Shown here: piece after piece, positions 1-64,000 of the stretch | Position numbering within the stretch: position 1 is the first letter of the stretch | Layout of the letters: each line of letters starts with the position of its first letter | Origin: Salinirubellus salinus | GTDB taxonomy: Archaea > Halobacteriota > Halobacteria > Halobacteriales > Haloarculaceae | Assembly (NCBI RefSeq): GCF_025231485.1 | Contig: NZ_CP104004.1 | Coordinates: 1-64,000, forward strand | DNA length: 64,000 nt | Direction of reading: 5' to 3' | Made by a program: the position numbers and the translations under genes | Notes under the pieces: generated by a model | What the model saw: the letters and a program-made list of their open reading frames with translations, nothing else | What the model was told of the DNA's origin: nothing | Databases searched by the model: none

Positions 1-549
1 ATCGTATTCGGCTGCGATGCGGTGAACGCGAGCGAAGCGCCTGATACCGATACCCGTACGAGAAATACTGGACGCAGTAGAATGCAATCTGTGTCCAGTC
101 CAACTCGTTGAACACCTCATAGCAGAGCCCCCGCTCATACGAAGTCGTGCCCTTCACCAGCGGAATCACGTCAATGCCTGCTTCACGGAACTGCGGAGCG
201 AACTCTTTCAAATCCGCCACATAGACCCGAATCGTCTCAAGCCGTTTCGAGCGATGGTCTGTGTTGTACACGGGCCGGTCAAAGGGGACAACTGCATCCG
301 CATCGACCCGTTCTGCAAGTCTTAGTTCCCGCTCAGGGAACCACTCTCACACCTCTCATCGTCCATCGTGGACGTCAAGATAACACGGGCGTCCACCTCA
401 GCAAGGTCTACACCCCGCTGCTCCAGTAAGCGAGCATGGCGCAGGTTGAGCATGACCGACTCAATCTCGTCCACCTCAGAGGCGATTCTCAGTTGCTCAC
501 GCTTCGCCTCAATTCGAGGTATCGCTCCGGTGAAACAGCTACTCTGCAT
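1..549 (-). pseudogene. decayed hypothetical gene, cut by window edge
   Basis: The minus strand reads as one protein broken into three frames. It opens MQSSCFTGAIPRIEAKREQL, runs to about 340, and continues one frame over as WFPERELRLAERVDADAVV and on through YNTDHRSKRLETIRVY and ERGLCYEVFNELDWTQIAFY. Near base 40 it shifts again to RFARVHRIAAEYD, which leaves the window. Codon use stays coding-like in all three segments, so two indels in one gene explain it better than overlapping genes. The family is not recognised; the Asp/Arg-rich stretch with a hydrophobic beta-strand rhythm suggests an alpha/beta barrel or Rossmann-like enzyme, but that is only an impression. The missing C-terminus lies outside the window. 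Confidence 0.5.
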
Positions 550-654
550 CGCCCACCCCTCTTATTCCGGATAGACCTCCTCGCCTCATATCGCGTTACA
601 GCACGACCGACGTTGCCGGGGGGTATATAACGGGGTTGACACCACTCGGTTTAT

Positions 655-708
655 TGTGTTATAAACACATGTAGATAATGTTTTGAGTAGCAACCACAAT
701 AGTGGTTG
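655..708 (+). promoter_or_regulatory. promoter with two palindromes in front of the TrmB-like gene
   Basis: A TATA-like TTATAAAC lies at about 659-666. It sits inside a perfect inverted repeat (TGTGTT-ATA-AACACA, 655-669). A second perfect repeat (CAACCAC-AATA-GTGGTTG, 691-708) lies where transcription should begin and covers the GTG at 702. A regulator binding either site would block TBP or RNA polymerase, so autoregulation by the downstream TrmB-like protein is a reasonable inference. A further TATA-like stretch (GGTATATAACGG) lies at about 622-633. Confidence 0.55.
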
Positions 709-713
709 TAACT

Positions 714-1451
714 GTGCCAGACACTTACGACCTTGATGAGTCGCTTCAGACCATCATGGATTGGGGAAAATACGAGGCAGCTGCCTATCGAGTCCTCGTC
801 CGGTATGGGCCTTTAGAAGCATCTGACGTGGTCGTCCGCGCGGATATTCCACAGGGCCGGGTCTACGATATTCTGAACAGCCTATACAATCAGGACGCCG
901 TGGTCAAACGGGGAATTCAGCCTACCGAATACGACGCTCAGAGTCCGCGCAAACTAATCGAACCGAACAAGCAGAAATTTGAGAACATGGCAGTTGAGGC
1001 GATTGAAGCACTGGAGCCTGCCTACTCTATGAATCTCGAGACTGAGTCGCATCCAGCGTGGGTCACGACCGGCATTGGAGATACTTCAACGAAGGCCCGA
1101 GAACTGTTCGATGAGGCTGATGAGCGAATTTGGATACTGGAGCGTTCTTTCTGGCTATCTTCGCCTGATACTGAGTTGCTACAGAGGAAGGCTGAAGCGG
1201 GAGTTGATGTGCGAATCGTTGGTTGGAGCGGAAGGCAGGGACTCCGTGAGATGCCTCGTGAGGTTCCGGGTGCAGAGTTCCGAGAGGCTAGCGAGGTGGA
1301 AACGTCGTTCTACGTTAGTGACGACGGCACCGTTCTAATCAATCTGAATCAGGGTGAAACAGGGCTGCTGTTCCACGATGTGGCCACAGCAACTATTTTC
1401 ACTCAGCACTTTGAGTCGATATACAGGACGGCAGAGGAGGTAGAACTATAA
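714..1451 (+). CDS. TrmB-family transcriptional regulator with PLD-like C-terminal domain
   Basis: The protein has about 245 residues. The N-terminal ~75 form a TrmB-type winged helix: an AAAYRVLVRYGPLEASDVV helix pair, then the recognition segment IPQGRVYDILNSLYNQD that is typical of the family. The C-terminal half, after the helical linker around VEAIEALEPAYS, matches the TrmB-C fold, with the strand pattern ERIWILERSFWLS and DVRIVGWSG. TrmB proteins sense sugars or other ligands in archaea, but here the ligand is unknown. GTG at 714 is preferred because the alternative GTG at 702 lies inside the operator-like palindrome. The stop overlaps the next ATG by one base, so the two genes are one transcript. 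Confidence 0.75.
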   Translation: MPDTYDLDESLQTIMDWGKYEAAAYRVLVRYGPLEASDVVVRADIPQGRVYDILNSLYNQDAVVKRGIQPTEYDAQSPRKLIEPNKQKFENMAVEAIEALEPAYSMNLETESHPAWVTTGIGDTSTKARELFDEADERIWILERSFWLSSPDTELLQRKAEAGVDVRIVGWSGRQGLREMPREVPGAEFREASEVETSFYVSDDGTVLINLNQGETGLLFHDVATATIFTQHFESIYRTAEEVEL

Positions 1452-1903
1452 TGCACAGAAAACTGCTCCCGATGGCACTCCTCCACGCCTGCGGTGGGGA
1501 TCAGATCGAGGGCAGAACCCGGCTCCAGAAACTCGTCTTCCTAATGGAGCAGGAATTGGATGAAGAAGCCAAGACCGCGCTAAATCTACCAGACTACAAT
1601 TTCATCCCATACGACTACGGCCCGTTCTCGAAAGCTCTCTACGACGACTTGGACTCATTAGAGGAAGACGGCCTGATTCGCGTTGAAGAAGAAGATATGG
1701 CGGACGGGAAAGTCAAGTATACCTACCAACTGACGGACGATGGTAAGTCGTGGGTCGATCAGCGACTACCACAGGATGCCCCAAACTCGGTTCGCGAACG
1801 AGCTGAGGCACTAAAATCCGAATTCAATGGTGTTCTGCTTTCTGATCTCATAGACACCGTTTACGCCGAATACCCCAAGTACGCAGAGAATAGCGTGTGG
1901 TAG
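1451..1903 (+). CDS. YwgA / Panacea-like (DUF4065-type) protein
   Basis: This 150-residue protein has the signature of the YwgA/Panacea group: RTRLQKLVFLMEQEL near the N-terminus, YDYGPFSKALYDDLDSLEEDGLI in the middle and a wing-like YTYQLTDDGKSWVDQRL after it. Related domains act as antitoxins or chaperone-dependent adaptors in bacterial systems; in archaea the role is unproven. It starts on the last base of the TrmB-like stop, so the pair is translationally coupled. No toxin gene is adjacent, so calling it an antitoxin would be speculation. Confidence 0.6.
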   Translation: MHRKLLPMALLHACGGDQIEGRTRLQKLVFLMEQELDEEAKTALNLPDYNFIPYDYGPFSKALYDDLDSLEEDGLIRVEEEDMADGKVKYTYQLTDDGKSWVDQRLPQDAPNSVRERAEALKSEFNGVLLSDLIDTVYAEYPKYAENSVW

Positions 1904-2034
1904 CGAGAATCTGTATAGCTCTGCTTAAGTGGTGGGGTTTGTGAAAAGAACAACACCGAAGTGAGGTCGGTTATGATACAGTGTCGCTATTTTAGAACGG
2001 GGCTCGGATTCTCTGGCAGCATTATTAGGGCTAC

Positions 2035-3467
2035 TTAGTCCAAGATATTACTGACGAGGGATCGAGGAGTGTCTCCACGGATACGCCGATGTAGAGCAAC
2101 AGCCTGCCGCTCGGTCAGTGAGGCAATCAAATCTGCGACGAAACGGGCACGCGGCACGTCACGATCTCTATACCCCTTGAGCCTCTCTCTATATGGCGAT
2201 GGTATCGCACTTTGCGGCTGTACCTCCGGTGCAGATTGAGAATAAAATTCCTCGAATAGCTCCCTGACGACACGCTTCTGCCCCAACTGTTGTTGCATTA
2301 GACCGCTGTTGGTGATGACGTAGAACTTCGTCAGGTGTTTCAGAATTTCTATCTGCTGCTGAACGACTTCCAGCGCCTTCATGTCATATAGTCCGCTGTC
2401 AAGTGGCTCTAGCTCGACGTATGGTGTTCCATCAGTATCCTTCCCTTCCAAATATCAGATACCAGCATTGACACAAACTTGTTCAGCGCAATGCGGTCTT
2501 CATCCGAACCTGCGAACCGGGTATACAGGCTGGAGTCGAAGTTTTTAGACTCTGTTAGCCCACGGAAGAACTCCTCAACGCCGATTTCTAGTTCGCCAAC
2601 TTCATACTCGAACGAGTCTGCGTCCACGAGGAAATCCATGAATTGGTTTATTTCTTCCCGTGAAGCTGTCTGGTACTCATCCTCGGTAGTGACTTCTAAG
2701 AATATTCGATTAAGCGGAATCAGTCCTGCTCGGTAGAAGTCAGCAGTATCATGGAGTGCATAGGTGAGATCGTCCGCGAAGTCCATAATTTGTGCCTCTA
2801 GTGTCTTCTCTCCATCTCGTTCTGGTGGCAACGGTTCTCGAGCGAATTTGAAGGCGTCCTCATCATCCGGGTAATAGCCCCATTTTGAGTCGTTTGCCTT
2901 CCTACTCCACGGATATTTCAACGTAGCATTCAGAGTCGCTCGGGTCAGCTCCAGTCCCCTCGGTGACTTGTGATTCGCGAGTCTGGTGATTATCCTGAAT
3001 GATTGTGCGTTCCCCTCAAACCCGATTGTCCGTCCACATGACTCCGTTTTCTTAGTGACCAAGTCGTCTAATAGAGTCTCAATGGCGTGACCGAACGGGG
3101 GATGTCCAATGTCATGAGCATGTGCGGCTGCTTGTACGACGAAGGGGTCTAGACAATGGTATAGGGAATCTTCTCGCTCAGTCGGTTGGCCACAGACTCC
3201 GGGATCGACGTTATTCCGTATCATCAAGACCCGAGAAAGTGCATCACCAACCTGTGCTACCTTCAGCGAGTGGGTGAGGCGGTCGTGGTAGAGAGCCGAT
3301 TCGTCGGCCCGTGCGACCTGTGTAACGTTCTTTAAACGCCGGAATTCACGCGCATATCTCAGCCGGTCACGATCCTGCCTACTGTGAGAGCGAAACCGCG
3401 GCTCTTCCTCAGTCGTTTGCCTATTGTGGCGCTCTGTCCTCTCTTTGTGAGAAAGTAGATTAGACAT
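2035..3467 (-). pseudogene. dGTPase-type HD phosphohydrolase, frameshifted
   Basis: This belongs to the dNTP triphosphohydrolase family, which cleaves dNTPs to deoxynucleoside and triphosphate. Visible are the N-terminal RSxxQDRDR segment (residues ~26-36), RLTHS with metal ligand His66, the HD pair His118-Asp119 inside AHDIGHPPFGH, and a later ADDLTYALHD supplying the last metal Asp. The first frame ends after 352 residues at 2409. The family-like C-terminal helices continue in another frame from LEGKDTDGTPYVELEPLDSG to 2035. One base missing from the T run near 2450 (ATATTTGG) would join them into a protein of about 480 residues. The metal site lies wholly in the first part, so partial activity cannot be excluded. 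A small wHTH gene lies 21 bases upstream. Confidence 0.75.
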
Positions 3468-3488
3468 CGAGTGTGGCCTGCGAGCGAT

Positions 3489-3695
3489 TCACTCAGCCTG
3501 TGGGCCAGTAAGAATTCGATAGCTGAAATCGGCTGAAGAACCCAACTCATGTTCTTCATCAATCTCGTTCACGATTTCTCGGGCCTGCTCTCGGGTCACC
3601 CCAAGCTCATCTGCCATCTCAGGAATCCGTATACCCCCTGAGCGCTGTAATAACTCGCGGGCCTCGTGTAGCGTTTCGGGTGATATGCTGGTCAT
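3489..3695 (-). CDS. small winged-helix/HTH protein upstream of dGTPase
   Basis: This 68-residue protein is predicted to fold as a helix-turn-helix. A helix with LHEARELLQRSGGIRIPEMA leads into DELGVTREQAREIVNEID, a typical recognition-helix layout, followed by a short wing (FSYRILTG). It ends 21 bases before the dGTPase start on the same strand, so it probably shares its transcript and may regulate it. The family cannot be named from sequence alone. Confidence 0.6.
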   Translation of the reverse strand: MTSISPETLHEARELLQRSGGIRIPEMADELGVTREQAREIVNEIDEEHELGSSADFSYRILTGPQAE

Positions 3696-4060
3696 TTCTC
3701 CTTACAGACTCCGTTGGAACGACGAATAGTTAATACTTTACTACGGTTTGAGATACGCCGGTATTGTGGGTTCTTAACTCGTAAATTTTCACTTTGGACT
3801 CAGAAACGCCGCATGTATGGGTTTTATTGAATCAAAAATCTCCGTCCGATAGATGTGATTTGCCTAACGAGCAGATGTCTTACCGACTTCTGAGACGCTA
3901 CTCTACAGGGTTCCAGACTGCTTTTAAATCCTCTCATATCTATGCCGATTAGAATCTCAGGGATACAGCGAGGACGTCTACTCGGCGTCCCAACCCACAC
4001 TCGCAGCACTTCTCACCGTTATGTACCTGTCTGAGAGACCACCTGATGAGGTCACACAGA
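3696..4060. other. intergenic region between divergent genes
   Basis: These 365 bases separate the minus-strand wHTH/dGTPase pair from the plus-strand PadR-like gene. The stretch 3728-3800 is relatively AT-rich (TTAATACTTTACTACGG) and probably holds the minus-strand promoter. ORFs over 3824-4140 have no convincing protein character. No repeats or RNA genes were seen. Confidence 0.4.
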
Positions 4061-4378
4061 ATGCACAACTTGTCCTCATTCCAGAGAGACCTGCTCATAA
4101 CCGTGGCGGGTATGGGCCCGATTAGCGGTACCGAGATCAAAGATCACATCGAGGAACGATGGGGTGAAGAAGTCAACCACAGCCGCCTCTACCCGAATCT
4201 CGAAGATTTAGCGATGATGAACCTCATCCGCATCAATAAGAACACTGGTGGGCGGCACAATCACTACAGCGTCATGCCGATGGGGGAGCGGAATATCACC
4301 TCATACCGCGAGTGGGAGTCAAATCATTTAGACGAAGAGGAGGATGCAGAGCGCGAAGAAAATGACGAAATAGAGTAG
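4061..4378 (+). CDS. PadR-like winged-helix regulator
   Basis: About 105 residues from the ATG at 4061, which gives MHNLSSFQRDLLITVAGMG, the usual start of haloarchaeal PadR-like proteins. An in-frame ATG at 4046 adds only five residues. The recognition segment is HSRLYPNLEDLAMMNLIRI, followed by a wing with GGRHNHYSVMPMGER. The C-terminus is an acidic tail. Such regulators are very common on haloarchaeal plasmids and proviruses. No ligand or target can be named, and no partner gene is close on the same strand. Confidence 0.75.
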   Translation: MHNLSSFQRDLLITVAGMGPISGTEIKDHIEERWGEEVNHSRLYPNLEDLAMMNLIRINKNTGGRHNHYSVMPMGERNITSYREWESNHLDEEEDAEREENDEIE

Positions 4379-4804
4379 AGGGGGACAAGAGCCTTCTATC
4401 GACGACTTACAGTGGAAATGTGGGGGGTGTTCGGGAATGTTGTTGTCGAGAAAGGTACGTGGCGCGCCAAGGAGCGCCGCTTCTGACGACACGACCGACT
4501 CAACCACAGCCTTGACGAGAGAATCATACCTCCCAAGCAATCTGAGGGGGACTATATCCTCCTGAACACCTACTTCACGCTGCGAGTAACGTGTGGTCGC
4601 TCTCGGCGTTCTCCACTTACATTCGCAACGAACCTCATCAGGGCTCTGCTTGGACAGCGCACAGGATACATTCAACCGAGGTAGTCTGATCAAGATCCCT
4701 GTTTGGTCCGTTCACACAGAGGTATGCGCCACTAATCAGAACAGACTATTTTCCAACCTCGAAGCCTCCAAAGGATACTTGCAATAGGGGATTGACAAGA
4801 ATAC
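4379..4804. other. gene-poor stretch between PadR-like and DUF1643 genes
   Basis: These 426 bases hold no ORF that I can support. The minus strand stays open from 4693 to 4328 and reads CECKWRTPRATTRYSQREV and SLVKAVVESVVSSEAALLG, which has some protein character and might be a relic, but no start, partner or family is evident. No strong repeats were seen. Confidence 0.3.
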
Positions 4805-5338
4805 GTGGACTGTAAGAATATCTCTGTAGACCAGACTAAGCGGGAGCCTGAGTACACCCGAAGTAATGCAATCCCAAAACAAGATTCGGAATACCGATAT
4901 CTGTTAACTCGCCACTGGGATGATACACGCCCTACCGTCTGTTATATCGGACTGAACCCTAGCACGGCAACGGCAAGTGACAGTGACCCTACGATGACTA
5001 AACTGGCAACCGCTGCTAACATGATGGGGTTCGGGGGCATGCTGCTGGTGAATCTGTTCCCTGTCCGCAGTCCAAATCCATCAGATATTGATCGGCATGA
5101 CTCCCCGAAAGGAAGCGATGCGGACAGTTATATTGAAGACGCAGTCGACAGCGCAGAAGCCGTGTTTGCCGTTTGGGGCGGCAAAGGAAAACAATATACC
5201 GACCGGATCGCAGAGGTGATCGATATTATCGATAAGCCAGTATGCGTCTTGGATTATAATAAGGATGGAAGCCCGCTCCATGGGGGCGCTCGTGGAGAGT
5301 TCTACAATCGGCTATCACCACAACCGTACTCTCTGTAG
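4805..5338 (+). CDS. DUF1643 family protein
   Basis: The 177-residue protein matches DUF1643. It has YRYLLTRHWDDTRPTVCYIG then LNPSTATASDSDPTM, the glycine-rich GFGGMLLVNLFPVRSPNPSDI, and AVFAVWGGKGKQY. The family's function is not established; members are frequent in mobile elements and near restriction systems. The start is a GTG at 4805 and an internal ATG is possible. The gene stands alone on this strand with convergent genes downstream. Confidence 0.75.
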   Translation: MDCKNISVDQTKREPEYTRSNAIPKQDSEYRYLLTRHWDDTRPTVCYIGLNPSTATASDSDPTMTKLATAANMMGFGGMLLVNLFPVRSPNPSDIDRHDSPKGSDADSYIEDAVDSAEAVFAVWGGKGKQYTDRIAEVIDIIDKPVCVLDYNKDGSPLHGGARGEFYNRLSPQPYSL

Positions 5339-5480
5339 TGGATTCCAGTCGCTTTGTAGACTCCAGTAATCAAGTCAAAATCATAGCCCCAGTCGTGCTG
5401 TGAGGAGCTGACCGTTTGCTCTGTGTTGATATACACTGACACATCTTTAGCGATATTACCAACTCTAAGTAGGTCTGCCT

Positions 5481-6023
5481 CTAGTCCTTCGAGTCGTCCC
5501 GCTCTACGTACACCGGTGTGACACAGATGATGCCATCCTCTCCTTCGAGCAAGAGCCGCGGGACGGTCTTGTGGAGGGTGTAGTCGTCGGTGTTGTAATG
5601 CCCGCCACCACTCAGCACTCGCAGGGCAACTTCGACGTATTCGGCGTGCCAGACAGCCCACACCTTCATACCGTCCAAGTCCATCGGCCGGTCGCTCACG
5701 ACGAAATCGAACTCCTCACGGAAATCCTCACCAAACTGCTCATTCCATACGGTGTAGGTATCCGGAATCGTGATTTCACCCTGTTTGCGCTCTTCGATAT
5801 ACTCGTCCACGCCCCCGACAACCCATCCGATCCGCCCCGGAGTCAGTGTGAACCCAGCTGCCCCGCCCCATGAGGGGAGAAAGACTAAAGCGCCACTCGT
5901 CTTCGGCCGCCGTCGGAATGTTGCGTTCTCGAAATTCGGTGCGAGGTCGACCATCCGGCTCAGGTCGAACCCTCCTTCTGCCGTAATTCCTGTTGCTCGC
6001 GGGTCAAAATGGTCGGCAGTCAT
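5481..6023 (-). CDS. conserved-looking hypothetical protein
   Basis: About 180 residues are read from the ATG at 6023 (MTADHFDPRATGITAEGGF); the frame is open further upstream but loses acidic haloarchaeal composition there. Features include SGALVFLPSWGGAAGFTLTP, an IEERKQGEITIPDTYTVWNE segment and a beta-rich C-terminal half containing WHAEYVEVALRVLSGGG. There are no membrane segments or recognised motifs. Composition fits haloviral or plasmid proteins. Function unknown. Confidence 0.55.
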   Translation of the reverse strand: MTADHFDPRATGITAEGGFDLSRMVDLAPNFENATFRRRPKTSGALVFLPSWGGAAGFTLTPGRIGWVVGGVDEYIEERKQGEITIPDTYTVWNEQFGEDFREEFDFVVSDRPMDLDGMKVWAVWHAEYVEVALRVLSGGGHYNTDDYTLHKTVPRLLLEGEDGIICVTPVYVERDDSKD

Positions 6024-6225
6024 CGGAATACCTCGTGGTGATCCGGGGTGTCGTGATGTGTCGCCTGTCGAAACACACCGACTGTACTCGTGCAAGGATG
6101 CGACCCTGTTCCGCTCTCTCCGTTTGGTTGCGTCCTCATATGAACTGTTCACAGACATCCCGCATAAGCGCTTGGGGCTTCAACCGGCTAATGTGGATTA
6201 ACAACGTCTCTATGCCTCGAAACCC

Positions 6226-6480
6226 CTACTTCCGATACTTCCAGTTCGTTCCATACTTCCGATTCTTGTGCTGGCTTGGCTGTTGTCGTCTTGCGCCCTT
6301 AGAACGTGCAATAAAGGCTTGTGGCGTCATGGTAGCCCCATGACACTCCCGTAAGAGTACAGAGGAATAACACTTCTCGCTCCCCACTGTCGGTGGCCAG
6401 AAGCCCCGTGCCACCGGAATCCGATCTGATACTGACTCCCGCCAGATTACTGTTTCCGGATAGGCGATGAACTCACCCAC
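6226..6480 (-). CDS. possible small basic protein (uncertain)
   Basis: An 84-residue minus-strand frame has a plausible start and a strongly basic C-terminus (FIARSKGARRQQPSQHKNRK), unlike the acidic neighbours. It lies in a 670-base interval (6024-6695) with no better gene. TATA-like or RBS signals are not convincing. It may be a relic. The rest of the interval shows only the likely promoter of the next plus-strand gene near 6660-6690. Confidence 0.25.
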   Translation of the reverse strand: MGEFIAYPETVIWRESVSDRIPVARGFWPPTVGSEKCYSSVLLRECHGATMTPQAFIARSKGARRQQPSQHKNRKYGTNWKYRK

Positions 6481-6695
6481 CCACTCCTCTCGACGCTGAC
6501 AGACACCCGGAACCCGGCCCCATTCTCACCCCTCTGTTGAAATCGGGCCGGGGTGTAGGGTCTACTATTGACGTTATTTTCGGGGAAGTGTGTGATATGT
6601 CTGCTCACAAGTGTCCTCGGGTATCTTGTCAAAGATGTCCGTGGAAACAGAAGTAGCCACAAACCCTTATCAGGGAAGTGACTATAGTTCCGAGT

Positions 6696-7229
6696 ATGGG
6701 AGAAATCACGCACAACACACACAAAATCGACGAAGAGAGTCAGCGACTCGCCGGAGAACTGTATCGGGAAGGGTCGCTGACGACGAGCGACGTGCGCGAA
6801 CTGCTCGCGTGTAAGAACGGCAAAGCCAACGGGAAGATAGACCAGCTAGTCCGACCGGGGTTCGCAGAGGCGCCCACTCCGGAGAAGAAGCCCGGAGAGC
6901 CATGGCCGCCGAAGGAAATCGAACTGACCGAGCGGGGGCGTCGGTGGGTGGAGAAGCACCGTCTGCACGAGGAGACGCCCGGTAGCGTCGAAGATCGCAT
7001 GGACGCTATCGAGAGCCGTCTCAATCGAGTTGAGGAACGCCAGCGACAGATTATCCGGATACTTCGGGGTGGCGAGTCGGCTGCCTACCCGACCGTCCCG
7101 CAGGCGGTCGCTGGCGTGTACGGTATTAATCGGTTCCTTAGCGACAGTGTTGACGAGTTCGACGGGGAACTCCCCGACAATATCGAGCGGCGGATGAAAG
7201 ACTTAGAAGAAGATTTAGACGGGTTATAA
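6696..7229 (+). CDS. winged-helix protein with coiled coil
   Basis: About 177 residues from the ATG at 6696 (MGEITHNTHKIDEESQRLAG). The first ~75 residues form a winged helix: SLTTSDVRELLACKNGKANG, then KIDQLVRPGFAEAP and a wing ending ELTERGRRWVEKH. A coiled coil follows (DRMDAIESRLNRVEERQRQI), then an acidic tail. This layout is common in phage- or plasmid-type repressors of haloarchaea. It converges with the large RHH gene, six bases away. The target is unknown. Confidence 0.6.
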   Translation: MGEITHNTHKIDEESQRLAGELYREGSLTTSDVRELLACKNGKANGKIDQLVRPGFAEAPTPEKKPGEPWPPKEIELTERGRRWVEKHRLHEETPGSVEDRMDAIESRLNRVEERQRQIIRILRGGESAAYPTVPQAVAGVYGINRFLSDSVDEFDGELPDNIERRMKDLEEDLDGL

Positions 7230-7234
7230 ATGAG

Positions 7235-8662
7235 TTATAAAAGACTACGCAACATATCTGGCTTCGACAGACGTTTTGCATATTCTGGGTATTTATCTGA
7301 GTCAACTTCCGGATACTCAGCATCTCTAGTCCAGTCGACACTCTCACGATACCGTCGATCCAACTCAACAATACCCTCGACGAGCGAACCCTCTGGCAGT
7401 CCCCCGCAAGCAAAGGTAAACAACTCTGCACGAACTCGTGGATACACATACGTACTCTCGTCGGAAGTTGTGTAAACCTCTTTTCGATACTCTCGATAAA
7501 CCGCTTCAAAGCCGTCTCTGACGCCCTCTGGACGCTCGTCCGTCCATATCGAGTCGAGTGGCTCGTAGTCGGGTTCCTCAGCGTCGTCAGCGGTGTCGTC
7601 GGGCCGCTCATCGCCCATCTCGCCACCGTCGTCGGTGGGCGATGAACTCCCGTCAGCGACCGTCTCGTTACTTTCGCTCTTCTGGTCAGACTGCTTTTCC
7701 GTTGCTACCGATTCAGGGAGTTCATCGAACATACGACGGGCGTCGGCTGCCAGTCGCTCCCCCTTCGTCGCATGTTGCTCAAGTGCGTCAATCGCGTCCA
7801 TACAGCGATAGAACTCGTTGTCTAACTCAGCCCGCGACTCTGCTTCCCCGAGTATATCCAATACGGTCTGCGCATACCTCACAAAGGCAGCGTCAGTCGC
7901 GGTCTGCCCATCTCCACGGAGAATTTTCACCCCCGAATCCGGGTAGTCAACGCCAGTACCGGAGAGGTTCTTCGCCGGAACCAGTTGGGACAGTACCCTT
8001 TCAGTCCACGACTGACGCTTGTGGTCGCTATTAAGTTGGTTCTTCAACGTCGTCCGGATACGATCTCTATCATTCGCAGACCACAACTCCCTACGAAGTC
8101 CCGCACGGAACAGGGGGAGAGCTGCGTCGATCCGAGAGTAGTATTCCGTAGCCGCTTGGATAGCGTCGGACATGTCTAAGCACATCTCGACTCCCCTGTC
8201 AGCAGCTTCGCAAACATCCTCAGCCTGCGATTTCGATAATCTCTCGTTGGGATACTGCGGGGTAGAGACTTCCGCCAACTCAGCTGGCGTGTACCAGTCC
8301 GGGTACTCATTGGCGTCAGTAGATTTACTACCAGTCGACGTACTGACTGATGTAACCACGCCGCCCCCACCGTCAGGGGTGGCTTCTTCCGCGATCTCAC
8401 CGTCACCAGAGCTGTCTTTCTTTTTTCTCAGAGAATCAGGGGTGGCCCCTTCTTTCCGAAGTGCCCGTATCTCAGCAAGAATCTCCGCGTTCGTCGCCGC
8501 CGCGAGTTCTGAATCTCGGGTACGCACATACCCGAGCATGAGAGATTCGACAGTTCGGCCCAACTCGCCGCGCAGCTTCCCGTTCTCTTCCCGCACTGCG
8601 TCGCGGAAGCGGTCGCACACGTCAGCGTCCACTTTGACGCTAAAGGTCGTAGTGTCGGTCAT
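7235..8662 (-). CDS. large plasmid/virus protein with N-terminal ribbon-helix-helix domain
   Basis: A 475-residue acidic protein. Residues ~4-50 (TTFSVKVDADVCDRFRDAV to VESLMLGYV) look like a CopG/Arc-type ribbon-helix-helix DNA-binding strand and helices. A long Ser/Asp/Glu-rich linker follows, then a helical region containing VEMCLDMSDAIQAATEYYSR, a second disordered acidic stretch, and a C-terminal block (PLDSIWTDERPEGVRDGFEA onward). The enzymatic role is unknown. Its start faces an AT-rich tract (8700-8815), so it could be an initiator or partition-type DNA binder acting there; that is inference from position only. Confidence 0.55.
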   Translation of the reverse strand: MTDTTTFSVKVDADVCDRFRDAVREENGKLRGELGRTVESLMLGYVRTRDSELAAATNAEILAEIRALRKEGATPDSLRKKKDSSGDGEIAEEATPDGGGGVVTSVSTSTGSKSTDANEYPDWYTPAELAEVSTPQYPNERLSKSQAEDVCEAADRGVEMCLDMSDAIQAATEYYSRIDAALPLFRAGLRRELWSANDRDRIRTTLKNQLNSDHKRQSWTERVLSQLVPAKNLSGTGVDYPDSGVKILRGDGQTATDAAFVRYAQTVLDILGEAESRAELDNEFYRCMDAIDALEQHATKGERLAADARRMFDELPESVATEKQSDQKSESNETVADGSSSPTDDGGEMGDERPDDTADDAEEPDYEPLDSIWTDERPEGVRDGFEAVYREYRKEVYTTSDESTYVYPRVRAELFTFACGGLPEGSLVEGIVELDRRYRESVDWTRDAEYPEVDSDKYPEYAKRLSKPDMLRSLL

Positions 8663-9730
8663 TACTGTATATCACGTTATACAACTCCAAGTAATATAAG
8701 TGGCGTGCGTAATACTACCATCAGTAAGATAATCAGATAACAAACCAAATAACTCAAATCAGAAATGTAAACTACGACAAAATAACAATAAATAAACAAA
8801 ATTATTAAATTGGTTAGTCCCTAACAGGGCCGTAGGCCACACGGTGTGTGGCAAGCGTCGGTGTTTACCCGACGCGCCGCACCCACACCGCCGCTCGCCA
8901 CCGCTCGCGCCGGTTTCGGGTAACCGCGCGTCGGCTGTTGACACCGCGCTTCTACCGCTCTACCGACCGCGTGAGAGGGGCACCCCTCTCTGCGTGAAAA
9001 AAGAGACATCAGCACTCTCGTCAGTGTCGACGGTGAGTGCGTGAGAAGCGCCGCGTCACTGCCGTACACCCTCTCCACCTATTTACACCTCTCCCGCGGG
9101 GTTACTGTATCCACCGCGTAGTTGTCGACGTGTCCGGGGGACGACACCGGTACGACGACATACCGCGGGTATCGGTGTCTCTCTCCGGAAGCGTCTGTCG
9201 ATGACCACAGAGAGATCGTGTGTCAAGATGGCCGCTATACATGTGCGGGACGCAAGTTATATTCCGGTTTGACGGCCAGCCGTCTCATGGGCAGTCGGTG
9301 GGGCCGTTTCCTGCTAGCCCGTTGACGCTGACAACGACTGGTTCGTACGCACACGTCGAGGTAGGAATGGGATGGGCGATGAACGGCTGCTGGCCACCGG
9401 GAATGAGGCAGCGTCAGCGCAGAAAAGCTCAGCGTGGAGTCGGCCGTATGCGTGCTTAACGCGCTGGCGGGGCAGATGTCGCGCTCGGAGTCAGTTCGGG
9501 GGTGGGGGCTTGCCGTGTGTGTTACAGAAGTTCCCGTCTGTCTCGCACTCCTCACGCGCTCACAAGCACGATAGTTGTTGTTTTCTGTCATAGAGGGGTA
9601 AGAATTTCAGACAGATGGATAGTCGAGTTGGAGAACAACTCGCTCACATTCTCCGGCTTGCCCCCTGATTTCGGGTCGAACTGCTGCGAGAGCCCGAAGG
9701 TACTAGACGGATTGGCAGCAGAACTCGACT
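8663..9730. other. 1.07-kb noncoding interval with AT-rich tract and palindrome
   Basis: Bases ~8700-8815 are exceptionally AT-rich for this window (for example AAATAACAATAAATAAACAA). Directly after lies a perfect inverted repeat, GCCACAC-GGT-GTGTGGC at 8836-8852. From ~8860 to 9590 the DNA is GC-rich, with short open frames on both strands but no believable protein. An AT-rich tract beside a palindrome and a DNA-binding protein gene resembles a plasmid or virus origin, but no iterons were seen. No attachment site for the downstream integrase could be identified. Confidence 0.4.
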
Positions 9731-10327
9731 ATGGTCAGAGTAGACGATTCGGGGGAGGTCACGAAGTGCTGGCTCGAGCCTGAGGAACTCTCCCTACTCG
9801 AGGAGGCAGCAGCCCGTGCTGACTGGCAGCGAGAGATCGCGATGATGCTCATGGGACGGTGTGGCCTCCGAGCGGACGAGGTGAACTACCCCGGCGATGC
9901 CGAACTCCGGAGGTCGGGGAAAGGCGACTGCTGGTTCGTCGAAGTCCGCGGGAAGAACACGCAGGGCGGAGACCCCAAACTCCGCGACGTATGGATGTCC
10001 GATGACGTGCAGGCGGTTATCCGACGGTTCTCCCGTGAACGCGACCGCGAGACGGGTGAGGCGTGGGTACAGGCGTCTAATTCAAGTGTCCGCCGATGGG
10101 TGAAGGAATCCGCAAAGGAGGTCGCACAGGATGCCTCGCAGCCAGACCGCTGGCGACACGTGTCCAGCCACGACCTGCGACGGTCGTGGGCGACGTACCA
10201 TCTTGTAGAACGGCAGGTGGATGTTCGGACGATGATGTCTATTGGGGGATGGAGCGATTACTCGGCTATTGAGCCTTACCTCGCGGAGCCGACTGAAAGA
10301 CACATAGGAGCCACAATGCGTGGGTAA
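9731..10327 (+). CDS. tyrosine recombinase / integrase, catalytic domain only
   Basis: This 198-residue protein carries the tyrosine-recombinase catalytic set: Arg47 in GRCGLRADE, His147-Asp-Leu-Arg150 in SSHDLRRSWATY, a Trp at the His/Trp position in SIGGWSD, and the nucleophile Tyr183 in AIEPYL. It lacks the N-terminal SAM-like core-binding domain usual in XerC-type enzymes, so it is a short haloarchaeal phage-type form. It could integrate an element or resolve dimers. A 91-bp inverted-repeat element lies 33 bases downstream. The start at 9731 is an ATG; an internal start is unlikely because the first helix would be lost. Confidence 0.8.
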   Translation: MVRVDDSGEVTKCWLEPEELSLLEEAAARADWQREIAMMLMGRCGLRADEVNYPGDAELRRSGKGDCWFVEVRGKNTQGGDPKLRDVWMSDDVQAVIRRFSRERDRETGEAWVQASNSSVRRWVKESAKEVAQDASQPDRWRHVSSHDLRRSWATYHLVERQVDVRTMMSIGGWSDYSAIEPYLAEPTERHIGATMRG

Positions 10328-10360
10328 GGGTTTCCGCCTGCTGATAGATTAGACCAGTCG

Positions 10361-10451
10361 TGCTGAACACCCTCTCTATTCAATAGCGGTCTCGCCACAT
10401 ACTCATCATCTGCCAGTAGTGGCGTGCGAGATACAGAGGGTGTATTCAGCA
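10361..10451. repeat. inverted-repeat element, possible MITE
   Basis: TGCTGAACACCCTCT at 10361-10375 pairs with AGAGGGTGTATTCAGCA at 10435-10451. The arms are identical except for a two-base insertion in the right one. The 59-base interior has no ORF. The size and end-to-end symmetry suggest a miniature inverted-repeat element related to an insertion sequence, or alternatively a site used by the adjacent recombinase. No clear target-site duplication was seen. Confidence 0.4.
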
Positions 10452-10543
10452 GTTCGGCGCTGTCTTATTGCTACCCCCGAACGCTTAATGTTACTATGTC
10501 GGTGAGCGGAACGGTTTATTTGTCGAGTCTCCGTGTTGTAGAT

Positions 10544-10879
10544 ATGAGCAGCGGAGATGACGCTGAGTTCAGCGATGAGGAGATACGCGGCTACATGAAT
10601 GATGTCGTCATTCTCATGTCTGGGTTCCTGCTGGTCATCGCTGTCGCTATCCTGTCGGTTGAACTTCTGCTTGGCCCACTCATCGCAGGTGTGATACCTG
10701 CGTTCTCGGGGAGTATCATCGACTGCACGTGGACTGGGACTGAATCCGTCTGTACCGGTGGGGTTGGGCCGCAAGCCGCTCTTGCCGTCGCTGTCGGGCT
10801 TCCCTTGACCATCATTTGGCTGAACACGTATCAGAACCGAATTCGCCCACTACTTGCTCGGCGAGGCATCGTACCGTAA
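10544..10879 (+). CDS. small membrane protein, two transmembrane segments
   Basis: About 111 residues from the ATG at 10544 (MSSGDDAEFSDEEIRGYMND). Two hydrophobic helices are visible, VVILMSGFLLVIAVAILSVE and AALAVAVGLPLTIIWL. They are separated by a short loop with two cysteines (IIDCTWTGTESVCTG) that could form a disulfide outside the cell. The C-terminus is basic (YQNRIRPLLARRG), so it is probably cytoplasmic. Function unknown. It lies just outside the bracketing 49-bp repeat. Confidence 0.5.
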   Translation: MSSGDDAEFSDEEIRGYMNDVVILMSGFLLVIAVAILSVELLLGPLIAGVIPAFSGSIIDCTWTGTESVCTGGVGPQAALAVAVGLPLTIIWLNTYQNRIRPLLARRGIVP

Positions 10880-11069
10880 GCAAAGCACCGAGGACGACCA
10901 TCGGTTTCACAGACTCCACGCTCGCTCAGACGGGTGCCCGCGACCGACTCGCGCCCTGTATCTTGCACGCACTCTCTGTCAATTTCTGAGGATTTCAACA
11001 GAGCCTGACGCACTGTGCGTGTTCGCTGGCGCGATTCAACTGGTTTCCGTGAGACATCGCCTCCGAGAA

Positions 11070-11118
11070 TCCTACGCAACAATTGACCTCCAAATTGAGT
11101 ACACTGTGTTGCGTAGGA
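11070..11118. repeat. 49-bp inverted-repeat element, left copy
   Basis: Perfect 12-bp arms (TCCTACGCAACA and TGTTGCGTAGGA) enclose a 25-base spacer. A second copy with identical arms, the same spacer length and about 14 of 25 spacer bases shared lies at 24962-25010, in the same spacer orientation. The pair brackets the conjugation-like module. Roles that fit are a recombination site, a binding site for a dimeric protein, or a hairpin terminator between convergent genes. Confidence 0.65.
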
Positions 11119-11140
11119 ACAACAGCCCCCGTGACCTGAG

Positions 11141-11902
11141 TCAAGCGCTCGATCGGGGGGAACTCGGGGGACGGTATGGCTCGGGGACGACCACATCGGG
11201 TCCGTGTTCGTCCTCGATGATAGCGACGACAGTCGAACCGCCGTTGCGGACTCGCGGTGGGCCCCACTCGATTTGCACTGTGTCGCCGACGGCAATGTCG
11301 TTCTCAACCGTCCACAGGTATGGTACTTCGAGGACGTACTTCGCTCGCCCCCGATATTCCGTATAGGGTTCGCCGTCGGTTTCGAGTTCGCCGTGGTGGA
11401 TGGTCGTGATGGTCCCGTCGGCGTCGATGAAGATGATATCGATGGGGAAGGTCATATCTCGCATGACGTAGGCACGCTCTTTCTCCTGTTTGTGGCGGAA
11501 GAACATCCCGTGGCCGGGGTCGAGCGACTCGGTTTCTGAGAGCCCGATGGCCAGTTCGCGCCACGTCGCGGCGACGGGGCCCTCGACAAATTCGAGGTAG
11601 CCACCATTTTCGTCGTAGATGGTCGCTGTCGCGTAGTTCGGCGACGTCAGATCAGAGTACATCGTGAATCCGACCCAGCCGACCATCGGCGCGAAGACGA
11701 TGATGAGGACGGCGAGAACTCGGCGGTCTGTGAGGCGGTCGATGATTCGGCGGGCGGGCGTGTCTTCAGGGAATACCGGGAGATCGGTCGGGTCGATGAC
11801 CTCCTCATCCACCGCCGTGTGCCCCGGTCGGTGCTGGTCTTCGTGATCGTGATTGTCGGTGTCTGTGCGGTCTGGAGTGTTTGAATTTGAGTCTGTAGTC
11901 AT
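11141..11902 (-). CDS. membrane-anchored DUF192 protein
   Basis: About 253 residues from the ATG at 11902; the open frame continues upstream but overlaps the neighbouring membrane-protein gene. The order is an acidic Asp/His-rich N-terminus, one membrane helix (VLAVLIIVFAPMVGWVGF), then a DUF192 domain with GHGMFFRHKQEKERAYVMRD, FPIDIIFIDADGTITTIHHG and the C-terminal strand DTVQIEWG. DUF192 proteins are usually secreted or anchored and of unknown function. It is the last gene of the minus-strand set that starts near 15483. Confidence 0.75.
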   Translation of the reverse strand: MTTDSNSNTPDRTDTDNHDHEDQHRPGHTAVDEEVIDPTDLPVFPEDTPARRIIDRLTDRRVLAVLIIVFAPMVGWVGFTMYSDLTSPNYATATIYDENGGYLEFVEGPVAATWRELAIGLSETESLDPGHGMFFRHKQEKERAYVMRDMTFPIDIIFIDADGTITTIHHGELETDGEPYTEYRGRAKYVLEVPYLWTVENDIAVGDTVQIEWGPPRVRNGGSTVVAIIEDEHGPDVVVPEPYRPPSSPRSSA

Positions 11903-11916
11903 GGAGGTGAGACGGT

Positions 11917-12418
11917 CAGAGGAGAATCCATGCGAGCGTGCTGAACACGTTGCCGCCGATACTCGCCCCGACGAGCGTGAGGCCGATGACGATACCCCGC
12001 CGCCCTCGGGCATTGGCGAGCGAGTCGCGGCTGCCGAACGCCCACCAGGTCATCCCGATGATGAAGACGGCGAGGCCAGTGCTTCAAGTGCGAGACTGAG
12101 GGCAGTTGCGAGTTGTGAGATCGAGCTTGCGTGTGAACCCGTGACCGCGCCGTATGGCCAGCCGGCGGGGAGGAATCGAGACCCCAAGATAAACACGAGG
12201 ACGTCGTAGAGGAGGTCGAGGCCTGTGATGGCGACGAACCCGCTTGCGCCGCCGACAGCCATCCCCCGGTAGCGGTCCATCGAGCGGGCGTTCTTTGAGC
12301 CGTAGAACCATCCGATCACGCCGACTACGAGTGCGATGAGCATCCCGTAGCGCCCGAGTACCTCTGCGATCTGGTAGATCCGGAGGAAGGGCTCGACGAA
12401 GCCGCCGACGCTACTCAT
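11917..12418 (-). pseudogene. four-helix membrane protein, frameshifted, internally duplicated
   Basis: The first frame from the ATG at 12418 gives two membrane helices, LIALVVGVIGWFYGSKNARS then FVAITGLDLLYDVLVFILG. It then drifts into a non-hydrophobic end, stopping at 12050. In another frame the same strand gives GLAVFIIGMTWWAFGSRDS, then GIVIGLTLVGASIGGNVFS, stopping at 11917, only 14 bases before the DUF192 start. The two halves share a plan (helix, G-S-charged loop with Asn-Ala-Arg, helix). One missing base near 12080 would fuse them into a protein of about 166 residues. The ATG overlaps the stop of the upstream 761-residue gene. Confidence 0.5.
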
Positions 12419-14700
12419 GCTTTCTTCCCTCCGCCGCGTTTGGTCGTGCGGCGGCGCATTCGCACGTACCAGAACGCGAAGATACCGAGGGCAAGCCACT
12501 CGACGAAGATGAGGGTGTTATTGATCGCCCCGGAGATGTACTCGCCGACGGTGCCGGCGGCTACGAAGGCAACGTCTCCCGGTGGAAGGAGATAGAGGAT
12601 GCTGTCACCCTTGTAGTATGGGTTGTCCGGGCCGGTGTCCCATACATCGCCGTCGTACCTGGCTCGGAGGGTCATCCCGTCCCACGTAACTGAGGCACGC
12701 CCCTCAGAGTCGGTGGTGACGGTCCAGTTCGTTCCGTCTGCTTGGGTGACGGTGATGGTCTTGTTGTCGAGGAAGTTGCTGTTCGTATCGGTCAAGATGA
12801 GTGTGCCCTCGTGCCCTTCGCCGGTGGGTGAGCGATCTATCTCCATCAGCCGAAGGACGGTTGGAGAGTAGGGTTTAGTGGAGACGTTGAGTTGGTCGTC
12901 GAGACTGCCTCCGAAGGGGTTGTCGGCAGTCGCCGTGGCCGTCTCGCCAGTTTCGAGGTCGTTGGAATTGAGGGTCACGACGTACTGCGTGTAGAGTTCG
13001 GTTGGTGCGTCGTTGTCCGTGTCGCTGACACCGGCAGGGAGCGGTGCTCCACCGGGTCGAGCTGCGACTTGCGTATCGACCGTTCGGAGGTAGCCCCAGC
13101 GTTGGGTTTCGACGGAGTCCTGTTGACGTGGGAACTCCATCGTGACGTTGGCGACGCTCGTTTGATAGTGGTAGATGGCTGGCCAGCGGTCGCCTTGTGT
13201 GTGGGTTACGTCGTGTATGTTCGACCCGCTTGCCGTCCGGACTTCGACCGCGTCGTTCCGCGAGACGCCGTAGAAGCGCCACGGCGAGTCGATATTGACG
13301 ACTTTCCCGTTGACGTCAACCTGAATCTGTCTCCACGGGTCGTGGGGAAGGTCCTGGTCGCCCGTCCACGTGATGAGCAGTCGGTCGTCGCCTTCACCGT
13401 CAATGTGAACGACGCTGATGTTGAGATTGGGCGAATCGAAGTCGGTGATCGTCACGGGGACGCTGTATTGTGTCGTGTGAGTGTACGTGCTCGTACTGGA
13501 TTTCGACCATTCGTTGCACCGCGAACTCGTGATGCCCCAGCGACTTTCGACCTCGCTGGTCACCCGGAGCGTGGCGGTGAGGGTGTATTCCCCTCGGGGG
13601 TATTCGAGGGGCATACTCGACGGGTCTTCGATAGCAATCCAGGTTGTGTCACCGAATTTCGCCCAGTCGGATTCACCGCTGAATCCGGGGCGGTCGAGCT
13701 GGACAGAGGTGACTTCCGCACTAGAGTTGATGAGTTCGTACTCGGCCCACTTCGTCCGGTCGTAGTAGTGCCAGTGGGTACTCTTGTGCGTGTGCGTAGA
13801 GTTATCGTGGGTGTGCGTTCGGCGGTGGATGTGCTTTATCTTACACTGGTCATCGTAGCTGTAGTCTGGCGGTGCGATGGCTCGGTGGTCGAACGGGACG
13901 TAGGCTCCCCGCGTGGGGGTTCCGCCCACGACGTAACTATCGCGATACCAGACGCCACCGAAGACGTAGTTGATGCCGACCCACGCATCGCGGACGGTGT
14001 CGAAGTTCGACTGCCCCCACTGTCGGGACATACTCGCGCCATCGCTGGTCGGATAGAGTTCTCGACCATTCACCGTCGGGATGGCGACGCGGTCGGAGTC
14101 TTGGGCGTACCGCGAATACTGGCCGGCGGCGTGGAGGTTTCGGTCTATCGTGTTCGAGTAGTACGCAGTGTGGATGAGCGCTTCCTCTGGGTTTGCCACG
14201 TAGAGTTCCTCCGCATTACGGTCCCACCTGACCTCGGCATTATAGACGGGTTGCCATTCACCGTATTGGCTGGTGACGCGGACGAACCACTTTCCGTCGG
14301 TGCTCGTCGGGCCGTCATAGGTGTTGTTGCCGTGGACGAGGAGGAACTGCGTCTCCTGGTAGGAGGTGATATCGGCATAGCGCGTCCACCGATCTTGATA
14401 CGGAACGGCTTGAAAATCGCTGAGGTCTCTGATGTAGACGTCTTGCGTCGCGACGTATCGGAGTGTCTGTGAGGGTGATTGCGATTTGGCTTGGAGCTCG
14501 ACCGGCCCATATGGATAGTCGTTCTCGAAGTAGCCGTTGTAGGAGATGTCACTCGGGTCGACGTCGTCGTCATTGTTCGCGAGGATACGGTAGGTATCGT
14601 CGTAGGACTTCTCGACACCGGGGTCTGGGGACGGGATTGCGGTGATAGCCCCCAGGCCAGCGGCGACGACGCTGACGGACGCGAGCAGGAGCGATCCCAC
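12415..14700 (-). CDS. large surface-exposed anchored protein of the conjugation-like module
   Basis: At least 761 residues. An N-terminal hydrophobic segment (GSLLLASVSVVAAGLGAITA) is followed by about 690 extracellular-type residues rich in Asp, Thr, Tyr and N-glycosylation sequons, with Ig-like beta strands near the C-terminus (TGETATATADNPFGGSLDDQ). A final membrane helix (INNTLIFVEWLALGIFAFWY) and a basic tail end it. A striking His cluster (KIKHIHRRTHTHDNSTHTHK) lies in the middle. The same frame stays open and coding-like from 14700 back to the TGA at 14947, so the true N-terminus is probably longer: an ATG at 14961 one frame over would join it after one indel in the C run at ~14937-14941. 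It could be a pilus, adhesin or mating-channel subunit; no family is recognised. Confidence 0.6.
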   Translation of the reverse strand: MGSLLLASVSVVAAGLGAITAIPSPDPGVEKSYDDTYRILANNDDDVDPSDISYNGYFENDYPYGPVELQAKSQSPSQTLRYVATQDVYIRDLSDFQAVPYQDRWTRYADITSYQETQFLLVHGNNTYDGPTSTDGKWFVRVTSQYGEWQPVYNAEVRWDRNAEELYVANPEEALIHTAYYSNTIDRNLHAAGQYSRYAQDSDRVAIPTVNGRELYPTSDGASMSRQWGQSNFDTVRDAWVGINYVFGGVWYRDSYVVGGTPTRGAYVPFDHRAIAPPDYSYDDQCKIKHIHRRTHTHDNSTHTHKSTHWHYYDRTKWAEYELINSSAEVTSVQLDRPGFSGESDWAKFGDTTWIAIEDPSSMPLEYPRGEYTLTATLRVTSEVESRWGITSSRCNEWSKSSTSTYTHTTQYSVPVTITDFDSPNLNISVVHIDGEGDDRLLITWTGDQDLPHDPWRQIQVDVNGKVVNIDSPWRFYGVSRNDAVEVRTASGSNIHDVTHTQGDRWPAIYHYQTSVANVTMEFPRQQDSVETQRWGYLRTVDTQVAARPGGAPLPAGVSDTDNDAPTELYTQYVVTLNSNDLETGETATATADNPFGGSLDDQLNVSTKPYSPTVLRLMEIDRSPTGEGHEGTLILTDTNSNFLDNKTITVTQADGTNWTVTTDSEGRASVTWDGMTLRARYDGDVWDTGPDNPYYKGDSILYLLPPGDVAFVAAGTVGEYISGAINNTLIFVEWLALGIFAFWYVRMRRRTTKRGGGKKA

Positions 14701-14946
14701 GAGCGCTATCGTAATGCACGCGTGGATGTGCTGTGCGTACCGCCCGTCGGTGCGCTTGGGCCGGGGGAGACTGAGACATCGCTCGGAGAGTCCGGTTCGG
14801 AATGCGCGACCAGCCGACGTGACACGCCCTCCCAGCGTGGTGTCGTCCTGGTGCGCTCCGGTCCCAGTCCCGGTCTCGGTCTTTGACTCGTCCTCGGTCT
14901 CGGGGTCGACCCGTTGACTGTCAGTATCGGCCCCTTCCGGGGGAAG

Positions 14947-15483
14947 TCAGCCTGAGAGGACATGGTCAAGCAGGCGGATGAAGACGGGGAAGGCGAAGCC
15001 GATAATCGAGATGACGATGCCTGTAGTCGCCATCATGAATCCGCGCCGTCGGTTGTTCAGAGAGGGGCTGATGAAGTACGCGATGATGCCGACAATCATC
15101 GTGATGAGGCCACTCCATTTGAGGAGGGTTCCGACCCAGCCGGGGACCCTGATTGCATCTTTCAAATCGGCAACGAGCGTGCTGAGGTCCGTGCCGGATT
15201 GTAAGGGAAGGATCGAAGCTCGCTGTGCATCCGGGGTCGAAAGGAGTGCGTCCGAGTAGAGTACTTGTGCACGCGTGAGCGTCTGTATGAGGTTGAGGTT
15301 ATTGCCGAGTCGAAACCCGGATCCAAAGCCGAATCCGGGAGGTTGGAGCGGGCTGCAAGCTGCTCGAAGCGACGGGGCGACCGAGGAGGCCACGTCGATG
15401 GCTGTGCTGGGTAGTGAGAGAGGCCCGGCGAGGATGAGCCACCGGCTGGCGACATCGATGGCCTCTGGCTGTAGTGCTATCAT
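14947..15483 (-). CDS. membrane protein with two C-terminal helices
   Basis: About 178 residues from the ATG at 15483 (MIALQPEAIDVASRWLILAG); the frame is also open up to a GTG at 15543. After a helical N-terminal half containing GFGFGSGFRLGNNLNLIQTL, two membrane helices follow: LKWSGLITMIVGIIAYFI and GIVISIIGFAFPVFIRLL. A basic NNRRRG loop separates them. This helix-basic-loop-helix plan resembles the smaller protein at 11917-12418, so the two may be paralogues. It is the first gene of the minus-strand set of the T4SS-like module. Confidence 0.55.
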   Translation of the reverse strand: MIALQPEAIDVASRWLILAGPLSLPSTAIDVASSVAPSLRAACSPLQPPGFGFGSGFRLGNNLNLIQTLTRAQVLYSDALLSTPDAQRASILPLQSGTDLSTLVADLKDAIRVPGWVGTLLKWSGLITMIVGIIAYFISPSLNNRRRGFMMATTGIVISIIGFAFPVFIRLLDHVLSG

Positions 15484-15838
15484 GGGGAGGGTGTTCTCTC
15501 CACGCACCGTCTGGTGTAGCGACGGTGGTGTTTGGTACAGCACGGGAGGCCATCTGCGGCTAAATACCCTCCTCGGTCACATCGGATGTGGTGCTACAGG
15601 GACCACATTGAATGTAGAAATGTGGGCGTGAAAACATCTTAGGGTCGGCTGGCTTACGGATGCCGATGGAAAATCCCGGTCATAACCAGTCGGTCGCTCA
15701 CAATTCGAGCGACTGCCCGCCCACCCGAAATGGGCGCGAGTCTGCGGAGCGTCTCGAGACGCCCGGTGGGACTCGCGACGCTCCGGCGAGCGCCATCCGG
15801 GACTCTGTCCACAATCCAAACAACGGGAACACCCTCCT
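15484..15838. other. divergent promoter region of the conjugation-like module
   Basis: The minus-strand and plus-strand gene sets diverge here. GGTATTTAGCC on the minus strand (~15558-15567) is a TATA-box candidate for the membrane-protein gene. A 95-residue plus-strand frame at 15660 is open but reads Asn/Pro/Arg-rich without conservation signs and overlaps the next small gene; it is not supported. The plus-strand promoter was not located. Confidence 0.35.
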
Positions 15839-15964
15839 ATGCCTGAAATCCAAGTTGATTGGCACTCTCAACAGGAGGCCGACCGCCTACGCGATCTCCG
15901 TGACCGACACGGGATGGTGTGGCGCGGCGTCCTACTCGAGGGGCTAAACACGCAGAAAGTGTAG
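15839..15964 (+). CDS. 41-residue protein with a WRGxLL motif
   Basis: A very short gene, MPEIQVDWHSQQEADRLRDL to stop. Its core, DLRDRHGMVWRGVLLEGLN, matches the second small protein of the operon (16443), which has DSVRVKYGLTWRGMLLKAEQ at the same place. Haloarchaea have many small proteins ending in this type of helix, and the pair are probably paralogues. It may act alone, or it may be the N-terminus of the next protein separated by a frame change, because its TAG overlaps the start region of the downstream frame. Confidence 0.45.
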   Translation: MPEIQVDWHSQQEADRLRDLRDRHGMVWRGVLLEGLNTQKV

Positions 15965-15966
15965 AT

Positions 15967-16443
15967 TTGCTTAAGGCGCTCACAGAGCTCCACCCAGCAC
16001 TCGCGACAACGCTCCCCAACCCGACCGGGGACGGCGCGGCCCCGAGCCGGTCGGAGCTGACCGAGGAGTTGCGAGAGCAGATTCGTGAGCAACAGCGCAT
16101 CCGAGCGACGGCAGAGATCCCACTCTCTGCGTTCGATGATGAAACGGACGCCAACACGCAACGACAGCGTGAGGGCAACATCGAGAGCGACCCTACTCCC
16201 GAAGTAGCGGGCGTGGAGGCACAGCCGTCGCGTGTTGATACCGACCGAACGCGGGCGTACAAGCAGTGGGACGTACAGGAAGCCCGTGCCCTCGAAGACG
16301 GCGAGGTACTCCATCTCGATGCACACGCGGACGTGGGGGATGTGCTTCGCCACGAAGGGCAAGAGGCCGACCACCCTGATGACGAACTCGAGGAGTGGGA
16401 AGTCTATGACGACCATCTGTACGATTATAGCGGGGACTACTGA
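15967..16443 (+). CDS. acidic hypothetical protein
   Basis: About 158 residues from a TTG at 15967; the frame is open upstream to a GTG at 15919. The N-terminal part is helical (LTEELREQIREQQRIRATAE). The rest is very acidic, ending YDDHLYDYSGDY. No membrane segment or known motif. Its stop overlaps the next ATG, so it is translationally coupled within the plus-strand operon. The N-terminal boundary is uncertain because of possible fusion with the preceding 41-residue gene. Confidence 0.45.
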   Translation: MLKALTELHPALATTLPNPTGDGAAPSRSELTEELREQIREQQRIRATAEIPLSAFDDETDANTQRQREGNIESDPTPEVAGVEAQPSRVDTDRTRAYKQWDVQEARALEDGEVLHLDAHADVGDVLRHEGQEADHPDDELEEWEVYDDHLYDYSGDY

Positions 16444-16697
16444 TGGCGGGGAGTACCCGGATCAGAATCACGTCCCAGGAGGAGTACGAATGGCTCGACT
16501 CCGTTCGTGTAAAGTACGGACTCACCTGGCGTGGGATGCTGTTGAAGGCCGAGCAGCGGTTGCTCGCCGCCGAACGTCACTGGCCGGAAGAGTTCCAGAC
16601 ACCAGAGCACCTCCGCGCGGGCGGCGTCGCCGGCGTTGCGAGTGACACCGGTGGTGACAGGGACGCGTCGGCAGAGACCGACGAGGTGGTTGGATGA
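16443..16697 (+). CDS. small cytosolic operon protein
   Basis: An 84-residue protein starting on an overlapping stop/start (TGATG). The first half is structured, with RIRITSQEEYEWLDSVRVKY and GLTWRGMLLKAEQRLLAAER; the tail is disordered and acidic. The first half is paralogous to the 41-residue protein encoded from 15839. Position in front of the VirB3-like gene suggests a regulatory or assembly role, without further support. Confidence 0.5.
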   Translation: MAGSTRIRITSQEEYEWLDSVRVKYGLTWRGMLLKAEQRLLAAERHWPEEFQTPEHLRAGGVAGVASDTGGDRDASAETDEVVG

Positions 16698-17209
16698 GCA
16701 AGGACGTCCCGATGGCGTCGCATTTGCTTTCCTCGAAAGTGTTCGGTGTCTCGGCCCGGAAGCTTGCCGAGTCGTTGGGTCCGCCGCTCATCGTCCCAAT
16801 CATCCTCTACGCGATTGGATTACCGCTCCTGGTCACGGCGCCGTTCGTGATTCTCGGGGCCATCGCTGGACTCGTTATCTACACACGGACGCCGGAGGGA
16901 CAACGCCCGATTCGGTATGCAGCAGCGATGGTTCGCCACTTCCGAGGGCGGACAGAGTACCTCTGGAAGCCCCCCGAGGCTGGCGACCACGATATCGCTT
17001 CGCGTGAGCCCTTCGAGGGCTGGATCACGGAGCGGCCAGACCCGGCTGGGAGTGGCAGTGTGAGTGAGAACGAGGGCGGGAACGAGAGTTACCGCTCGGA
17101 TACTGTGGACAGAGAATTGACGGTGAATACGGATTCGGATGCGGATGCTGGGCCCGCTTCGGAGTGCCCCGCTGTGACGACAACGCTCGGAGAGACATAC
17201 AATGACTGA
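16694..17209 (+). CDS. VirB3/PrgI-like inner-membrane protein
   Basis: A 171-residue protein. A short N-terminal amphipathic stretch is followed by two adjacent membrane helices (LIVPIILYAIGLPLLVTAPF and VILGAIAGLVIYT). A basic segment then leads to a long acidic cytoplasmic tail. VirB3/PrgI proteins have this two-helix N-terminal plan and sit directly upstream of VirB4, as here. It overlaps both neighbours by a few bases. The assignment rests on topology and gene order rather than residue identity. Confidence 0.55.
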   Translation: MSKDVPMASHLLSSKVFGVSARKLAESLGPPLIVPIILYAIGLPLLVTAPFVILGAIAGLVIYTRTPEGQRPIRYAAAMVRHFRGRTEYLWKPPEAGDHDIASREPFEGWITERPDPAGSGSVSENEGGNESYRSDTVDRELTVNTDSDADAGPASECPAVTTTLGETYND

Positions 17210-18779
17210 ATACGAAGACGCCGGTTCGACGCTGGACCTCATGGACTTCAAGAATGTCCGTGACGGCGGTGTCGTAGAAACGCCAACGACGTACGCGATG
17301 CTCATGCGGGTCCAGCCCCGCGAGTGGCTCATCCTCTCGGAGGAACGCCGGGAGAGCCTCTACCTGTCGTTCATGACGTTCCTTCGCGGGCTACAGTTCC
17401 CGACGCAGATTCTCTCGGTGACGACTGCGTACGACCCTGAGCCCTACCTGGGACGTTTTGAGAACGTCGACCGCCCGCTCATCGGGACGAGCGAGGATGG
17501 GGGTGACGAAGAGGACGCGCTCGACGAGTCGCCGCTGATGGATTACGGGCGACAGTATCACGCTGAGTGGCTGCGGAACGTCGTCGACGTCGCGGAGATT
17601 CGTGACCGCGATTTCTACGTCGCGGTCTCGGTCGCGAAGGATGGAGAGGCCGACGATGGCGTCATGGCCCAACTTCGTGGGTTCCTGCCGGGTGGGAACG
17701 ATGTCGAGACAGACAGCGAAACGGAAGCCGCGTGTCTCGAAGAAGTGAAAGCCCGCGCCCAGCGTGTGGCCTCGAAACTCCCGCAAACGCAGGTGAAAAC
17801 AGAACTGCTCGACACGCGAGCGTCTGTCTTGGAAGTCCTCTATGAGGTCTATCACGGACAGAAGCCACCGATCTCGTTCACGCAGGGTAACTACACGCGC
17901 CCGGACGACCGCGCTCAGGAAGTTGCTGACGCGGCCTACGATGTCGAGGCGGCGGCCCAGGCGGAAGCGAACGAGGATGGCGACTTCGAGTTTGACCGTA
18001 TCTCCGAGGAGTACCCCGAGATTGAGATTGAGTCGGATGCCGACCCCCTCGCGGCCGTCGGTGATGGTGGCTATGCCCACCCCGACTTCGTCGAACGGGT
18101 GGCGAGCTCGCGTATCCTTCGCTGGTACGCACGGAATATCGGGCCGGTTGGCCACGGTCCCCGCCCGGTCGTCCCGCGAGCCATCTACGCGGGAGTCAGC
18201 GTCGGCCTGCTGAGTTTCCTCCTCGGGGCCGTGGCGCTGGGGGGATTCGTGTGGTCGATGGAAGTTCCCCAACGCGGGTCGGACATCTACTGGCTGGCTC
18301 GAATGGCCTCGTTCGCGACCGGTGCGGTGAGCCTCCCTGCCTTCCTGTTGAGCCTCGTCGTTCTCTTCCCTTCGGGACGAAAGACGAAGGCGCTCTCGCT
18401 GGTCGGCCTCGGCGTGGTCGGCTATGCGATCAGCCTGTTCCTTGAGGCGTACCCCTATGAGTGGGACTCGAATGCGGCTGTGACGACGCTCACGGTCGAA
18501 GTGTACGCGGCTGGACTGGCCGCGTTACTGCTCTGTGTCGCCCTCGCAGTGCGGTCCCGGCAGAAGGTGGACCTCTCGAATCTCACCACGCTGCCTGTCG
18601 GTGGCGTCGACGGCGAGATGGACCTTGACCCTCTCACCGACGGCGGCTGTACAGAGTTAGACACTGACGAAACGAACGGCGACGCGGTTGCTGACGACCC
18701 GCTCACGGCGGCAGACGCGGACACGGACACGGACGCGGAAGTGGACACGACGGACGAGCGAAACGAGGCAGACCAATGA
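17202..18779 (+). CDS. VirB4-N-like protein with four membrane helices
   Basis: A 525-residue protein. The first ~240 residues resemble the N-terminal, non-ATPase part of VirB4/TraC-type proteins: KNVRDGGVVETPTTYAMLM, LILSEERRESLYLSFMTFLR and the segment QVKTELLDTRASVLEVLYEV. An acidic linker then leads to four membrane helices, at about 330-352, 370-390, 397-415 and 430-450. A disordered Asp/Thr tail ends it. It overlaps the VirB4 ATPase gene by four bases. A separately encoded, membrane-tethered VirB4-N is unusual and probably docks the ATPase at the channel. Confidence 0.55.
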   Translation: MTEYEDAGSTLDLMDFKNVRDGGVVETPTTYAMLMRVQPREWLILSEERRESLYLSFMTFLRGLQFPTQILSVTTAYDPEPYLGRFENVDRPLIGTSEDGGDEEDALDESPLMDYGRQYHAEWLRNVVDVAEIRDRDFYVAVSVAKDGEADDGVMAQLRGFLPGGNDVETDSETEAACLEEVKARAQRVASKLPQTQVKTELLDTRASVLEVLYEVYHGQKPPISFTQGNYTRPDDRAQEVADAAYDVEAAAQAEANEDGDFEFDRISEEYPEIEIESDADPLAAVGDGGYAHPDFVERVASSRILRWYARNIGPVGHGPRPVVPRAIYAGVSVGLLSFLLGAVALGGFVWSMEVPQRGSDIYWLARMASFATGAVSLPAFLLSLVVLFPSGRKTKALSLVGLGVVGYAISLFLEAYPYEWDSNAAVTTLTVEVYAAGLAALLLCVALAVRSRQKVDLSNLTTLPVGGVDGEMDLDPLTDGGCTELDTDETNGDAVADDPLTAADADTDTDAEVDTTDERNEADQ

Positions 18780-21097
18780 ATCCCCTACACAGACTCCTCG
18801 GGCGAGACAGTACCGAGGATGACGAGACTGAACGGATCCCGATTGACGACCTCACGGGCGAGGAGACGCAACTCTCACTCGAGTATCTGAATCTGCTCGA
18901 CCGGGACGCAACTCGGAAGAACATCGAGTGGGCGGCCTACCAGTTACAGGCTGAAGAACTCCCGTTGGTCTCAGCCATCGAATCCCTCGAAGAGCGCGGG
19001 AAACTCGACAAGAAGCTCGTCGCGCCCCGTGCGATGGAGCGCCACCCCGAGTTCCAGATTCGCAACGAGAAGGTGACGCAGATTATGACCGTCACGGGCT
19101 TTCCCCGGAAGGTCAATCTCGGCTGGCTCGTCCCGCTGACGATTGCGGACGTCGACCTCCGACTGTCGTTCCACATCACGCCGCGTAACCCCGCGAAGAC
19201 TCGCCAACAACTCCAGCGACGCTACACGCAAACGACGACGTCGCTGGCGCTCAAGAGTCGCAAAGGCCGGACGGACACTCACCAAGACGAACTCGAACGC
19301 GAAGACCTCCTGCGCATCCTTCAGGACGTGGTTCGGGGGACGACGAAGGTGTACGACATCGCGATCTACATGGAGTTGATCGCGGATTCCCACGAGGAAC
19401 TCGACGAGATGCGCGAGCGCGTCGACACCATCCTCGCCGAACAGGACGTCGAGACGACCGTCCTTCGCCACCAGCAAATCGAGGGTAACGGGACGATTGT
19501 CCCGCTCGCGACGGACACTATCAAGAACGTCCACCCGATTCAGTTGGAAGCGCTGGCGACGCTGTTCAACCTCGTCGAGCCGCCGATTTACGACGCGGAC
19601 GGCATCATGATGGGGTTCGACGACACGAGTCGGCCGGTCATCATCGACCGCTATGCACACTCCGGGTACGGAATGGTCATCTCGGGGAAGACGGGGTCGG
19701 GGAAGTCCTACGCCCGGAAGCTCGAGATTTACCGCCGCTTGCTGGCTGACCCGACAGTCCAGTGTGTACTTTTCGACCCAGCGGGTGACGACTATCCGTT
19801 CTTCGCGGAGAAGCTGCGCGGGGAAGTCATTCGCTTCGGCGGCGCACAGAAGGTGAACCCGATGGATATCGAACCGCCGTCGGGCGACCTCGGTGCGGCC
19901 GAGGATACCTACCCACTGACGGTTCGCTCGGTCGTGGAGATGCTGAACACGCACTACGAAGACCGGGGCGGCCTCCCCGCTGCGGAAGAGGGAATGCTGA
20001 TCCAGGCGGTCCACTACGCGTATCTCTCGAAGGGGATTGTCCTCGGTGAGTACGAGACGTACGCGAACGAATCGCCTATCATCGACGATCTCATCCGGGG
20101 CGTCGAGGTCATCACTCACGGTGGTTATGAGGCGGCGCTCGAGGAGGGCCTCGTCGACGAGGCCGAGTTCGAGCACTTCTGTGAGATGGGCGTGCTCTCT
20201 GAGGAGGGCGAGCCAATCACGGACGCCGGGATTTCGGTCCCGATGGCGGTGTTCACGCCCTCGGAAAAGCACCAGGAGGTCGCGAAGTCCCTGGAACCCA
20301 AATTTGAGTCGTTCAAGCCAGGCGGTATCAACTACAACTTGAACGGGACGACGAACCTCGAGTTGAACTCGCGGCTGGTCGTGATGGACATGAGTTCCTT
20401 CGCAGACACGGGCGAGATGCCGCTCATCCTCCACGCGATGTTGCAGTGGGCGTACCTCGAGGCCAAGCGGTCGCCGAATCGCTTCGACGTGACGTTCGAC
20501 GAGGCCCACTATCTGTTGGGTCGGGAGTCGACGCGGGATCTCATCAACCTCTTCATCCGCCACGCCAGGCACTACGATGCCGGGCTGACGCTGATGAGTC
20601 AGACCGCACACGAGTTCCTGCGGACGGAAGAGCGCCGCGAGATTTACGAGAACTGTGACATCAAGATGCTGTTCTATGCGCAGTCGGTCTCGGACGCGAC
20701 GAAGGAGTACTTCGACCTCTCGCCGGCTGAAGTGAAGTACCTACAGTCAGCCCCGCGAGGGCAGGAATCCGGGTACTCTGGCTGTCTGTTGTCGACGACG
20801 AAACACGGTCGTCGCCGGCTCGAGGTTCACTCTGGTGACTTTGAGCACTACATGATCGACAACAACCTCGACCCGTGGACGTACATCGAGGAGCGCGAGG
20901 GAACGCGCCGTCCCGAAGATGCCGGGTCGGTCGAGTCCGAGCTGGACCTGACTGATATGCCGGATATCACGAACCGCGAGTTGGATATGCAACTCACTGG
21001 TGAGTTCGCACAAGACCGGGCCGCATCGGAACCGTCGCCGGGGTCGGACTCCGTCGATGGCTCTGTATCAGATGTCCCGGCGTCTGGTGAGCGCTGA
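18776..21097 (+). CDS. VirB4/TraC-like conjugation ATPase
   Basis: A 773-residue ATPase of the HerA/VirB4 class. Walker A is GKTGSGKSYARK with Lys310; Walker B is VTFDEAHYLLG with Asp575-Glu576. An Arg-containing sensor region follows (NLFIRHARHYDAGLTLMSQT). Residues ~60-230 form an N-terminal domain with TGFPRKVNLGWLVPLTIADV, typical of haloarchaeal VirB4. It powers assembly or DNA transfer through a type IV secretion channel at the membrane. The start and stop overlap the neighbours by 4 and 1 bases, so these genes form a tight operon. Confidence 0.88.
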   Translation: MNPLHRLLGRDSTEDDETERIPIDDLTGEETQLSLEYLNLLDRDATRKNIEWAAYQLQAEELPLVSAIESLEERGKLDKKLVAPRAMERHPEFQIRNEKVTQIMTVTGFPRKVNLGWLVPLTIADVDLRLSFHITPRNPAKTRQQLQRRYTQTTTSLALKSRKGRTDTHQDELEREDLLRILQDVVRGTTKVYDIAIYMELIADSHEELDEMRERVDTILAEQDVETTVLRHQQIEGNGTIVPLATDTIKNVHPIQLEALATLFNLVEPPIYDADGIMMGFDDTSRPVIIDRYAHSGYGMVISGKTGSGKSYARKLEIYRRLLADPTVQCVLFDPAGDDYPFFAEKLRGEVIRFGGAQKVNPMDIEPPSGDLGAAEDTYPLTVRSVVEMLNTHYEDRGGLPAAEEGMLIQAVHYAYLSKGIVLGEYETYANESPIIDDLIRGVEVITHGGYEAALEEGLVDEAEFEHFCEMGVLSEEGEPITDAGISVPMAVFTPSEKHQEVAKSLEPKFESFKPGGINYNLNGTTNLELNSRLVVMDMSSFADTGEMPLILHAMLQWAYLEAKRSPNRFDVTFDEAHYLLGRESTRDLINLFIRHARHYDAGLTLMSQTAHEFLRTEERREIYENCDIKMLFYAQSVSDATKEYFDLSPAEVKYLQSAPRGQESGYSGCLLSTTKHGRRRLEVHSGDFEHYMIDNNLDPWTYIEEREGTRRPEDAGSVESELDLTDMPDITNRELDMQLTGEFAQDRAASEPSPGSDSVDGSVSDVPASGER

Positions 21098-22974
21098 TGG
21101 ACCCCACGCTGCTGGCTCTGATGGTTCCGCAGCTCGCGGTGGGGTCGTTGGTGCCGCTCCAGTTGCTCGGTCCCGATTCGGTCGCAGAGGCAATCTGGGG
21201 ATGGCTCATTGATACGCTCAATTCGGCAGCGTCGGAGATGTCGTCGGCGCTCACTGACGAGCTCCTCAAGGGCCTACTGAAGGTCCCGAACCCACACGGT
21301 TCGACGGCGGCGAACGGAGCGTGGACTGGGATATTCGAGATTTCACTAGTCTTGCTCCCGATCATGATCGCGTTGGCGCTCATCGCGTGGCCGTTCAGTG
21401 AGGACCGGGAGTCCGGGTTGATGGACCTCGTGGTCCGGACGGTGATGGTGCTGTTGTTCATCGGGGTTTCCCAGCCTGCCTGGGGATTCGCGATTGACGC
21501 GACGAACGCCGTCACGATGGCGATTCTGAACCTCGACCCCGACCCGGGGGTGGCGAACTATGGGTACGGAAACGGTCTCGTCGGCGCACCCACGACGTTC
21601 GCCACGTGGACGCTGAAGTTCATCGTCTCGATAGTCGCCGCGATTCTTGCGGTGCTGTCGCTCCTACTGGCGTTGTTCTTCCTGCTACTGCGCTGGTTCA
21701 TGATTTGGATGGCCTACATCGGGACACCGTTTTTCGCGGTCGTCTGGTTCGTGGGCCGTGGTCCCTTCAAGTCGGTGGGGAGCGTCGGAGCGACGTTCAT
21801 GCGGATGGGCGTCTTCGCGCTGTTAGCCGGCCCGATTATCGCTATCATCGTGTTGGCCTTCCAAGTCATCGAACACGGTGGTATCCTCCAGGCCACGGGC
21901 GGGAGTTCCGAGAGCGCCGGGGCGATGATTCAGAATGTCGCTGGCGAAACCGGCCTGATCTTCGCCGAACTCGCGTTGATGTTGCTCTTCCCAGTCGTGC
22001 TCATCGTGGCGATCTGGAAGCTCATCTCGTGGGCGGGCCAGCCCATCGGGGTTGGTGAGGCGGCGGCAGTCGCGACGATGGCTGTCACGGCCGCTGTCGG
22101 CGGCGCCGTCGCTGGCGCGACCGGTGGTGCGGCTGCTGGTGGGTCCGGCGGTGCGGCCTCCGGTGGCGCATCAGGCGGTGCATCGAGCGGTAGCGCCGCT
22201 GGCGGTTCGAGTGCGGCGGCCTCGGGCTCGGGAGCGAGCGCGGGGACTGCCGGGAGTGCGAACGTCGGGGCCGGCGGGTCCGGCCTCTCGAGCCGCATGA
22301 CAGCGCGGGCGAAAGGCGCTGTCAGCAGCGTCAAGCAGAGCGCACACCAGCAGGCGACGAAACGTATCGGCCACTATGGAACGTCGGGGAAGTTGGATTC
22401 GGCACAGGCCTCGTTGTCTGAGGCGCAAACCGATCACAAAACCGCGTCGTCACAGGCGAGGTTCATCCAGAACGCGATGGTGAACGAGGAAATGGACATG
22501 GCCGAGGCCAAGAAACAGGGCTTCCTCGACGCCGAGCCGATGGAGAACCAGATGCCGGAGTTCAAGACCGACCCCGATACCCTCGACCGGAAGATGACGT
22601 ATATGGGGACGGATGGAGCGAGTCGGTCGGTCAACCTCTCGCGGAAGTTCCGGGCGGCCAAGGCCGACCAGCAGGATGCCAGCGAGCGCATCACGACCGC
22701 CGAGAGCGACATCGCGAAGAACGCTGCACGGAACCGCCGTGTGGAGACCGGCAAGAAGGGGGTGAGAACCGGGAAGAAAGCAGGGACGATCACGGCGAAG
22801 ACTGGCGCGGCCGCGATGATTGGCGGGGTTGGTGGCAACTCCTACCTCGCGTATTCCGCGGGCCGCCGGGCTGGTGGGCCGATGATCGGCTCGAATGGCT
22901 CGGAGTTCGGGAAAGCAGCGGGCGGCCAGAGCAAGCCACCCAAGCCCGACGATGGAAACGGGCCGGAGGTATAG
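21097..22974 (+). CDS. VirB6/TrbL-like polytopic channel protein
   Basis: A 625-residue protein. About seven membrane helices fall in residues 85-345 (among them ISLVLLPIMIALALIAW, IVSIVAAILAVLSLLLALFF and LALMLLFPVVLIVAIWKLI). An extraordinary Ala/Gly/Ser linker follows (~345-395), then a basic, helical cytoplasmic tail containing LSSRMTARAKGAVSSVKQSA and a coiled coil around DSAQASLSEAQTDHKTASSQ. Many helices followed by a long soluble tail fit VirB6/TrbL channel subunits. It starts on the last base of the VirB4 stop. Confidence 0.65.
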   Translation: MDPTLLALMVPQLAVGSLVPLQLLGPDSVAEAIWGWLIDTLNSAASEMSSALTDELLKGLLKVPNPHGSTAANGAWTGIFEISLVLLPIMIALALIAWPFSEDRESGLMDLVVRTVMVLLFIGVSQPAWGFAIDATNAVTMAILNLDPDPGVANYGYGNGLVGAPTTFATWTLKFIVSIVAAILAVLSLLLALFFLLLRWFMIWMAYIGTPFFAVVWFVGRGPFKSVGSVGATFMRMGVFALLAGPIIAIIVLAFQVIEHGGILQATGGSSESAGAMIQNVAGETGLIFAELALMLLFPVVLIVAIWKLISWAGQPIGVGEAAAVATMAVTAAVGGAVAGATGGAAAGGSGGAASGGASGGASSGSAAGGSSAAASGSGASAGTAGSANVGAGGSGLSSRMTARAKGAVSSVKQSAHQQATKRIGHYGTSGKLDSAQASLSEAQTDHKTASSQARFIQNAMVNEEMDMAEAKKQGFLDAEPMENQMPEFKTDPDTLDRKMTYMGTDGASRSVNLSRKFRAAKADQQDASERITTAESDIAKNAARNRRVETGKKGVRTGKKAGTITAKTGAAAMIGGVGGNSYLAYSAGRRAGGPMIGSNGSEFGKAAGGQSKPPKPDDGNGPEV

Positions 22975-23029
22975 ATTCAGCACTGAGTCGAGAGGGCTCT
23001 GAGCCGCTCTGTCTTCGCTCTCGCGGAGA

Positions 23030-23037
23030 TTTAAATA
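23030..23037 (+). promoter_or_regulatory. TATA-box candidate for the membrane AAA+ gene
   Basis: TTTAAATA in a GC-rich setting, in the 262-base gap after the VirB6-like gene. Transcription from here would give a leader of about 175 bases before the ATG at 23237, long for a haloarchaeon, so a small upstream ORF or a structured leader is possible. The rest of the gap has no further gene. Confidence 0.4.
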
Positions 23038-23236
23038 CGGGTATGGGGCTAAGAGGTGTGTGATTCAGAGGGACCGTCCCGCGATGCTGTGAGGGCCACA
23101 GACGGACCGTGGATTCATCTCGCGTAATCGCAGTCGGCCCTCTCGTCGATTTACACCATACAAAATCGCATCACCTCCGACCCCGCCTTCGGGCGACGCA
23201 TGGCCACTCACCCATCGACATCACCAACAACAAACC

Positions 23237-24871
23237 ATGTCACCACCATATTACGGGGACCTCGCCACTGGAACTGTGGCAATCATCATCCTCGACCTTG
23301 CATACGTCTACGTCCGCCCCCGCTTACCGACCCCCGACGGCGGTCGTCGCGAGCGCGCACTCGAAGCGGCCATCGTCGCACTTCTCGTCTCGGGCTGGGG
23401 ATTGCTCGCGTATCCGGCTTTGTTCACTCCAGCGTGGCACGGAGCAGCGGGAATCGCGATGTACGGACTTCTCACGGTCCCTATCGTGGGCGTCCTCTTC
23501 TTCCTCGGGAAGCCGCTCATCCCGCCGATTGGAGCTGGCGGTGTAGTATTCATCCTGATGGTGATCGGACTCGCATTCCTGAATATGCTCCTCCCGGGGA
23601 CCAACGGGGGGAGAGAGCTCTCGAATCTCCTGTCCGCACCGTTCCTGCTCGCTATCCCGGTTGGCCTCTTCATCGGCGTGTACGTTGTAGGGATCCTCCA
23701 ACAGGAGATTGCTGAGGACGACGAGCCAGAGTATGACCCAATCGGCTTCGCAGGGGGACCGACCTCTGAGACGCCGGACCCGAACAGCACGGGCAGTCCG
23801 TCCTCGAACACCTCTCCCTCGTCCCACACGCCGAATCCGCCGAAGCGCGTCTCGATTGACGAAGTCCCACAAGACCTTCGAGAACAATTCCAGCTCGGGG
23901 ATTCGTCTCCCACAGAACGAATTCCGCTGGAGGAGTACCGCTATGACTGGCGATATTCAGAGACATCGTTCGACACTATCGGCGGCTACTACGACCTGAA
24001 GGACGCCCTCCACGAAGACGTGCTCAAGCCACTCCGAGCGACACAGCGAGGAGATGATCGCTACTCACGATTCGGTATCGAACCGGAGCGCGGCATCCTC
24101 CTGTATGGGCCTCCGGGGACAGGGAAGACGATGTTCGCGAGAGCGCTCGCCGGAGAACTAAACATCCCGTTCGTGGAGCTGTCGCCGGCGGACGTGACGA
24201 GTATGTGGGTCAACGAAAGCAGCGACCAGGTCAAGACGCTGTTCAGCGAGGCCGACGAGATCGGGCAGTGTATCATCTTCCTCGACGAGGCGGAACATCT
24301 CTTCGGCGCTCGCGAACACACCGCCAAGAGTGCCCACGCCGAAGACCGGAAAGTCACGAGTGAGTTCCTTGCGCAACTCACGCGGGATGACCGCGAGGCG
24401 ATTGTGGTCTCGGCGACGAACCGACCGGGCGATATCGACCGGGCGATTCTCCGACCGGGTCGCCTGACGGCACACTTCGAGGTTGGCCTCCCCGACGAAG
24501 AGGCCCGCCACGCGATTCTCAAGACCCATCTCAAGGACATACCCTCGAGAGTGTCGGGCGATGAGTTCGCGGCGCTGGCCCGTCACACGGCTGGGTTGAC
24601 TGGCGCTGATCTCGCCAATCTCGTCGGACAGGCTCGCCGGAGTGCGGCACACCGGGACGCGAGCGCGGTCACCCGCGAGGACTTCCCCTCAGAGGACGCT
24701 CTCGAGGAGCTGTCGGCAGAGTTAGCAGTGGCGAACGAGACGGGCGAACTCCCAGACGCCGACGACGGGTCGGATACTGAGACTACCGACTCGCCGGAAG
24801 CGAAAACGGGCGTGCGAGCGGATGATGAGGGTGATTCCGGACCCGACGGCCCTGCTCGCGGCTACCAGTAG
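23237..24871 (+). CDS. membrane-anchored AAA+ ATPase
   Basis: A 544-residue protein. Four or five N-terminal membrane helices (ATGTVAIIILDLAYVY to IPVGLFIGVYVVGILQ) precede a Pro/Ser-rich linker. The AAA+ domain begins at ~230 (ETSFDTIGGYYDLKDALHED). Walker A is YGPPGTGKTM with Lys297; Walker B is CIIFLDEAEHLFG; sensor 1 and the arginine-finger region are SATNRPGDIDRAILRPGRL. The helical lid includes TGADLANLVGQARRSAAHRD. It resembles the Cdc48/FtsH class without a protease domain. Within this module it may remodel the channel or unfold substrates. It has its own promoter region. Confidence 0.75.
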   Translation: MSPPYYGDLATGTVAIIILDLAYVYVRPRLPTPDGGRRERALEAAIVALLVSGWGLLAYPALFTPAWHGAAGIAMYGLLTVPIVGVLFFLGKPLIPPIGAGGVVFILMVIGLAFLNMLLPGTNGGRELSNLLSAPFLLAIPVGLFIGVYVVGILQQEIAEDDEPEYDPIGFAGGPTSETPDPNSTGSPSSNTSPSSHTPNPPKRVSIDEVPQDLREQFQLGDSSPTERIPLEEYRYDWRYSETSFDTIGGYYDLKDALHEDVLKPLRATQRGDDRYSRFGIEPERGILLYGPPGTGKTMFARALAGELNIPFVELSPADVTSMWVNESSDQVKTLFSEADEIGQCIIFLDEAEHLFGAREHTAKSAHAEDRKVTSEFLAQLTRDDREAIVVSATNRPGDIDRAILRPGRLTAHFEVGLPDEEARHAILKTHLKDIPSRVSGDEFAALARHTAGLTGADLANLVGQARRSAAHRDASAVTREDFPSEDALEELSAELAVANETGELPDADDGSDTETTDSPEAKTGVRADDEGDSGPDGPARGYQ

Positions 24872-24961
24872 GGAAGACGCTCTCTCACGAGGCCGGGGAC
24901 TCGGAATGGCGGTGACGGGTTTTCTGTGGCGTAGCAGCGCGAGGGCGGCCAGGGGGTTTGG

Positions 24962-25010
24962 TCCTACGCAACAACTGAACCGGCTACTGACTTCACTCTG
25001 TTGCGTAGGA
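24962..25010. repeat. 49-bp inverted-repeat element, right copy
   Basis: Same perfect 12-bp arms (TCCTACGCAACA / TGTTGCGTAGGA) and 25-base spacer length as the copy at 11070-11118. It lies 90 bases after the AAA+ gene, in a 459-base gap (24872-25330) that otherwise holds only the rpa promoter near its end. Confidence 0.65.
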
Positions 25011-25290
25011 ATCATTGGCTCGCCGTTCCCCACCCGGCGGCTCTGTTCGCGACGTCGGGGGTCCCTCGGTTCGCATACTCCCCCACCAACCGCTGTGCAA
25101 CGGTCGGTGGCAGTACGGTACTCCGGCGTGGCTGGCAACGAGGCCACGTATCGCGATGATTCGATCTCGTCGTCGACTTCACTTCGATAGAGGGGGTGTG
25201 TCCGCATTCGTGGCTCGTGACGCTCGGTGGAGATATGCGGGATTGTGGGGAATGGCGACGAAAACTGCCCGATTACGCCCGATTTCGCTG

Positions 25291-25308
25291 TCTCGTTTTA
25301 TAGCGAGA
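25291..25308 (+). promoter_or_regulatory. rpa promoter inside a short palindrome
   Basis: TCTCG-TTTTATAG-CGAGA: a TATA box enclosed by 5-bp inverted arms. The distance to the ATG at 25331 puts the transcription start at or within a few bases of the start codon, so the mRNA is nearly leaderless. The symmetry could allow a repressor to compete with TBP. Confidence 0.5.
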
Positions 25309-25330
25309 TAGAGCGTATAGTTGAGTGGAC

Positions 25331-26411
25331 ATGAACACCCTCCGTGAAGATGCCCAACTACTCCACGAGCAGGTGGCCCCCCACCTCTCGGACGACCAAG
25401 CAGATGACTACGACGTCGACGCTCTCGAGACACTGTTCGACTCCTACGTGAACACGTATCGAGTGCCGAGAAACGCGGCCTTCGACAGCGTCCGTAACCA
25501 CGTCCTCAAAGAGGCGGATGTGGATACGGAAGCGTTCTGGGCCTCACTCCGAGGCGGCGACCAGGGAACGACCGAGGAACCGCTTCCGCTCTCTGAATGC
25601 ACCACCGACGGCGCATGGGTGACGGTGCGAGCGAAAATTGTCGAACTCTGGGACCCCCGTGAGGACTCGATCCACCAGGTTGGTCTGGTCGGTGACGAGA
25701 GCGGCCGGATGAAGTTCGTCGCGTGGACGAAGTCGAACCCCCCAGTCCTCGAGGAGGACACGACGTACACGTTCAAGGACGTCGTCGTCGATGAGTACGA
25801 CGGCAATTACTCGCTGAAGATTAATTCGCGGAGCGAAATCATCGAGCACGCGAGGGACAGTCCGGAGGCCATCGGCACGGTCGGGACGATGACGACCGTC
25901 TATGAGGGTGTGTTCGTTGCGATACAGAGTCAGTCGGGCCTCATCAAGCGATGCACAGATCCGGAATGTACGCGCGTGATTCAGCAGGGCGAGTGTAGCG
26001 AGCACGGCCCGAACGAGGGTGAGTTCGACCTCCGAATCAAGGGCGTCCTCGACGATGGGGAGTCCGTTCAGGAGTGTCTGTTCACCGCTGGAATGACGGA
26101 AGTCGTGACGGGCATCGACCTAGACGGCGATGGAGATGGCGTCGGACGCGCTCGACCTCACTGTGGTTGAGCGGCGACTGACCGAGATGCTCATCGGCCG
26201 CCGATTCACGGTCGAGGGGCCGCTTCTCGGTCGGTATCTCCTTGTCGACGAGGTGACGGATTCATCGAACCGGGCGTTCGCTCAGGGCTACCACGATGCG
26301 GTTGATGACCTGCTTTCTGAGTACGGCTATTATGGGCCGGGCCTGACGGCCGAGAACATCGAGGATCTCCCGCAGACCTATGACGCGCCGGTCGCGGCAG
26401 GAGGGAACTAA
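25331..26411 (+). pseudogene. rpa: RPA-family single-stranded DNA-binding protein, frameshifted
   Basis: This is a haloarchaeal RPA: a helical N-terminus (DYDVDALETLFDSYVNTYRV), an OB fold (AWVTVRAKIVELWDPREDSI to FVAWTKSNPPVLEEDTTYTF), and a second OB fold containing the zinc site CTDPECTRV with GECSEHG. The first frame loses the family pattern after TEVVTGIDLD and stops at 26170. The conserved end (AMEMASDALDLTVVERRLTE to LGRYLLVDEV) continues in another frame to 26411. A one-base excess or two-base loss near 26120 explains it. RPA protects ssDNA in replication and repair. The RPA-associated protein follows after 5 bases, as in known haloarchaeal rpa operons. Confidence 0.75.
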
Positions 26412-26416
26412 GACCA

Positions 26417-27214
26417 ATGGCAGCAGCAGACACCACCCCCCAGCAGACGGACGTACCGACTCGCGAAGTCGCCAAGCGCGTCTTCGCCGCAGAGCTGAAC
26501 ACGGCGACCTACACGTTCAAAACCTCACAAGATGAGCGCGCCCCGGTCTACGTTGCGCTCCCGACGGGCGAGCGGGCCAACCGCATCTGTATCGCGGGGA
26601 CGGTCACGGATATCGAAGACGTCGGAGAGAGCGCAGAGTACCTCCGCGCTCGCGTCGTCGACCCGACCGGGACGTTCTGGGTGTACGCTGGCGAGTACCA
26701 GACAGACGCGCTCAAGCAACTCAAAAAGGTTCAGGCGCCGGAGTTCATCACGATCGTCGGAAAGCCACGGACCTACAAGACTGACGACGGGTCGGTGAAC
26801 GTCTCGGTTGTTCCCGAAGACGTCGGCGTGATCGACCTGGAGACGCGGAACGCGTGGGTGTACGAAACAGCGGCGCGGACGCTCGAGCGCGTTCACTCTG
26901 CGCGGGAGACGTCGCCGAAAGTAGCAGCACTTGCTCGCGAACAGTACGGCCACGATGGGTCGTCGTTCGCGCACGTCGCGGCGTTCGCCCTCCAGGACCT
27001 CCTCAATGTGAGCGGTCACGACGCGATGAGCGGGACGAGTCTCGACGAAGAGGCGTTCGAGAAGCGTCTGCTTGAAGTCGAGTCTGAGGACTCGGCAGAA
27101 TCCTCGGGCGGCGACGTCGACGACGCTGCGGATCTCGAGAACGAGTCGCTGTCACCGGAGGAGCTGGGGAAGCAACTCGGTGACCCATCCGGCGTCGACA
27201 GCGAATCCGACTAG
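26417..27214 (+). CDS. rpap: RPA-associated protein (COG3390 type)
   Basis: A 265-residue protein with one OB fold: VAKRVFAAELNTATYTF at the N-terminus, ICIAGTVTDIEDVGESAEYL, VVDPTGTFWVYAGEYQTDAL and FITIVGKPRTYKTDDGSVNV. An acidic C-terminal tail ends it. These proteins are encoded beside RPA in haloarchaea and act with it in ssDNA handling and repair. It lies in the rpa operon, 5 bases after the RPA stop, and is intact. Confidence 0.85.
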   Translation: MAAADTTPQQTDVPTREVAKRVFAAELNTATYTFKTSQDERAPVYVALPTGERANRICIAGTVTDIEDVGESAEYLRARVVDPTGTFWVYAGEYQTDALKQLKKVQAPEFITIVGKPRTYKTDDGSVNVSVVPEDVGVIDLETRNAWVYETAARTLERVHSARETSPKVAALAREQYGHDGSSFAHVAAFALQDLLNVSGHDAMSGTSLDEEAFEKRLLEVESEDSAESSGGDVDDAADLENESLSPEELGKQLGDPSGVDSESD

Positions 27215-27216
27215 TC

Positions 27217-27594
27217 ATGTTCGGACGGCGTTCCGGAATCAACGGTCGGTTTGATGACCCGCGAGCTCACGACGGGAAGTACCCGCCGGACTGGGATGCT
27301 CGGCGGAAGGCGGTCTATGAGCGCGATAATTATACCTGCCAGCAGTGCGGGCGACGGAGTGGTCCCCACGCCGGTGATGGTGGGGTCGTGTTGCACGCTC
27401 ATCACCGGCAGTCGCTTCGTGACGGTGGCTGGCATCATCTCGGGAACTTGGTGACGGTCTGCCAGTACTGCCATGACGGGATTCACGGTCACCCGACGGG
27501 GAGTGGCTACGGAGTGGGTGGGTTCAACGGGCTGCGCGTCCTTCGAGCGGCCGGTCGAGCCTTCCTGCGAGGCCTCCGGTGGGTGCTGCGATGA
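27217..27594 (+). CDS. HNH endonuclease family protein
   Basis: A 125-residue protein with the HNH beta-beta-alpha-metal layout: RKAVYERDNYTCQQCGRRS, then VLHAHHRQSLRDGG with the general-base His, and NLVTVCQYCHDGIHGHP with the second Cys pair and metal His. The C-terminus is basic (LRAAGRAFLRGLRWVLR) and could bind DNA. It follows the RPA-associated gene by two bases, probably in the same transcript. Many haloarchaeal plasmids carry such single-domain HNH proteins; the target is unknown. Confidence 0.8.
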   Translation: MFGRRSGINGRFDDPRAHDGKYPPDWDARRKAVYERDNYTCQQCGRRSGPHAGDGGVVLHAHHRQSLRDGGWHHLGNLVTVCQYCHDGIHGHPTGSGYGVGGFNGLRVLRAAGRAFLRGLRWVLR

Positions 27595-27841
27595 CCGAGA
27601 CGATGACCGCGATGTCCGAGAGGAAGCTGGGCGTCCTGGCACTGAGCGTCGTAGTCCTACTCGTGGGCGCGGTACTCGTCTGGTATTCGTATCAGTTCAC
27701 GGTCTGTCTCCTCGACGCCGTGGGACCGAATCCACCACCGGGACGTGTGCACCGAGTATGCGCTTTTTCCTCCCGGGGATCATCGCGATAGTCGCCGGCG
27801 GTGCCGGACTCGTGTATAGTCTCGCCTCGAGATTCGCGTAG
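27591..27841 (+). pseudogene. small two-helix membrane protein, possibly frameshifted
   Basis: The ATG at 27591 overlaps the HNH stop. One membrane helix (LGVLALSVVVLLVGAVLVWY) is followed by a loop. The frame then turns into Arg/Ser-rich sequence and stops at 27791. One frame over, from the T5 run at ~27761, a second hydrophobic segment (FFLPGIIAIVAGGAGLVYSL) runs to 27841. A one-base indel in that T run would give a two-helix protein of about 83 residues. Alternatively only the first helix is made. Confidence 0.4.
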
Positions 27842-27902
27842 GAAGACACCACATAATCCAGATCAGGATTCTCGACTAGGCCGTGAACTGGTTCTCGCTA
27901 TG

Positions 27903-28697
27903 TCAGGCGACGCGTGTGCCGCCAGGGAGTGGCACAGTTCGTGGGCCGGGTTCTGCCATCACGATGTCGTCATGGGGTGCTGACCGGACGGCGAAGGTAC
28001 AGCCGACGACGGGGTCGAGTTCGTTCATCAGTCCCGGTTCCGTCCGGTAGTAGGCGAACGCGAGTTCTACAATCTGCTGAACCTCGGCGCGCATTAGTTG
28101 CGAGTGTATCCCGGGAAGGAGTCGGTCTTCGTCGAGCGAGGAGATCGTGAAGTCGATATCGAGGGCTTCGTCGATGTCCATGTCGGCGAACCCATATCTT
28201 GGGCGTCTGTTCTCGTTCTCGTTCCTATCCCCGGCTCCGTCGGGGTCGTCATCGGTGACGTTCTCTTGGGCTCGCTGCAAGTGGTCGTCGTCGACGCCAA
28301 ACGATGAGGGCGACATTGGGTAGGGGTGTCCCGTGGCGGGGCCCTCGAACTCGGGCATCGCGATGCCGATGGCGTCGGTGAGGATCGTCTTTGCGTAGGG
28401 CCCGCTGAAGAACAGGAGGTCCTCGAGGCGGGTTCGGTCGGAGATGCGGTCGACGTCGAGGACCTCGAAGCGGTCGGCCTGTGGTGCGAGCTGGTCAAGG
28501 AGGAAGTGGCCGTCGTTGGCGGCGGAGATAGCGAGTTGAAATTCATCAAGAGCTCGAGCGACGGTGGTGACGTACTCGGGAGGGTATCCGAGGTCGGTCA
28601 CGGCGTGGTAGATGTTCGTGGCGGTGACGGGAGAGTACAGCGGCGTGGTGGATGGCGAATCGGTGTCGAACGGGTCGGTTGGAACGGGGGAGGTCAT
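27903..28697 (-). CDS. hypothetical acidic protein next to the origin
   Basis: A 264-residue protein from the ATG at 28697. TTATAA at 28725-28730 sits at the right distance for a leaderless mRNA. Helical segments include TATNIYHAVTDLGYPPEYVT and ALDEFQLAISAANDGHFLLD; the C-terminal half has VQQIVELAFAYYRTEPGLMN. No motif is recognised and no membrane segment is seen. It lies directly beside the ORB-like array on the side away from orc1, where plasmid-maintenance genes are often found. Confidence 0.55.
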   Translation of the reverse strand: MTSPVPTDPFDTDSPSTTPLYSPVTATNIYHAVTDLGYPPEYVTTVARALDEFQLAISAANDGHFLLDQLAPQADRFEVLDVDRISDRTRLEDLLFFSGPYAKTILTDAIGIAMPEFEGPATGHPYPMSPSSFGVDDDHLQRAQENVTDDDPDGAGDRNENENRRPRYGFADMDIDEALDIDFTISSLDEDRLLPGIHSQLMRAEVQQIVELAFAYYRTEPGLMNELDPVVGCTFAVRSAPHDDIVMAEPGPRTVPLPGGTRVA

Positions 28698-28953
28698 CGG
28701 CGAGCGGTCTAGCCGCGTAATCGCTTATAAACCTCAGCAGGGCAGAAATCTCGAACCAGAGTGGGAAGGTGTCGGAAGAGATGTCGATCAAGGTCGGACA
28801 CCCCCACCCCTTTTTCGAGTTGTAACAGAACGAGGGTGGGTAGGGGGTCACTGCCGCGTTGCGGCTCGATCAGGCTGTATTTCACGATTCCAGCCGTTAC
28901 AAACACCGTATCGTCCATTTTCAAGAGCGTACTACAATAAAGGAATCTTTATG

Positions 28954-28982
28954 TAGTGCGGTGGCATACCACAACCGCACTA
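28954..28982. repeat. inverted repeat inside the origin
   Basis: Perfect 9-bp arms, TAGTGCGGT and ACCGCACTA, around an 11-base loop that is itself partly symmetric (TGG-CATA-CCA). It lies between opposed ORB-like repeats, just after an AT-rich stretch (ACAATAAAGGAATCTTTATG). It may be a regulatory or structural element of the origin. Confidence 0.5.
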
Positions 28983-28998
28983 GACAATACCTACGAAC

Positions 28999-29022
28999 GA
29001 TACGTAAGCTTGCTTACGTATC
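28999..29022. repeat. 24-bp palindrome inside the origin
   Basis: GATACGTAAGC-TT-GCTTACGTATC: 11-bp perfect arms with a 2-base centre, the strongest palindrome in the window. It lies 17 bases after the 28954-28982 inverted repeat. No gene starts next to it, so an operator is less likely than an origin or partition element. Confidence 0.6.
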
Positions 29023-29552
29023 CGTGAGTGGTGAGGGAATCGTGGGTTAACATCTAAGAACCGCGCTCTGACAACCTCTCCCGTTTGTCCTTAGTGTTCT
29101 CGTCGTGTTCGACAGCTTCTCTCCCCGTGTCATCGCTATCCGTTACAACTCGAAAAAGGGGTGGGGGTGTGGGTTGATTCCTCGAGGACGCTTCGTGATC
29201 TCCACCGAGTGCTGTTCGTGGTTTGCCCTGTGGTCCTGTACTCGAGGCTCGTGTGGAACTCGTTCATCCTATTCTCACCATCTGATACAATCGTCCATCG
29301 CATAATTCTCAAAACTGTGTTAGAGGCTCCCAATCCGTTACAACTCGAAAAAGGGGTGTGTCTCAATATTATATTCTTCTTTTGACAAGACGTTACAACT
29401 CGAAATAGGGGTGTGCCGGCCCGTCGACAGCGGTTCGAGCCTGGAAAAGAAGAGATAGCCGACTCAGTCACTCCATCGGTTGAATCCTCGCGTTTACAAA
29501 TCGAAATCGGTGGCCTTCAGTTATTTATACTAGGGCTACAGAGGATGGAGAC

Positions 29553-30983
29553 ATGGGTGATGGATCGCCGGATATAGATCATCAGACGGAACAGTCTGGT
29601 TCTATAGACGAAGTTCCGAGAGATGGAGGGAGCAATTCTGACGGGTCCGACACCAGTCAATCTACGTTCGGTGATTCGGGGAGCGGCATCTCGATCATGG
29701 ATGAACTCCAATCCGAATCTGTCGAAACCGTCTTCGAGAACAAGGATTTGGTTCGCCCCGACACCATCATCGACGAAGATCGAATCGTTGGTCGTGATGA
29801 CCAGCTGAAGACCGTCATCACGAATCTAAAGCCCGCACTCCAGGGTCAGGGGATTCCGGATATGTTGTTGACCGGACCGTCTGGAACCGGGAAGTCGCTG
29901 ATTATCCACGCGGTCTGTAAGAAAATCGTTGAGCTGAGCGAGGCTCAGGGAATGCGGTTCGGTGTGTTTTCGATAAACTGCGAGGGACCCGGCACCACCA
30001 GTCGCGCTGTCTATCGTCTGATCCAGGAAGCGACGATGAATATCGAGGAGGAACCTGGTGTTCCCGAAAGTGGTGTCTCGACAGACCAGAAACTCGAGCG
30101 CCTCTGGGAAATCATGCGCGAGCACTACGATGGCGTCATCTTCGTTCTCGACGAAATCGACATGCTTGATGGTCCATACTCTGAACCAGAGTACAATTCG
30201 CTTCTCTACCAGTTGTCGCGAGCTCGCGATCTCGGTCGCTTTGACGGTCCCGTCTCTGTGACTGCGATTACCAACTACGTTGATTTCATGTCTGATCTCA
30301 ACAGCCGCGCAAATAGCTCGTTCAATCCTGACGAGGTTTTCTTCGAGGATTACGACGCGACCCAGCTACGACATATCCTCCGAAACCGCGAAGACGCATT
30401 CAAACAAGAAGCTCTCGCGAGAGACGTCGTTCCGCTCGTGGCTGCGTTCGGCTCGCAAACCCATGGTGATGCACGGAAGGCTATCGACCTGCTTCGGTGG
30501 TCCGGCGAATTAGCCGATAAACAGGGGGATGAACGGGTATTGGAAACCCACGTCCGGACTGCTCAGGAACGATACGACTCCGATCGCAAATTGCGACACA
30601 TCGGCGGGCTGTCGACTCAAAAGAAGCTCTGTATTTTCGCCGTGGCCGCAACGGACTATTATTCAAATGTGAGTGTCGACTGGATCCCCGCTGGCCCTTC
30701 CTACAGTCTCTATCAGTACGTCTGTGATGTCCTCGATACGGACTCCTATGGCCGGGAAACCTTCGTCAACCACGTCACTGAGCAGGCAACCTACGGCATC
30801 CTCGAGTTTGACCGACGTGGTCGTGGGAGGGGCAAAGGTATCCACATGCACTTTGATCTCGCCGAGGACCCTGAGTCAATCATGGAACGAATACTGGAGG
30901 ATGACCGCTTCTCAGAGTTAGAGCGCGAAGAGGAGATGATGCGATCGGTCGCCAAGTCGCAGATGAACTCGTTCCTGAACTGA
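29553..30983 (+). CDS. orc1: Orc1/Cdc6 replication initiator
   Basis: A 476-residue AAA+ initiator. Walker A is GPSGTGKSL with Lys114; Walker B is FVLDEIDML with Asp200-Glu201. Sensor 1 is AITNYVDFM, and the helical lid includes FGSQTHGDARKAIDLLRWSG. A C-terminal winged helix begins near LSTQKKLCIFAVAATDYYS. The N-terminal ~50 residues are disordered and acidic. TTTATA at 29523-29528 places the transcript start at the ATG. ORB-like arrays on both sides strongly suggest that it recognises these repeats and starts replication here. Confidence 0.93.
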   Translation: MGDGSPDIDHQTEQSGSIDEVPRDGGSNSDGSDTSQSTFGDSGSGISIMDELQSESVETVFENKDLVRPDTIIDEDRIVGRDDQLKTVITNLKPALQGQGIPDMLLTGPSGTGKSLIIHAVCKKIVELSEAQGMRFGVFSINCEGPGTTSRAVYRLIQEATMNIEEEPGVPESGVSTDQKLERLWEIMREHYDGVIFVLDEIDMLDGPYSEPEYNSLLYQLSRARDLGRFDGPVSVTAITNYVDFMSDLNSRANSSFNPDEVFFEDYDATQLRHILRNREDAFKQEALARDVVPLVAAFGSQTHGDARKAIDLLRWSGELADKQGDERVLETHVRTAQERYDSDRKLRHIGGLSTQKKLCIFAVAATDYYSNVSVDWIPAGPSYSLYQYVCDVLDTDSYGRETFVNHVTEQATYGILEFDRRGRGRGKGIHMHFDLAEDPESIMERILEDDRFSELEREEEMMRSVAKSQMNSFLN

Positions 30984-31015
30984 AGCGCGATTGCGACTTT
31001 CCCCCACCCTCCGGT

Positions 31016-31388
31016 GTTTACAACTCGAAATAGGGGGGTCATCGGACAATACCCTTCGATAGCCATGCCGAATGTCGCGTTACAACTCGAAATAGGGGTG
31101 TCCACCACCCTGTCCGCTGTTCTTGTGGGTGTCATCTTCGCTTACAACTCGAAATAGGGGGGTTGTCCTTCGAGCAGGCTAGCGATTCAACCCTTCCGCT
31201 GATTCTCATACCCCTTTGTTTCTACTCGACACTTTGAGCCAACGACTTCAAAACAAGAAACCAGCTTAGATGAGCTGGCAGCCACGAATTCCCTATATTT
31301 ACAACTCGAAAAGGGGGTGTGTTACAACACGAAATAGGGGTGTCTGGCCACGTCCCTATCCCCTTCACAACGCGAAATAGGGGTGTGG
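31016..31388 (+). repeat. replication origin, right array of ORB-like repeats
   Basis: Six copies of the same motif, all on the plus strand, at 31016-31039, 31079-31101, 31141-31163, 31298-31321, 31321-31344 and 31363-31388. The last three have base changes (ACACG, ACGCG), and the final copy ends at the polB stop codon. A small hairpin (CCAGCT-TAGATG-AGCTGG) lies at 31261-31278. No gene fits in the interval 30984-31388. Confidence 0.85.
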
Positions 31389-33542
31389 TCAGCTCCAGTT
31401 CGTGATGCCAACCACACGAGATCCATCGAGTTCTCGTCGAATGTCGGTCCGATCCCAACCGAGCGGAGACAGTATACTCTCGACCGCTCTGACGAGCTGA
31501 ACCTCGTAGTAGGAGGCGTCGTAGGCGTTGATATCTTCGTGGGCGAGGGCCACCCGGTCTCGCGAGGATTTCTCGTTGTCGACGACCACGTACTCGATAT
31601 CCTGGCCCGGGTGGACTGCAAGGTCCTGATCGCGAGCTCGTTTCAGCGCTGCCACGTTCAGGGTGTTCTGTGTGTACCCCTCTAGCGGCTTAGAGACTCG
31701 ATTTCGCTCGACGAGCCGATCCACTGCGACGGTCCCCGACCGCAACTCGGTGATTGCTCGTTCGAGACGCCCGAGTACCGCGTCCGGTGACCGTGTGGTA
31801 TCGAGACGGTCGAGACAAGCCCGCTGGATATCCTCGATGAACGGCGAGGTCGAGCGTTGTCGGGCTTCGATGCCTCTGATCTTGAACTCCTCACTGTCCG
31901 CTTCTTTGCCGAAATACTTCGTCAACGCGCCGGAGTCGCTCTCACGCTGCGGGACGAACGCGACCCAGTCGTAGTGTGCCTCGTGTTCGAGCCGAATCTC
32001 GACTGCATCAGAAATCTCCGTCGCGAGCGTCTCGAGATCCTCGCGGCCATCATCGGCGACGTCGGGATTTGGCGTCACCCAGATGGAGTCGACGATACCG
32101 TGGACAACGCGCCAGCCACCGGCCTCCAGACGCTGTTTCGCCGTCAGCAGAATCTCGCGAGCAAACGCGTTGATCGCCTCGTGGCACTCGATACGGCCGA
32201 ACTTCGCGTTGCTGAACCCTTGATAGCCGAAGCAGGCGACGAGGATCCACTTCAGCGCTCCCGACCGTCCTTCGAGTTCCGCCAGTCGGTCTTCGTTGGG
32301 GTCGTCTCGATTTCCCTCTCGACGGATTTTTGCTTTAATCTCGTCACGGGCATCGATAATCGGCTGGAGGACGTCGACGAGATAACCGCGCTCGTCGCAG
32401 ATCGAGTATCCAAGGCCGGGGACGTCGTCGCGGTCGTGACAGTCACACCGGATGACATCCGGTGAGACGTTCCGCGTACAGATGATATTCGGATAGAGGC
32501 TCGAGAAATCGAGTTCGTGAACGTTCTCGTGGAGACCGACCTCGGGCGCGAAGATGAAGCCGCCACGGTCGGCATCGTGGAGCGTTCCCATCGATTTATA
32601 GAACTCGTGGCGCCAGGAGTTCCACGGCACAAGGACGCCGCGGTCGTGTGCCTCACATATCTGGATCGCTGTGAGGACGTTCCCGATTGACGCCCACGCG
32701 AGTTCCTGGACGGGCTTCTTCGAGCGCGACACGAGGTCGAGGACGCCGTCGAGGTTTGTCTCCCCGTAGAAGAACGTGTTCGACTCGTCGATAATCGCAC
32801 GGCCGGGCACGTTGTACCGCGCCGGAGAGTGCCCAACCCGGCCGTAGCTCGAGTACGTCGACCGCCTCGCGAGCTGCTGATAATCAACGCCCGGCCACCG
32901 ACTCAACGAGAAGTCGTCGACGCCGGCGTCCGTCGCCATCTCGTAGAGCGTCGGAACAATTTCACTTGTCGAGCAGACCAAGACGTCCGGGTTGTGTACT
33001 TCAAGTGCAGTCACTACGGCCGACAGAATGTCTGACTGCGAACCAGTGACGGTGTCGCCGGCGACGGACAGCTCTCCATAGCTGTCGTTGCTCGATTCGG
33101 TCAGCGGGACGCTGAGTCGGAGTGTCGACAACTCACTCGCCGGCGTCGGATCGATGTCTTCCTCCAGGCAATACCGAAATTCCTGTGAGAAGTCGACGTT
33201 GAAACAGGCGAGATCACCGACTGGATACTCCGACAACTGGCGCGCTTGCCGGGCGAGCGAGGTGATGCGGTCGATGTGCGTAACGTCGACCGCGAGGACT
33301 GTCTCTTCGTCCCGTCGAAAGCTGGGCCGTCGTGCAACCGTCTCGGTCGCGACGACGTCCGGATGCGGGTCGTACACCGACTGGAGTGTCGTGAGATCGA
33401 TGTCGGCGTCAGGATTACGAGGGGCGACGTAGAAGCGTGGCGTGTAGTCCTCGCGTTCGGTCGCGACAGCTCCGTCGGGGGTTGCCTCCCACTCGAGGAC
33501 GCGCCCATCGTCGAAGAAATCGATACTGAACGGCATCGTCAC
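31389..33542 (-). CDS. polB2: PolB2-type family-B DNA polymerase with altered motif C
   Basis: About 717 residues counted from the GTG at 33542; the ATG at 33536 is the alternative start. Motif A is intact (HELDFSSLYPNII, Asp345). Motif B is LKWILVACFGYQGFSNAKFG. Motif C, normally YGDTDS, reads HGIVDSIWV: the first catalytic Asp is replaced by Ile483 and only Asp485 remains. The exonuclease acidic motifs are not recognisable. This fits the PolB2 group, described as catalytically altered archaeal polymerases. It is the last gene of a three-gene operon (overlap of a few bases with the 101-residue gene) that includes a RecA-like protein. A damage-bypass or structural role is inferred. Confidence 0.82.
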   Translation of the reverse strand: MTMPFSIDFFDDGRVLEWEATPDGAVATEREDYTPRFYVAPRNPDADIDLTTLQSVYDPHPDVVATETVARRPSFRRDEETVLAVDVTHIDRITSLARQARQLSEYPVGDLACFNVDFSQEFRYCLEEDIDPTPASELSTLRLSVPLTESSNDSYGELSVAGDTVTGSQSDILSAVVTALEVHNPDVLVCSTSEIVPTLYEMATDAGVDDFSLSRWPGVDYQQLARRSTYSSYGRVGHSPARYNVPGRAIIDESNTFFYGETNLDGVLDLVSRSKKPVQELAWASIGNVLTAIQICEAHDRGVLVPWNSWRHEFYKSMGTLHDADRGGFIFAPEVGLHENVHELDFSSLYPNIICTRNVSPDVIRCDCHDRDDVPGLGYSICDERGYLVDVLQPIIDARDEIKAKIRREGNRDDPNEDRLAELEGRSGALKWILVACFGYQGFSNAKFGRIECHEAINAFAREILLTAKQRLEAGGWRVVHGIVDSIWVTPNPDVADDGREDLETLATEISDAVEIRLEHEAHYDWVAFVPQRESDSGALTKYFGKEADSEEFKIRGIEARQRSTSPFIEDIQRACLDRLDTTRSPDAVLGRLERAITELRSGTVAVDRLVERNRVSKPLEGYTQNTLNVAALKRARDQDLAVHPGQDIEYVVVDNEKSSRDRVALAHEDINAYDASYYEVQLVRAVESILSPLGWDRTDIRRELDGSRVVGITNWS

Positions 33543-33844
33543 GAGTTCGAGTCAGGTGGAGCAGCCTCCTGGTCATCGTTTGCTGCGACCGCGGCTTCGA
33601 GTTCATTGAGACGTTCTTCGTGGTCGTCGAGACGGGTTTCCTGTTCCAGATGGATGCTGAACAGTGCCGGTAATAGCGGATTCTGGTGGTTCAAAAGCCC
33701 GCTGGCGTCGGCGTGTTCGCGGGCGTACTCGAACAGCCGGTCAAACCGCGGTTGGTCGCGTCGCCGCAGTGCCCGTCGGAAGTCCGACCAGCGCTCCTCG
33801 ATGACCCGCAGTGCATCTCGGTACGTCGGGTTCGTACGCCCCAT
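33539..33844 (-). CDS. small coiled-coil protein of the PolB2 operon
   Basis: About 101 residues from the ATG at 33844 (MGRTNPTYRDALRVIEERWS). A basic helical first half (FRRALRRRDQPRFDRLFEYA) is followed by a short coiled coil (LEQETRLDDHEERLNELEAA). It starts two bases after the RecA-like stop and its own stop overlaps the polymerase start. By position it may bridge the other two proteins; its family is unrecognised. Confidence 0.65.
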   Translation of the reverse strand: MGRTNPTYRDALRVIEERWSDFRRALRRRDQPRFDRLFEYAREHADASGLLNHQNPLLPALFSIHLEQETRLDDHEERLNELEAAVAANDDQEAAPPDSNS

Positions 33845-33846
33845 CG

Positions 33847-34797
33847 CTACCGGCCTCCTGTGCCGGTCGCCGTCCACGCATCGAGCAGGGGATCCGTGGT
33901 CATCGCCAAAGTCTCACCGTCAGCTGTGACGCCTGTCCCGACGCCCTCCGGAGTCGGCGTCGACGGCGTCGGCGTTGACGGTTCCACGCCCACCTGCGAA
34001 GCGCGTGCCGCGAGCAGTTGCCTCCAGTACGCGAACGTCGTCTGGTAGTACGCACCGTCGTCGACGGGATAGACGAGCGTCTCGAAGTCCTCGCTGACGA
34101 TCCGCGGCCCCATCCGGGTCTGCTTGCACTCAATGTGGTGGTCGGCGGCTGTCGCGACCGATGTCGTGAAGTCGTCGTCTCGGGTCCGGGTAATGAGCAC
34201 AGGGATGTCGTATCCGTCGGCGTAGGTTGCCAACCGGGCGAGTGTTCGAGCCTGCAAGGTTTTCGCGTGGGTCTCGCCGAGGCTATCGTCAGCGCGATAC
34301 TGGGCGTCGACGGCCGGTGCGACGATAAGGGCGGGTGTGTGGTGGGATGCGTCCTCGTCATCACTTGGTGACCGCCGGCCGCGTGTCCCGACATCGGCGG
34401 TGGACTTCTGGAATGTCTTGTTCACTGCTGTTGAGAGATCGCGGACGGCGCCGTAGTGCTGGTAGGCGGTGAAGCCCCGTGCGACGTGGATCCTATCGAG
34501 CAACCGCTGGCTCGGGGCGATTTGCGAGAGCGTGGTCGTCGTCGCGTGGCCGTTTGCATCGACCCAGAATGAGGGTCCGTTGTGTAGGAGGAGATGGTCG
34601 AGCACGAGTGACTGCAGAATCGGAACCCCAGGGCCGCCCTCCACGTCGAGCAGCGTGATACCGTCCTCGAGCGACGGTAGCAGCATATCGTCTGTTGGTG
34701 AGTCGGCTTGGCCCGCGAGGGACTGATTGCGGTCGGCGCTCCGAGTCGGCTGGTTCACCACGAGACGGTTCGATGGAACTGTCGATTGGTCGGGCAT
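33847..34797 (-). CDS. RecA/RadA-fold protein with degraded P-loop
   Basis: About 316 residues from the ATG at 34797 (MPDQSTVPSNRLVVNQPTRS). The region corresponding to Walker A reads EGGPGVPILQSLVLDHLLLH and lacks the Lys-Thr/Ser pair. The following strands (PSFWVDANGHATTTTLSQIA, ALIVAPAVDAQYRADD, IPVLITRTRDDDF) keep the RecA-core order. It resembles the RadA/ImuA-like partners found beside altered polymerases. It probably does not hydrolyse ATP and may link the polymerase to a RadA filament. First gene of the PolB2 operon. Confidence 0.6.
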   Translation of the reverse strand: MPDQSTVPSNRLVVNQPTRSADRNQSLAGQADSPTDDMLLPSLEDGITLLDVEGGPGVPILQSLVLDHLLLHNGPSFWVDANGHATTTTLSQIAPSQRLLDRIHVARGFTAYQHYGAVRDLSTAVNKTFQKSTADVGTRGRRSPSDDEDASHHTPALIVAPAVDAQYRADDSLGETHAKTLQARTLARLATYADGYDIPVLITRTRDDDFTTSVATAADHHIECKQTRMGPRIVSEDFETLVYPVDDGAYYQTTFAYWRQLLAARASQVGVEPSTPTPSTPTPEGVGTGVTADGETLAMTTDPLLDAWTATGTGGR

Positions 34798-34953
34798 ACT
34801 CGTGTGGATGCCCACAAACCCGATAAGCCGCGGCGTGTCGCTTCCGCGTTTCAGGGAACGCGAACGGGGCGTACCCAATCAGGGTAAAGTCTCGGGAATC
34901 CTCTGTTTAGAGACTGTTTCCGAGAACGGTTCCAGAATCGAGAGCCACCTAAT

Positions 34954-34996
34954 ATTAACCAACAGTTCCACCCCTTGCATCGGAATGTTGGTTAAT
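34954..34996. promoter_or_regulatory. operator-like inverted repeat between divergent repair genes
   Basis: ATTAACCAAC at 34954-34963 and GTTGGTTAAT at 34987-34996 are perfect 10-bp inverted arms 23 bases apart. A related half-site (CGGAATGTTAAT, 35031-35042) repeats the sequence before the right arm (CGGAATGTTGGTTAAT) with a deletion. The site lies between the PolB2 operon (leftward) and the gene at 35072 (rightward), so it could co-regulate both. Confidence 0.55.
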
Positions 34997-35071
34997 AGAA
35001 CACGGCCGTAGAGGCTCCGATTCTCTCGCTCGGAATGTTAATGCTTGACACCACGTTGTAAGAGGTGCTCA

Positions 35072-35662
35072 ATGAGCTATCCACGAACCTACGTCAATCA
35101 CCGCGATCCGAATCATCACGAAGCAATCCACCCGACTCGAAACATCGGGAACTCTCACGTTGTTGCGGGAGAATTCCTCACCTCGCGGTTTCACGATGCT
35201 CTCCAGACCGTTCTCCACCCACTTGGGGAGTCTTTGGACACTCAAGACCAACACGCGCTCAACGATCTCGGGATCGTTCATGCCGATGGCTCGCTCAACG
35301 ATATGTCTCCTATCGTCCGTCGATACGTCAAGCTCGACGAGTATTGGACTCGAACCCATCGTACTGCCCTCAACGAGTTATTCGCCGACCGACGTGCTCA
35401 CGTCCTAAGCTGTTGTACGCGGTGCCTTCCTGAGTTCTCTCGACGCGCATTCGAAGTCGAAACTGGGCGGTCTGGTGCTGCACTCGATACTACCCTCGCC
35501 CCACTTCTCGAAAGTGGATTTATCTCACATAACGATGACGAGCAAACGTCCTATACCGTCGATGAACACCATGCGCTGTATCGGCCGACGGAACGACTCT
35601 TCGACGCACTTCTTGATCAAGCAGCTGTTCTCTGTGATCTTCTGCCACCGACCGAGCTCTAA
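35072..35662 (+). CDS. possible HTH regulator near PolB2/SRAP genes
   Basis: About 196 residues from the ATG at 35072, preceded by an RBS-like GAGGTG. The N-terminal half is His/Asn-rich (NHRDPNHHEAIHPTRNIGNS). A central Cys pair (LSCCTRCLPEFSRRAFEVET) and the winged-helix-like LDTTLAPLLESGFISHNDDE with wing QTSYTV follow. It could be the regulator acting at the inverted repeat just upstream. The family is not recognised, so the regulatory call is an inference. Confidence 0.5.
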   Translation: MSYPRTYVNHRDPNHHEAIHPTRNIGNSHVVAGEFLTSRFHDALQTVLHPLGESLDTQDQHALNDLGIVHADGSLNDMSPIVRRYVKLDEYWTRTHRTALNELFADRRAHVLSCCTRCLPEFSRRAFEVETGRSGAALDTTLAPLLESGFISHNDDEQTSYTVDEHHALYRPTERLFDALLDQAAVLCDLLPPTEL

Positions 35663-35727
35663 TCGAACGAGTCAGGGCTTTCGGACATCCAGATACGTTG
35701 AATAATTCCCCGGTCGAACCAGAGTGT

Positions 35728-36417
35728 ATGTGTGGCCGGAACTCGCTCTTCATCGACCAGGCCGACCTTGAGGCCCGCTTCAACGCGGAGGTTGTCACGG
35801 ATGGGGGCTATAGACCCCGATACAACATCGCACCTGGCGAGGACCTCTACATCATCACGAACGAAGCTTCCGACGAGATCGACGCCTACCACTGGGGATT
35901 GATCCCGTTCTGGGCGGACGAGCCCGAGGAGGGCATCATTAACGCTCGCTCCGAGACTGCCGACGAGAAGAGCGCGTTCAAGGGGGCGTGGGAATCCCGC
36001 CCCTGTCTGGTTCTCTCGTCAGGGTTCTACGAGTGGAAATCGCCGAACGGCGGGTCGAAACAGCCCTACCGGATTCACCGAGAAGACGACCCTGTCTTCG
36101 CGATGGCTGGCCTCTGGGATGTCTGGGAAGGCGACGACGAGACAATCTCGTGCGTCACGATTCTCACGACGGAGCCGAACGACTTGATGAACTCAATCCA
36201 CGACCGGATGCCTGTCGTCCTCCCGCAGGACGCCGAATCCGACTGGCTCACCGCAGACCCGGCTACCCGCAAGGAACTGTGCCAGCCTTATCCGAAGGAC
36301 GACCTGGGCGCCTACGAAATCTCGACGCGAGTCAACAATCCCGGCAACGACGATCCGCAAGTCATTGAACCGCTAGAACACGAGCAATCAGGCCTCGGTG
36401 AGTTTGGTTCGGGATAG
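35728..36417 (+). CDS. SRAP (YedK/HMCES-type) abasic-site protein
   Basis: A 229-residue protein from the ATG at 35728, which places the catalytic Cys at position 2 (MCGRNSL), as the family requires after Met removal. Further signatures are RYNIAPGEDLYI, YHWGLIPFWADEP, INARSETADEKSAFKGAWE, the catalytic Glu in SSGFYEWKSP and the His in HDRMPVVLP. SRAP proteins form a stable thiazolidine crosslink with abasic sites in ssDNA. In bacteria they are often linked to SOS mutagenesis genes, which agrees with the neighbouring PolB2 and RecA-like genes. An in-frame upstream start at 35698 is rejected because it would bury Cys2. Confidence 0.92.
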   Translation: MCGRNSLFIDQADLEARFNAEVVTDGGYRPRYNIAPGEDLYIITNEASDEIDAYHWGLIPFWADEPEEGIINARSETADEKSAFKGAWESRPCLVLSSGFYEWKSPNGGSKQPYRIHREDDPVFAMAGLWDVWEGDDETISCVTILTTEPNDLMNSIHDRMPVVLPQDAESDWLTADPATRKELCQPYPKDDLGAYEISTRVNNPGNDDPQVIEPLEHEQSGLGEFGSG

Positions 36418-36432
36418 CTGACGGGGTCACAG

Positions 36433-37461
36433 TCACTGCATCGGCGACGCAGCAGCCGAATCCACGAGCGAGTATTCCCGGTCCCGACTCGTTCCCTCCG
36501 CCTTGAGGAGGTTGTACTGAGCCATCTTCGAGAGGTATGTCCGGACTGTTCGTTTCGTCCGGGGGTCGTCGGCTTCCTCCGTGTAGCGATCGTGAATTTC
36601 GCTCGGCCCGAGTGGGCCGTGCTCGCGAACGATATCGTAGACGATCCACTGGTGCGGCGTGAGCGAGTCAAGGCTCTTCTGCTTAATCTGGGCACGGGCG
36701 TCCTCGGCGGCGTTCAGGAGGATATCGTCGGTGATGCGCTCGTGGTTCTCGCGATCCGCCTTTCCGGCCGCCGTTCGTAGGATGCCGATTGCGAGCCGGG
36801 CGTCGCCGGCGGCCGCATCGGCGATCCGGTAGAGCTGGTCGTCGGTGATGATGTCCTCTTCGAGACCCCATCTTGCGCGAGCACTCAGGATGTCATACAG
36901 TTGCTTGTCGTGGTACTTGTCCATCCGGACGTGTTCGCTGGAGCGCAGGCGACTCACGAGTCGCTCGTCGACTTGGCTGAACAGCTCTTCTTCCTTGTTT
37001 GCGATGCAGATGATGGCGAACTGCGGGAGGCTGTGGAGGTCGTAAATAACGCTCGGATCTTCGAGTTGATCGACCTCGTCGAGGATAACGACGGTTCGAG
37101 GGCCGTCGTACTGCTGGAGGCGGTCGACGAGTTCGTCGTGCGGGGTCGACTGCCGGTGGATATCGATTGTCGCGCCAAGGTCGTCAAGAATCTGGTAGAG
37201 GGTGCGGAATCGGGTGTAGTTGCGCCAGCAGTTGACATAGGTCGCCTCGACGTCGAGGACCTCTTCTCGGAGACGTTCAGTGACAAACTGCGCGATGCAG
37301 GTCTTGCCAGCCCCGCTGGGACCGGTGACGATGGCGGTGTCGGCGGGTTCACCGTTCGTAATTGGTTCGAGAACGCTGGAGAGGTGATTGACTTCGGCGT
37401 CGCGATGCTCGACTTCCCGAGGGACGAACCCGGCGCGGAGCACGCGAGCATCACGAATCAT
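36433..37461 (-). CDS. orc1: second Orc1/Cdc6 family protein
   Basis: A 342-residue AAA+ protein, shorter than the first Orc1. Walker A is TGPSGAGKTC with Lys53; Walker B is VVILDEVDQLED. Sensor 1 is IICIANKEEELFS, the lid has AAAGDARLAIGILRTAA, and a C-terminal winged helix begins at LDSLTPHQWIVYDIVREHGP. It has a short N-terminus without the acidic extension. None of the ORB-like repeats of the first origin occur in its upstream region, so it may use another site or serve a different role. Confidence 0.9.
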   Translation of the reverse strand: MIRDARVLRAGFVPREVEHRDAEVNHLSSVLEPITNGEPADTAIVTGPSGAGKTCIAQFVTERLREEVLDVEATYVNCWRNYTRFRTLYQILDDLGATIDIHRQSTPHDELVDRLQQYDGPRTVVILDEVDQLEDPSVIYDLHSLPQFAIICIANKEEELFSQVDERLVSRLRSSEHVRMDKYHDKQLYDILSARARWGLEEDIITDDQLYRIADAAAGDARLAIGILRTAAGKADRENHERITDDILLNAAEDARAQIKQKSLDSLTPHQWIVYDIVREHGPLGPSEIHDRYTEEADDPRTKRTVRTYLSKMAQYNLLKAEGTSRDREYSLVDSAAASPMQ

Positions 37462-37900
37462 CTTGATCTGTTAGACTGGTTTTCCGGCTAATACTAAAAA
37501 CGTGATAGGGGTCTTTCCGGTAACAACCCGATTGATGGCTCCTTCGGCACCGAGATTACGGCGATGTCGCGTGGTTTTGTTTGTAGAAAATTCTCCTTTC
37601 CGGGAACTTCCGGAAAGCACCCTTCGCTGTGATTATCGAATGACCTGTTGTTGATGGCTAAGATTGTCGATCTTCGCCGAGATGGTCAAACTTACTGGTT
37701 CCTAGTAGTAGATTCGCCATTCTGAGGGAGTTCCACACCATCTCTCAAATTTTGATATTCGGCACATGGCACTTGTTCTTCGGTAGGTGGGTGTGATTAG
37801 TTCTGATGACAGCTTGTTCGCTCTCTCCTCGTACTATACAGACAAACTCCTGAGTTTCAGGTAGCATTATGTGGTTTAGTCGACACACTACTTAGAAGAA
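37462..37900. other. divergent promoter region with hairpin
   Basis: Between the second orc1 (minus) and the AddB-like gene (plus). A perfect inverted repeat, CTTTCCGG-GAACTT-CCGGAAAG, lies at 37596-37617 and could be an operator or an origin element for the second Orc1. The region is relatively AT-rich. No gene is supported. Confidence 0.45.
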
Positions 37901-40900
37901 ATGTCTCGGCTTCTCTGTGGCCCAGATGCTGTTACAGTTGATCGGACAGCGCTCAACTGGGCCGCGAACCACTCGGACGGAAATCCTGAAAGCGTCCTCT
38001 ACATCGCGAATCAACCTCATCGTCTCCGAGAAATCGAAGCGCAGTGGGAAGGCGTCGGCCGGCCGCTGGAACTCACTCCGCTCACCCTCGACGAATTCGT
38101 CGACCGGTGTTACGATAGGGAAGAGATCGGCGGTGCTGCCTCACGGATGGACCAGCCAACCCGTCTCCGGCTCGTCGAACAGGCTCTCTTGGACTTACCT
38201 TCCAAGTGGTCGCTTATGGAAGGGGACGGACTGCCTCCGACTGGTCTCATCGAGCAGATTGAGGACCTCCTGAGTCTCGTCGAATTCGCCGGGCTGCTCT
38301 CACCTGAAGCTGTCCGCAACCGCCTAATTGAAGAAGGGCTAATCAATCTGAGTTCCGAACTTGAGGCCATCACCGAGCGGTTCTACGATGGACGAGAACG
38401 GCTCCCCGACGGTTCATCTATGACCCTTTGGGCAGAGCGGTACCGACGGGTAGCCAACTCCAATCCTGCTCAGTGCTTTCCACACACAGACGCGGTCATC
38501 ATCGGAGGTTTCGACACGTTTTCCGTTCTCGCATCGCGCGTCGTCGAAACGATCACCGAAACCTGGCCAACGGCGGCGACCTTCCCCCGATTGACCGGAA
38601 CAGCCGCTCCGAACGGCGTCGACGTCGCAACGGCCCCCGCATGGGAGTTCTTCGTCGACGACCTCGGATTCGAACCGGATACGGTCGCGGCCCGTGAGTC
38701 TCGCCCACCGGCGAACCGACGGTTAGCGTGCGCACCGTTCCGTCCTGATGCCGACACACTCTCCCTGGATGAGACGACTGCCGAAACCGTCGTCCTGTCC
38801 TCACTTCCGGGTGAAGTCCGGTATACCGGTCGGCAGGTACAGGAACTCCTGAGTGACGGTGTCAACCCAAACGACATCGGCGTGGTCGTGACTGCGCCGT
38901 CAGCGTATGCCCACTGTCTCGCCGGTGAGTTCTCTTCGCGATCCGTTCCATACGCTGTCGCTCGGGACTACGATCTGGATGGAACGTCGGTTGGTGCTGC
39001 TCTCTTGACCGCGCTGGAGCTGCTCGATGACACCGAGACGGGAATCACTGATGACCTTCGCAGTCTCCTCGATAATCCGCTCGTAGAGCCGGTGCTGCCG
39101 AGTTGGGAGACCATCGATAGCGAACAGGCATACGACGCGATTGCGGACGTGGAAGAACTCAGTGACGTCGAGGAGCCGTACCGAGCGGCCATCGACGAAC
39201 TTCTCGCCAAAGCAGAAACCGTCGAAGATGACGGAGGCGTCGAAGCCTACCGCCACTTCGTTGCGTGTCTCGGAATCAAGGACACCGTGGAAGATCGAAC
39301 GACGACCGGGTCACAACGGGTCGTCTATCGCAGTGCTGAGCGAGTCCTCAACGCCGTCGAACGGACAGGAGACGGGGACGACCTCGAACGCGCCCGACAC
39401 GCACTCGGTGCCGTCTCCGTCACCGATGATTCGACAATTCGCGATGGGCGAGTCGAAGTGCTCGGCGCGGCGGAACTCGGGATGCGGACGTTCGACCACG
39501 TGTTCGTCCTCGGGCTGACTGCGTCACACTTCCCAGGGTCTGCGAACCGACTCGCACTCGTGAACGCCGTCACCGACGCACACCCAGACTTTGCCGAAGC
39601 CGACCAAGCTCGGCGCGCTGAGTACCGTATCGCAAGCCTCGTCGCTGCCGCAGAGTCAGTCACGCTCTCGCGGCCGAAACAACAACTGGACGGGACAGAG
39701 TATATCGATGCCGGCATCCTTGCGGAATTCCGTCGAATCACCGACACTGAACCACAGCGACGAGACGAGTTCGGTCACCTCGTTGGACAGGCCCCGACCG
39801 GTCGCCGAGACAAAATTGGGGCGCGAGAAGACGCACAGCGAGCGCTCGCGACCGCCGGCGCTCGTGCTGGCCCCGAAACACTCGGCGAGTATGCGACTGC
39901 CGCGTCGTCGACCGAACTGTTCGCGGAGGCGGCCGGAAGCAGTGACTGGCTCAGTACGGAGGCAGCACCGGGGGAGGGAGTAATCGACGGGATCCAGACA
40001 GCGTCTGATCGCGGGCTTGCGCGGCCGTCAGAGCACACGGGCTGGCTCACTCCCGAGACAGCGCAGAGCCTTTCGTTCCAGCTCGACCGACTCTCGCCGA
40101 CGCAGGTAGAACGATACGCCAGTTGCCCGTTCCGTTTCTACGCGAAGGAAGTCCTCGGGCTGGAGGAAGAAGACCGCGACGAGGGGCCGATCAACCGCGG
40201 ACACTACGTTCACGATGTTCTGGAACGGTTCTACACGGAGCTCCGGGACGAGGTCGGGTCTCCAGTTTCGCTCACCGGGTTCGACCAAGAAGATCTGGAG
40301 ACGCGACTCCTCCGCGTCGCGGTTGATGAACTACAAGCGGTCGACGACGAGTTCGACGACCGCTGGCTGTTCGAACTACTGGCTGGCCTTGGTGATGCCG
40401 ACCAAAACGAGTACTACAATCGGACCGCCGTCGACGGCCGCCCCGCTGGTATCCTCGTCCGATTCATCGAAGAAGAGCTCGCGCTGTACGTCGATCCGGA
40501 TGGCCGACTTCAAAACGGCCCTCTCACGGCAGCACCGGTCTGGTTCGAAACCAAACTCTCGTTCGACGTCGACGGGACTACGATTCGCGGGGTCCTCGAC
40601 CGCGGCGAAACGACATCCGACGGCAGGACCATCGTCCGTGACTACAAAACGGGGTTCACCTCCTCCGAACGCGACACATTGGACGGACTCAGCTTCCAAC
40701 TCCCCATCTACGCGAAGATGCTGGAGGAGAACATCGACGAGGTTACCGAGGCGGTCGGGGGCGGGTACTACCGACTCAAGGAACCCGGAACGGTGAGCAG
40801 CACCGCTGGTCAAATTGGATTTGTCGGTGATGACCCGAAGAACGCGTCTTGGCGCGGGAACTCCTACCGTGACGGATATGGTGGGACACCGATGGTCTAC

Positions 40901-41203
40901 CAGAGTTCGGACAAGCCCAGTATCGAAACCCGGGCAGGCTTCCGCGAGTTCCTCGACGATGTCGTTCCGCAACGGCTCAGCAATATTGTCTCCGGCATCG
41001 AAGCCGGAACGTTCCACCCGACGATCAACGACCCCGACGACGCCGGATGTTCGAACTGTCCCTTCCGCGATGCCTGCGACGTCCGGTCCTATCGACGCCA
41101 ACTGTTCATGGAAAATATGGAATCCGAGGGACGGGGTGCGTACGTCCCACCGATAGCTCTCGGCGTAGAATGGGCTCCTGCGGTTGAGGAGGGAGAGAAC
41201 TGA
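37901..41203 (+). CDS. AddB-like PD-(D/E)XK nuclease with Fe-S cluster
   Basis: An 1100-residue protein. The N-terminal two thirds resemble an inactive helicase, with no Walker A Lys near the start (RLLCGPDAVTVDRTA). The C-terminal RecB-like nuclease shows RGHYVHDVLERFY and then GVLDRGETTSDGRTIVRDYK, with the catalytic Asp and the DYKTG Lys, and the helix motif FQLPIYAKML. Cys742 plus Cys1050, Cys1053 and Cys1059 (CSNCPFRDAC) match the 4Fe-4S staple of AddB-type nucleases. Its stop overlaps the start of the helicase partner. Together they should process DNA ends in repair and degrade foreign linear DNA. Confidence 0.8.
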   Translation: MSRLLCGPDAVTVDRTALNWAANHSDGNPESVLYIANQPHRLREIEAQWEGVGRPLELTPLTLDEFVDRCYDREEIGGAASRMDQPTRLRLVEQALLDLPSKWSLMEGDGLPPTGLIEQIEDLLSLVEFAGLLSPEAVRNRLIEEGLINLSSELEAITERFYDGRERLPDGSSMTLWAERYRRVANSNPAQCFPHTDAVIIGGFDTFSVLASRVVETITETWPTAATFPRLTGTAAPNGVDVATAPAWEFFVDDLGFEPDTVAARESRPPANRRLACAPFRPDADTLSLDETTAETVVLSSLPGEVRYTGRQVQELLSDGVNPNDIGVVVTAPSAYAHCLAGEFSSRSVPYAVARDYDLDGTSVGAALLTALELLDDTETGITDDLRSLLDNPLVEPVLPSWETIDSEQAYDAIADVEELSDVEEPYRAAIDELLAKAETVEDDGGVEAYRHFVACLGIKDTVEDRTTTGSQRVVYRSAERVLNAVERTGDGDDLERARHALGAVSVTDDSTIRDGRVEVLGAAELGMRTFDHVFVLGLTASHFPGSANRLALVNAVTDAHPDFAEADQARRAEYRIASLVAAAESVTLSRPKQQLDGTEYIDAGILAEFRRITDTEPQRRDEFGHLVGQAPTGRRDKIGAREDAQRALATAGARAGPETLGEYATAASSTELFAEAAGSSDWLSTEAAPGEGVIDGIQTASDRGLARPSEHTGWLTPETAQSLSFQLDRLSPTQVERYASCPFRFYAKEVLGLEEEDRDEGPINRGHYVHDVLERFYTELRDEVGSPVSLTGFDQEDLETRLLRVAVDELQAVDDEFDDRWLFELLAGLGDADQNEYYNRTAVDGRPAGILVRFIEEELALYVDPDGRLQNGPLTAAPVWFETKLSFDVDGTTIRGVLDRGETTSDGRTIVRDYKTGFTSSERDTLDGLSFQLPIYAKMLEENIDEVTEAVGGGYYRLKEPGTVSSTAGQIGFVGDDPKNASWRGNSYRDGYGGTPMVYQSSDKPSIETRAGFREFLDDVVPQRLSNIVSGIEAGTFHPTINDPDDAGCSNCPFRDACDVRSYRRQLFMENMESEGRGAYVPPIALGVEWAPAVEEGEN

Positions 41204-44200
41204 TGCGGCGAGACGACCTCACCAATCAGCAGGACGACGCCGTCACGGCGCTCTCACAGAACTATCCACTCACGGCCGGTGCTGGGACCGGGAAGACAAC
41301 GACACTCTCATTCCGATATCTTGCGCTTCTGGAGGACCATCCTGACGCCCTCCCCGAGAACATCCTCGTGACGACGTTCACGCGAAGGGCCGCACGCGAC
41401 CTCACGGAGACCGTCCGCGAACGCGTCTTGGACCGACTCGCCACCGCAGACGCGGACCACGAACGCTGGCGCAACGTTCTGAACGGGCTGGACGACGCGT
41501 ACATCCACACGCTGCACGCATTCTGTCAGCGCATCCTCTCCGAACACTCAACCGCAGTCGCCGGACTTGACCCCGGATTCGACACCCTCGACGACGTCGA
41601 AGCGAGCAGACTCCAGCGGGATATCGTAGACGAACTCATCGAAGAAGAACCACGAGAGGTCGAGCTCCTGCTTGACGCGTTCTCTGAGTACTCTCTCCGC
41701 GAGGTTCTCGAGGATCTGATCGGTGAGCGGCCTGACAGCGAAGTCTGGGCGGACGTCTGGAGCGCACCCGCTCGTACCGTCGATGACTACGTCACCTACG
41801 TCGAAGAGGAACTCCATCCGTTCCCGGCCGACGAGGTGGATGCACTCTGTGCCGACGAGGAACTCCGGGCGCGCGTAGAGGAACTCAAAGGCCTCGTTGT
41901 CGATCTCGACGAAACCGACCCCGGCGGCCGAACCGAGCGCGTCTGGACCGCCGTCAGACTCTTCGATGAGCCTGGCGGGCTGGATACCTTGGACTCCGTT
42001 CGTGACCGCCGAACCCGGATCTACGACATCTGTGACGAACTCACCAAATCCGGGCACGACGAGTACGCGAACTACTCGCCGGTGAAAGGAGATTGGAGCG
42101 GTACCGACGAAGACGCCGACCGCATCGGCGAACTCATCGCCGAGATCGTCGACCGACTGGATGCGACACATCGGTCTGCGGAGGGTGACGGTCTCGACAT
42201 CACCGTCGACCGCGAGAGCGCCCCGTACTACTTCGCGTTAGCTCGTCTGTTCGACGAGGCCGCCCGCAGGTACGCCGAGCGAAAACACGAGCGGAACGTA
42301 CTGGACTACACCGATCTGGTTCAGCAGACTCGCAATCTCCTACATCCGGAGCGCGGGAATGACGCCGTTCGTGAGTCACTCGCCGACCAGTTCAACTTCG
42401 TCATGATCGACGAGGTTCAGGACACCGACCCGAACCAGTGGGATATCGTTCAGTCACTCACCAGCCTCGCAAGCGACGATACTCCCTACAGCGCGCAGAA
42501 CGTCTTCGCAGTCGGCGACGAGAAACAGTCGATCTATCGCTTCCGGAATGCGGACGTCGCCGTCTTCCACGAAGCACGGAGCGCACTCGTCGGCGCAAAC
42601 GGGAGCGAGAACACAGCAACGACAGGTCAAGGGGACGATGTTGTCGGGTACCAGCTTCAGGACAATTTCCGAACGCTCCCACCACTACTCCGCTTCCTGA
42701 ACAGTATCTTCGAGGACGTCTTTGATGACGAGGCGGACGACGCTTTCGAGGCAGCACCCCAACCCCTCCGTCCCCGACGAGACAACCCTCATGACGTAAC
42801 GCCGACTGTGGAGTACCTGTTCGTCCCGGACGACGACCTCCGACCGAACGTCCTCGCTCCTGATCACCCGCTAAACGATGCACCCCCCTCGGCACGACGG
42901 TGGACGGAAGCGCAGTCCGTCGCAGCGCGTGCTACGCGCCTCGTCGACGACGAGACACAGGTCTACGAACCTGATCCGGACGACCGCTCGGAGAGTCGGC
43001 CGGTGACGTACGACGACATCGCGGTCATCATCCGGAAACGAACCCACCTCGACGAGTTCAAGCGCGCGTTCGACGACCACGAAGTTCCCTACACCGTCGT
43101 CCAGGGAGAGGGCTACTTCGACACGCCGGAAGTGCGGACGCTCACGAACCTGTTCCGCGTTCTCGCCGACCCGACAGACGACATTCACCTGTTCGGACTG
43201 CTTCGCTCTCCGATGTTCGGCTTCACCGATGACGAGCTCGCGCCGGTCGTGGAAGGAGGCGACGTCTGGGAAACGGTCGGTGAGACGGACGACCCGGAAC
43301 TCGCACGCAGTCATTCCCTGCTTGCCGAGTTGCGAGCGCTCGCTGGTGCCACTGAGGACACCGCCGGTCCACAGGTCGACTCGTGGGGCGAGATTCTCGA
43401 TATTGCGCTTGATGCAACTGGCTACCTTGTGAGTCTCAGTGCTGACGAACGACCGCGACAGGCACTCGCTAACGTCGAACAGTTCGAAGAGTACCTGCGT
43501 GAAGCCGTCAGCGACGCCGGCAGTCTCCGTTCACTCGTCACACGCCTCGACGAACGTCAGGAGTTCACCAACTACGACCCGGAGGCCGCGATTCCCGACG
43601 GCGAAACCGGGGTCCAGATACTCACTGTCCACGCCGCGAAAGGCGAAGAGTTCCCCGTCGTCATGGTACCTGGCCTCGGTGACAAATTCAACACTGACCC
43701 ACCACTCGCCGGTGGTACCGAGTTCGAAGACGTGAACGACCGGCCAGCACTCGGTCTCTCTGTTCCCGACAGTGACGATCCCTTCGACTCCAACGACACT
43801 GTCGCGAAGAAGGGACTCCAAGCGCGTCGACTCGCCAAGCTACGTGCAGAAGAGAAGCGCACGCTGTACGTCGCCTGTACGCGCGCCCGGGACCACCTGA
43901 TTCTGGCCGGCACGCACGGGACCGAAGACGACGAATCACTCACCACCCTGGAAGAACCGGATAGCGACGAACCAACCCGATGGAGCGACTTCGTGCAAGA
44001 GTCACTGCTCGGTGACGAGGAGTTACTCGCCACTCTTGAGGCTAACGGGAAGGTGACTGATCAGCTGCACGTCGACTCGCTCACCCGGAGCGAGGACCCC
44101 GACCGGGACGGGCCCACCTACTCGGTTCAGCTCCCGCAGCCAGGAGTGCCTCAGACACAGGATGTCGACGTCGAGGCGCCACCAACCTCTGTCGAGATAC

Positions 44201-44970
44201 CGGAGCGACAGCCCGGCCCCATCCAATACCGCCTCTCGCCCTTCCAAGTCGCGGACGTTCTGGGAGAGGACCAAGACGGCGAACTGGTGTTCGACGAAGC
44301 GAACCGTATCGTCCACTACCGACGAGGAACTGACGACGACACCGAGTGGGACGAAGACGACGATACGCACGCAGAAGAGGGAGATGGGCCGACCGAACTG
44401 TCCGGCCGCTTCTTCGGCGAAGCGGTCCACCGAATCTGTGAACTCCAGCATCCGCCCGAGCGCTGGGACGACATCATCGACGACGCTCTCCGGTCGATGG
44501 ACTACGAGGGAGCCGTCACCGAGGACGACCGCGATCGCGTGGCTGAACACGCCCAGCGAGCGAACGGATACGTCCGTCACGTGGTCGACAGCGACGACGC
44601 CGTCTATCGCGAACTCAAGGCAAGCGTGGAACTGGCCCACGGCTCCATCTCCGGAATCGTCGACTGCCTCGTCCTCGGTGACGAGACAGCCACTGTGGTC
44701 GACTACAAGACCGGTCGCGTCGACGAATCGAAGCTGGAGCAGAAGACCGAGTACTACCAGCCACAACTCGAGGCGTACGCTCTGATGGTCGCGGCGTTCG
44801 ACGACCGTCCGGTTACGACGAGCCTCTACTTCACCGAAATCGAAGCTGACACCGGCGTCGAATTCAGCGCCGGGAGTGGCGACGGGTCGCTCGGAGAGCT
44901 CAAATCCAGCCTGGACAGGCGGCTTCGTGAGGAAATCGAAGCGCAGATAAAAGCTGAGTTCGACATGTAA
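41203..44970 (+). CDS. AddA-like UvrD helicase-nuclease
   Basis: A 1255-residue SF1A helicase: Q motif LTNQQDDAV, Walker A AGAGTGKTTTL (Lys31), motif Ia TTFTRRAARDL, motif II MIDEVQDTDP, motif III VGDEKQSIYRFR, motif V VQILTVHAAKGEEFPVV and motif VI TLYVACTRARDHL. A C-terminal RecB-like nuclease has RFFGEAVHRICELQH and VVDYKTGRVDE (Asp1167, Lys1169), then YQPQLEAYALM. With the AddB-like partner it forms a heterodimeric end-resection machine, like bacterial AddAB. Haloarchaea usually rely on Mre11-Rad50-HerA-NurA, so this set is accessory. Confidence 0.88.
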   Translation: MRRDDLTNQQDDAVTALSQNYPLTAGAGTGKTTTLSFRYLALLEDHPDALPENILVTTFTRRAARDLTETVRERVLDRLATADADHERWRNVLNGLDDAYIHTLHAFCQRILSEHSTAVAGLDPGFDTLDDVEASRLQRDIVDELIEEEPREVELLLDAFSEYSLREVLEDLIGERPDSEVWADVWSAPARTVDDYVTYVEEELHPFPADEVDALCADEELRARVEELKGLVVDLDETDPGGRTERVWTAVRLFDEPGGLDTLDSVRDRRTRIYDICDELTKSGHDEYANYSPVKGDWSGTDEDADRIGELIAEIVDRLDATHRSAEGDGLDITVDRESAPYYFALARLFDEAARRYAERKHERNVLDYTDLVQQTRNLLHPERGNDAVRESLADQFNFVMIDEVQDTDPNQWDIVQSLTSLASDDTPYSAQNVFAVGDEKQSIYRFRNADVAVFHEARSALVGANGSENTATTGQGDDVVGYQLQDNFRTLPPLLRFLNSIFEDVFDDEADDAFEAAPQPLRPRRDNPHDVTPTVEYLFVPDDDLRPNVLAPDHPLNDAPPSARRWTEAQSVAARATRLVDDETQVYEPDPDDRSESRPVTYDDIAVIIRKRTHLDEFKRAFDDHEVPYTVVQGEGYFDTPEVRTLTNLFRVLADPTDDIHLFGLLRSPMFGFTDDELAPVVEGGDVWETVGETDDPELARSHSLLAELRALAGATEDTAGPQVDSWGEILDIALDATGYLVSLSADERPRQALANVEQFEEYLREAVSDAGSLRSLVTRLDERQEFTNYDPEAAIPDGETGVQILTVHAAKGEEFPVVMVPGLGDKFNTDPPLAGGTEFEDVNDRPALGLSVPDSDDPFDSNDTVAKKGLQARRLAKLRAEEKRTLYVACTRARDHLILAGTHGTEDDESLTTLEEPDSDEPTRWSDFVQESLLGDEELLATLEANGKVTDQLHVDSLTRSEDPDRDGPTYSVQLPQPGVPQTQDVDVEAPPTSVEIPERQPGPIQYRLSPFQVADVLGEDQDGELVFDEANRIVHYRRGTDDDTEWDEDDDTHAEEGDGPTELSGRFFGEAVHRICELQHPPERWDDIIDDALRSMDYEGAVTEDDRDRVAEHAQRANGYVRHVVDSDDAVYRELKASVELAHGSISGIVDCLVLGDETATVVDYKTGRVDESKLEQKTEYYQPQLEAYALMVAAFDDRPVTTSLYFTEIEADTGVEFSAGSGDGSLGELKSSLDRRLREEIEAQIKAEFDM

Positions 44971-45039
44971 TCTAGAACGCCAGAGTTGGGGCCAATGACC
45001 CGGAGAGTCGTCTCGAACAGCTCTTCGCTCACTTCTCTC

Positions 45040-48000
45040 TCAATCGGCGCTATACTGTTCCCGATTCGCGACGAAATCGTCGTACCAATTGGACAGTTCG
45101 GTCACAGTGGTTGCTTCTGCGACAGTGCCGTCGTCTCCAACCACGCTGATAGTGCCGTCTCTACCCCAGCCGCAGACAACCGGGCGGGACGACTGTCCTT
45201 TAGACTCGGTGAATTTCACCAGTCGCTCAGTCCCATCCGAGGTCGTCCTCCAAGTCTCGACAAGATGCCGCAATAACGGGTTTCCGGGCGCGAGATAGTG
45301 AAGCGATGGGAACTCATCCGCACATTCGTCCGAGAACGTCACTGCAACCTCCTCATCGTCCGGAGCAATCACGGAAGCCAGAGTCCCCTCTGTGTCCAAC
45401 TCTGGAATAGACTCTATGTCGCTGACTTCCAGTCGGTACGTACACTCTCCGAACTCGAAGCCGTCCCCGTATTCGGTGTCAGTCACATCTATCCCGAGCT
45501 CGTCGACGCTCGTGAATCGGATTCCAGCATCGACGAGAGCTTCGCTGCTGGTCAAGACCGACTCAAGGGATTGCACAGTGAACGGCGTATCTGCGTCGTA
45601 GTCGTCAGCACCGACATCGAGGATATCTGGATGGTTGAACGATTCCCAGGCATCGAGCTTCGCCTCGTCAATTACGTCTTGGGCGAGGGGTTCATCGATG
45701 TCGTCCAGCGATTCACCGACATCAACCCTGTCGCTCTCTTCCTGCTTCTCGATCCGGTCAGAGAACTCCTTATCAGCTCGCTCAACCGCATCTCGGCTTT
45801 CATCCCGCTCCGTCTCTAGCGTCGCGGAACGAATCTGGCTGCTGACTCCAGAGAGGATCGGCTGCATATCGCCAACAACGTTTTCGAAGAGACCAATCCG
45901 TGCGTCCAGTCGCTCGTAGATGTCCGTCTCGACCGTGTCCTCGTAGCTGTAATTGAGAATCGTCACCTCGTCGTACCGCTGTCCGATACGGTCGATTCGC
46001 CCGATACGCTGTTCGACACGCATCGGATTCCACGGGAGATCGTAGTTGATGAGAGCGCCACACTCCTGAAGGTTCAGCCCCTCACTGGCAGAGTCCGTAC
46101 AGACGAGAATATCGACTTGCCCATCGTCCGCTGCGAACTCGCGCTTCACCCGCTCTTTGCCGACGTGAGTCCACGACCCCGAGTCGCCATCGTACATCTC
46201 GCCGCCGCGGCCAGAGTAGGTCGCGACAGTCTCACCGTGGATAGACACGAGGCTCTGACGGATGAAGTCCATCGTGTCCGCATACTGCGTAAAGATGATC
46301 GCCCGGTTGTGCCCCTCGTGATCCAGTTCGTTGAGATCGTCGATGAGTTGGCCGATTTTGGGGTCCTGGTCTATCTCCGCCAGTTCGTCGACGAACGACT
46401 CCAGTTCCTCGATTTCCTGGTCTAAGAGATGGAGTCCCTCGTCAGTGACGTTGGGGATGATCTCAGCGAGATCAGCATCTTCCAAGTCGCCCTCCAGTTC
46501 TTCCAGCGCCTCCACATCCTCAAGATCGTACTCGGAGAGCGTCTCCATCACCACCTGACGAGAGCCGCCCGAATCCGCTTCCTGAGCACGCTGTTTCCCC
46601 CTAAGCACTGTCCGCTGTCCCCGGAGTTTCTTGAGGCGGTTCTGGAGACTCTGCGAAATCGCATAGACGCTGCTGGTGAGACGTTGACGGTACGTCGTCA
46701 TCACGAACCCAATCGCCCGGGATTCTGCCTCGTCAGACTGCTGGGCGAGCTTGTAGAACTTCCTCGTGTAATCGTCGATCCGGTCGTAAACGCGGCGCGT
46801 TTCGTCGGTCAGCTCAATCTTGTGCTGCTCTGGATTTCGGTCGGGGACAGTCGCATCAAGGAGTCCCACACGCTCGTACTTGCGGAGAGTGTCACGGGTA
46901 TTCCGATGGATGAGCGCATCGACAGGGGTCGACTCCCCGAGGACGTCCTGAACGACCTTCCAGCCTGATTCCGAGAGCTCGTCGAGCGCTGCAAGGCGTT
47001 CGTTCCGCGAGAACGTCAGCCACTCCTCATCCGCTTTCCACGCAGGGTACAGGAGGTACTTCAGCTTCTCGTCCTCTTTGGCGTCGAATGGGTCGACATC
47101 GTGCTCGTCCATCGCGGATTCGAACACGTCGATGTACCCATCGTAGTGTTCGCCGTAGTCACTGGCGAGGTCACATGCCCGAAGCACGCGTTGTTTGGCG
47201 ATAGACCGGGCCTGCTGGTCGTCACCCACGTCCAGTTCGGTGCCGACCGCGTCGAACACGAGGTCGGAGAGGCTCCGTTCACCAGGGAGCCGGTCTTGAT
47301 ACCGGCTTTCGGTGAGCGTCGCCTGTGCGGACCACGACTCGTCGTTGGAAGAGGTATCACTACCCACCTCCTTGTCCAGCGCTTTCGTGAGCGCACGGCG
47401 GGTTTCGAAGAACTCGACGAACTCGTCTTGATTGTCCCACTCCCCAGGGAGGTCGAGCAAGGACATCAGATCGTACAACTCGCCCGCATGCAACTGCATG
47501 GGTGTCGCGGTGAGGAGGTAGTACGCCTGCGTGTGGTCGCGGAGACGTTCCAGCATCGAGTAGAAGCTGCTCCCTTTGCGTCCGTTGTGGGCCTCGTCGA
47601 CGATGACTGCGTCCCACACACCCTCTCGGTTCGACGTCTGCCGGCCGCGACAACTCGCAGGCACCTCGTCGCGTGTTCGCGTCTGGCCGCCATCCTTGGG
47701 GGCGACCTGATCCCATCGATCACGTAGTCTCGCAGTATGCCAGGACATGATGACGATCGCGGGGCCGCTGTTCTCGTCGCCGTCCTGATGGTCGTGGAGG
47801 AACCGCCACATGGGGCTCTCCACCCAGGCCTGTTCTCGTTCTTGGCCCTGGAGGTCGAGTTCGGACGCTCCTGGCGGGGAGTGTTCGCGTCCGAACGCAT
47901 CGATGAAGGCGTACTCGTAGTTGCTTCCTCGCTCGTAGCGGTAGGTGTTCAGATTGAACTTCTCCCACATCTCCTCCTGCCACTGAACAGTGAGGCTTGC

Positions 48001-48969
48001 CGGGACGAGCAACAGTCCAGTCTCAAGCTCGTCAGTCAACCCGAGGCGAGAGAGTGTGAGCCCGGCTTCGATGGTCTTCCCGAGACCGACCTCGTCACAG
48101 AGCAGGAAGCTGTTCGGATAGGTGTTGACCAGCGTATCGGATACGACGCGCTGGTGCGGCCACGGTGTAATCGTGCTGCCTTCCTCGGCAAGTGCGAGTC
48201 CGCCCGGAGAGAGGTGCCCATCGGAGATGATGTTCGCCTTGTCGCGTTCCGTCGGCGGTGCTTCACCACGGGCGATTTGAATCGCTTCCTCGAGTTTCGT
48301 CTGCGAGTCCGGATCCTTCCAGTCGATGAGTTCCTTCTCGATGGCTTCCGGGAGGTCGTACACCTCGACGTAGGGGTGTTCGTTCTCCCAGAGTCGGTCG
48401 AAGGTATCGATGTCGCCGTCGACGTACGTCGACTGCTGGTCGACCCACGAACGGTGGACTTTGAACCGCTCGTAGTTGTTCTTCCACCCGCCGACGGTCT
48501 CGTTCACGCTCCCTTCGAACGAGAGCGCATTCCCATCATCGTCGTGAAAGATACCCATCTTCGGGTGGAAGATACGCCAAGAACCCTCGCGGGGAACGGC
48601 GACCTTGATGTGTAGACGACCTTCTCGGAGGAGTCGGGCGAGAAGTTGGAGCTGTGCGTCTAACTGCTCGTCCTCCAACTCTTCGAGCTCGTCGGTCAGT
48701 TCGTCGGTGAGTGCCTCGAAGATCGGGCGGTCGGTGGAGTAGAGTTCGGTACCGACGACGAGTCGCATCTCGCCGTCGTTCTCGAGGAGGGCGTCGATTC
48801 CTCGGGAGGCGACCGCGAGCGCGCTGCTAGAGAAGTACCCGGCGACGCGGTCGTAGCGAATGGATCGTTTGAGGGCAGGGACATAGAATTCATCGACTAG
48901 ATACATCCCGTCGGCAGTGGGCTTGCTCTCGTAGATTGAAGACCAAGATCGATCCGGGAATGTCGACAT
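45040..48969 (-). CDS. SNF2-family helicase with N-terminal PLD-like domain
   Basis: A 1309-residue protein. Residues ~20-200 form a PLD-like module: RYDRVAGYFSSSALAVASRG, then IFHPKMGIFHDDDGN with the His-x-Lys, and SFEGSVNETVGGW. The SF2/SNF2 core has CDEVGLGKTIEAG (Lys298), VIVDEAHNG (Asp458-His461), LLTATPMQ and, at the C-terminal RecA domain, CTDSASEGLNLQECGALINY and RVEQRIGRIDRIGQ. The C-terminal ~200 residues are acidic and unassigned. Helicases of this plan occur in DISARM-like and related defence loci. It is the last gene of the minus-strand array, 87 bases after the methyltransferase stop. Confidence 0.85.
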   Translation of the reverse strand: MSTFPDRSWSSIYESKPTADGMYLVDEFYVPALKRSIRYDRVAGYFSSSALAVASRGIDALLENDGEMRLVVGTELYSTDRPIFEALTDELTDELEELEDEQLDAQLQLLARLLREGRLHIKVAVPREGSWRIFHPKMGIFHDDDGNALSFEGSVNETVGGWKNNYERFKVHRSWVDQQSTYVDGDIDTFDRLWENEHPYVEVYDLPEAIEKELIDWKDPDSQTKLEEAIQIARGEAPPTERDKANIISDGHLSPGGLALAEEGSTITPWPHQRVVSDTLVNTYPNSFLLCDEVGLGKTIEAGLTLSRLGLTDELETGLLLVPASLTVQWQEEMWEKFNLNTYRYERGSNYEYAFIDAFGREHSPPGASELDLQGQEREQAWVESPMWRFLHDHQDGDENSGPAIVIMSWHTARLRDRWDQVAPKDGGQTRTRDEVPASCRGRQTSNREGVWDAVIVDEAHNGRKGSSFYSMLERLRDHTQAYYLLTATPMQLHAGELYDLMSLLDLPGEWDNQDEFVEFFETRRALTKALDKEVGSDTSSNDESWSAQATLTESRYQDRLPGERSLSDLVFDAVGTELDVGDDQQARSIAKQRVLRACDLASDYGEHYDGYIDVFESAMDEHDVDPFDAKEDEKLKYLLYPAWKADEEWLTFSRNERLAALDELSESGWKVVQDVLGESTPVDALIHRNTRDTLRKYERVGLLDATVPDRNPEQHKIELTDETRRVYDRIDDYTRKFYKLAQQSDEAESRAIGFVMTTYRQRLTSSVYAISQSLQNRLKKLRGQRTVLRGKQRAQEADSGGSRQVVMETLSEYDLEDVEALEELEGDLEDADLAEIIPNVTDEGLHLLDQEIEELESFVDELAEIDQDPKIGQLIDDLNELDHEGHNRAIIFTQYADTMDFIRQSLVSIHGETVATYSGRGGEMYDGDSGSWTHVGKERVKREFAADDGQVDILVCTDSASEGLNLQECGALINYDLPWNPMRVEQRIGRIDRIGQRYDEVTILNYSYEDTVETDIYERLDARIGLFENVVGDMQPILSGVSSQIRSATLETERDESRDAVERADKEFSDRIEKQEESDRVDVGESLDDIDEPLAQDVIDEAKLDAWESFNHPDILDVGADDYDADTPFTVQSLESVLTSSEALVDAGIRFTSVDELGIDVTDTEYGDGFEFGECTYRLEVSDIESIPELDTEGTLASVIAPDDEEVAVTFSDECADEFPSLHYLAPGNPLLRHLVETWRTTSDGTERLVKFTESKGQSSRPVVCGWGRDGTISVVGDDGTVAEATTVTELSNWYDDFVANREQYSAD

Positions 48970-49056
48970 TATGAGGACGTGACTCTGAGTTCACAGCATT
49001 CCCACTTATATTGTGTGACGGGATACTGGATATCCGAGTCAGGGTAAAGAAGGGAG

Positions 49057-51957
49057 TCAGGGAACTGCTGACTCAGTAGTCGTCGATGCCTGTCTGCTGG
49101 GTCTGCTGGTTGTCTTCAGCGAAGACGTTCGGGCTGAAGTCAGGTCGAGGACGTCTCGGGTTCGTCCGACTGCGAGGTCGCGGGCGAGTTCCCAGTCCTC
49201 GTGGTCGTGAGGGAGAACTTGAAGCAGAGCCTGAAGCGTCGCTTTGAACGTCGAATCGGAGTCGAAGTTCCGTTCACGAAGCCAGTCGCAGCAGGCGCTC
49301 TCTCCCTTCACGTCGTAGATGTGCATCGCAGCGTGAACCTTGTCCAGAGCAAGCCCAAACGAGAGGTCGTCAGGGTTCACCGGGATACGGCTGGATCGGT
49401 TCTCTGGTTTTTCATTCGCGTTCTGGACACGATCTGCGTGCCCCCGGAGTCTCATATCGCCCCTGCTTTTGCGCCAAGTCTTCGTGCTGCGCTTGATGTC
49501 ATCGACGTCGACACCGATACCGTACCCGAGCTGAAGCCCCTCATCGTAGGAGAATGTATCCGATTCGTGAACGAGCCAGCAGAGGATGTACCACTCCGTG
49601 ATATCGTCAAGATCGCCGATTCCTTCTGCTTCGAGATACTCGTCGACCAGGACCTGAGTAACCGCTTCGCGCGCCTCCTCAAGTGCACGCCGTGGAGGTA
49701 CTTCGTTGTCTTCGTCGTCGACAACAGGATATGCGTCAGCGAAGACGCGGAGGGTTGGACCGAACGCGCTGATAATCACGTCAGTCTTGGTGAGACTTAG
49801 GCCCGAGTCAATGAGATCGCGTGCAGCGTTCTTCGCGGCCGCTCGTGTGTCTGATTTCACGTCGTTCCAGAGCGTCGGAACTGCATTCTCTGGATCGCGC
49901 TCCTGGTGCGGCTTGCGCCCCGTTAGCAGGAGAGTGCTATCTGCCGATGCACTCTCGCGCATCCCTGCTCGTTGAGGCATTTCGCTCGTGATAGGGTGCG
50001 TTGACGTGATAGTGAACCCAGAGTTGATGAGCGACATCGTCAGCGTGTCCCAGGCATCAGTTTCCTTGTGAGTGAACATCACCGTCATTACGCCGCCCGG
50101 TTCAAGGACCCGATAGAGTTCAGAGAAAATCTCGCTCATTTTTCGCTCGTAGGAGTCATTAGCGAGGTCTCGTTTTGAAGAACCATTTCCAGCGACGCCA
50201 TCGAAGCGGTCCGGATTCGCTACAGCTTCGTTCTCTTTATCAGTGAGACTCTCTCGGAAGATGTCCGGGAAGACATCATCAAGCAGTTCGCGCATCCATA
50301 CGTAGAACACGTCCGAAAGTTCGGCGTACATGATACTGCTGTAGTACGGTGGATCTACAACGACCGCACTAACACTATCTTCAGCTTGGTTCAGATTTGC
50401 AGCATCACCGACTGAAACATTAGCTGGGTCTGAGCCTTCGGGGAGATAGCCCACAAGTTCACCATACGACTGATATATTTTGTCGACGTACGAGACGAAG
50501 TCGACACCACCGACCGAAATATTATTATCTGTAAATACCCGCTTGAAGGCGAGGTTTTTGCCTTTGAACATACGGCTGGGATATCCTTTGCTCGTGTCCC
50601 AGTCTGCCAAACGACTATTCCGGTCGATCAATTTGCTGAACGAGAGGGTCAGCAGTGTAAGGATGGCCTCCGCAGTCTTTTGATTATGTTCTTCCTCAAT
50701 CTGCGGCTGGAAGTGATTTATAGCGTCAACATATTCGTAATTACATACCAACTGTCGTGGAGAGAACAACTCGCGCCATTGATTGATACCGAAATTACGA
50801 GGCTCTGCTGTTTTGTTCCCTTCCGGAATTGGTGTCGATAAGAATGTCGAGAGCTCGAAATCAGATTGGATACGATCTCGGGCGGCGTCTAATGCTTCCA
50901 CATCAGCTTCATTTGGTGACCGGAACCCATGGTGGCCGTCACTTTTCAGATATCGGACGCAATATACATCGTAGTCAAATTCGCCTTCGTTAAATCGTTC
51001 TCTTACCTCATCATCCTCAGTTACAACCCCACACCTCAGGCATTCTGCATCGCCTCCTCTGGAGACCGGGCCATTATCAGCATCAAACCCACGGAGATCC
51101 TCTTCATCTGGATTGACGATGACTTCGTACTCTACCGTTCCGTCATCTAATATCTCGGGCCGAACGACTACCCGTATCCCATCGCTTCTGGTTCGAATCC
51201 ACCACTTGGTCACCAGTGGAATTTCCGCTCCACACGAACGGCATTGGACGTGGTACGTGCAAACGTAGTTATCGGGCGTGTGGCTTTCTCGGGTGCTGGG
51301 GAAGTATTCCTGAATTCGAGGCTTCGCCCTGTCGTCGACTTTCTTTGCCCAGCGTTTCACCTCGCTCTCGATATCACCTACTGCTGGAGCATATTCCAGC
51401 ATGACTTTCAGAATCAGAGACGGTACTGGGTTGAGCTCGTTTGCATGGGTCGGAAGTCCATATCGAAGAGACTCATACGGAATCACACCGCCCCCAGCGG
51501 TTGGATCTAATACCGACGGAAGCTCACCATCCCAGTGTTCACGGAGCGCCTCGTGAATCTCTGCTCTCTCTGAATCGGTAGGAGACTGGGTGAAGGGACG
51601 GGGATACCCGTAGTGACTTTCTAAGTTCCCACTTCGTTGGTCTTCGGTCGCCTTCTTTCGTTCTACGTATTCGTTTAGACTGCCCTCGACCTCCCGGTTG
51701 GGCCCAATTTGCATCCAGCGAAGCAGGTCGTCAGAATCGATGCCTTGGGGCAGCACCGAAGCAAGAATAGCGAGCCGCGATGCCGGCGTCGGTCGTCGTG
51801 CGAACCAAGGGTGGAGATACCTATGGGGAGGGAGATACTGTGGGTTTGCTTCACGCAGGTTCTCAATGCCGACCGTTTTCAACGGGAGTTTCCCCTCGAT
51901 GGCGAGAGGCTTCAGAGACGAATCCTCCTCCGAGTCGTGAATTGGATTTTCACTCAT
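49057..51957 (-). CDS. DUF1156-type DNA methyltransferase
   Basis: A 966-residue protein. The N-terminal DUF1156 signature includes YLPPHRYLHPWFARRPTPAS. The SAM-binding motif is VLDPTAGGGVIP (from Asp151) and the catalytic motif is DPPYYSSIMYAELSD (Asp535), the amino-methyltransferase type (N6-adenine or N4-cytosine). A zinc-binding insert has CRSCGAEIP and ECLRCGVV. The last ~25 residues, Ser/Thr-rich, look wrong: one frame over, the same bases read DFSPNVFAEDNQQTQQTGID and stop at 49073, so one indel near 49143 probably changed the C-terminus. It presumably marks self DNA for the associated DUF499/helicase array. Confidence 0.85.
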   Translation of the reverse strand: MSENPIHDSEEDSSLKPLAIEGKLPLKTVGIENLREANPQYLPPHRYLHPWFARRPTPASRLAILASVLPQGIDSDDLLRWMQIGPNREVEGSLNEYVERKKATEDQRSGNLESHYGYPRPFTQSPTDSERAEIHEALREHWDGELPSVLDPTAGGGVIPYESLRYGLPTHANELNPVPSLILKVMLEYAPAVGDIESEVKRWAKKVDDRAKPRIQEYFPSTRESHTPDNYVCTYHVQCRSCGAEIPLVTKWWIRTRSDGIRVVVRPEILDDGTVEYEVIVNPDEEDLRGFDADNGPVSRGGDAECLRCGVVTEDDEVRERFNEGEFDYDVYCVRYLKSDGHHGFRSPNEADVEALDAARDRIQSDFELSTFLSTPIPEGNKTAEPRNFGINQWRELFSPRQLVCNYEYVDAINHFQPQIEEEHNQKTAEAILTLLTLSFSKLIDRNSRLADWDTSKGYPSRMFKGKNLAFKRVFTDNNISVGGVDFVSYVDKIYQSYGELVGYLPEGSDPANVSVGDAANLNQAEDSVSAVVVDPPYYSSIMYAELSDVFYVWMRELLDDVFPDIFRESLTDKENEAVANPDRFDGVAGNGSSKRDLANDSYERKMSEIFSELYRVLEPGGVMTVMFTHKETDAWDTLTMSLINSGFTITSTHPITSEMPQRAGMRESASADSTLLLTGRKPHQERDPENAVPTLWNDVKSDTRAAAKNAARDLIDSGLSLTKTDVIISAFGPTLRVFADAYPVVDDEDNEVPPRRALEEAREAVTQVLVDEYLEAEGIGDLDDITEWYILCWLVHESDTFSYDEGLQLGYGIGVDVDDIKRSTKTWRKSRGDMRLRGHADRVQNANEKPENRSSRIPVNPDDLSFGLALDKVHAAMHIYDVKGESACCDWLRERNFDSDSTFKATLQALLQVLPHDHEDWELARDLAVGRTRDVLDLTSARTSSLKTTSRPSRQASTTTESAVP

Positions 51958-51959
51958 GG

Positions 51960-52601
51960 TTAGATATGATCAGTCAGTAGCGTTCGTAGTGCTTTTTCGC
52001 CGTTCGGTGAAGACGGGGAACGACACTTTGCGTGCCAGTAGTAGCACTCTTCGTCGCTCATTCGCGCGATACCACGACAGAACGCCCGCATCCGGTCAAC
52101 CCGCTGAATGGGCTTTACACCAAGGAAGCCCAGAGCCAATCGAACGCCGACGGTCTCCGGGAGGAACACCTCGGCAGCACCGCCAGCGGTGAGTACAGAC
52201 TCATCTCGGTCTGCCCCACGGAGCGTCTCCCGTACCAGCGGGAGGATAGAGCGGAGCCGACTCTCAGACAGCCGCGTGACTTTCATCGCCGTCCAGTCGT
52301 CCCACTCCCATCTGTCGACCTCTGGATCCGCTGACTCTCCGAACACCGATTCGAACGCTTCCGTCACGAGGCCCCGATTGGGGTTACCACGCTGGAGACG
52401 GTCACGACGAGCGGACGCCTGCGCCTCGGGCAGTAGTTCGTACAGTGTCAGCGATGCACCCTCGGCGTCGTCACGACGGACGAGCGCGAAGGTTGGGCGG
52501 CCCCCGTAGACGCTACTGCCGAACTGGCCTGCTCCGATCGTCTCATCTTCGGGGCCGAGCGTTGGTGGCGCGTCTGCGTCGGGGGTAGGGTGGGACGTCA
52601 T
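51960..52601 (-). CDS. small protein of the DUF499/DUF1156 array
   Basis: A 213-residue protein. A beta-rich N-terminal part (GGRPTFALVRRDDAEGASLT, LYELLPEAQASARR) is followed by a helical half with VTEAFESVFGE and ALGFLGVKPIQRVDRMRAF and a C-terminal ECYYWHAKC that might bind a metal. Its start overlaps the DUF499 stop and its stop is two bases before the methyltransferase start, so it belongs to the system. I recall no characterised homologue and give no function; a specificity or adaptor subunit is possible. Confidence 0.7.
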   Translation of the reverse strand: MTSHPTPDADAPPTLGPEDETIGAGQFGSSVYGGRPTFALVRRDDAEGASLTLYELLPEAQASARRDRLQRGNPNRGLVTEAFESVFGESADPEVDRWEWDDWTAMKVTRLSESRLRSILPLVRETLRGADRDESVLTAGGAAEVFLPETVGVRLALGFLGVKPIQRVDRMRAFCRGIARMSDEECYYWHAKCRSPSSPNGEKALRTLLTDHI

Positions 52602-55600
52602 TGCTGAACCTCTGCGGGTACTTCGACCGGTCCTCGGCCTTGAACCTTCACGTCGATGTTCGTCGAGCCGAGCTCGTCCTGGAGCTCCGCGAGTACGTCG
52701 TCTTCCGCGTCCGTGATTGGCTCGGGGTCGTTCAGATCGACGCGGAACTTTAGTTCGACGAGCGACGCGCCGTCGAACGGGTCTGGCTGGTTCGTTACAC
52801 GGGAGAACTCGTCGATACCGCCGGTGAAGTCAGCCTGGTACGACGCCCCGGCCGACGACTCCGTCTTGTACCGCATCCGTACCGAGACGTTGTCTGCCCG
52901 GTCCTTGAACGCTTGGCGTTGGGCGATGAACGAGCCCTTCGACAGCTGATCGTCGCCACCAAGCTCGATAGTGACGCGATCAATGCCAGGAGTGCCGCCC
53001 GAGGAGGCTTTTCCGAGAGCGTGCGTCCGAACCTCGTTGAAGGCTCGGGAGGTCGCCATCAGACTCGTCGACCGCTCCCAGTCGTTCGGCCCGTCACACC
53101 GCGAACAGAGTCCATCAGGCCCCAGCTGGTCGACTTCCCGCCCGCATTGGTGACAAGTCAGCTTCTCGGGCTCGTGTTGAGGGCAGTACTGCTGGTCGAC
53201 ACCGATCTCGTTAGTACATCCTTCCTCTGCGCACGTATCCTTCGTCGTCTCTGGCGGTCGGATGACATCGTGGTGGACGTCGAGGAGCGCGTTGACATCG
53301 GTGTAGACGACGTACTCGTCGCCGATCTTGACGTCCGAATCACGAATGCTCGTGCGGACGTCCGGCGACCCGGAGAGCGGATTTGCCTTCCGCCAGTTCT
53401 CCGGACGGTCGTCCTCGTCACCGTCCCAGTAGGCGAGACCGTTCTCGCCAGCGGTGCTGTCCCAGTACGTGTACCCCGCGTCGTCGACCATCTTCGCCAC
53501 CGTCTTTCGAAGCGGCTTGGTGTTGAGGAGGTACGGGAGCCCGGGCTTCTTCGCGAACTGCGTGACCAACTGTTCGGTGGTCATGCTGTCCTGGGTCTGC
53601 TGCCAGAGCTTCTGTTTGAAGAACGCGACCCCTTTCGGACCCGCGTCAGCGCGAATTAACCGGTCTTCGAGCGTCTCTTCGACGGCGTTGACGAGCGTCG
53701 TGCCACCGTTCGCTTCAGTGGCGTTGATCGCCAGATGCGTCAGGCCGTCTCGGTCGACGTAGTACAGGTGACGGTACACACCCCGGACGAGTTCACCCAA
53801 GAGTCCGTGCGTCTGATCACGGCGCTCACGGAGCTCCTCGATCTGCTCGTTGGAGAGGTCGGCCGTCTGCTGGGAGTCGTCGAGGAGAGCCTCGATGGCT
53901 TCCAGCTGACGCGCCTCGTCGATCGCACCTTGGATACGTTCCTTGTCAGGGGCGAGGAAGAGGACGTAGTTCTTGTAGACTCGGCTCTGGGTCTCGCCAC
54001 CGTGCTTCGAGGCGGATTTCTGGTACAGCGTCTGAATCTTCTCCGGAATTTCACTCCCACCGTCGGAGACAGGGGCGGTGTCCATATGCATCACCGCGAG
54101 CTGGGGCTTGGAGACCTTGTCCGGAAGGTCAGCTGGTGACTCGGGGAAGACGACGGTCTTGAAGCCGCCAGTCCCAATCTCTGTTTTCTCTAGCCGGGAT
54201 TCGAACCGATTGCGCGCCTGCGCGTCGGGCGTGTTGTCCACCCGCTGGTCGATGATACGGATGAGGTTTGGATCAGACTTGAACCGGACGCGCTCCTCGT
54301 CGTAGAGGTAGTAACACGCGACGTTCATGTCGCCGCCAGACAGCGCCTCCAACGCCGAGTCGTAGTTGTCGAAACGGATGTCGGGGTGGCCGAGTGCGGC
54401 GTTCATCTCCGCACGCGTGAGTCCGGTTGCTTGCTCCCCGTAGGCCAGGCTATGCCAGAGGACTGTTGTCGTCAGATGGCCGCCCAGCGGTGGAATCCCT
54501 TTCTCTGTCCACTTGCGGTCTTCGAGCTGGGCATGGGCCGTGTTGTCTTCGCTGTAGATGTCAGCCGAGACAGCCGCACTTAGGTCGACGAATTCGAACA
54601 GCGTCTCACGAAGCGTCGAGTCGATACTCCCGTCGGGAGCGTTGTCAGCGGGCGTGAGGTCGTACAGTCGAATCCAGTGGCGGTCGTAGTGATCGGGCTG
54701 GTGGTTCCAGAGGTAGTAGACCGCCCGTGCGAGGAGCTTCAGTGCGCCTCGGGTTCGCTGGAACTTCGGAATCGTGTCGATCTTCTCCGTGAGCGTATCG
54801 ATGATCGTCGGGTGGAACGGGTATTCGCGTTCCAGCCGGTCGACGAAGCTGGCGTCCGTCGCCTCCTGCGGGAACTGTCGGTCACTCCCCGCGTAGTACT
54901 GGAAGTACGATTCGGCGAGCGTCTCTGCCTGGTCCCGTTCGATTTCCTCGAAGAGTCGGTGCTGGAGAACCTGGCCAACTTCGTTTTCGGAGGTCGGCGT
55001 GACGGTCTTGTGCTGTCGACGGCCGATCTGGTTCAGTTCGTCGATGAGCGTCCGAACTTCCTCTGCCTCTTCTTCGAAGGCAGTGTCCGCAATACTGTAT
55101 ACGACCGTGACCTCGTCGACCTCTGACGCGGTTTCGAGGAGTGAGAGAACGAAGCTCAGGGTCTGGCTGGCTAGCGTCGCGTTCCCGACTTCGACCGCGG
55201 ACGCCGCCTCGAGGTAGGCTGCGATCTCGTCGATGAGGATGAGGGCAGGACCATCACCAAGCTCGAACAGCCCTTTTAGGGTGTTCCCGCCAGGTGCGTT
55301 CCGATCCTGATCATATTCTTTGATATACTCGTAGCCATCGAGGCCATACAGCTGGTAGGCGATTTCTCCCCACATCGTCCGCGTGTTCGGAGCGTTCGGG
55401 TCTGACCGGTCGCTCCGGGCGTTTCGGGCGTCGACGTGTCCCCCCACGAAGACAGACGTGTCGACGTTGAGCCCCTGATCTACCGCATCCAGATAGGCAG
55501 CACCGAGGTCTTCCTCACCCTCGACGAGATGGCGGTTCAGATCGTCGATATCTGTCGGATTATTCGCGAGGTGGTACGAGGCGATGAGGTCGTGCGTCTT

Positions 55601-55897
55601 CCCGCCACCAAAACGGGTATCCAGGCACAGAATACTGCTGGAGTAACCACCGCTATCGTACCCGCCAGCCGCGAGGAACCGCCCCGCGAGGTTGCTCAGT
55701 AGCGTCCGAAGCCCGTCGGTCGGGTACGTCATATCGAAGAACTGCGTCGCATTCCGATAGACTGGAGCGGCGTCGTCCGGCGAATGTGCGACAGTTGCCA
55801 GGCTTGCGGCGAACTGGTCCTCCTGTAGCGTTCCGTCGAGGACGTCTCCCCGAGGAGTACATGCGTCAAACAGACTCGGATAATCTGAGCTACTCAT
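52598..55897 (-). CDS. DUF499 P-loop ATPase
   Basis: An 1099-residue ATPase. Walker A is CLDTRFGGGKTHDLIAS (Lys100); Walker B is ALILIDEIAAYLEAA. DUF499 features include VYSIADTAFEEEAEEVRTLI and REYPFHPTIIDTLTEKIDTI. Near the C-terminus a pair of zinc fingers is visible (CAEEGCTNEIGVDQQYCPQH and CHQCGREV with LCSRC). DUF499 proteins are the large ATPase of methyltransferase-linked defence loci and are thought to act like BrxC/PglY of BREX. It overlaps the small protein downstream and the AbrB-like gene upstream. Confidence 0.88.
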   Translation of the reverse strand: MSSSDYPSLFDACTPRGDVLDGTLQEDQFAASLATVAHSPDDAAPVYRNATQFFDMTYPTDGLRTLLSNLAGRFLAAGGYDSGGYSSSILCLDTRFGGGKTHDLIASYHLANNPTDIDDLNRHLVEGEEDLGAAYLDAVDQGLNVDTSVFVGGHVDARNARSDRSDPNAPNTRTMWGEIAYQLYGLDGYEYIKEYDQDRNAPGGNTLKGLFELGDGPALILIDEIAAYLEAASAVEVGNATLASQTLSFVLSLLETASEVDEVTVVYSIADTAFEEEAEEVRTLIDELNQIGRRQHKTVTPTSENEVGQVLQHRLFEEIERDQAETLAESYFQYYAGSDRQFPQEATDASFVDRLEREYPFHPTIIDTLTEKIDTIPKFQRTRGALKLLARAVYYLWNHQPDHYDRHWIRLYDLTPADNAPDGSIDSTLRETLFEFVDLSAAVSADIYSEDNTAHAQLEDRKWTEKGIPPLGGHLTTTVLWHSLAYGEQATGLTRAEMNAALGHPDIRFDNYDSALEALSGGDMNVACYYLYDEERVRFKSDPNLIRIIDQRVDNTPDAQARNRFESRLEKTEIGTGGFKTVVFPESPADLPDKVSKPQLAVMHMDTAPVSDGGSEIPEKIQTLYQKSASKHGGETQSRVYKNYVLFLAPDKERIQGAIDEARQLEAIEALLDDSQQTADLSNEQIEELRERRDQTHGLLGELVRGVYRHLYYVDRDGLTHLAINATEANGGTTLVNAVEETLEDRLIRADAGPKGVAFFKQKLWQQTQDSMTTEQLVTQFAKKPGLPYLLNTKPLRKTVAKMVDDAGYTYWDSTAGENGLAYWDGDEDDRPENWRKANPLSGSPDVRTSIRDSDVKIGDEYVVYTDVNALLDVHHDVIRPPETTKDTCAEEGCTNEIGVDQQYCPQHEPEKLTCHQCGREVDQLGPDGLCSRCDGPNDWERSTSLMATSRAFNEVRTHALGKASSGGTPGIDRVTIELGGDDQLSKGSFIAQRQAFKDRADNVSVRMRYKTESSAGASYQADFTGGIDEFSRVTNQPDPFDGASLVELKFRVDLNDPEPITDAEDDVLAELQDELGSTNIDVKVQGRGPVEVPAEVQQ

Positions 55898-56106
55898 GAG
55901 TCTACCTCCTGCTGGCTCGGCTTGGAGACGATGATGAACTCCCCACGATCGCTATTGTTGATGAGTGCGTGAGCGATTTCTTTCGACTCAGCGATGTCGA
56001 TCTTGATTGGCTCGCCCACCTCTGCATCGAACTTATCGAGTTCAGGTCCGGACAGATTCACTCGTCCAGACCTCCCCGTGTTTTTCCCTATTTGTTTACG
56101 AGTCAT
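55894..56106 (-). CDS. AbrB-like small protein
   Basis: A 70-residue protein. KNTGRSGRVNLSGPELDKF, then VGEPIKIDIAESKEIAHALI and RGEFIIVSKP have the swapped-hairpin pattern of AbrB/SpoVT domains. Its stop overlaps the DUF499 start by four bases, so it is the first gene of the array and a good candidate for its autoregulator. No palindrome was found directly upstream. Confidence 0.6.
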   Translation of the reverse strand: MTRKQIGKNTGRSGRVNLSGPELDKFDAEVGEPIKIDIAESKEIAHALINNSDRGEFIIVSKPSQQEVDS

Positions 56107-56261
56107 CCGGATGTTTTGTCTGGCTTACCGAAACAACATAACCTTTACTTAGACTAAGTCGGCTGAGTGACCCTATTGGACATCGACGGATAGGTGTTCA
56201 GGGCGCAAATTGGAGGGTAAACTTCCTTGGACTGGAACCTGCTGCGCAGAGATTCAACTGA

Positions 56262-57950
56262 CTAGCAGATGAGTAAGAATAACCAAAATGGAAGGTAGCA
56301 GATGTTTACATCGTTCTTTTCGACAACTAGTGACCCGTTTTCTCGCACCTCTTTCGGGAGGCTATCCGTGATGATGAAGCGGTATGGTGCTTCGTAATCG
56401 AGGTCACGGAGATCCTCACTATCGTCCTCAGTATGCTGCCCGACACCGGGGTCAAACTCCGTCGCGATTTGTTCTGCCGACTCAGTATGTGGATGGTAAG
56501 AGAGAATGAACGGCAGCACTTTCCCCTCTCGATGGAGAACATAATCAACTAATCCGGCGTCAGTTGGACAGTACTCGACTTCGTATGCTTTCACCGCGAA
56601 CGACAGACGCATCGCGTGGTCGAACGCCACAGTTCGAGCCAATTTGTACTCGAAGTCGAAATTGAGATCGTTCTGCTGACTGTATTCCTCGAATCCGAAG
56701 TGTTCCTGGCGCTGTGAGAGTAGCACAACGTGTCGAGGATTGCGAAGATAGAGTCGCGTTCGTCGGTGGCGTCGCAACGAATAGTCGTGAGACTCAGTTA
56801 CTGCGATTCCATCGTCGAGGATGCCGAGGTAGCTATCGACCGTTCGTCTATCGACGCCGATTCGGTTGCTTATCTCTGTGTATTGGAGCTCCTCACCCCC
56901 CTGACTAGCAGCAATCGAACTCAGCCGATGAAGGTTCTCGGGGTTCTGAATAGAGCCGTATTTTGCTAGTCCCTTGTAGAGGTATAGGAGAAAGTGCGAA
57001 CGGACAATCTCGTTTCTGATGGAGGAGTCGTCAGTCTGGTGTAACGTACCACCTTTTCTCAGGTAATCACGCGCAGCGTCATGGAAATCGTCGCGTTCGG
57101 ATGGATTGAAGAACTCGAAATATAGCGAATTGAGGGAGTCGATCGCGGAATTAATGCTAGTGTCGGATGATTTCAGGTTGAGTCCCCTCCGAACATCTTT
57201 GATTGGATGCGGGCCAGCAATCCGATCAGACCGGAGGGATTCAAGCTCTTCCCTAAACTCGTGGTTGAAATCAACGCTCAGCCCTCCCTCTTCTTCTGGA
57301 TGCCCGATGGTGTCAACAAATTTCATCGGGAGTACTCCCCAGGGTCTTTCGACGTGATCAATCTTATCGGCCTTCGTTAGTTCACGGAGGTTGACCTGCT
57401 CCTTGACGATTCCTGTCAGGAATAGATAGGTGTCCTCATTTACGAACTCTAAGAGGGTCTCTTTCTCATTCTCGTCAAGGTTCAGAATATCGACATCGTC
57501 TATGAGAATGTACTTCGTTCCATGTCGAGGAGCAATATGAGAGTAGAAGTAGTCAATTACCTGCTTCAATCGTTCAATTCCCTCACCCGGGCGTTCTAAA
57601 TGGTATTGGGATGCCTCAAGGGGGAGGTAGAGTATCTGACGTGGTGAGATAGATGAGACTATGTCGAATTCAGGGTCTTTTGGAGGAAATTCGGTAGTCC
57701 CTATTAACGCCGCCACGAGTTGATACAGGAGCGTTGTCTTGCCAATCCCTGTCGACCCATAGATTGGATAAACTAAGTTGTCAGTCCCTTTTTCATCGTG
57801 CTTGTGTACCGCTTCCAGAATCTTATGGAAGTCTGAACGGGGTGTGAGATCTACAGCCTCCTCCAAATCTTGACCTACTCCCTCGCTCCACCATTCGTTA
57901 TGACGCTCGGCGTCGGCGATGAAATCCTCTGCTCGGGATTCCTCAGTCAT
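56262..57950 (-). CDS. AAA ATPase with DUF4143-like C-terminal region
   Basis: About 562 residues from the ATG at 57950 (MTEESRAEDFIADAERHNEW). Walker A is YGSTGIGKTTLLYQL; Walker B is KYILIDDVDILNLDENE; sensor 1 is LFLTGIVKEQ. A winged helix (YTEISNRIGVDRRTVDSYLG) is followed by a PD-(D/E)XK-like C-terminal domain, with RLSFAVKAYEVEYCPTDAGL. This is the layout of prokaryotic AAA_14/DUF4143 proteins, which are frequent in archaea and mobile elements and functionally unclear. ATAAGTATTA at 57977-57986 is its promoter candidate. It is divergent from the Argonaute gene. Confidence 0.7.
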   Translation of the reverse strand: MTEESRAEDFIADAERHNEWWSEGVGQDLEEAVDLTPRSDFHKILEAVHKHDEKGTDNLVYPIYGSTGIGKTTLLYQLVAALIGTTEFPPKDPEFDIVSSISPRQILYLPLEASQYHLERPGEGIERLKQVIDYFYSHIAPRHGTKYILIDDVDILNLDENEKETLLEFVNEDTYLFLTGIVKEQVNLRELTKADKIDHVERPWGVLPMKFVDTIGHPEEEGGLSVDFNHEFREELESLRSDRIAGPHPIKDVRRGLNLKSSDTSINSAIDSLNSLYFEFFNPSERDDFHDAARDYLRKGGTLHQTDDSSIRNEIVRSHFLLYLYKGLAKYGSIQNPENLHRLSSIAASQGGEELQYTEISNRIGVDRRTVDSYLGILDDGIAVTESHDYSLRRHRRTRLYLRNPRHVVLLSQRQEHFGFEEYSQQNDLNFDFEYKLARTVAFDHAMRLSFAVKAYEVEYCPTDAGLVDYVLHREGKVLPFILSYHPHTESAEQIATEFDPGVGQHTEDDSEDLRDLDYEAPYRFIITDSLPKEVRENGSLVVEKNDVNICYLPFWLFLLIC

Positions 57951-58231
57951 GTTGTCTATGATTATTCGGCCAATCATAAGTATTACTCCATCTTGATGTC
58001 GCTATCTGAGAGAGTACTCTCGTTCGCTCACGGCATATTAGGTGAGTAGAATAGAAGGGGACAAGGTGGCTGATATTGATTACAAGTCCAAATATCTCCC
58101 AATATGCCCGCGTGGGCCTGCTTGAGGGAATAATCCCCTCCAATATCTCGTTTCACTTATTTCAAAAATAGCGTATTCCGACTTACGCTAGTGGAAAGAT
58201 ATTTGTCGACGGTTGCCCATGTCGTTGGTAG
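57951..58231. promoter_or_regulatory. divergent promoter region, ATPase and Argonaute
   Basis: This 281-base interval contains the minus-strand TATA-like element (~57977-57986) 27-36 bases from the ATPase ATG. AT-rich segments at 58075-58110 and 58150-58205 include TTCAAAAATAGCG and AAAGATATTTG, which may drive the Argonaute gene. No strong palindrome stands out. Confidence 0.4.
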
Positions 58232-60775
58232 ATGCCGACGCAGGCCGACATCGAGGATGGGGAAAGAATCGACATCACGGTCCAGGTGGTGGCTGAACTG
58301 GACCGGCCAACGAGTAAAATGGCCAAGCGGCTCAAAGTCCGCGACACTGCGGGTAACGAGTTCCCGCTCGCAATCTGGAACAATAACGCGCTGAGCGACT
58401 TCGCTTGGGAGTCGGGGCGCTGGTACGAACTTGAGCACGCAAAAGGAAACGAGTTCCGGGGTGAGAAGAGTCTGAACGGGTCTTCACGACTACGCGCTGA
58501 AGTCGTCGGATCACCCGTGGATGACACCGACAACAGCAGCGCGTCAGAGAAGAGGTCCGGGGATCAGCTATTCGACACGCTTCAGGATAATCTTCCGTAC
58601 CTCTCGCTGTTCCCCTTCGATCGCCACTTCGAGACGCTATCTGTCTACGAGTACCGCATCGAAGCCGACGACGCGTTCGAGGACAGTCCGATGGACGCGA
58701 CGTACAATCTCGCAGCGTACCTCCGCTCGTCCAGTAACGCGGCCGTCACGCACGCGGGCGTGATGTCGCTCATATCTACCGAGCCGCTGGAGGCGTACCT
58801 GCCTGACCCGTTTACACTCACGGGTGAAACTCGGGTCACCCTCCGAGCTGACGACACGGCTGACAACGAGACGATGGTTCGTCTCCTCCAGCAGCTGATG
58901 AAGAAGAGCATCAGAACCGACGAGTACGAGACGGGGCGGGTGGACCGTATCCGCACGAAGGAACCCGTTATCAGTGGGCCAGAGGGACTCTTCGAGGCGT
59001 GTCTCGCATATCGGCTTAGCATTGAGGTGCTTCCCTCCGGTGACGCCTACGTCGGGGTTGAGGCTAGCCACCACGCCCGCAGCCAGGCGACCGTCGACGA
59101 GTACATGAACCGAGTGAGCGCGACGGTCGACGAACTCGTCGACACGCACGTCGAACACGACCCAGAAACCTACTCGACGCCCGGGAGCGGGCGACTCAAG
59201 GGCGTCTCAGACAAGCGGTTCACAGACCCGATTCCGGACTTCGGAAATCAGTCGCTCGCGGACTGGTACGAGCGAAAGGACCGCGTCTCGGACGAGATGC
59301 TGGAACAGCTTCGCTCGGAGAACCCGCGGCTCGTCGAAGTGCAATACAATCCCAACAGCGACGAGACGAGTGTCCACGTCCCGCAACTTCTCCGCGTCTC
59401 CCCGCGCAAAGAAGTCGTCAAGCAGTTGGCTCCGCGTTTCCATCGGGAGTGGGATCGCCGTGCGAAGATGCTCCCTGAGGAACGATTCCAGAAGGCGACG
59501 CAGTTCATTACAGGCCTGGATGAACTCCCGGCAGTCGAGACAAGCATCGACCCGACGCCCGTCGGGCCGAGTATTTCGTTCATGTCCACGGAGGTCGACC
59601 GCGCGGACAATCTCCGGTTCGGTAACGACCGCACCGCTGACCTCCCCGGCTCCGGCCTGAGTCGATACGGCGTCTACCGTCGTCCGTCCTCGTTCAAACT
59701 CCACTACCTCGTCCCGGAACGGTATGCAGACGACTTCGTTGAGTTCCGAGGTCGGATCGAGAAGCAACTCGAGGACATCAACTGCTCGCCGGACGAAACG
59801 TCCTACAGCGAGTACGTGTTGGGTCGTGAAATCGAGTACAGTAACGCAGCCGCTGCCATCAGCGATGTCGACGCTGTTCTCGCTGCTGTCCCATCGCCGA
59901 CGAACGACTTCATTCAGGACGGTACCATCGACGACCCGTACGGGGAGTTCAAGAAGGCGCTCGGCAAGCAGACGATTCCGTCGCAGATGGTCCGAGTGGA
60001 CAACCTCGACAACAAGTGGGTCGTCCGCAACACCGCGCTCGGTATCGTTGCTGGCGCTGGCGGTGTCCCTTGGCGTGTCGACCAGATGCCCGGTGATGCC
60101 GACTGCTTCGTCGGTCTCGACGCGACCCGTGACCCGGATACCGGACAGTTCCTCGGCGCGAGCGCGAACGTCGTGCTCGCAGACGGGACCGTGTTCGTCT
60201 CGAAGACGCAATCTCTCCAGTCCGGAGAGACGTTCGACGAGGACGCCGTTGTCGACGTACTCAAAGACGTTCACAGAGAGTTCGTCCGGGCCGAGGGCGA
60301 AGCACCCAACAGTATCGTCGTTCACCGCGACGGTCGACTGTTCGAAGATGTCGACGCCATCCTGGCCCCGTTCGACGGGACGGGAATCGACATCGACATC
60401 CTCGACATCCGGAAGAGCGGGGCGCCCCGTGCGGCGTTCCGACGTAACGAACAGTTCCGCGTCGACCACAAGGGGCGCATCTTCATCGCGCAGAACGACG
60501 ACTACGGCTTCCTCACGACCACGGGCCGACCCGAATTCGACGATAGCGATGGACTCGGAACCCCGCGAACGCTCCGCATCGTCCGGCGAGCGGGTGAGAC
60601 ACCGATGCAGACGCTAATGGAACAAGTATACTGGCTCAGCGAGAGCCACGTCGGGAGCGCCCAGCGGAGCACACGGCTTCCGATAACGACCTACTACGCG
60701 GACCGGTGTGCCGAGGCTGCACGGAAGGGGTACCTCGTCAACGGCGAGATAATCAGAGGAGTACCGTACATCTGA
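58232..60775 (+). CDS. long-type prokaryotic Argonaute with N-terminal OB fold
   Basis: An 847-residue pAgo. Residues ~10-95 form an OB-fold ssDNA-binding module (ITVQVVAELDRPTSKMAKRL, FPLAIWNNNALSDFAWESGR), as described for the Natronobacterium gregoryi Argonaute. N, PAZ and MID regions follow. The PIWI domain has a complete DEDD tetrad: Asp630 (FVGLDATRD), Glu666 (LQSGETFDED), Asp700 (VVHRDGRLF) and Asp824 (ITTYYADRC). It should therefore be a guide-dependent nuclease against invading DNA or RNA. It starts a plus-strand set with a YdjM-like protein and a PLD-SF3 protein. The start at 58232 is preferred because it leads straight into the OB fold. Confidence 0.9.
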   Translation: MPTQADIEDGERIDITVQVVAELDRPTSKMAKRLKVRDTAGNEFPLAIWNNNALSDFAWESGRWYELEHAKGNEFRGEKSLNGSSRLRAEVVGSPVDDTDNSSASEKRSGDQLFDTLQDNLPYLSLFPFDRHFETLSVYEYRIEADDAFEDSPMDATYNLAAYLRSSSNAAVTHAGVMSLISTEPLEAYLPDPFTLTGETRVTLRADDTADNETMVRLLQQLMKKSIRTDEYETGRVDRIRTKEPVISGPEGLFEACLAYRLSIEVLPSGDAYVGVEASHHARSQATVDEYMNRVSATVDELVDTHVEHDPETYSTPGSGRLKGVSDKRFTDPIPDFGNQSLADWYERKDRVSDEMLEQLRSENPRLVEVQYNPNSDETSVHVPQLLRVSPRKEVVKQLAPRFHREWDRRAKMLPEERFQKATQFITGLDELPAVETSIDPTPVGPSISFMSTEVDRADNLRFGNDRTADLPGSGLSRYGVYRRPSSFKLHYLVPERYADDFVEFRGRIEKQLEDINCSPDETSYSEYVLGREIEYSNAAAAISDVDAVLAAVPSPTNDFIQDGTIDDPYGEFKKALGKQTIPSQMVRVDNLDNKWVVRNTALGIVAGAGGVPWRVDQMPGDADCFVGLDATRDPDTGQFLGASANVVLADGTVFVSKTQSLQSGETFDEDAVVDVLKDVHREFVRAEGEAPNSIVVHRDGRLFEDVDAILAPFDGTGIDIDILDIRKSGAPRAAFRRNEQFRVDHKGRIFIAQNDDYGFLTTTGRPEFDDSDGLGTPRTLRIVRRAGETPMQTLMEQVYWLSESHVGSAQRSTRLPITTYYADRCAEAARKGYLVNGEIIRGVPYI

Positions 60776-60822
60776 CCGCGTCCAGACGAGCAACCAACAC
60801 GACAACAGGGGATTCAATTCAA

Positions 60823-61404
60823 ATGGGGAACTTCGACGAACATCTCAACGCGGGGAAGGCCGCCGGACTACTTGCTGCCGTAGTCGTTGGCTTCCTCGTT
60901 CTTGACCGCGGTGGAGGCATCGGAGAAACAATCATCGTCGCCGCCGGCGTCGGCGGCGTCCTCGTGGTAGGATCGCTACTACCGGACATCGATCATCAGG
61001 CGTCAAAACCACGGCAAGCTGCTGGCAGTCTGGGGGCACTCACGGTCGTCGGGGGCGTTATCGGACTCGTCGTGTTCGCACCAGATAGCGTCGCGCTACT
61101 CGGTGGACTCGTGAACACACTGGGTGTCGGTGGGAGTCCGTCTACTCTGGGTATCGGTGTTCTCGTGATCGGTGCGGTCGTCCTCCTCGCCACCGGTGGT
61201 GACACGTTCGATTCACTGACCACGCATCGTGGGTTCACGCATTCCCTGGCGTTTGTCGCCCTCGTTGGCGTCACGGCTCTGGTCGCTACCCAACAGCTCG
61301 CCAGTCTTGGTGGCGTCCTTGGTGTCTTCGAGGGACAGAACGGTGTATTAGTAGCCGGTGCAGCTGCTGCCGGAGTTCTCGTTCATCTCGCGGTGGACAG
61401 CTAG
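60823..61404 (+). CDS. YdjM/DUF457-like membrane-bound hydrolase
   Basis: About 193 residues from the ATG at 60823 (MGNFDEHLNAGKAAGLLAAV). Five or so membrane helices surround two conserved metal-type motifs, SLLPDIDHQAS and THRGFTHSLAF, the signature of the YdjM/DUF457 membrane metal-dependent hydrolase group. Such proteins are induced by damage in some bacteria, but the substrate is unknown. It lies 47 bases after Argonaute and 51 before the PLD-SF3 gene. A membrane partner in an Argonaute gene set could act as an abortive effector, which is speculation. Confidence 0.7.
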   Translation: MGNFDEHLNAGKAAGLLAAVVVGFLVLDRGGGIGETIIVAAGVGGVLVVGSLLPDIDHQASKPRQAAGSLGALTVVGGVIGLVVFAPDSVALLGGLVNTLGVGGSPSTLGIGVLVIGAVVLLATGGDTFDSLTTHRGFTHSLAFVALVGVTALVATQQLASLGGVLGVFEGQNGVLVAGAAAAGVLVHLAVDS

Positions 61405-61455
61405 TGGCACCACCGTGACTGATACCGCGTCACCAGAAATCAAGGACCAAACCAA

Positions 61456-63603
61456 ATGAAATTCGATATACCACTCAACACGGACGAATCGGACGCCAGC
61501 CACGTGGAGATATTCAAGAGCTGGCGGTCGTTCTCCGACGTCTTCGAGGGTGCAAAGCGGATGCGCGTGGTCACCTACTGTGATTCGCCCGAGTTCATCC
61601 TCGACCTCTTCGAGGATCTGGAGAACTTAGAACGGCTGGAGGTCGTTGTCGGAGACGTCGACGACTATCGCGAGCGACTCATCGATAAGCCAGACCTCGC
61701 GGACCGACTGGAACAACTGCGCCGAGACGACAAACTGGTCATCTACCTCTGTGAGAACAAGGAGGTTCACTCGAAACTCTACTTGATCGAATACCCGGAG
61801 GAGGATCACGCAGGCGAGGAAGCCGATGAGGACGACCAGATGACACTCGGTGGAGAAGCGACCACAGAATCGGACTCGTCAGCGGAGGCCAGTGCAGCAC
61901 CGGCGAAGGTCGTCATCGGGTCACCGAACCTATCCCGCAATGCCTGGTCGAACCAGACGAACGTCGGGGTCGTGTACGACACGACGGTAGAGAGCGACCT
62001 CTACGCACAGTTCGAAGACCTGTATCAGGATCACAGAGACTCCTATAACAAGGGGGGTCCTTTCCTCGAGGACCTCTCCGAACAGCTTGAGCAGTCGAAT
62101 GACGACCGCGAAGAGGTAATCAAACTGTACACGGAGGGGCGCGTTGGGACACAAGACGAACTCGGAGAGGTCCATGGCCGCCTCGCTGACCACATCGATG
62201 CTGAAGTTGAGACGGTAGATCTCGCGCTCGATGGCGGAACAAGCTCCGAAGACGAACGCAGTCAATCAGCGGATGACGCCGCGGGAACCGATGAGTCAGC
62301 AGGGGACGGTGATCCCGACATGGCTGATGCGCCACAGGATCGTATCACGCTGTCACTCAGGGGGTACGACGAGTCGACGGTGAGTACACTGTCTCAGATG
62401 ACCGATTTCGACGCGACGGTGTCGAACGATACGCTGACCACAACCCCAGACGCTTTCCAGCGGTACGCCCAGCAGGTCTTCGACGTGCCGACGATGCACC
62501 TGAACGAAGATAGGGATCAGCTCAAGTTCCACTACGACGGCACGGTCTACCGCGTCACGCAACCACCGAAGAGTCCGGAGAAGGTAGACGAGGCGCTTGA
62601 AGAGATTGAGAACTACTTCGCGACCGTCGACGACTACGGGAATTCCAATAATTCTACGGCGGTCAAGGCGCACATGTACGAAGCGCTCCTCTGGTTCTTC
62701 TGGGCCCCCTTCGCGAACCGACAAGCAGTCTTCTACCGACAGCACGGCATCAACCTCGACAAAGCGCTCCCCTACCTCTACATCTTCGGAGAATCGAACG
62801 GTGGGAAAGGCACCTTCTGCCGCTTCGCCCTGTCACTAATCAGTGGAAACCGCGTGGAGGCTCCGGTCGACGCTGACGAGATTGGCAAACGGAAAGTCCG
62901 GAATCTCAGATCGGCACACACGTCGTTCCCCGTCGTAGTCGACGACATCACCAAGCAGAAAGTGAACTCGTTAGATACGCTCCGGAACTACTGGAGCGGG
63001 TGGACCGGGGAAACGTCCTTCCCGATGTTCGCGTTCATATCCAACGACAAGCGGCCAGGAGAGTGGTTCCGGAACCGAGCCAAGATACTCCGATTCGACG
63101 TCAACTTCATGACCTCCCATCAGGGTGAGGCAGAAGTGAATCGCCTCATCGACACGGAGAATCCAATCTTCCAGTGGTTCGGACATAAATACCTGAACCG
63201 TGACCTCGTACTGGGAGAAGACTCAGATGCACTCCGTGAAGTCAGAGCCGCGATGCTGGATCTCTACGAATTTGCTGACCGCCCCGTACCGGACTACTTC
63301 CCGACCGAACCGGCCGAGCAAGCGTACGATACCGGTCGGGAGCGCTGGCGTAACCTCATCGACCGCGAGGATGTCGAGATTAGCAAAGACGGGGATACAC
63401 TTCAGGTGACGTTTCCGGAGTCGATGAGCTTCGAGCTACATGAGTACAAACGCGACCCACCGATGACGGTTCGAATTGAGAAGCGAGGCCTCGATTTGAT
63501 CATCAAGACGCCGGACGAGTTCTTCGACTGGCTTGGTGAGACGACTGCCGACGATCCCAGGGAAGGATTCCTATCTCGAGCCCGAAACCTATTGAAGAGA
63601 TAA
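61456..63603 (+). CDS. PLD nuclease fused to SF3-like P-loop ATPase
   Basis: A 715-residue two-part protein. The N-terminal PLD domain has one HKD set: His105-x-Lys107 in EVHSKLYLIEYP and Gly155-Ser-x-Asn158 in IGSPNLSRNAWSNQTN, so a dimer is expected. After an acidic linker and a central domain (RITLSLRGYDESTVSTLSQM), an SF3/primase-helicase-like ATPase follows: Walker A IFGESNGGKGTFCRF (Lys451), Walker B FPVVVDDIT (Asp496-Asp497), sensor MFAFISNDKRPGEW and arginine region FRNRAKILRFDV. The combination suggests an ATP-driven nuclease recruited by Argonaute. It is the last intact gene of the set. Confidence 0.75.
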   Translation: MKFDIPLNTDESDASHVEIFKSWRSFSDVFEGAKRMRVVTYCDSPEFILDLFEDLENLERLEVVVGDVDDYRERLIDKPDLADRLEQLRRDDKLVIYLCENKEVHSKLYLIEYPEEDHAGEEADEDDQMTLGGEATTESDSSAEASAAPAKVVIGSPNLSRNAWSNQTNVGVVYDTTVESDLYAQFEDLYQDHRDSYNKGGPFLEDLSEQLEQSNDDREEVIKLYTEGRVGTQDELGEVHGRLADHIDAEVETVDLALDGGTSSEDERSQSADDAAGTDESAGDGDPDMADAPQDRITLSLRGYDESTVSTLSQMTDFDATVSNDTLTTTPDAFQRYAQQVFDVPTMHLNEDRDQLKFHYDGTVYRVTQPPKSPEKVDEALEEIENYFATVDDYGNSNNSTAVKAHMYEALLWFFWAPFANRQAVFYRQHGINLDKALPYLYIFGESNGGKGTFCRFALSLISGNRVEAPVDADEIGKRKVRNLRSAHTSFPVVVDDITKQKVNSLDTLRNYWSGWTGETSFPMFAFISNDKRPGEWFRNRAKILRFDVNFMTSHQGEAEVNRLIDTENPIFQWFGHKYLNRDLVLGEDSDALREVRAAMLDLYEFADRPVPDYFPTEPAEQAYDTGRERWRNLIDREDVEISKDGDTLQVTFPESMSFELHEYKRDPPMTVRIEKRGLDLIIKTPDEFFDWLGETTADDPREGFLSRARNLLKR

Positions 63604-63837
63604 CAAGAAATTCGCATAGATTAGCGCACTGTACATGAGGCGCTCCTGTAGCTCAGTGCTGTTGGGTACTTGGATTAATTGTCATTCGGCTATGTAGCCG
63701 GAGATTCTCGTCCAAGGGGGGAATACGATAGCCACGATCGAAATGTGATTTCAATAGAGGGGGCCAATTTCTATTTTAGCGTGTTCGGAATGGCTCTAGT
63801 CCAAATTCTTAAACCCTTCCAGAACAGACGTTATCGC
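63604..63837. other. intergenic region before the right-edge gene
   Basis: Contains TTCTTAAAC at about 63807-63815, correctly placed as a TATA element for a leaderless transcript starting at 63838. A tRNA-like fragment near 63640 (GCGCTCCTGTAGCTCAG) does not fold as a tRNA. No other gene is seen. Confidence 0.35.
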
Positions 63838-64000
63838 ATGGGAACTGAAGACCAAGAGGAGGAGAACCGGACGTACCCGATCCACATAGGGAATACGACG
63901 ATTCGGTTCGACGACCCCGTTCAGACCGCAGAGACGATCATGATTGAAGCAGGAACGGACGAGGATAAAACCGACCAGAAGTGGCTCTACGCTCTGGAAG
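63838..64000 (+). CDS. ubiquitin-like (multiubiquitin-type) protein, partial
   Basis: Open from the ATG at 63838 to the window edge (54 residues visible). After an acidic start the sequence TYPIHIGNTTIRFDDPVQTA, then ETIMIEAGTDED and KWLYALE, has the strand-strand-helix-strand layout of a beta-grasp domain. The spacing matches prokaryotic multiubiquitin domains (strand pair, then a helix ending in Ala-Gly). Such proteins are usually encoded with E1/E2-like or JAB-domain genes, which would lie beyond 64000. The call is tentative because only one partial domain is visible. Confidence 0.45.
   Translation, partial: MGTEDQEEENRTYPIHIGNTTIRFDDPVQTAETIMIEAGTDEDKTDQKWLYALE

Follow-up and report, generated by a model that had tools for sequence, protein, structure and literature searches.

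On either side of a T4SS-like gene module of the haloarchaeon Salinirubellus salinus stand two 49-bp elements built of short inverted arms, which raises the question of what such a pair of sites does. The window containing them covers the first 64 kb of C2, a contig of 249,332 bp. A first-pass annotation had proposed that the pair specially frames a conjugation-like module holding the whole T4SS-like set, and had named recombination sites, insulators, regulator sites and transcription terminators as candidates. Judged from sequence comparison, the elements are probably operators for a small DNA-binding protein, from an unnamed family, that would control its own gene and act element-wide; the guess of regulator sites is thus the best supported of the four, by position, co-occurrence and conservation.

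The paired elements and the module between them

The original description of the pair was borne out by the sequence, from which twin 49-bp elements were read in one orientation, separated by 13,892 bp, with identical arms and 25-nt spacers that differ at 11/25 positions (Table 1). In NZ_CP026311, the S. rubrum plasmid, the counterpart of element 1 occupies the corresponding place, at 190278, and element 2 lies ~315 bp upstream of the replication factor A gene. This gene is split into 25331-26110 and 26127-26408, unlike its relatives, and the two-frame reading is a frameshift or assembly error. The window also contains a lone element with different arms (class b), and the source genome yielded no gene for a class b protein.

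Table 1. Sites and neighbouring genes on contig C2 (positions in the window are those of C2)
Feature	Position	Strand	Remarks
Class a element 1	11070..11118	+	TCCTACGCAACA-25 nt-TGTTGCGTAGGA; 22 bp 3' of DUF192 gene
Class a element 2	24962..25010	+	TCCTACGCAACA-25 nt-TGTTGCGTAGGA; AAA ATPase gene on one side, replication factor A gene on the other
All class a sites on C2 (starts)	11070, 24962, 81467, 91186, 92458, 105892, 109152		spacer 24 nt at 81467 and 91186, otherwise 25 nt
Lone class b element	34953..34997	.	TATTAACCAAC-23-GTTGGTTAATA; ~75 bp upstream of ORF 33847-34878 (-)
DUF192 gene	11141..12013	-	element 1 on its 3' side
DUF87/HerA-like (VirB4-type) ATPase, T4SS-like module	18776..21097	+	
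AAA ATPase	23237..24871	+	3' end comes before element 2
Replication factor A gene	25331..26408	+	downstream of element 2; two frames
1450-aa neighbour of VirB2-like gene	135095-139402		
VirB2-like gene	139720-140058		far outside element pair

Positions 1-56240 of C2 recur at 193093-249332 with small indels, and since the first ~56 kb are thereby repeated at the contig end, C2 is a circular plasmid of ~193.09 kb whose end repeat was left untrimmed by the assembler. When at most 2 mismatches were allowed over both arms together, seven distinct class a sites with 24-25 nt spacers were found on this ~193-kb plasmid, and none on the chromosome contig. A reversed control pattern gave 0 matches; with shuffled arms (n=30), for which as many as 6 mismatches were tolerated, 27 controls gave 0 matches and the remaining three 1, 4 and 1, so class a arms are more frequent on the plasmid than chance provides. 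The 25-nt form at the limit of 2 mismatches occurred in 3/391 genomes of the sampled class, on a single contig in each, and all seven places recur on NZ_CP026311, matched by spacer and neighbouring genes. Other genes observed in the window, on the same plasmid, include two different Orc1/Cdc6-like genes (29553-30983 and 36433-37461), a family B DNA polymerase gene (31389-33542) and, at 45040-55897, helicase, methylase and AAA ATPase genes matching Hma, DISARM-like and DUF499/DUF1156 defence models, which likely form a defence island.

The idea of a specially framed module fared poorly in these comparisons. Five further class a copies lie outside the window, and the pair does not enclose the whole T4SS-like set, given that the VirB2-like gene and its 1450-aa neighbour are located elsewhere on the plasmid; in the comparison plasmids W02 and W04 these two genes adjoin DUF192, unlike in C2. 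Flanking of the module was not kept in other plasmids either: the DUF192-side copy was seen only in C2 and in the S. rubrum plasmid, which resembles it closely, and was absent from all four other DUF192-bearing plasmids scanned whole (W02, W04, W06 and W08). The ATPase-side element was present in 8 of 11 plasmids compared (C2, W01-W05, W10 and W11), some with other arms, where the place is taken loosely as the gene neighbours differ in W03 and W05. A bracket or boundary of the conjugation module was ruled out by the seven scattered copies, the external VirB2-like gene and the unkept DUF192-side place.

Arm classes and the conservation of the sites

The arms were collected by a de novo scan of eleven plasmids followed by mismatch scans, which recovered the variable arms of W04, W06 and W09 that exact 9-mers had missed. 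In the records of W06 and W11 the sites recur at fixed offsets of ~126.9 and ~132.6 kb, which suggests that these records are terminally redundant like C2, and for this reason distinct sites alone were counted in them. Class a arms (TCCTACGCAAC) are carried by C2, W01, W02 and W05, a' arms (TCCTACGYWAC) by W04, W06, W08 and W09, and a'' arms (TCCTACAYWAC) by W03; further classes are b (TTAACCAAC), c (GTTACCCCAC) and d (CTTACCAAAC), to which later loci added CTTATGTAAC and the virus phiCh1 added CTTATCAAAC. All classes share the pattern YTA-NNN-MAC, and the arms of classes a, a' and a'' are spaced 24-27 or 15-16 nt apart, two settings that differ by about one helical turn.

Conservation between genera is concentrated in the arms, of which 171/176 positions are kept in eight site pairs, compared with 152/214 spacer and 619/960 flank positions; the earlier proposal that the arms are under selection is thereby supported. 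In a' elements, arm positions 8 and 9 are complementary in 8/25 and 11/25 cases, where 13.0 and 12.9 would be expected if the two arms were independent. Because these positions vary independently between the arms, the latter look like protein half-sites and not like the sides of a stem.

The partner gene family and its sites

In each arm class, one copy stops just short of a small gene's start codon, and the genes so preceded constitute one family. The family gene of the source plasmid (C2 81517, 161 aa) lies outside the window, 2 bp behind an element copy, and the viral members are PhiH1_250, PhiCh1_230 and ChaoS9_240, called uncharacterized in the available text of PMC6210493 and PMC6471424, or in the records. 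A profile of 11 members matched in 150/194 Halobacteria genomes. Eight of the 11 scanned members matched PHROG 22659 and six matched Pfam DUF6788 (PF20586) at E<=1, both of them families without known function. The class d protein scored 32.5 bits against DUF6788, above the curated cut-off of 27.2; the class b and c proteins fell below that model on their own, the class a protein of the source plasmid had no DUF6788 match, and no ParB/KorB or helix-turn-helix Pfam match was obtained for the family. IMG/VR protein searches returned no family relatives. A structural model of ChaoS9_240, built from two sequences and weak (pLDDT 67, pTM 0.27), contains a long helix at 17-55 and a three-stranded sheet at 80-107, the latter being our guess for the likely DNA-binding part; Foldseek returned nothing for this model at E<=0.001, and no solved structure of a relative was found.

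Under a rule of arms of at least 9 with at most 1 mismatch, an element preceded 51 of 59 unique family genes. In the controls, the rule was satisfied by 29 of 400 stretches taken at random and by 1 of 59 upstream regions after shuffling. Two of the 51 (L263 and L266) look like chance matches, in three genes counted as misses (L151, L153 and L254) an imperfect element can be made out by eye, and in phiH1 the element precedes the first gene of the operon. In 46 of the 47 genes with class-typed arms, 0-19 bp separate the end of the self-site from the start codon. In phiH1, where PhiH1_245 is the first gene downstream of the annotated T8 start, the element (31630-31679) reaches up to the beginning of that gene and spans both the T8 transcription start at 31672 and a TTTAATA box ~24 bp before it. 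Sequence next to the distal arm is 71% AT in 46 self-sites versus 47% in 65 dispersed sites, each taken at its better end, a comparison independent of the list of TATA-like words, which was picked after the sites had been viewed. With these 46/47 positions, the phiH1 T8 start and the AT-rich box, an element overlapping the promoter of the family gene itself was found, as expected of an autoregulated plasmid or phage repressor-operator system.

The dispersed copies are more varied in position. For 35 relations between a site and the gene starting beyond it, with gene starts entered by hand, the distance is <=80 bp in 18, 81-200 bp in 7 and >200 bp in 10; these relations leave out the lone class b site W03 22939 and the sites between convergent genes (W03 33977, W11 49135 and one in phiCh1). 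Of the further phiCh1 copies, one precedes parA by 72 bp and another is flanked by the 3' ends of imm and repH. Many class a sites are followed by a conserved GTTTGTC box with a CCCYC/GAGGG repeat; the box stands 28-29 nt from the ATG and may be a weak TATA box. The motif CGTTTGTC[TG]CCCYCGnnnCGGTGGAGGG, with this repeat, is conserved 28-29 nt before many start codons, at the C2 81467-109201 sites, at C2 119343 (-) and in W01, W02 and W04, whether or not an element lies upstream.

Correspondence between arm core and protein subfamily was assessed in two ways. Mapped on the protein tree, the 8 core states require 7 changes, which is the minimum; the agreement is partly automatic and weak alone because each self-site is linked to its gene. 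The tests with dispersed sites of classes b and c, whose counts both include self-sites, are stronger. Class c sites occurred in 12/12 genomes with a c gene among the matches listed (to about 1e-26) versus 4/182 others, which may hold unlisted genes (Fisher p=4e-16). Class b sites averaged 9.3 (3-16) in 10 genomes with the gene versus 0.63 (0-3) in 19 without it (p=4e-6). Where a plasmid has several arm classes, genes of those classes are present as well, namely a', b and d in W08, a' and c in W09, and a'' and c in W03.

Class b is also found apart from its gene. Among IMG/VR virus records with class b sites, which may be fragments, a family gene was present in just 2/32, and C2, W02 and W03 likewise carry lone class b sites while having no class b gene. 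Because most of the viral records and these three plasmids are without a class b gene, another factor may read class b sites; such sites can persist with no binder close by, or a different binder exists, or the host provides it. In the IMG/VR loci L184-L233, from several haloarchaeal virus contigs showing no family gene, class b elements were observed ~58-68 bp upstream or just 3' of orc1-like genes.

Proposed function, alternatives and known systems

In the mechanism we propose, the two inverted half-sites (YTA-NNN-MACA) would be bound as a pair by the small plasmid-encoded protein, here the product of the gene at C2 81517. On its self-site the protein would shut off its own promoter, since the copy before that gene encloses its TATA-like box. 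Through the remaining copies, the two in the window included, its action would extend to a set of genes on the plasmid, given that these copies are intergenic and mostly upstream of promoters; in some genetic elements the targets may be replication and partition genes. The family protein as binder, its self-repression and the sign of its action elsewhere are all inferred from the sequence pattern. Against this operator reading stand the class b sites seen without their gene, and also the 10 of 35 relations beyond 200 bp and the sites between convergent genes, the last two of which fall outside simple promoter control.

The main alternative, kept alive, as is a replication role, by sites beside orc1 or parA and at 3' ends, is a partition role, alone or added. 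Taken alone, and then unlikely, it would make the elements centromere-like sites and the family protein an adaptor for a ParA ATPase, with control of its own gene a side effect. In several class a plasmids, as in phiH1, phiCh1 and ChaoS9, at most a few kb separate a ParA gene from the family gene, the phiCh1 site upstream of parA and the viral sites near parA or orc1-like genes fit, and so do intergenic dispersed sites, some of them distant from promoters, with an arm type particular to each plasmid; however, W03, W05, W10 and W11 have no close ParA, and promoters hold most sites. The proximity of class b, c and d genes to orc1 genes on W03, W08, W10 and W11, together with viral sites upstream or just 3' of orc1-like genes, would also suit binding by another plasmid factor, such as Orc1/Cdc6 at replication origin boxes or a plasmid TFB. 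This is quite improbable, as Orc1 is far from the class a gene (C2 29706 versus 81517), the arm class tracks the DUF6788-like subfamily, and the element abuts the start codon of that very gene.

Two of the original guesses are still less credible. Site-specific recombination at the edges of a mobile module would account for inverted arms and for two direct copies around the module, but the spacers, where strand exchange would take place, have diverged; the identical central crossover region of tyrosine-recombinase (dif/att) sites was not found, seven copies are present on the plasmid, and their places are kept across genera. With 11/25 spacer differences, recombination sites were rejected as very improbable. 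Intrinsic terminators or RNA hairpins at operon ends, for which the location of the window's two copies 3' of the DUF192 and AAA genes would speak, are hardly more plausible: the two variable arm positions are without stem covariation (8/25 and 11/25 versus 13.0 and 12.9), most copies lie 5' of genes and just a few at 3' ends, spacing clusters at 24-27 or 15-16 nt, and no T tract was seen in the sequence. Many copies at simple 3' ends, as expected of an ordinary terminator, were not seen, and this candidate was rejected on the lack of arm covariation.

Returning to operators of a self-controlled protein, a wider version may be put forward as a tentative and rather doubtful extension, in which the family protein would be both element-wide gene regulator and partition adaptor, with a fixed operator frame and an exchangeable three-base specificity core. 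If so, the core would set plasmid identity (incompatibility), and co-resident viruses and plasmids would read or ignore each other's sites.

Literature searches by arm sequence showed no haloarchaeal work among the matches listed, those on haloarchaeal repeats and operators did not list the element, and none was found on DUF6788. Halovirus HF2 also has repeated intergenic promoter-side sequences, thought to hold sites for viral factors, but in the available text of PMC8707807 these repeats are the promoters themselves, 58 and 29 bp long, without paired arms and with no binder named. The Rep repressor-operator system of phiH and phiCh1 is located in the same viral region, where a small repressor controls back-to-back promoters (PMC4284463, as far as its available text goes). 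RepR/ORF48 is, however, a different protein from PhiH1_250 and PhiCh1_230, which are called uncharacterized or hypothetical; the phiH 'per' gene of that account might be related to the family.

The present comparisons offer a candidate function, open to test, for a family found in 150/194 Halobacteria genomes and also in phiH1, phiCh1 and ChaoS9, which are model viruses, together with an arm-to-protein code of three variable bases per half-site, and an entry point to the self-control, and perhaps the segregation, of haloarchaeal plasmids and viruses. The system would resemble KorB/KorA in having a single plasmid-encoded DNA-binding protein, many dispersed operators, autoregulation and a possible tie to partition, and several dispersed sites, as regulators of the KorB/ParB type have, were indeed found on the plasmid. 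It departs from them in that the family protein is unrelated, short, archaeal and without a Pfam helix-turn-helix or ParB match, and in that its arms vary by a three-base core. In the available text of PMC11790492, KorB, KorA and similar proteins are described as global regulators of bacterial conjugative plasmids.

Follow-up and report, generated by a model that had tools for sequence, protein, structure and literature searches.

An APAP-family Argonaute operon on a haloarchaeal plasmid, with end-resection enzymes and an OB-fold exonuclease at related loci

The window, by which we mean the whole stretch of DNA analyzed (64,000 nucleotides, positions 1 to 64,000 of contig NZ_CP104004.1 of Salinirubellus salinus), contains three + strand open reading frames that encode an Argonaute (Ago), a YdjM-like membrane protein and a protein with PLD and SF3-like ATPase domains, here called AgaP (Table 1). 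Their coordinates agree exactly with the original prediction of a same-strand array, and the gaps of 47 bp (ago to the membrane gene) and 51 bp (membrane gene to agaP) are operon-like; the interval holding the extra gene parts ago from agaP by 680 bp. The setting is a dense defence neighbourhood on a haloarchaeal plasmid of ~193 kb. Positions 193089-249332 of the 249,332-bp contig (G000:C2) repeat positions 1-56257 of the window (99.8-99.96% identity, AddB carrying frameshifts), and the contig is a circular plasmid assembled with self-overlap. The apparent second AddAB copy in the genome is an artefact of the circular contig overlapping itself.

Table 1. Features of the window discussed in the text.
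Feature	Coordinates	Strand	Details and evidence
Long-A Argonaute	58232..60775	+	847 aa; PADLOC pAgo model 1061 bits; Pfam Piwi
Ago N-terminal OB fold	58232..58561	+	AlphaFold pLDDT 86; Foldseek OB matches
YdjM-like membrane protein	60823..61404	+	193 aa; Pfam PF04307
AgaP, PLD nuclease + SF3-like ATPase	61456..63603	+	715 aa; 80.0% identity to NpAgaP; fold match
AgaP PLD domain, ~residues 14-200	61495..62055	+	model, Foldseek, motif spacing
AgaP SF3-like ATPase domain, ~residues 370-560	62563..63135	+	invariant residues; Foldseek to SF3 helicases
AAA_14 + DUF4143 ATPase, 571 aa	56262..57977	-	Pfam; 254 bp from ago
AddB-AddA helicase-nuclease pair	37901..44970	+	NCBIfam addA 1e-97, addB 3e-12

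The catalytic tetrad of the window Ago aligns with the PIWI domains of CbAgo and CpAgo, and D630, E666, D700 and D824 are conserved without exception across 19 haloarchaeal Agos of the OB type, confirming the intact DEDD site recognized in the original prediction. The N-terminal OB fold that it described was also recovered, since the best PDB matches to the model of residues 1-110 are OB domains (an archaeal OB domain, SSB and Teb1 by Foldseek). Assignment of the membrane protein to the YdjM family holds well above the Pfam cut-off (47.8 bits versus 29; E 1.5e-12). For AgaP, Pfam found the PLD domain weakly (E 8e-4, under cut-off) and detected no ATPase domain, and searching the PDB sequences with an AgaP profile gave zero matches, leaving the fold search alone informative. 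The AlphaFold model, of fair confidence (pLDDT 80), matches PLD nucleases on one side (NgoAVII R protein, SauUSI and Nuc) and SF3-type/MCM-like helicases on the other (SCCmec Cch, SV40 large T, SaPI5 primase-helicase and D5), in agreement with the predicted PLD-SF3 fusion. Across 39 homologues H105, K107, S156, N158, G445, G450, K451, D497, N530 and R541 are invariant and G155 nearly so. The ATPase side has an SF3-like fold with a Walker A motif (445-451), Walker B, sensor Asn and Arg finger, the roles of D497, N530 and R541 being assigned by inspection, and the PLD side carries the split motif HxK(x)~49GSxN. The split corresponds to an acidic insert (residues 117-145) that is predicted to be disordered in the AlphaFold model and is limited to part of the family, the motif halves lying 18 residues apart in many other members. 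A search for AgaP relatives in viral contigs found none.

This combination matches APAP, a haloarchaeal pairing of a long-A Ago with the Ago-associated PLD protein AgaP (Cheng et al. 2024, PMC11442185), for which the tested pair is that of Natrinema pellirubrum DSM 15624 (PMC11442185), located on plasmid NC_019963. Over their full lengths the window proteins are 73.4% (NpAgo) and 80.0% (NpAgaP) identical to this pair and are its orthologs. The window has the long-A pAgo with a complete DEDX tetrad, the adjacent co-directional PLD-family gene, though with one gene intervening, and the split AgaP motif. It shares with N. pellirubrum the gene order, the catalytic residues (D630 in both Agos; PMC11442185), the PLD motif (H105, K107 ... 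G157, S158, N160 in NpAgaP (PMC11442185) and H105, K107 ... G155, S156, N158 here), a divergent ATPase gene upstream and a plasmid location, and differs in having the YdjM-like gene inside the operon and AddAB upstream beyond another defence cluster. Judged by sequence, the window operon is a member of the APAP family, the core of which has already been described, and the original claim that no such system was known is ruled out by that report and by the 73% and 80% identity to its proteins. The main text of PMC11442185 makes no mention of an ATPase in AgaP, while noting a helicase gene next to some APAP operons.

The N. pellirubrum pair restricts a plasmid and an ssDNA virus; plasmid loss requires NpAgaP catalysis and defence against the ssDNA virus requires NpAgo catalysis, and NpAgaP alone is toxic, a toxicity that NpAgo suppresses (PMC11442185). 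We consider it very probable that the window operon is likewise an APAP defence system in which Ago provides targeting and AgaP is the effector against dsDNA plasmids. In such a system Ago would bind short guides and locate matching invader DNA, its DEDD site would attack single-stranded DNA invaders, and AgaP, restrained by Ago, would act on double-stranded plasmids, with its PLD domain cutting the DNA. The SF3-like motor of AgaP probably assembles into a ring, which would unwind or pump the DNA under cleavage; Ago probably uses its OB fold to hold ssDNA or touch AgaP, and resection enzymes may supply ssDNA or guides. In BPAS and SPARTA, built on long-B and short pAgos, the Ago likewise comes with an effector that is toxic by itself (PMC11442185), but the tetrad is missing from these Agos and their mode of action is abortive infection; the inactive PIWI domain that marks such abortive systems is not found here.

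Genuine Ago matches are present in 56 of 394 haloarchaeal genomes (OB-only matches were taken out by hand) and AgaP-like proteins in 95. The two occur together in 39 genomes versus 13.5 expected (p = 3e-15) and lie within ~2 kb of each other in ~27, so that the proposed linkage of Ago to the PLD-SF3 protein stands. Since no Ago was detected in 56 of the 95 genomes with AgaP, AgaP is not solely the partner of Ago. Distances among the Agos show no correlation with those among the AgaPs (Mantel r 0.07, n 11), which gives no support to strict co-evolution and indicates that pairs have been swapped. In the AgaP tree, a quick tree with long-branch warnings, adjacency to Ago switches at least 4 times at starred branches (6 in the best count). 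The incongruent Ago and AgaP phylogenies, together with the dense defence surroundings, could be taken to mean that the two are mere defence-island neighbours without functional coupling. This is most improbable, however, given that short-gap operons recur in several Ago clades and that the ortholog is co-transcribed and functionally coupled (PMC11442185).

The membrane protein had been proposed as a constant third partner, and on this point the co-occurrence search that the original prediction called for split: Ago and AgaP are linked, but co-occurrence of the membrane gene with AgaP does not exceed chance (p 0.13). The trio is not confined to this replicon, being found among the sampled genomes in the window, G242 and G346 (Halorubrum salsamenti Y69), with a decayed remnant of the Ago-membrane-AgaP order in G318; otherwise the pair occurs without the membrane gene, which in ~25 other genomes lies away from Ago. 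We also rejected the idea that the membrane protein is truncated or decayed, as its haloarchaeal relatives end at about the same last residue and its dN/dS is 0.16. Because this value indicates purifying selection, the gene probably does something, and our leading view is that it is probably a maintained, lineage-specific accessory outside the APAP core, so that in the window the Ago and PLD core is the known part and the membrane gene a local addition. A mechanistically different three-gene system, with the membrane protein as a true component serving as an anchor or as an Ago-activated membrane effector, would be consistent with its retention at the same place with 47-51 bp gaps and low dN/dS, with the remnant in G318 and with the use of membrane effectors by other, short pAgos (cited in PMC11442185). 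We regard it as unlikely, since the gene is missing from the remaining Ago-AgaP loci, among them that of the functional pair in N. pellirubrum, lies away from Ago in ~25 genomes and co-occurs with AgaP no more often than by chance.

Two features had been overlooked in the original prediction: the divergent ATPase gene beside Ago and the resection-machine operons of related loci. Most Ago loci of the OB type, including that of N. pellirubrum, retain the AAA_14 + DUF4143 gene in divergent orientation upstream of Ago. Homologues with at least 48% identity occur in 34 genomes, 23 of which have Ago versus 4.8 expected (p 3e-14). Because the gene also adjoins AddAB genes without Ago, it is not an exclusive partner of Ago; it is a more regular associate than the membrane protein, possibly with a regulatory role. 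A gene for a metallo-beta-lactamase-fold protein (~760 aa) lies beside this ATPase gene at five loci (L063, L064, L127, L130 and L131), with or without Ago.

Ago was called at 38 haloarchaeal loci, and at ~34 of these an end-processing helicase-nuclease is encoded within ~9 kb, a count that is based on our own script-made gene calls, takes in MrfAB-like pairs and single helicases, and includes many closely related loci. The clearest cases are single operons. One set is that of the haloarchaeal Agos of ~890 aa, a group to which we take the NgAgo of Natronobacterium gregoryi to belong. These Agos share the N-terminal OB fold and catalytic tetrad of the window Ago at ~36% identity, and behind them come AgaP and a full set of AddAB-type genes. 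Gene order was measured at 11 of their loci and reads Ago-(63 bp)-AgaP-(5)-AddB-(-4)-PDDEXK nuclease-(-4)-AddA, with small deviations in two. Halobaculum litoreum has AgaP-Ago-AddB-(-4)-AddA, and G244 has Mre11-(-4)-Rad50-(2)-NurA-(-1)-HerA-(23)-AgaP-(31)-Ago. Both types of gene are otherwise scarce, with 2-7 UvrD-type matches and 1-3 NurA genes per whole genome. G346, the closest relative of the window, has an Mre11/SbcC-like pair directly 3' of AgaP. In the window itself the AddAB pair is parted from the Ago operon by another defence cluster, and the order AddAB ... ATPase-Ago-membrane-AgaP is conserved in G242; the window AddAB is possibly a linked resection machine outside the Ago operon. 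Since N. pellirubrum has no resection machine near Ago-AgaP, the link is recurrent, not obligatory. Nevertheless, that two non-homologous resection machines occupy one slot suggests that end resection is important to Ago-AgaP.

For other Agos, guides derive from RecBCD-processed ends and TtAgo co-precipitates AddAB, although the published cases did not strictly need RecBCD to load guides (PMC10269773). The AddAB/RecBCD-assisted TtAgo, CbAgo and SeAgo resemble the present loci in linking end-processing enzymes to a catalytically active Ago (PMC10269773), but use general enzymes of the host, whereas many haloarchaeal relatives encode theirs within the Ago operon. In the literature searchable here we found no mention of a complete resection machine, whether AddAB-type or Mre11-Rad50-NurA-HerA, within Ago-AgaP operons. 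Helicases and nucleases are abundant in defence islands regardless. Relatives that carry their own end-resection machine in one transcription unit, where either of two non-homologous machines can fill the slot, raise the locus above routine. Together with the Ago-less AgaP loci described below, they make the origin of guides and the restraint of a toxic partner nuclease in active prokaryotic Argonautes testable questions.

The same neighbours, AddAB, Mre11-Rad50 and NurA-HerA, are repair enzymes, SF3 motors commonly serve the replication of plasmids and viruses, and other Agos help to complete chromosome replication (PMC10269773), all of which would fit a role of Ago, the SF3 motor and the resection enzymes in plasmid replication, decatenation or repair, acting on replication ends. 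Such a non-defence role seems very unlikely to us in view of the restriction of plasmid and virus by the ortholog (PMC11442185), the defence-island setting and the many copies that are chromosomal.

Further insight into the organization of these loci came from genomes in which AgaP occurs without Ago. In six genomes AgaP is 85-92% identical to that of the window and no Ago match is found; one of these proteins (G177) lacks the N-terminal PLD part, and the other five retain H105, K107 and the GSxN residues. A further locus of this type occurs in G101, where a distant Ago is encoded on a separate replicon. The order at these loci is the ATPase gene, AddB-PDDEXK-AddA, then, on the opposite strand, a gene for an OB-DEDDy exonuclease, then AgaP. 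The exonuclease part gives a weak but consistent match to the family-B polymerase exonuclease, and alignment and HMM comparison (E 1e-12 to 2e-17 for full-length members) show its OB domain to be homologous to that of Ago. The simple idea that this exonuclease replaces Ago is weakened by Halosimplex aquaticum (L139), where the order is AddB2-PDDEXK-AddA, OB-exonuclease, Ago, AgaP, with Ago between exonuclease and AgaP, and by H. carlsbadense (L152), which has the same gene set with Ago split over two called ORFs; both proteins are thus encoded side by side. From these gene orders, Ago appears to be an insertable or losable unit in such loci. Because AgaP is toxic without Ago in the published case, another restrainer is expected where Ago is missing, and the OB-fold exonuclease could be an alternative controller of AgaP. 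No mention of an Ago-less AgaP beside an exonuclease with an Ago-homologous OB was found in the literature searchable here.

The Ago-less loci also bear on whether the operon is an abortive or toxin-antitoxin unit, with Ago as the antidote and AgaP killing the cell or stabilizing the plasmid. Although NpAgaP is toxic without NpAgo (PMC11442185) and the window locus is plasmid-borne, we think this improbable: AgaP of ~85% identity survives without Ago in five genomes, and the outcome in N. pellirubrum was not abortive, viral DNA being suppressed without cell death and the plasmid expelled (PMC11442185).

Within the defence reading preferred above, we tentatively propose, at somewhat less than even odds, that Ago-AgaP is an exchangeable front end for a defence machine coupled to end resection. 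A dedicated AddAB-type or Mre11-Rad50-NurA-HerA enzyme would open invader ends, giving ssDNA or guides; these would be recognized by an OB-fold nuclease, either Ago or, in Ago-less loci, the OB-DEDDy exonuclease; and AgaP would destroy the DNA under control of the OB protein. The divergent AAA/DUF4143 ATPase would be part of many such units, and the upstream AddAB pair would be the resection part in the window.

Several other genes and sequences were noted near these loci. Between AddAB and the ATPase gene, the - strand of the window (45040-55897) carries genes for DUF499, a DUF1156 methylase, DUF7680 and a PLD-SNF2 helicase, a Hma/DISARM/BREX-like defence cluster that falls under the curated NCBIfam cut-offs. 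Just 3' of AgaP, the sequence gctcctgtagctcag (window 63640-63690) resembles the 5' half of a tRNA; ARAGORN called no tRNA there, and it is possibly a remnant. A DUF2797 gene lies directly 5' of, and often overlaps, the ago gene of one haloarchaeal clade (L094-L100), together with NurA-HerA-Rad50-Mre11. Farther downstream of the window AgaP (L121:3527-7554, + strand) lies an MrfAB-like pair, an RNase_H_2-HHH exonuclease and a DEAD-MZB helicase, and this pair is found next to Ago as well, in L085, L099 and L100. Finally, the genes 3' of AgaP (window 63838-64000, L121:838-3363, + strand) encode three proteins: one of 90 aa, which resembles ubiquitin on visual inspection and matches no family, one of 163 aa, and one of the JAB-ThiF E1-like type. 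This set resembles a ubiquitin-like conjugation operon and is common to Ago-less AgaP loci.

Follow-up and report, generated by a model that had tools for sequence, protein, structure and literature searches.

What use does a haloarchaeon make of a protein in which a nuclease and a replication-type ATPase share one chain? The question is raised by Salinirubellus salinus, of which we analysed a window (the whole stretch of 64,000 nucleotides, bases 1-64000 of a 249-kb contig in a 4.38-Mb genome). The original prediction for the ORF at 61456-63603 had been a single-HKD PLD nuclease joined to an SF3/primase-helicase-like ATPase, serving either as a replication helicase recruited to defence or as a decoy that senses viral replication intermediates. 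We found that H105, K107, G155, S156, N158, G445, K451, D496 and D497 all lie where they had been placed, that the ORF begins with ATG and runs through 715 codons with no internal stop, such that the PLD and SF3-style motifs do occupy one unbroken frame, and that AlphaFold models match both predicted folds. Motif C, R541, the adjacent Argonaute and membership in a known two-gene system had not been listed. We describe the product as an AgaP-like protein (715 aa; 61456..63603, + strand) with an N-terminal single-HKD PLD nuclease and a C-terminal SF3-like AAA+ ATPase, and propose that it probably acts as an Argonaute-directed, ATP-powered nuclease, the AgaP of an APAP operon, with a ring-forming SF3-like motor.

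The nuclease and ATPase halves of AgaP

The N-terminal half combines an HKD motif with a PLD fold. Its nuclease domain (aa ~15-200; 61498..62055, +) was delimited from PLDc_2, Foldseek and residue invariance: the Pfam model PLDc_2 matched the window AgaP weakly (E 8e-4) and was matched in 27 of 27 family members, and the full-length AlphaFold model (pLDDT 81) returned the PLD nucleases NgoAVII R-protein, Nuc, NucT and Zucchini. Conservation was counted over 74 distinct full-length AgaP homologues; H105, K107, S156 and N158 are present in all 74 and G155 in 73, which suggests that the PLD residues form an active site, as the original prediction supposed. AgaP has its PLD catalytic core in common with the restriction and nuclease enzymes Nuc, BfiI, NgoAVII R-protein and SauUSI, but differs from them in that its catalytic motif is split, with H105-x-K107 (61768-61776, +) and G155-S156-x-N158 (61918-61929, +) separated by 47 residues. 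SauUSI and NgoAVII are PLD nucleases tied to DNA restriction; SauUSI depends on ATP and has an SF2 motor, whereas the ATPase of AgaP is SF3-like. In single-HKD enzymes such as Nuc, two copies pair to make each active site. The canonical D after HxK is not kept in AgaP, where E112 is found in 38 of 74 homologues, and the D/E after HxK was also dispensable for AgaP toxicity (PMC11442185).

The two halves are separated by an acidic linker (aa ~256-296; 62221..62343, +), modelled at low confidence (pLDDT <50 at aa 259-291) and the segment with the lowest identity to homologues. A small strand-rich domain follows (aa 297-370; 62344..62565, +), recognised from the secondary structure of the model and without a confident match of its own, and precedes the SF3-like AAA+ core (aa 371-610; 62566..63285, +), which was defined by conservation, models and structural matches.

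Within this core we found Walker A (G445-E-S-N-G-G-K451-G; 62788-62811, +), Walker B (VVVDD, aa 493-497; 62932-62946, +) with its acidic pair D496/D497, motif C (ISND..P, aa 525-534, comprising S529-N530-xxx-P534; 63028-63057, +), in which the hydrophobic stretch FAFISND ends in N530, and a candidate Arg finger, R541 (63076-63078, +). G445, G450, K451, D497, N530, P534 and R541 are invariant in 74 of 74 homologues, and D496 (44/74) and S529 (49/74) vary. Because most of the named PLD and ATPase residues are invariant or nearly so across 74 distinct homologues, their occurrence in AgaP is not due to chance. No clear motif B' was seen by eye in the alignment between Walker B and motif C.

Structural comparison placed this half near SF3 helicases. 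The C-terminal 421 aa were modelled with high confidence (pLDDT 88, pTM 0.86), and the best seven PDB matches to the isolated domain were all SF3 helicases (E 1e-6 to 4e-4), including SCCmec Cch (1.3e-6), SV40 large T and the JCV helicase; SaPI5 primase-helicase, vaccinia D5, MPXV E5 and ASFV PrimPol came later, amid generic AAA+ proteins. Neither a STAND nor a kinase fold, either of which would have told against the original prediction, was among the listed best structural matches, Pfam gave no STAND family for AgaP, and we rejected that reading on structure. Matches in the BFVD viral structure library were viral primases and SF3 helicases. In profile-profile comparison the ATPase domain aligned with haloarchaeal D5_N/DUF5906 proteins over 174 columns (P 2.3e-5), compared to 10-31 columns for six control families; a Rad50 control reached a similar P-value but over 14 columns, the P-loop alone. 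Among PHROGs, a weak DNA primase match (phrog_1139) was found in 9 of 27 members (best E 0.0044). A PDB sequence search with the AgaP family profile returned nothing, and the SF3 models of Pfam, NCBIfam and PADLOC did not match AgaP, for which those libraries gave weak PLD matches only. We term the domain SF3-like, and assign it to no named SF3 family, because TM-scores to SF3 structures were modest (0.2-0.4) and none of the SF3 models in Pfam matched.

AgaP thus resembles the SF3 primase-helicases (SCCmec Cch, SaPI5, poxvirus D5, papova large T) in the order of Walker A, Walker B (DD), motif C (SNxxxP) and Arg, in predicted fold and in its profile match to D5_N/DUF5906 proteins, but is very distant from them (about 12-16% identity in structural alignments), carries a PLD nuclease in place of the N-terminal primase and was not observed within a replication operon. 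Of the large parts of AgaP, the ATPase is under the strongest constraint: identity to the orthologue of Natrinema pellirubrum, discussed below, is 90% in the ATPase core compared to 75% in the PLD domain, and dN/dS in the core was 0.014-0.031 for the three nearest relatives compared and 0.159 for a 59%-identical clade. This C-terminal ATPase is unmentioned in Cheng et al. 2024 (PMC11442185), and a term search of Makarova 2009, Ryazansky 2018, a YprA-helicase preprint and an archaeal defence survey from 2026 found no ATPase or SF3 domain in the AgaP PLD family; among open-licence papers, the domain appears to be unreported.

An Argonaute partner and its surroundings

Upstream of agaP on the same strand, with one gene between, lies the gene for its partner protein, a long-A prokaryotic Argonaute of 847 aa (58232..60775, +). 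It was matched by Pfam Piwi (4e-14), PADLOC pAgo (1061 bits), CbAgo (E 3e-39) and TtAgo, and alignment to CbAgo gave a complete DEDD tetrad (D630, E666, D700, D824), in which D630 is the same residue as in NpAgo. The intervening gene (582 nt; 60823..61404, +) encodes a YdjM/DUF457-like membrane protein (Pfam YdjM 1.4e-12) and is spaced 47 and 51 nt from the flanking ago and agaP genes in an operon-like arrangement. It is limited to the closest loci (a fragment in genome G318), and we rejected it as a core component on the ground that N. pellirubrum and most loci are without it.

A plasmid search identified the pNATPE02 locus of N. pellirubrum DSM 15624, which encodes a protein about 80% identical to the window AgaP over 715 aa (80.0% in the plasmid search and 81% in the comparison that gave the dN/dS values). 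That protein has H105/K107/E112/G119/S120/D122/G157/S158/N160, the residues mutated or discussed in PMC11442185, and its Walker A (FGESNGGKGTF) is identical to that of the window AgaP. Judged by sequence, the window AgaP is an orthologue of N. pellirubrum AgaP, and the nuclease-Argonaute pair is one already known. Both loci have an adjacent long-A pAgo with a DEDX tetrad, short intergenic distances and a split HxK...GSxN motif at the same H105/K107; they differ in the YdjM-like gene between ago and agaP in the window and in the spacer between HxK and GSxN, which is 47 residues in the window and 49 in N. pellirubrum. Where N. pellirubrum AgaP would be expected, the gene table of the plasmid lists a C-terminal fragment and two ORFs on the minus strand (L137:11911-14154), and annotation-based surveys could miss a gene tabled in this way.

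The N. pellirubrum Argonaute and its Ago-associated PLD protein, AgaP, together named APAP, defend Haloarcula hispanica (Cheng et al. 2024, PMC11442185). AgaP alone was toxic, and its toxicity required H105, K107 and the distant GSxN and was suppressed by Argonaute; plasmid resistance required the catalytic residues of AgaP and not those of Argonaute, while resistance to the ssDNA virus HHPV-2 depended on Argonaute catalysis and was greater with AgaP. The proteins were not obtained soluble from E. coli, and no test of the C-terminal half was reported (PMC11442185). Toxicity and mutants together suggest that AgaP is a nuclease, and we found no ATPase, helicase or nuclease assay for any member of the family in open-licence literature. 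With a pAgo adjacent and an orthologue of ~80% identity tested in H. hispanica, the recruitment to defence suggested in the original prediction is supported.

On the opposite strand, a divergent AAA/DUF4143 ATPase of 571 aa (56262..57977, -) is a candidate accessory component. Strong homologues were found at 24 of 97 AgaP-like loci among the matches listed (18 with Argonaute, 6 without); 37 strong homologues were counted in all, 26 of them close to AgaP or Argonaute. It has a weak PDC-S01 match, and N. pellirubrum also has a homologue, annotated 'AAA family ATPase'. It is possibly a third APAP component or a regulator, though not essential for the published phenotypes, because the published construct, the ago-agaP operon with 300 bp upstream, would have left it out (PMC11442185).

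The APAP locus is directly adjoined by a putative defence cluster similar to HmaABC (45040-55897, -), consisting of a PLD-helicase (45040-48969, -), a DNA methylase (49057-51957, -), a DUF7680 protein (51960-52601, -) and a DUF499 ATPase (52598-55897, -). Two large adjoining ORFs of 1100 and 1255 aa were found in the ORF list at 37901-44970 (+), the second beginning with a UvrD/AddA-like P-loop region. Downstream of agaP, past the window end (L031:12108-14364), are a small protein, a 163-aa protein and a ThiF (E1-like) plus JAB protein, and this ThiF/JAB ubiquitin-like module also occurs 3' of several Argonaute-less agaP loci.

Distribution with and without Argonaute

Linkage between AgaP and Argonaute was assessed in 394 Halobacteria genomes, with AgaP-like loci counted among the matches listed and a cut-off of 12 kb for proximity to a Piwi gene. 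The named genomes carrying close AgaP homologues are Halobacteria. There were 97 AgaP-like loci in 92 genomes among the matches listed, and 26 of the 97 were less than 12 kb from a Piwi gene, compared to 0.08 expected by chance; conversely, 26 of 49 Piwi genes have a nearby AgaP-like gene. The remaining 71 of 97 had no Piwi gene within 12 kb, a count that is an upper bound because the Piwi search may miss divergent Argonautes. Since most of the loci listed are without a nearby Argonaute, Argonaute direction cannot be the sole mode of AgaP. On a maximum-likelihood tree of 74 proteins, Argonaute linkage underwent at least 8 state changes; the tree was quick and has long branches, such that its deep branching order is uncertain.

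The Argonaute-less members all keep the catalytic residues. The small Argonaute-linked clade of the window is sister to six Argonaute-less loci (L034-L039), with AgaP proteins ~85% identical to that of the window. An AddB-like nuclease, a UvrD-like helicase and a YprA-like helicase are neighbours at these six loci, as is a divergent 375-aa protein whose OB-like start resembles an Argonaute N-terminus. Other Argonaute-less loci adjoin Rad50/NurA/HerA-like operons. A strongly conserved and mostly Argonaute-less clade of 757-760 aa proteins (L065, L066, L101-L129), spread over many halobacterial genera, keeps the catalytic residues with GKD instead of GKG in Walker A, and no constant neighbour was found among the neighbours inspected. 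More distant relatives occur as single genes on bacterial plasmids (L138, L140-L143) of Arcobacter, Athalassotoga, Limosilactobacillus, Ligilactobacillus and Lactobacillus, where their annotation goes no further than phospholipase D family or ATP-binding protein. Like AgaP, they have the PLD-then-ATPase order, HxK, GSxN, GxxxxGK, the Walker B Asp and the motif C Asn; they differ in that no Argonaute is annotated nearby, in H-x-R in place of HxK in the Limosilactobacillus protein and in sequence, with the Arcobacter protein about 23% identical to AgaP over the ATPase half.

This distribution is what would be expected if AgaP were mainly a stand-alone PLD-ATPase defence nuclease that recognises foreign or replicating DNA, with Argonaute a later and optional addition. 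The 71 of 97 listed loci without Argonaute within 12 kb, the eight or more gains and losses of linkage, the bacterial single genes with their motifs and the Argonaute-less loci beside AddB/UvrD-like or Rad50/NurA/HerA-like genes all favour such a role. In the tested system, however, AgaP by itself is lethal and depends on Argonaute (PMC11442185), and Argonaute is adjacent in the window and in close kin, which makes this account possible but on balance unlikely.

Proposed action of AgaP

SF3 AAA+ proteins are rings that move along DNA. If AgaP is the Argonaute-directed, ATP-powered nuclease that we favour, its SF3-like ATPase most likely forms a ring too, bringing PLD domains together and moving along DNA. 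Argonaute would keep AgaP inactive at rest; once loaded with a guide, it would bind invading plasmid or ssDNA-virus DNA, and AgaP could load upon target binding. The ring may then use ATP to translocate along the DNA or unwind it, and so feed it to the PLD domains, where it would be destroyed.

In the main alternative, the same domain would be a nucleotide-dependent switch and no motor, with ATP binding oligomerising AgaP, the HKD motifs pairing as a result and Argonaute controlling the step. The single HKD motif, the flexible acidic linker to the nuclease half and the suppression of AgaP toxicity by Argonaute (PMC11442185) are all in keeping with this. Invariance of the Walker B Asp, the motif C Asn and R541, however, fits a protein that hydrolyses ATP better than one that only binds it, and the SF3 relatives are translocating helicases; a pure switch is therefore doubtful. 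The other half of the original prediction, a decoy of viral replication helicases sensing viral replication proteins or intermediates, draws on the resemblance of the fold to viral SF3 proteins, but no test favours it. A decoy should mimic something current, yet no close relative of AgaP or its SF3-like half was found in IMG/VR or phage records, and every catalytic motif is intact and under strong conservation, on which ground we rejected this highly improbable reading. That AgaP is a replication or mobile-element helicase-nuclease placed beside Argonaute by chance on a plasmid, as the many AgaP genes on haloarchaeal plasmids and the SF3 kinship with plasmid and phage primases might suggest, is scarcely credible and was rejected given Argonaute co-occurrence far above chance and the demonstrated immunity of the orthologue (PMC11442185).

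For an ATP-powered nuclease under Argonaute direction, the intact and conserved SF3-like motor offers a testable answer to how APAP destroys plasmid DNA with Argonaute catalysis off, namely by a motor-fed or motor-assembled nuclease, and the residues to mutate are those named above. The many Argonaute-free and bacterial single-gene relatives mark a PLD-ATPase family. We suggest, tentatively, that AgaP may be one branch of widespread and largely Argonaute-independent PLD-SF3 'motor nucleases' in archaea and bacteria, in which replication-type motors were turned to DNA degradation and to which haloarchaeal Argonautes were joined several times over to provide targeting.
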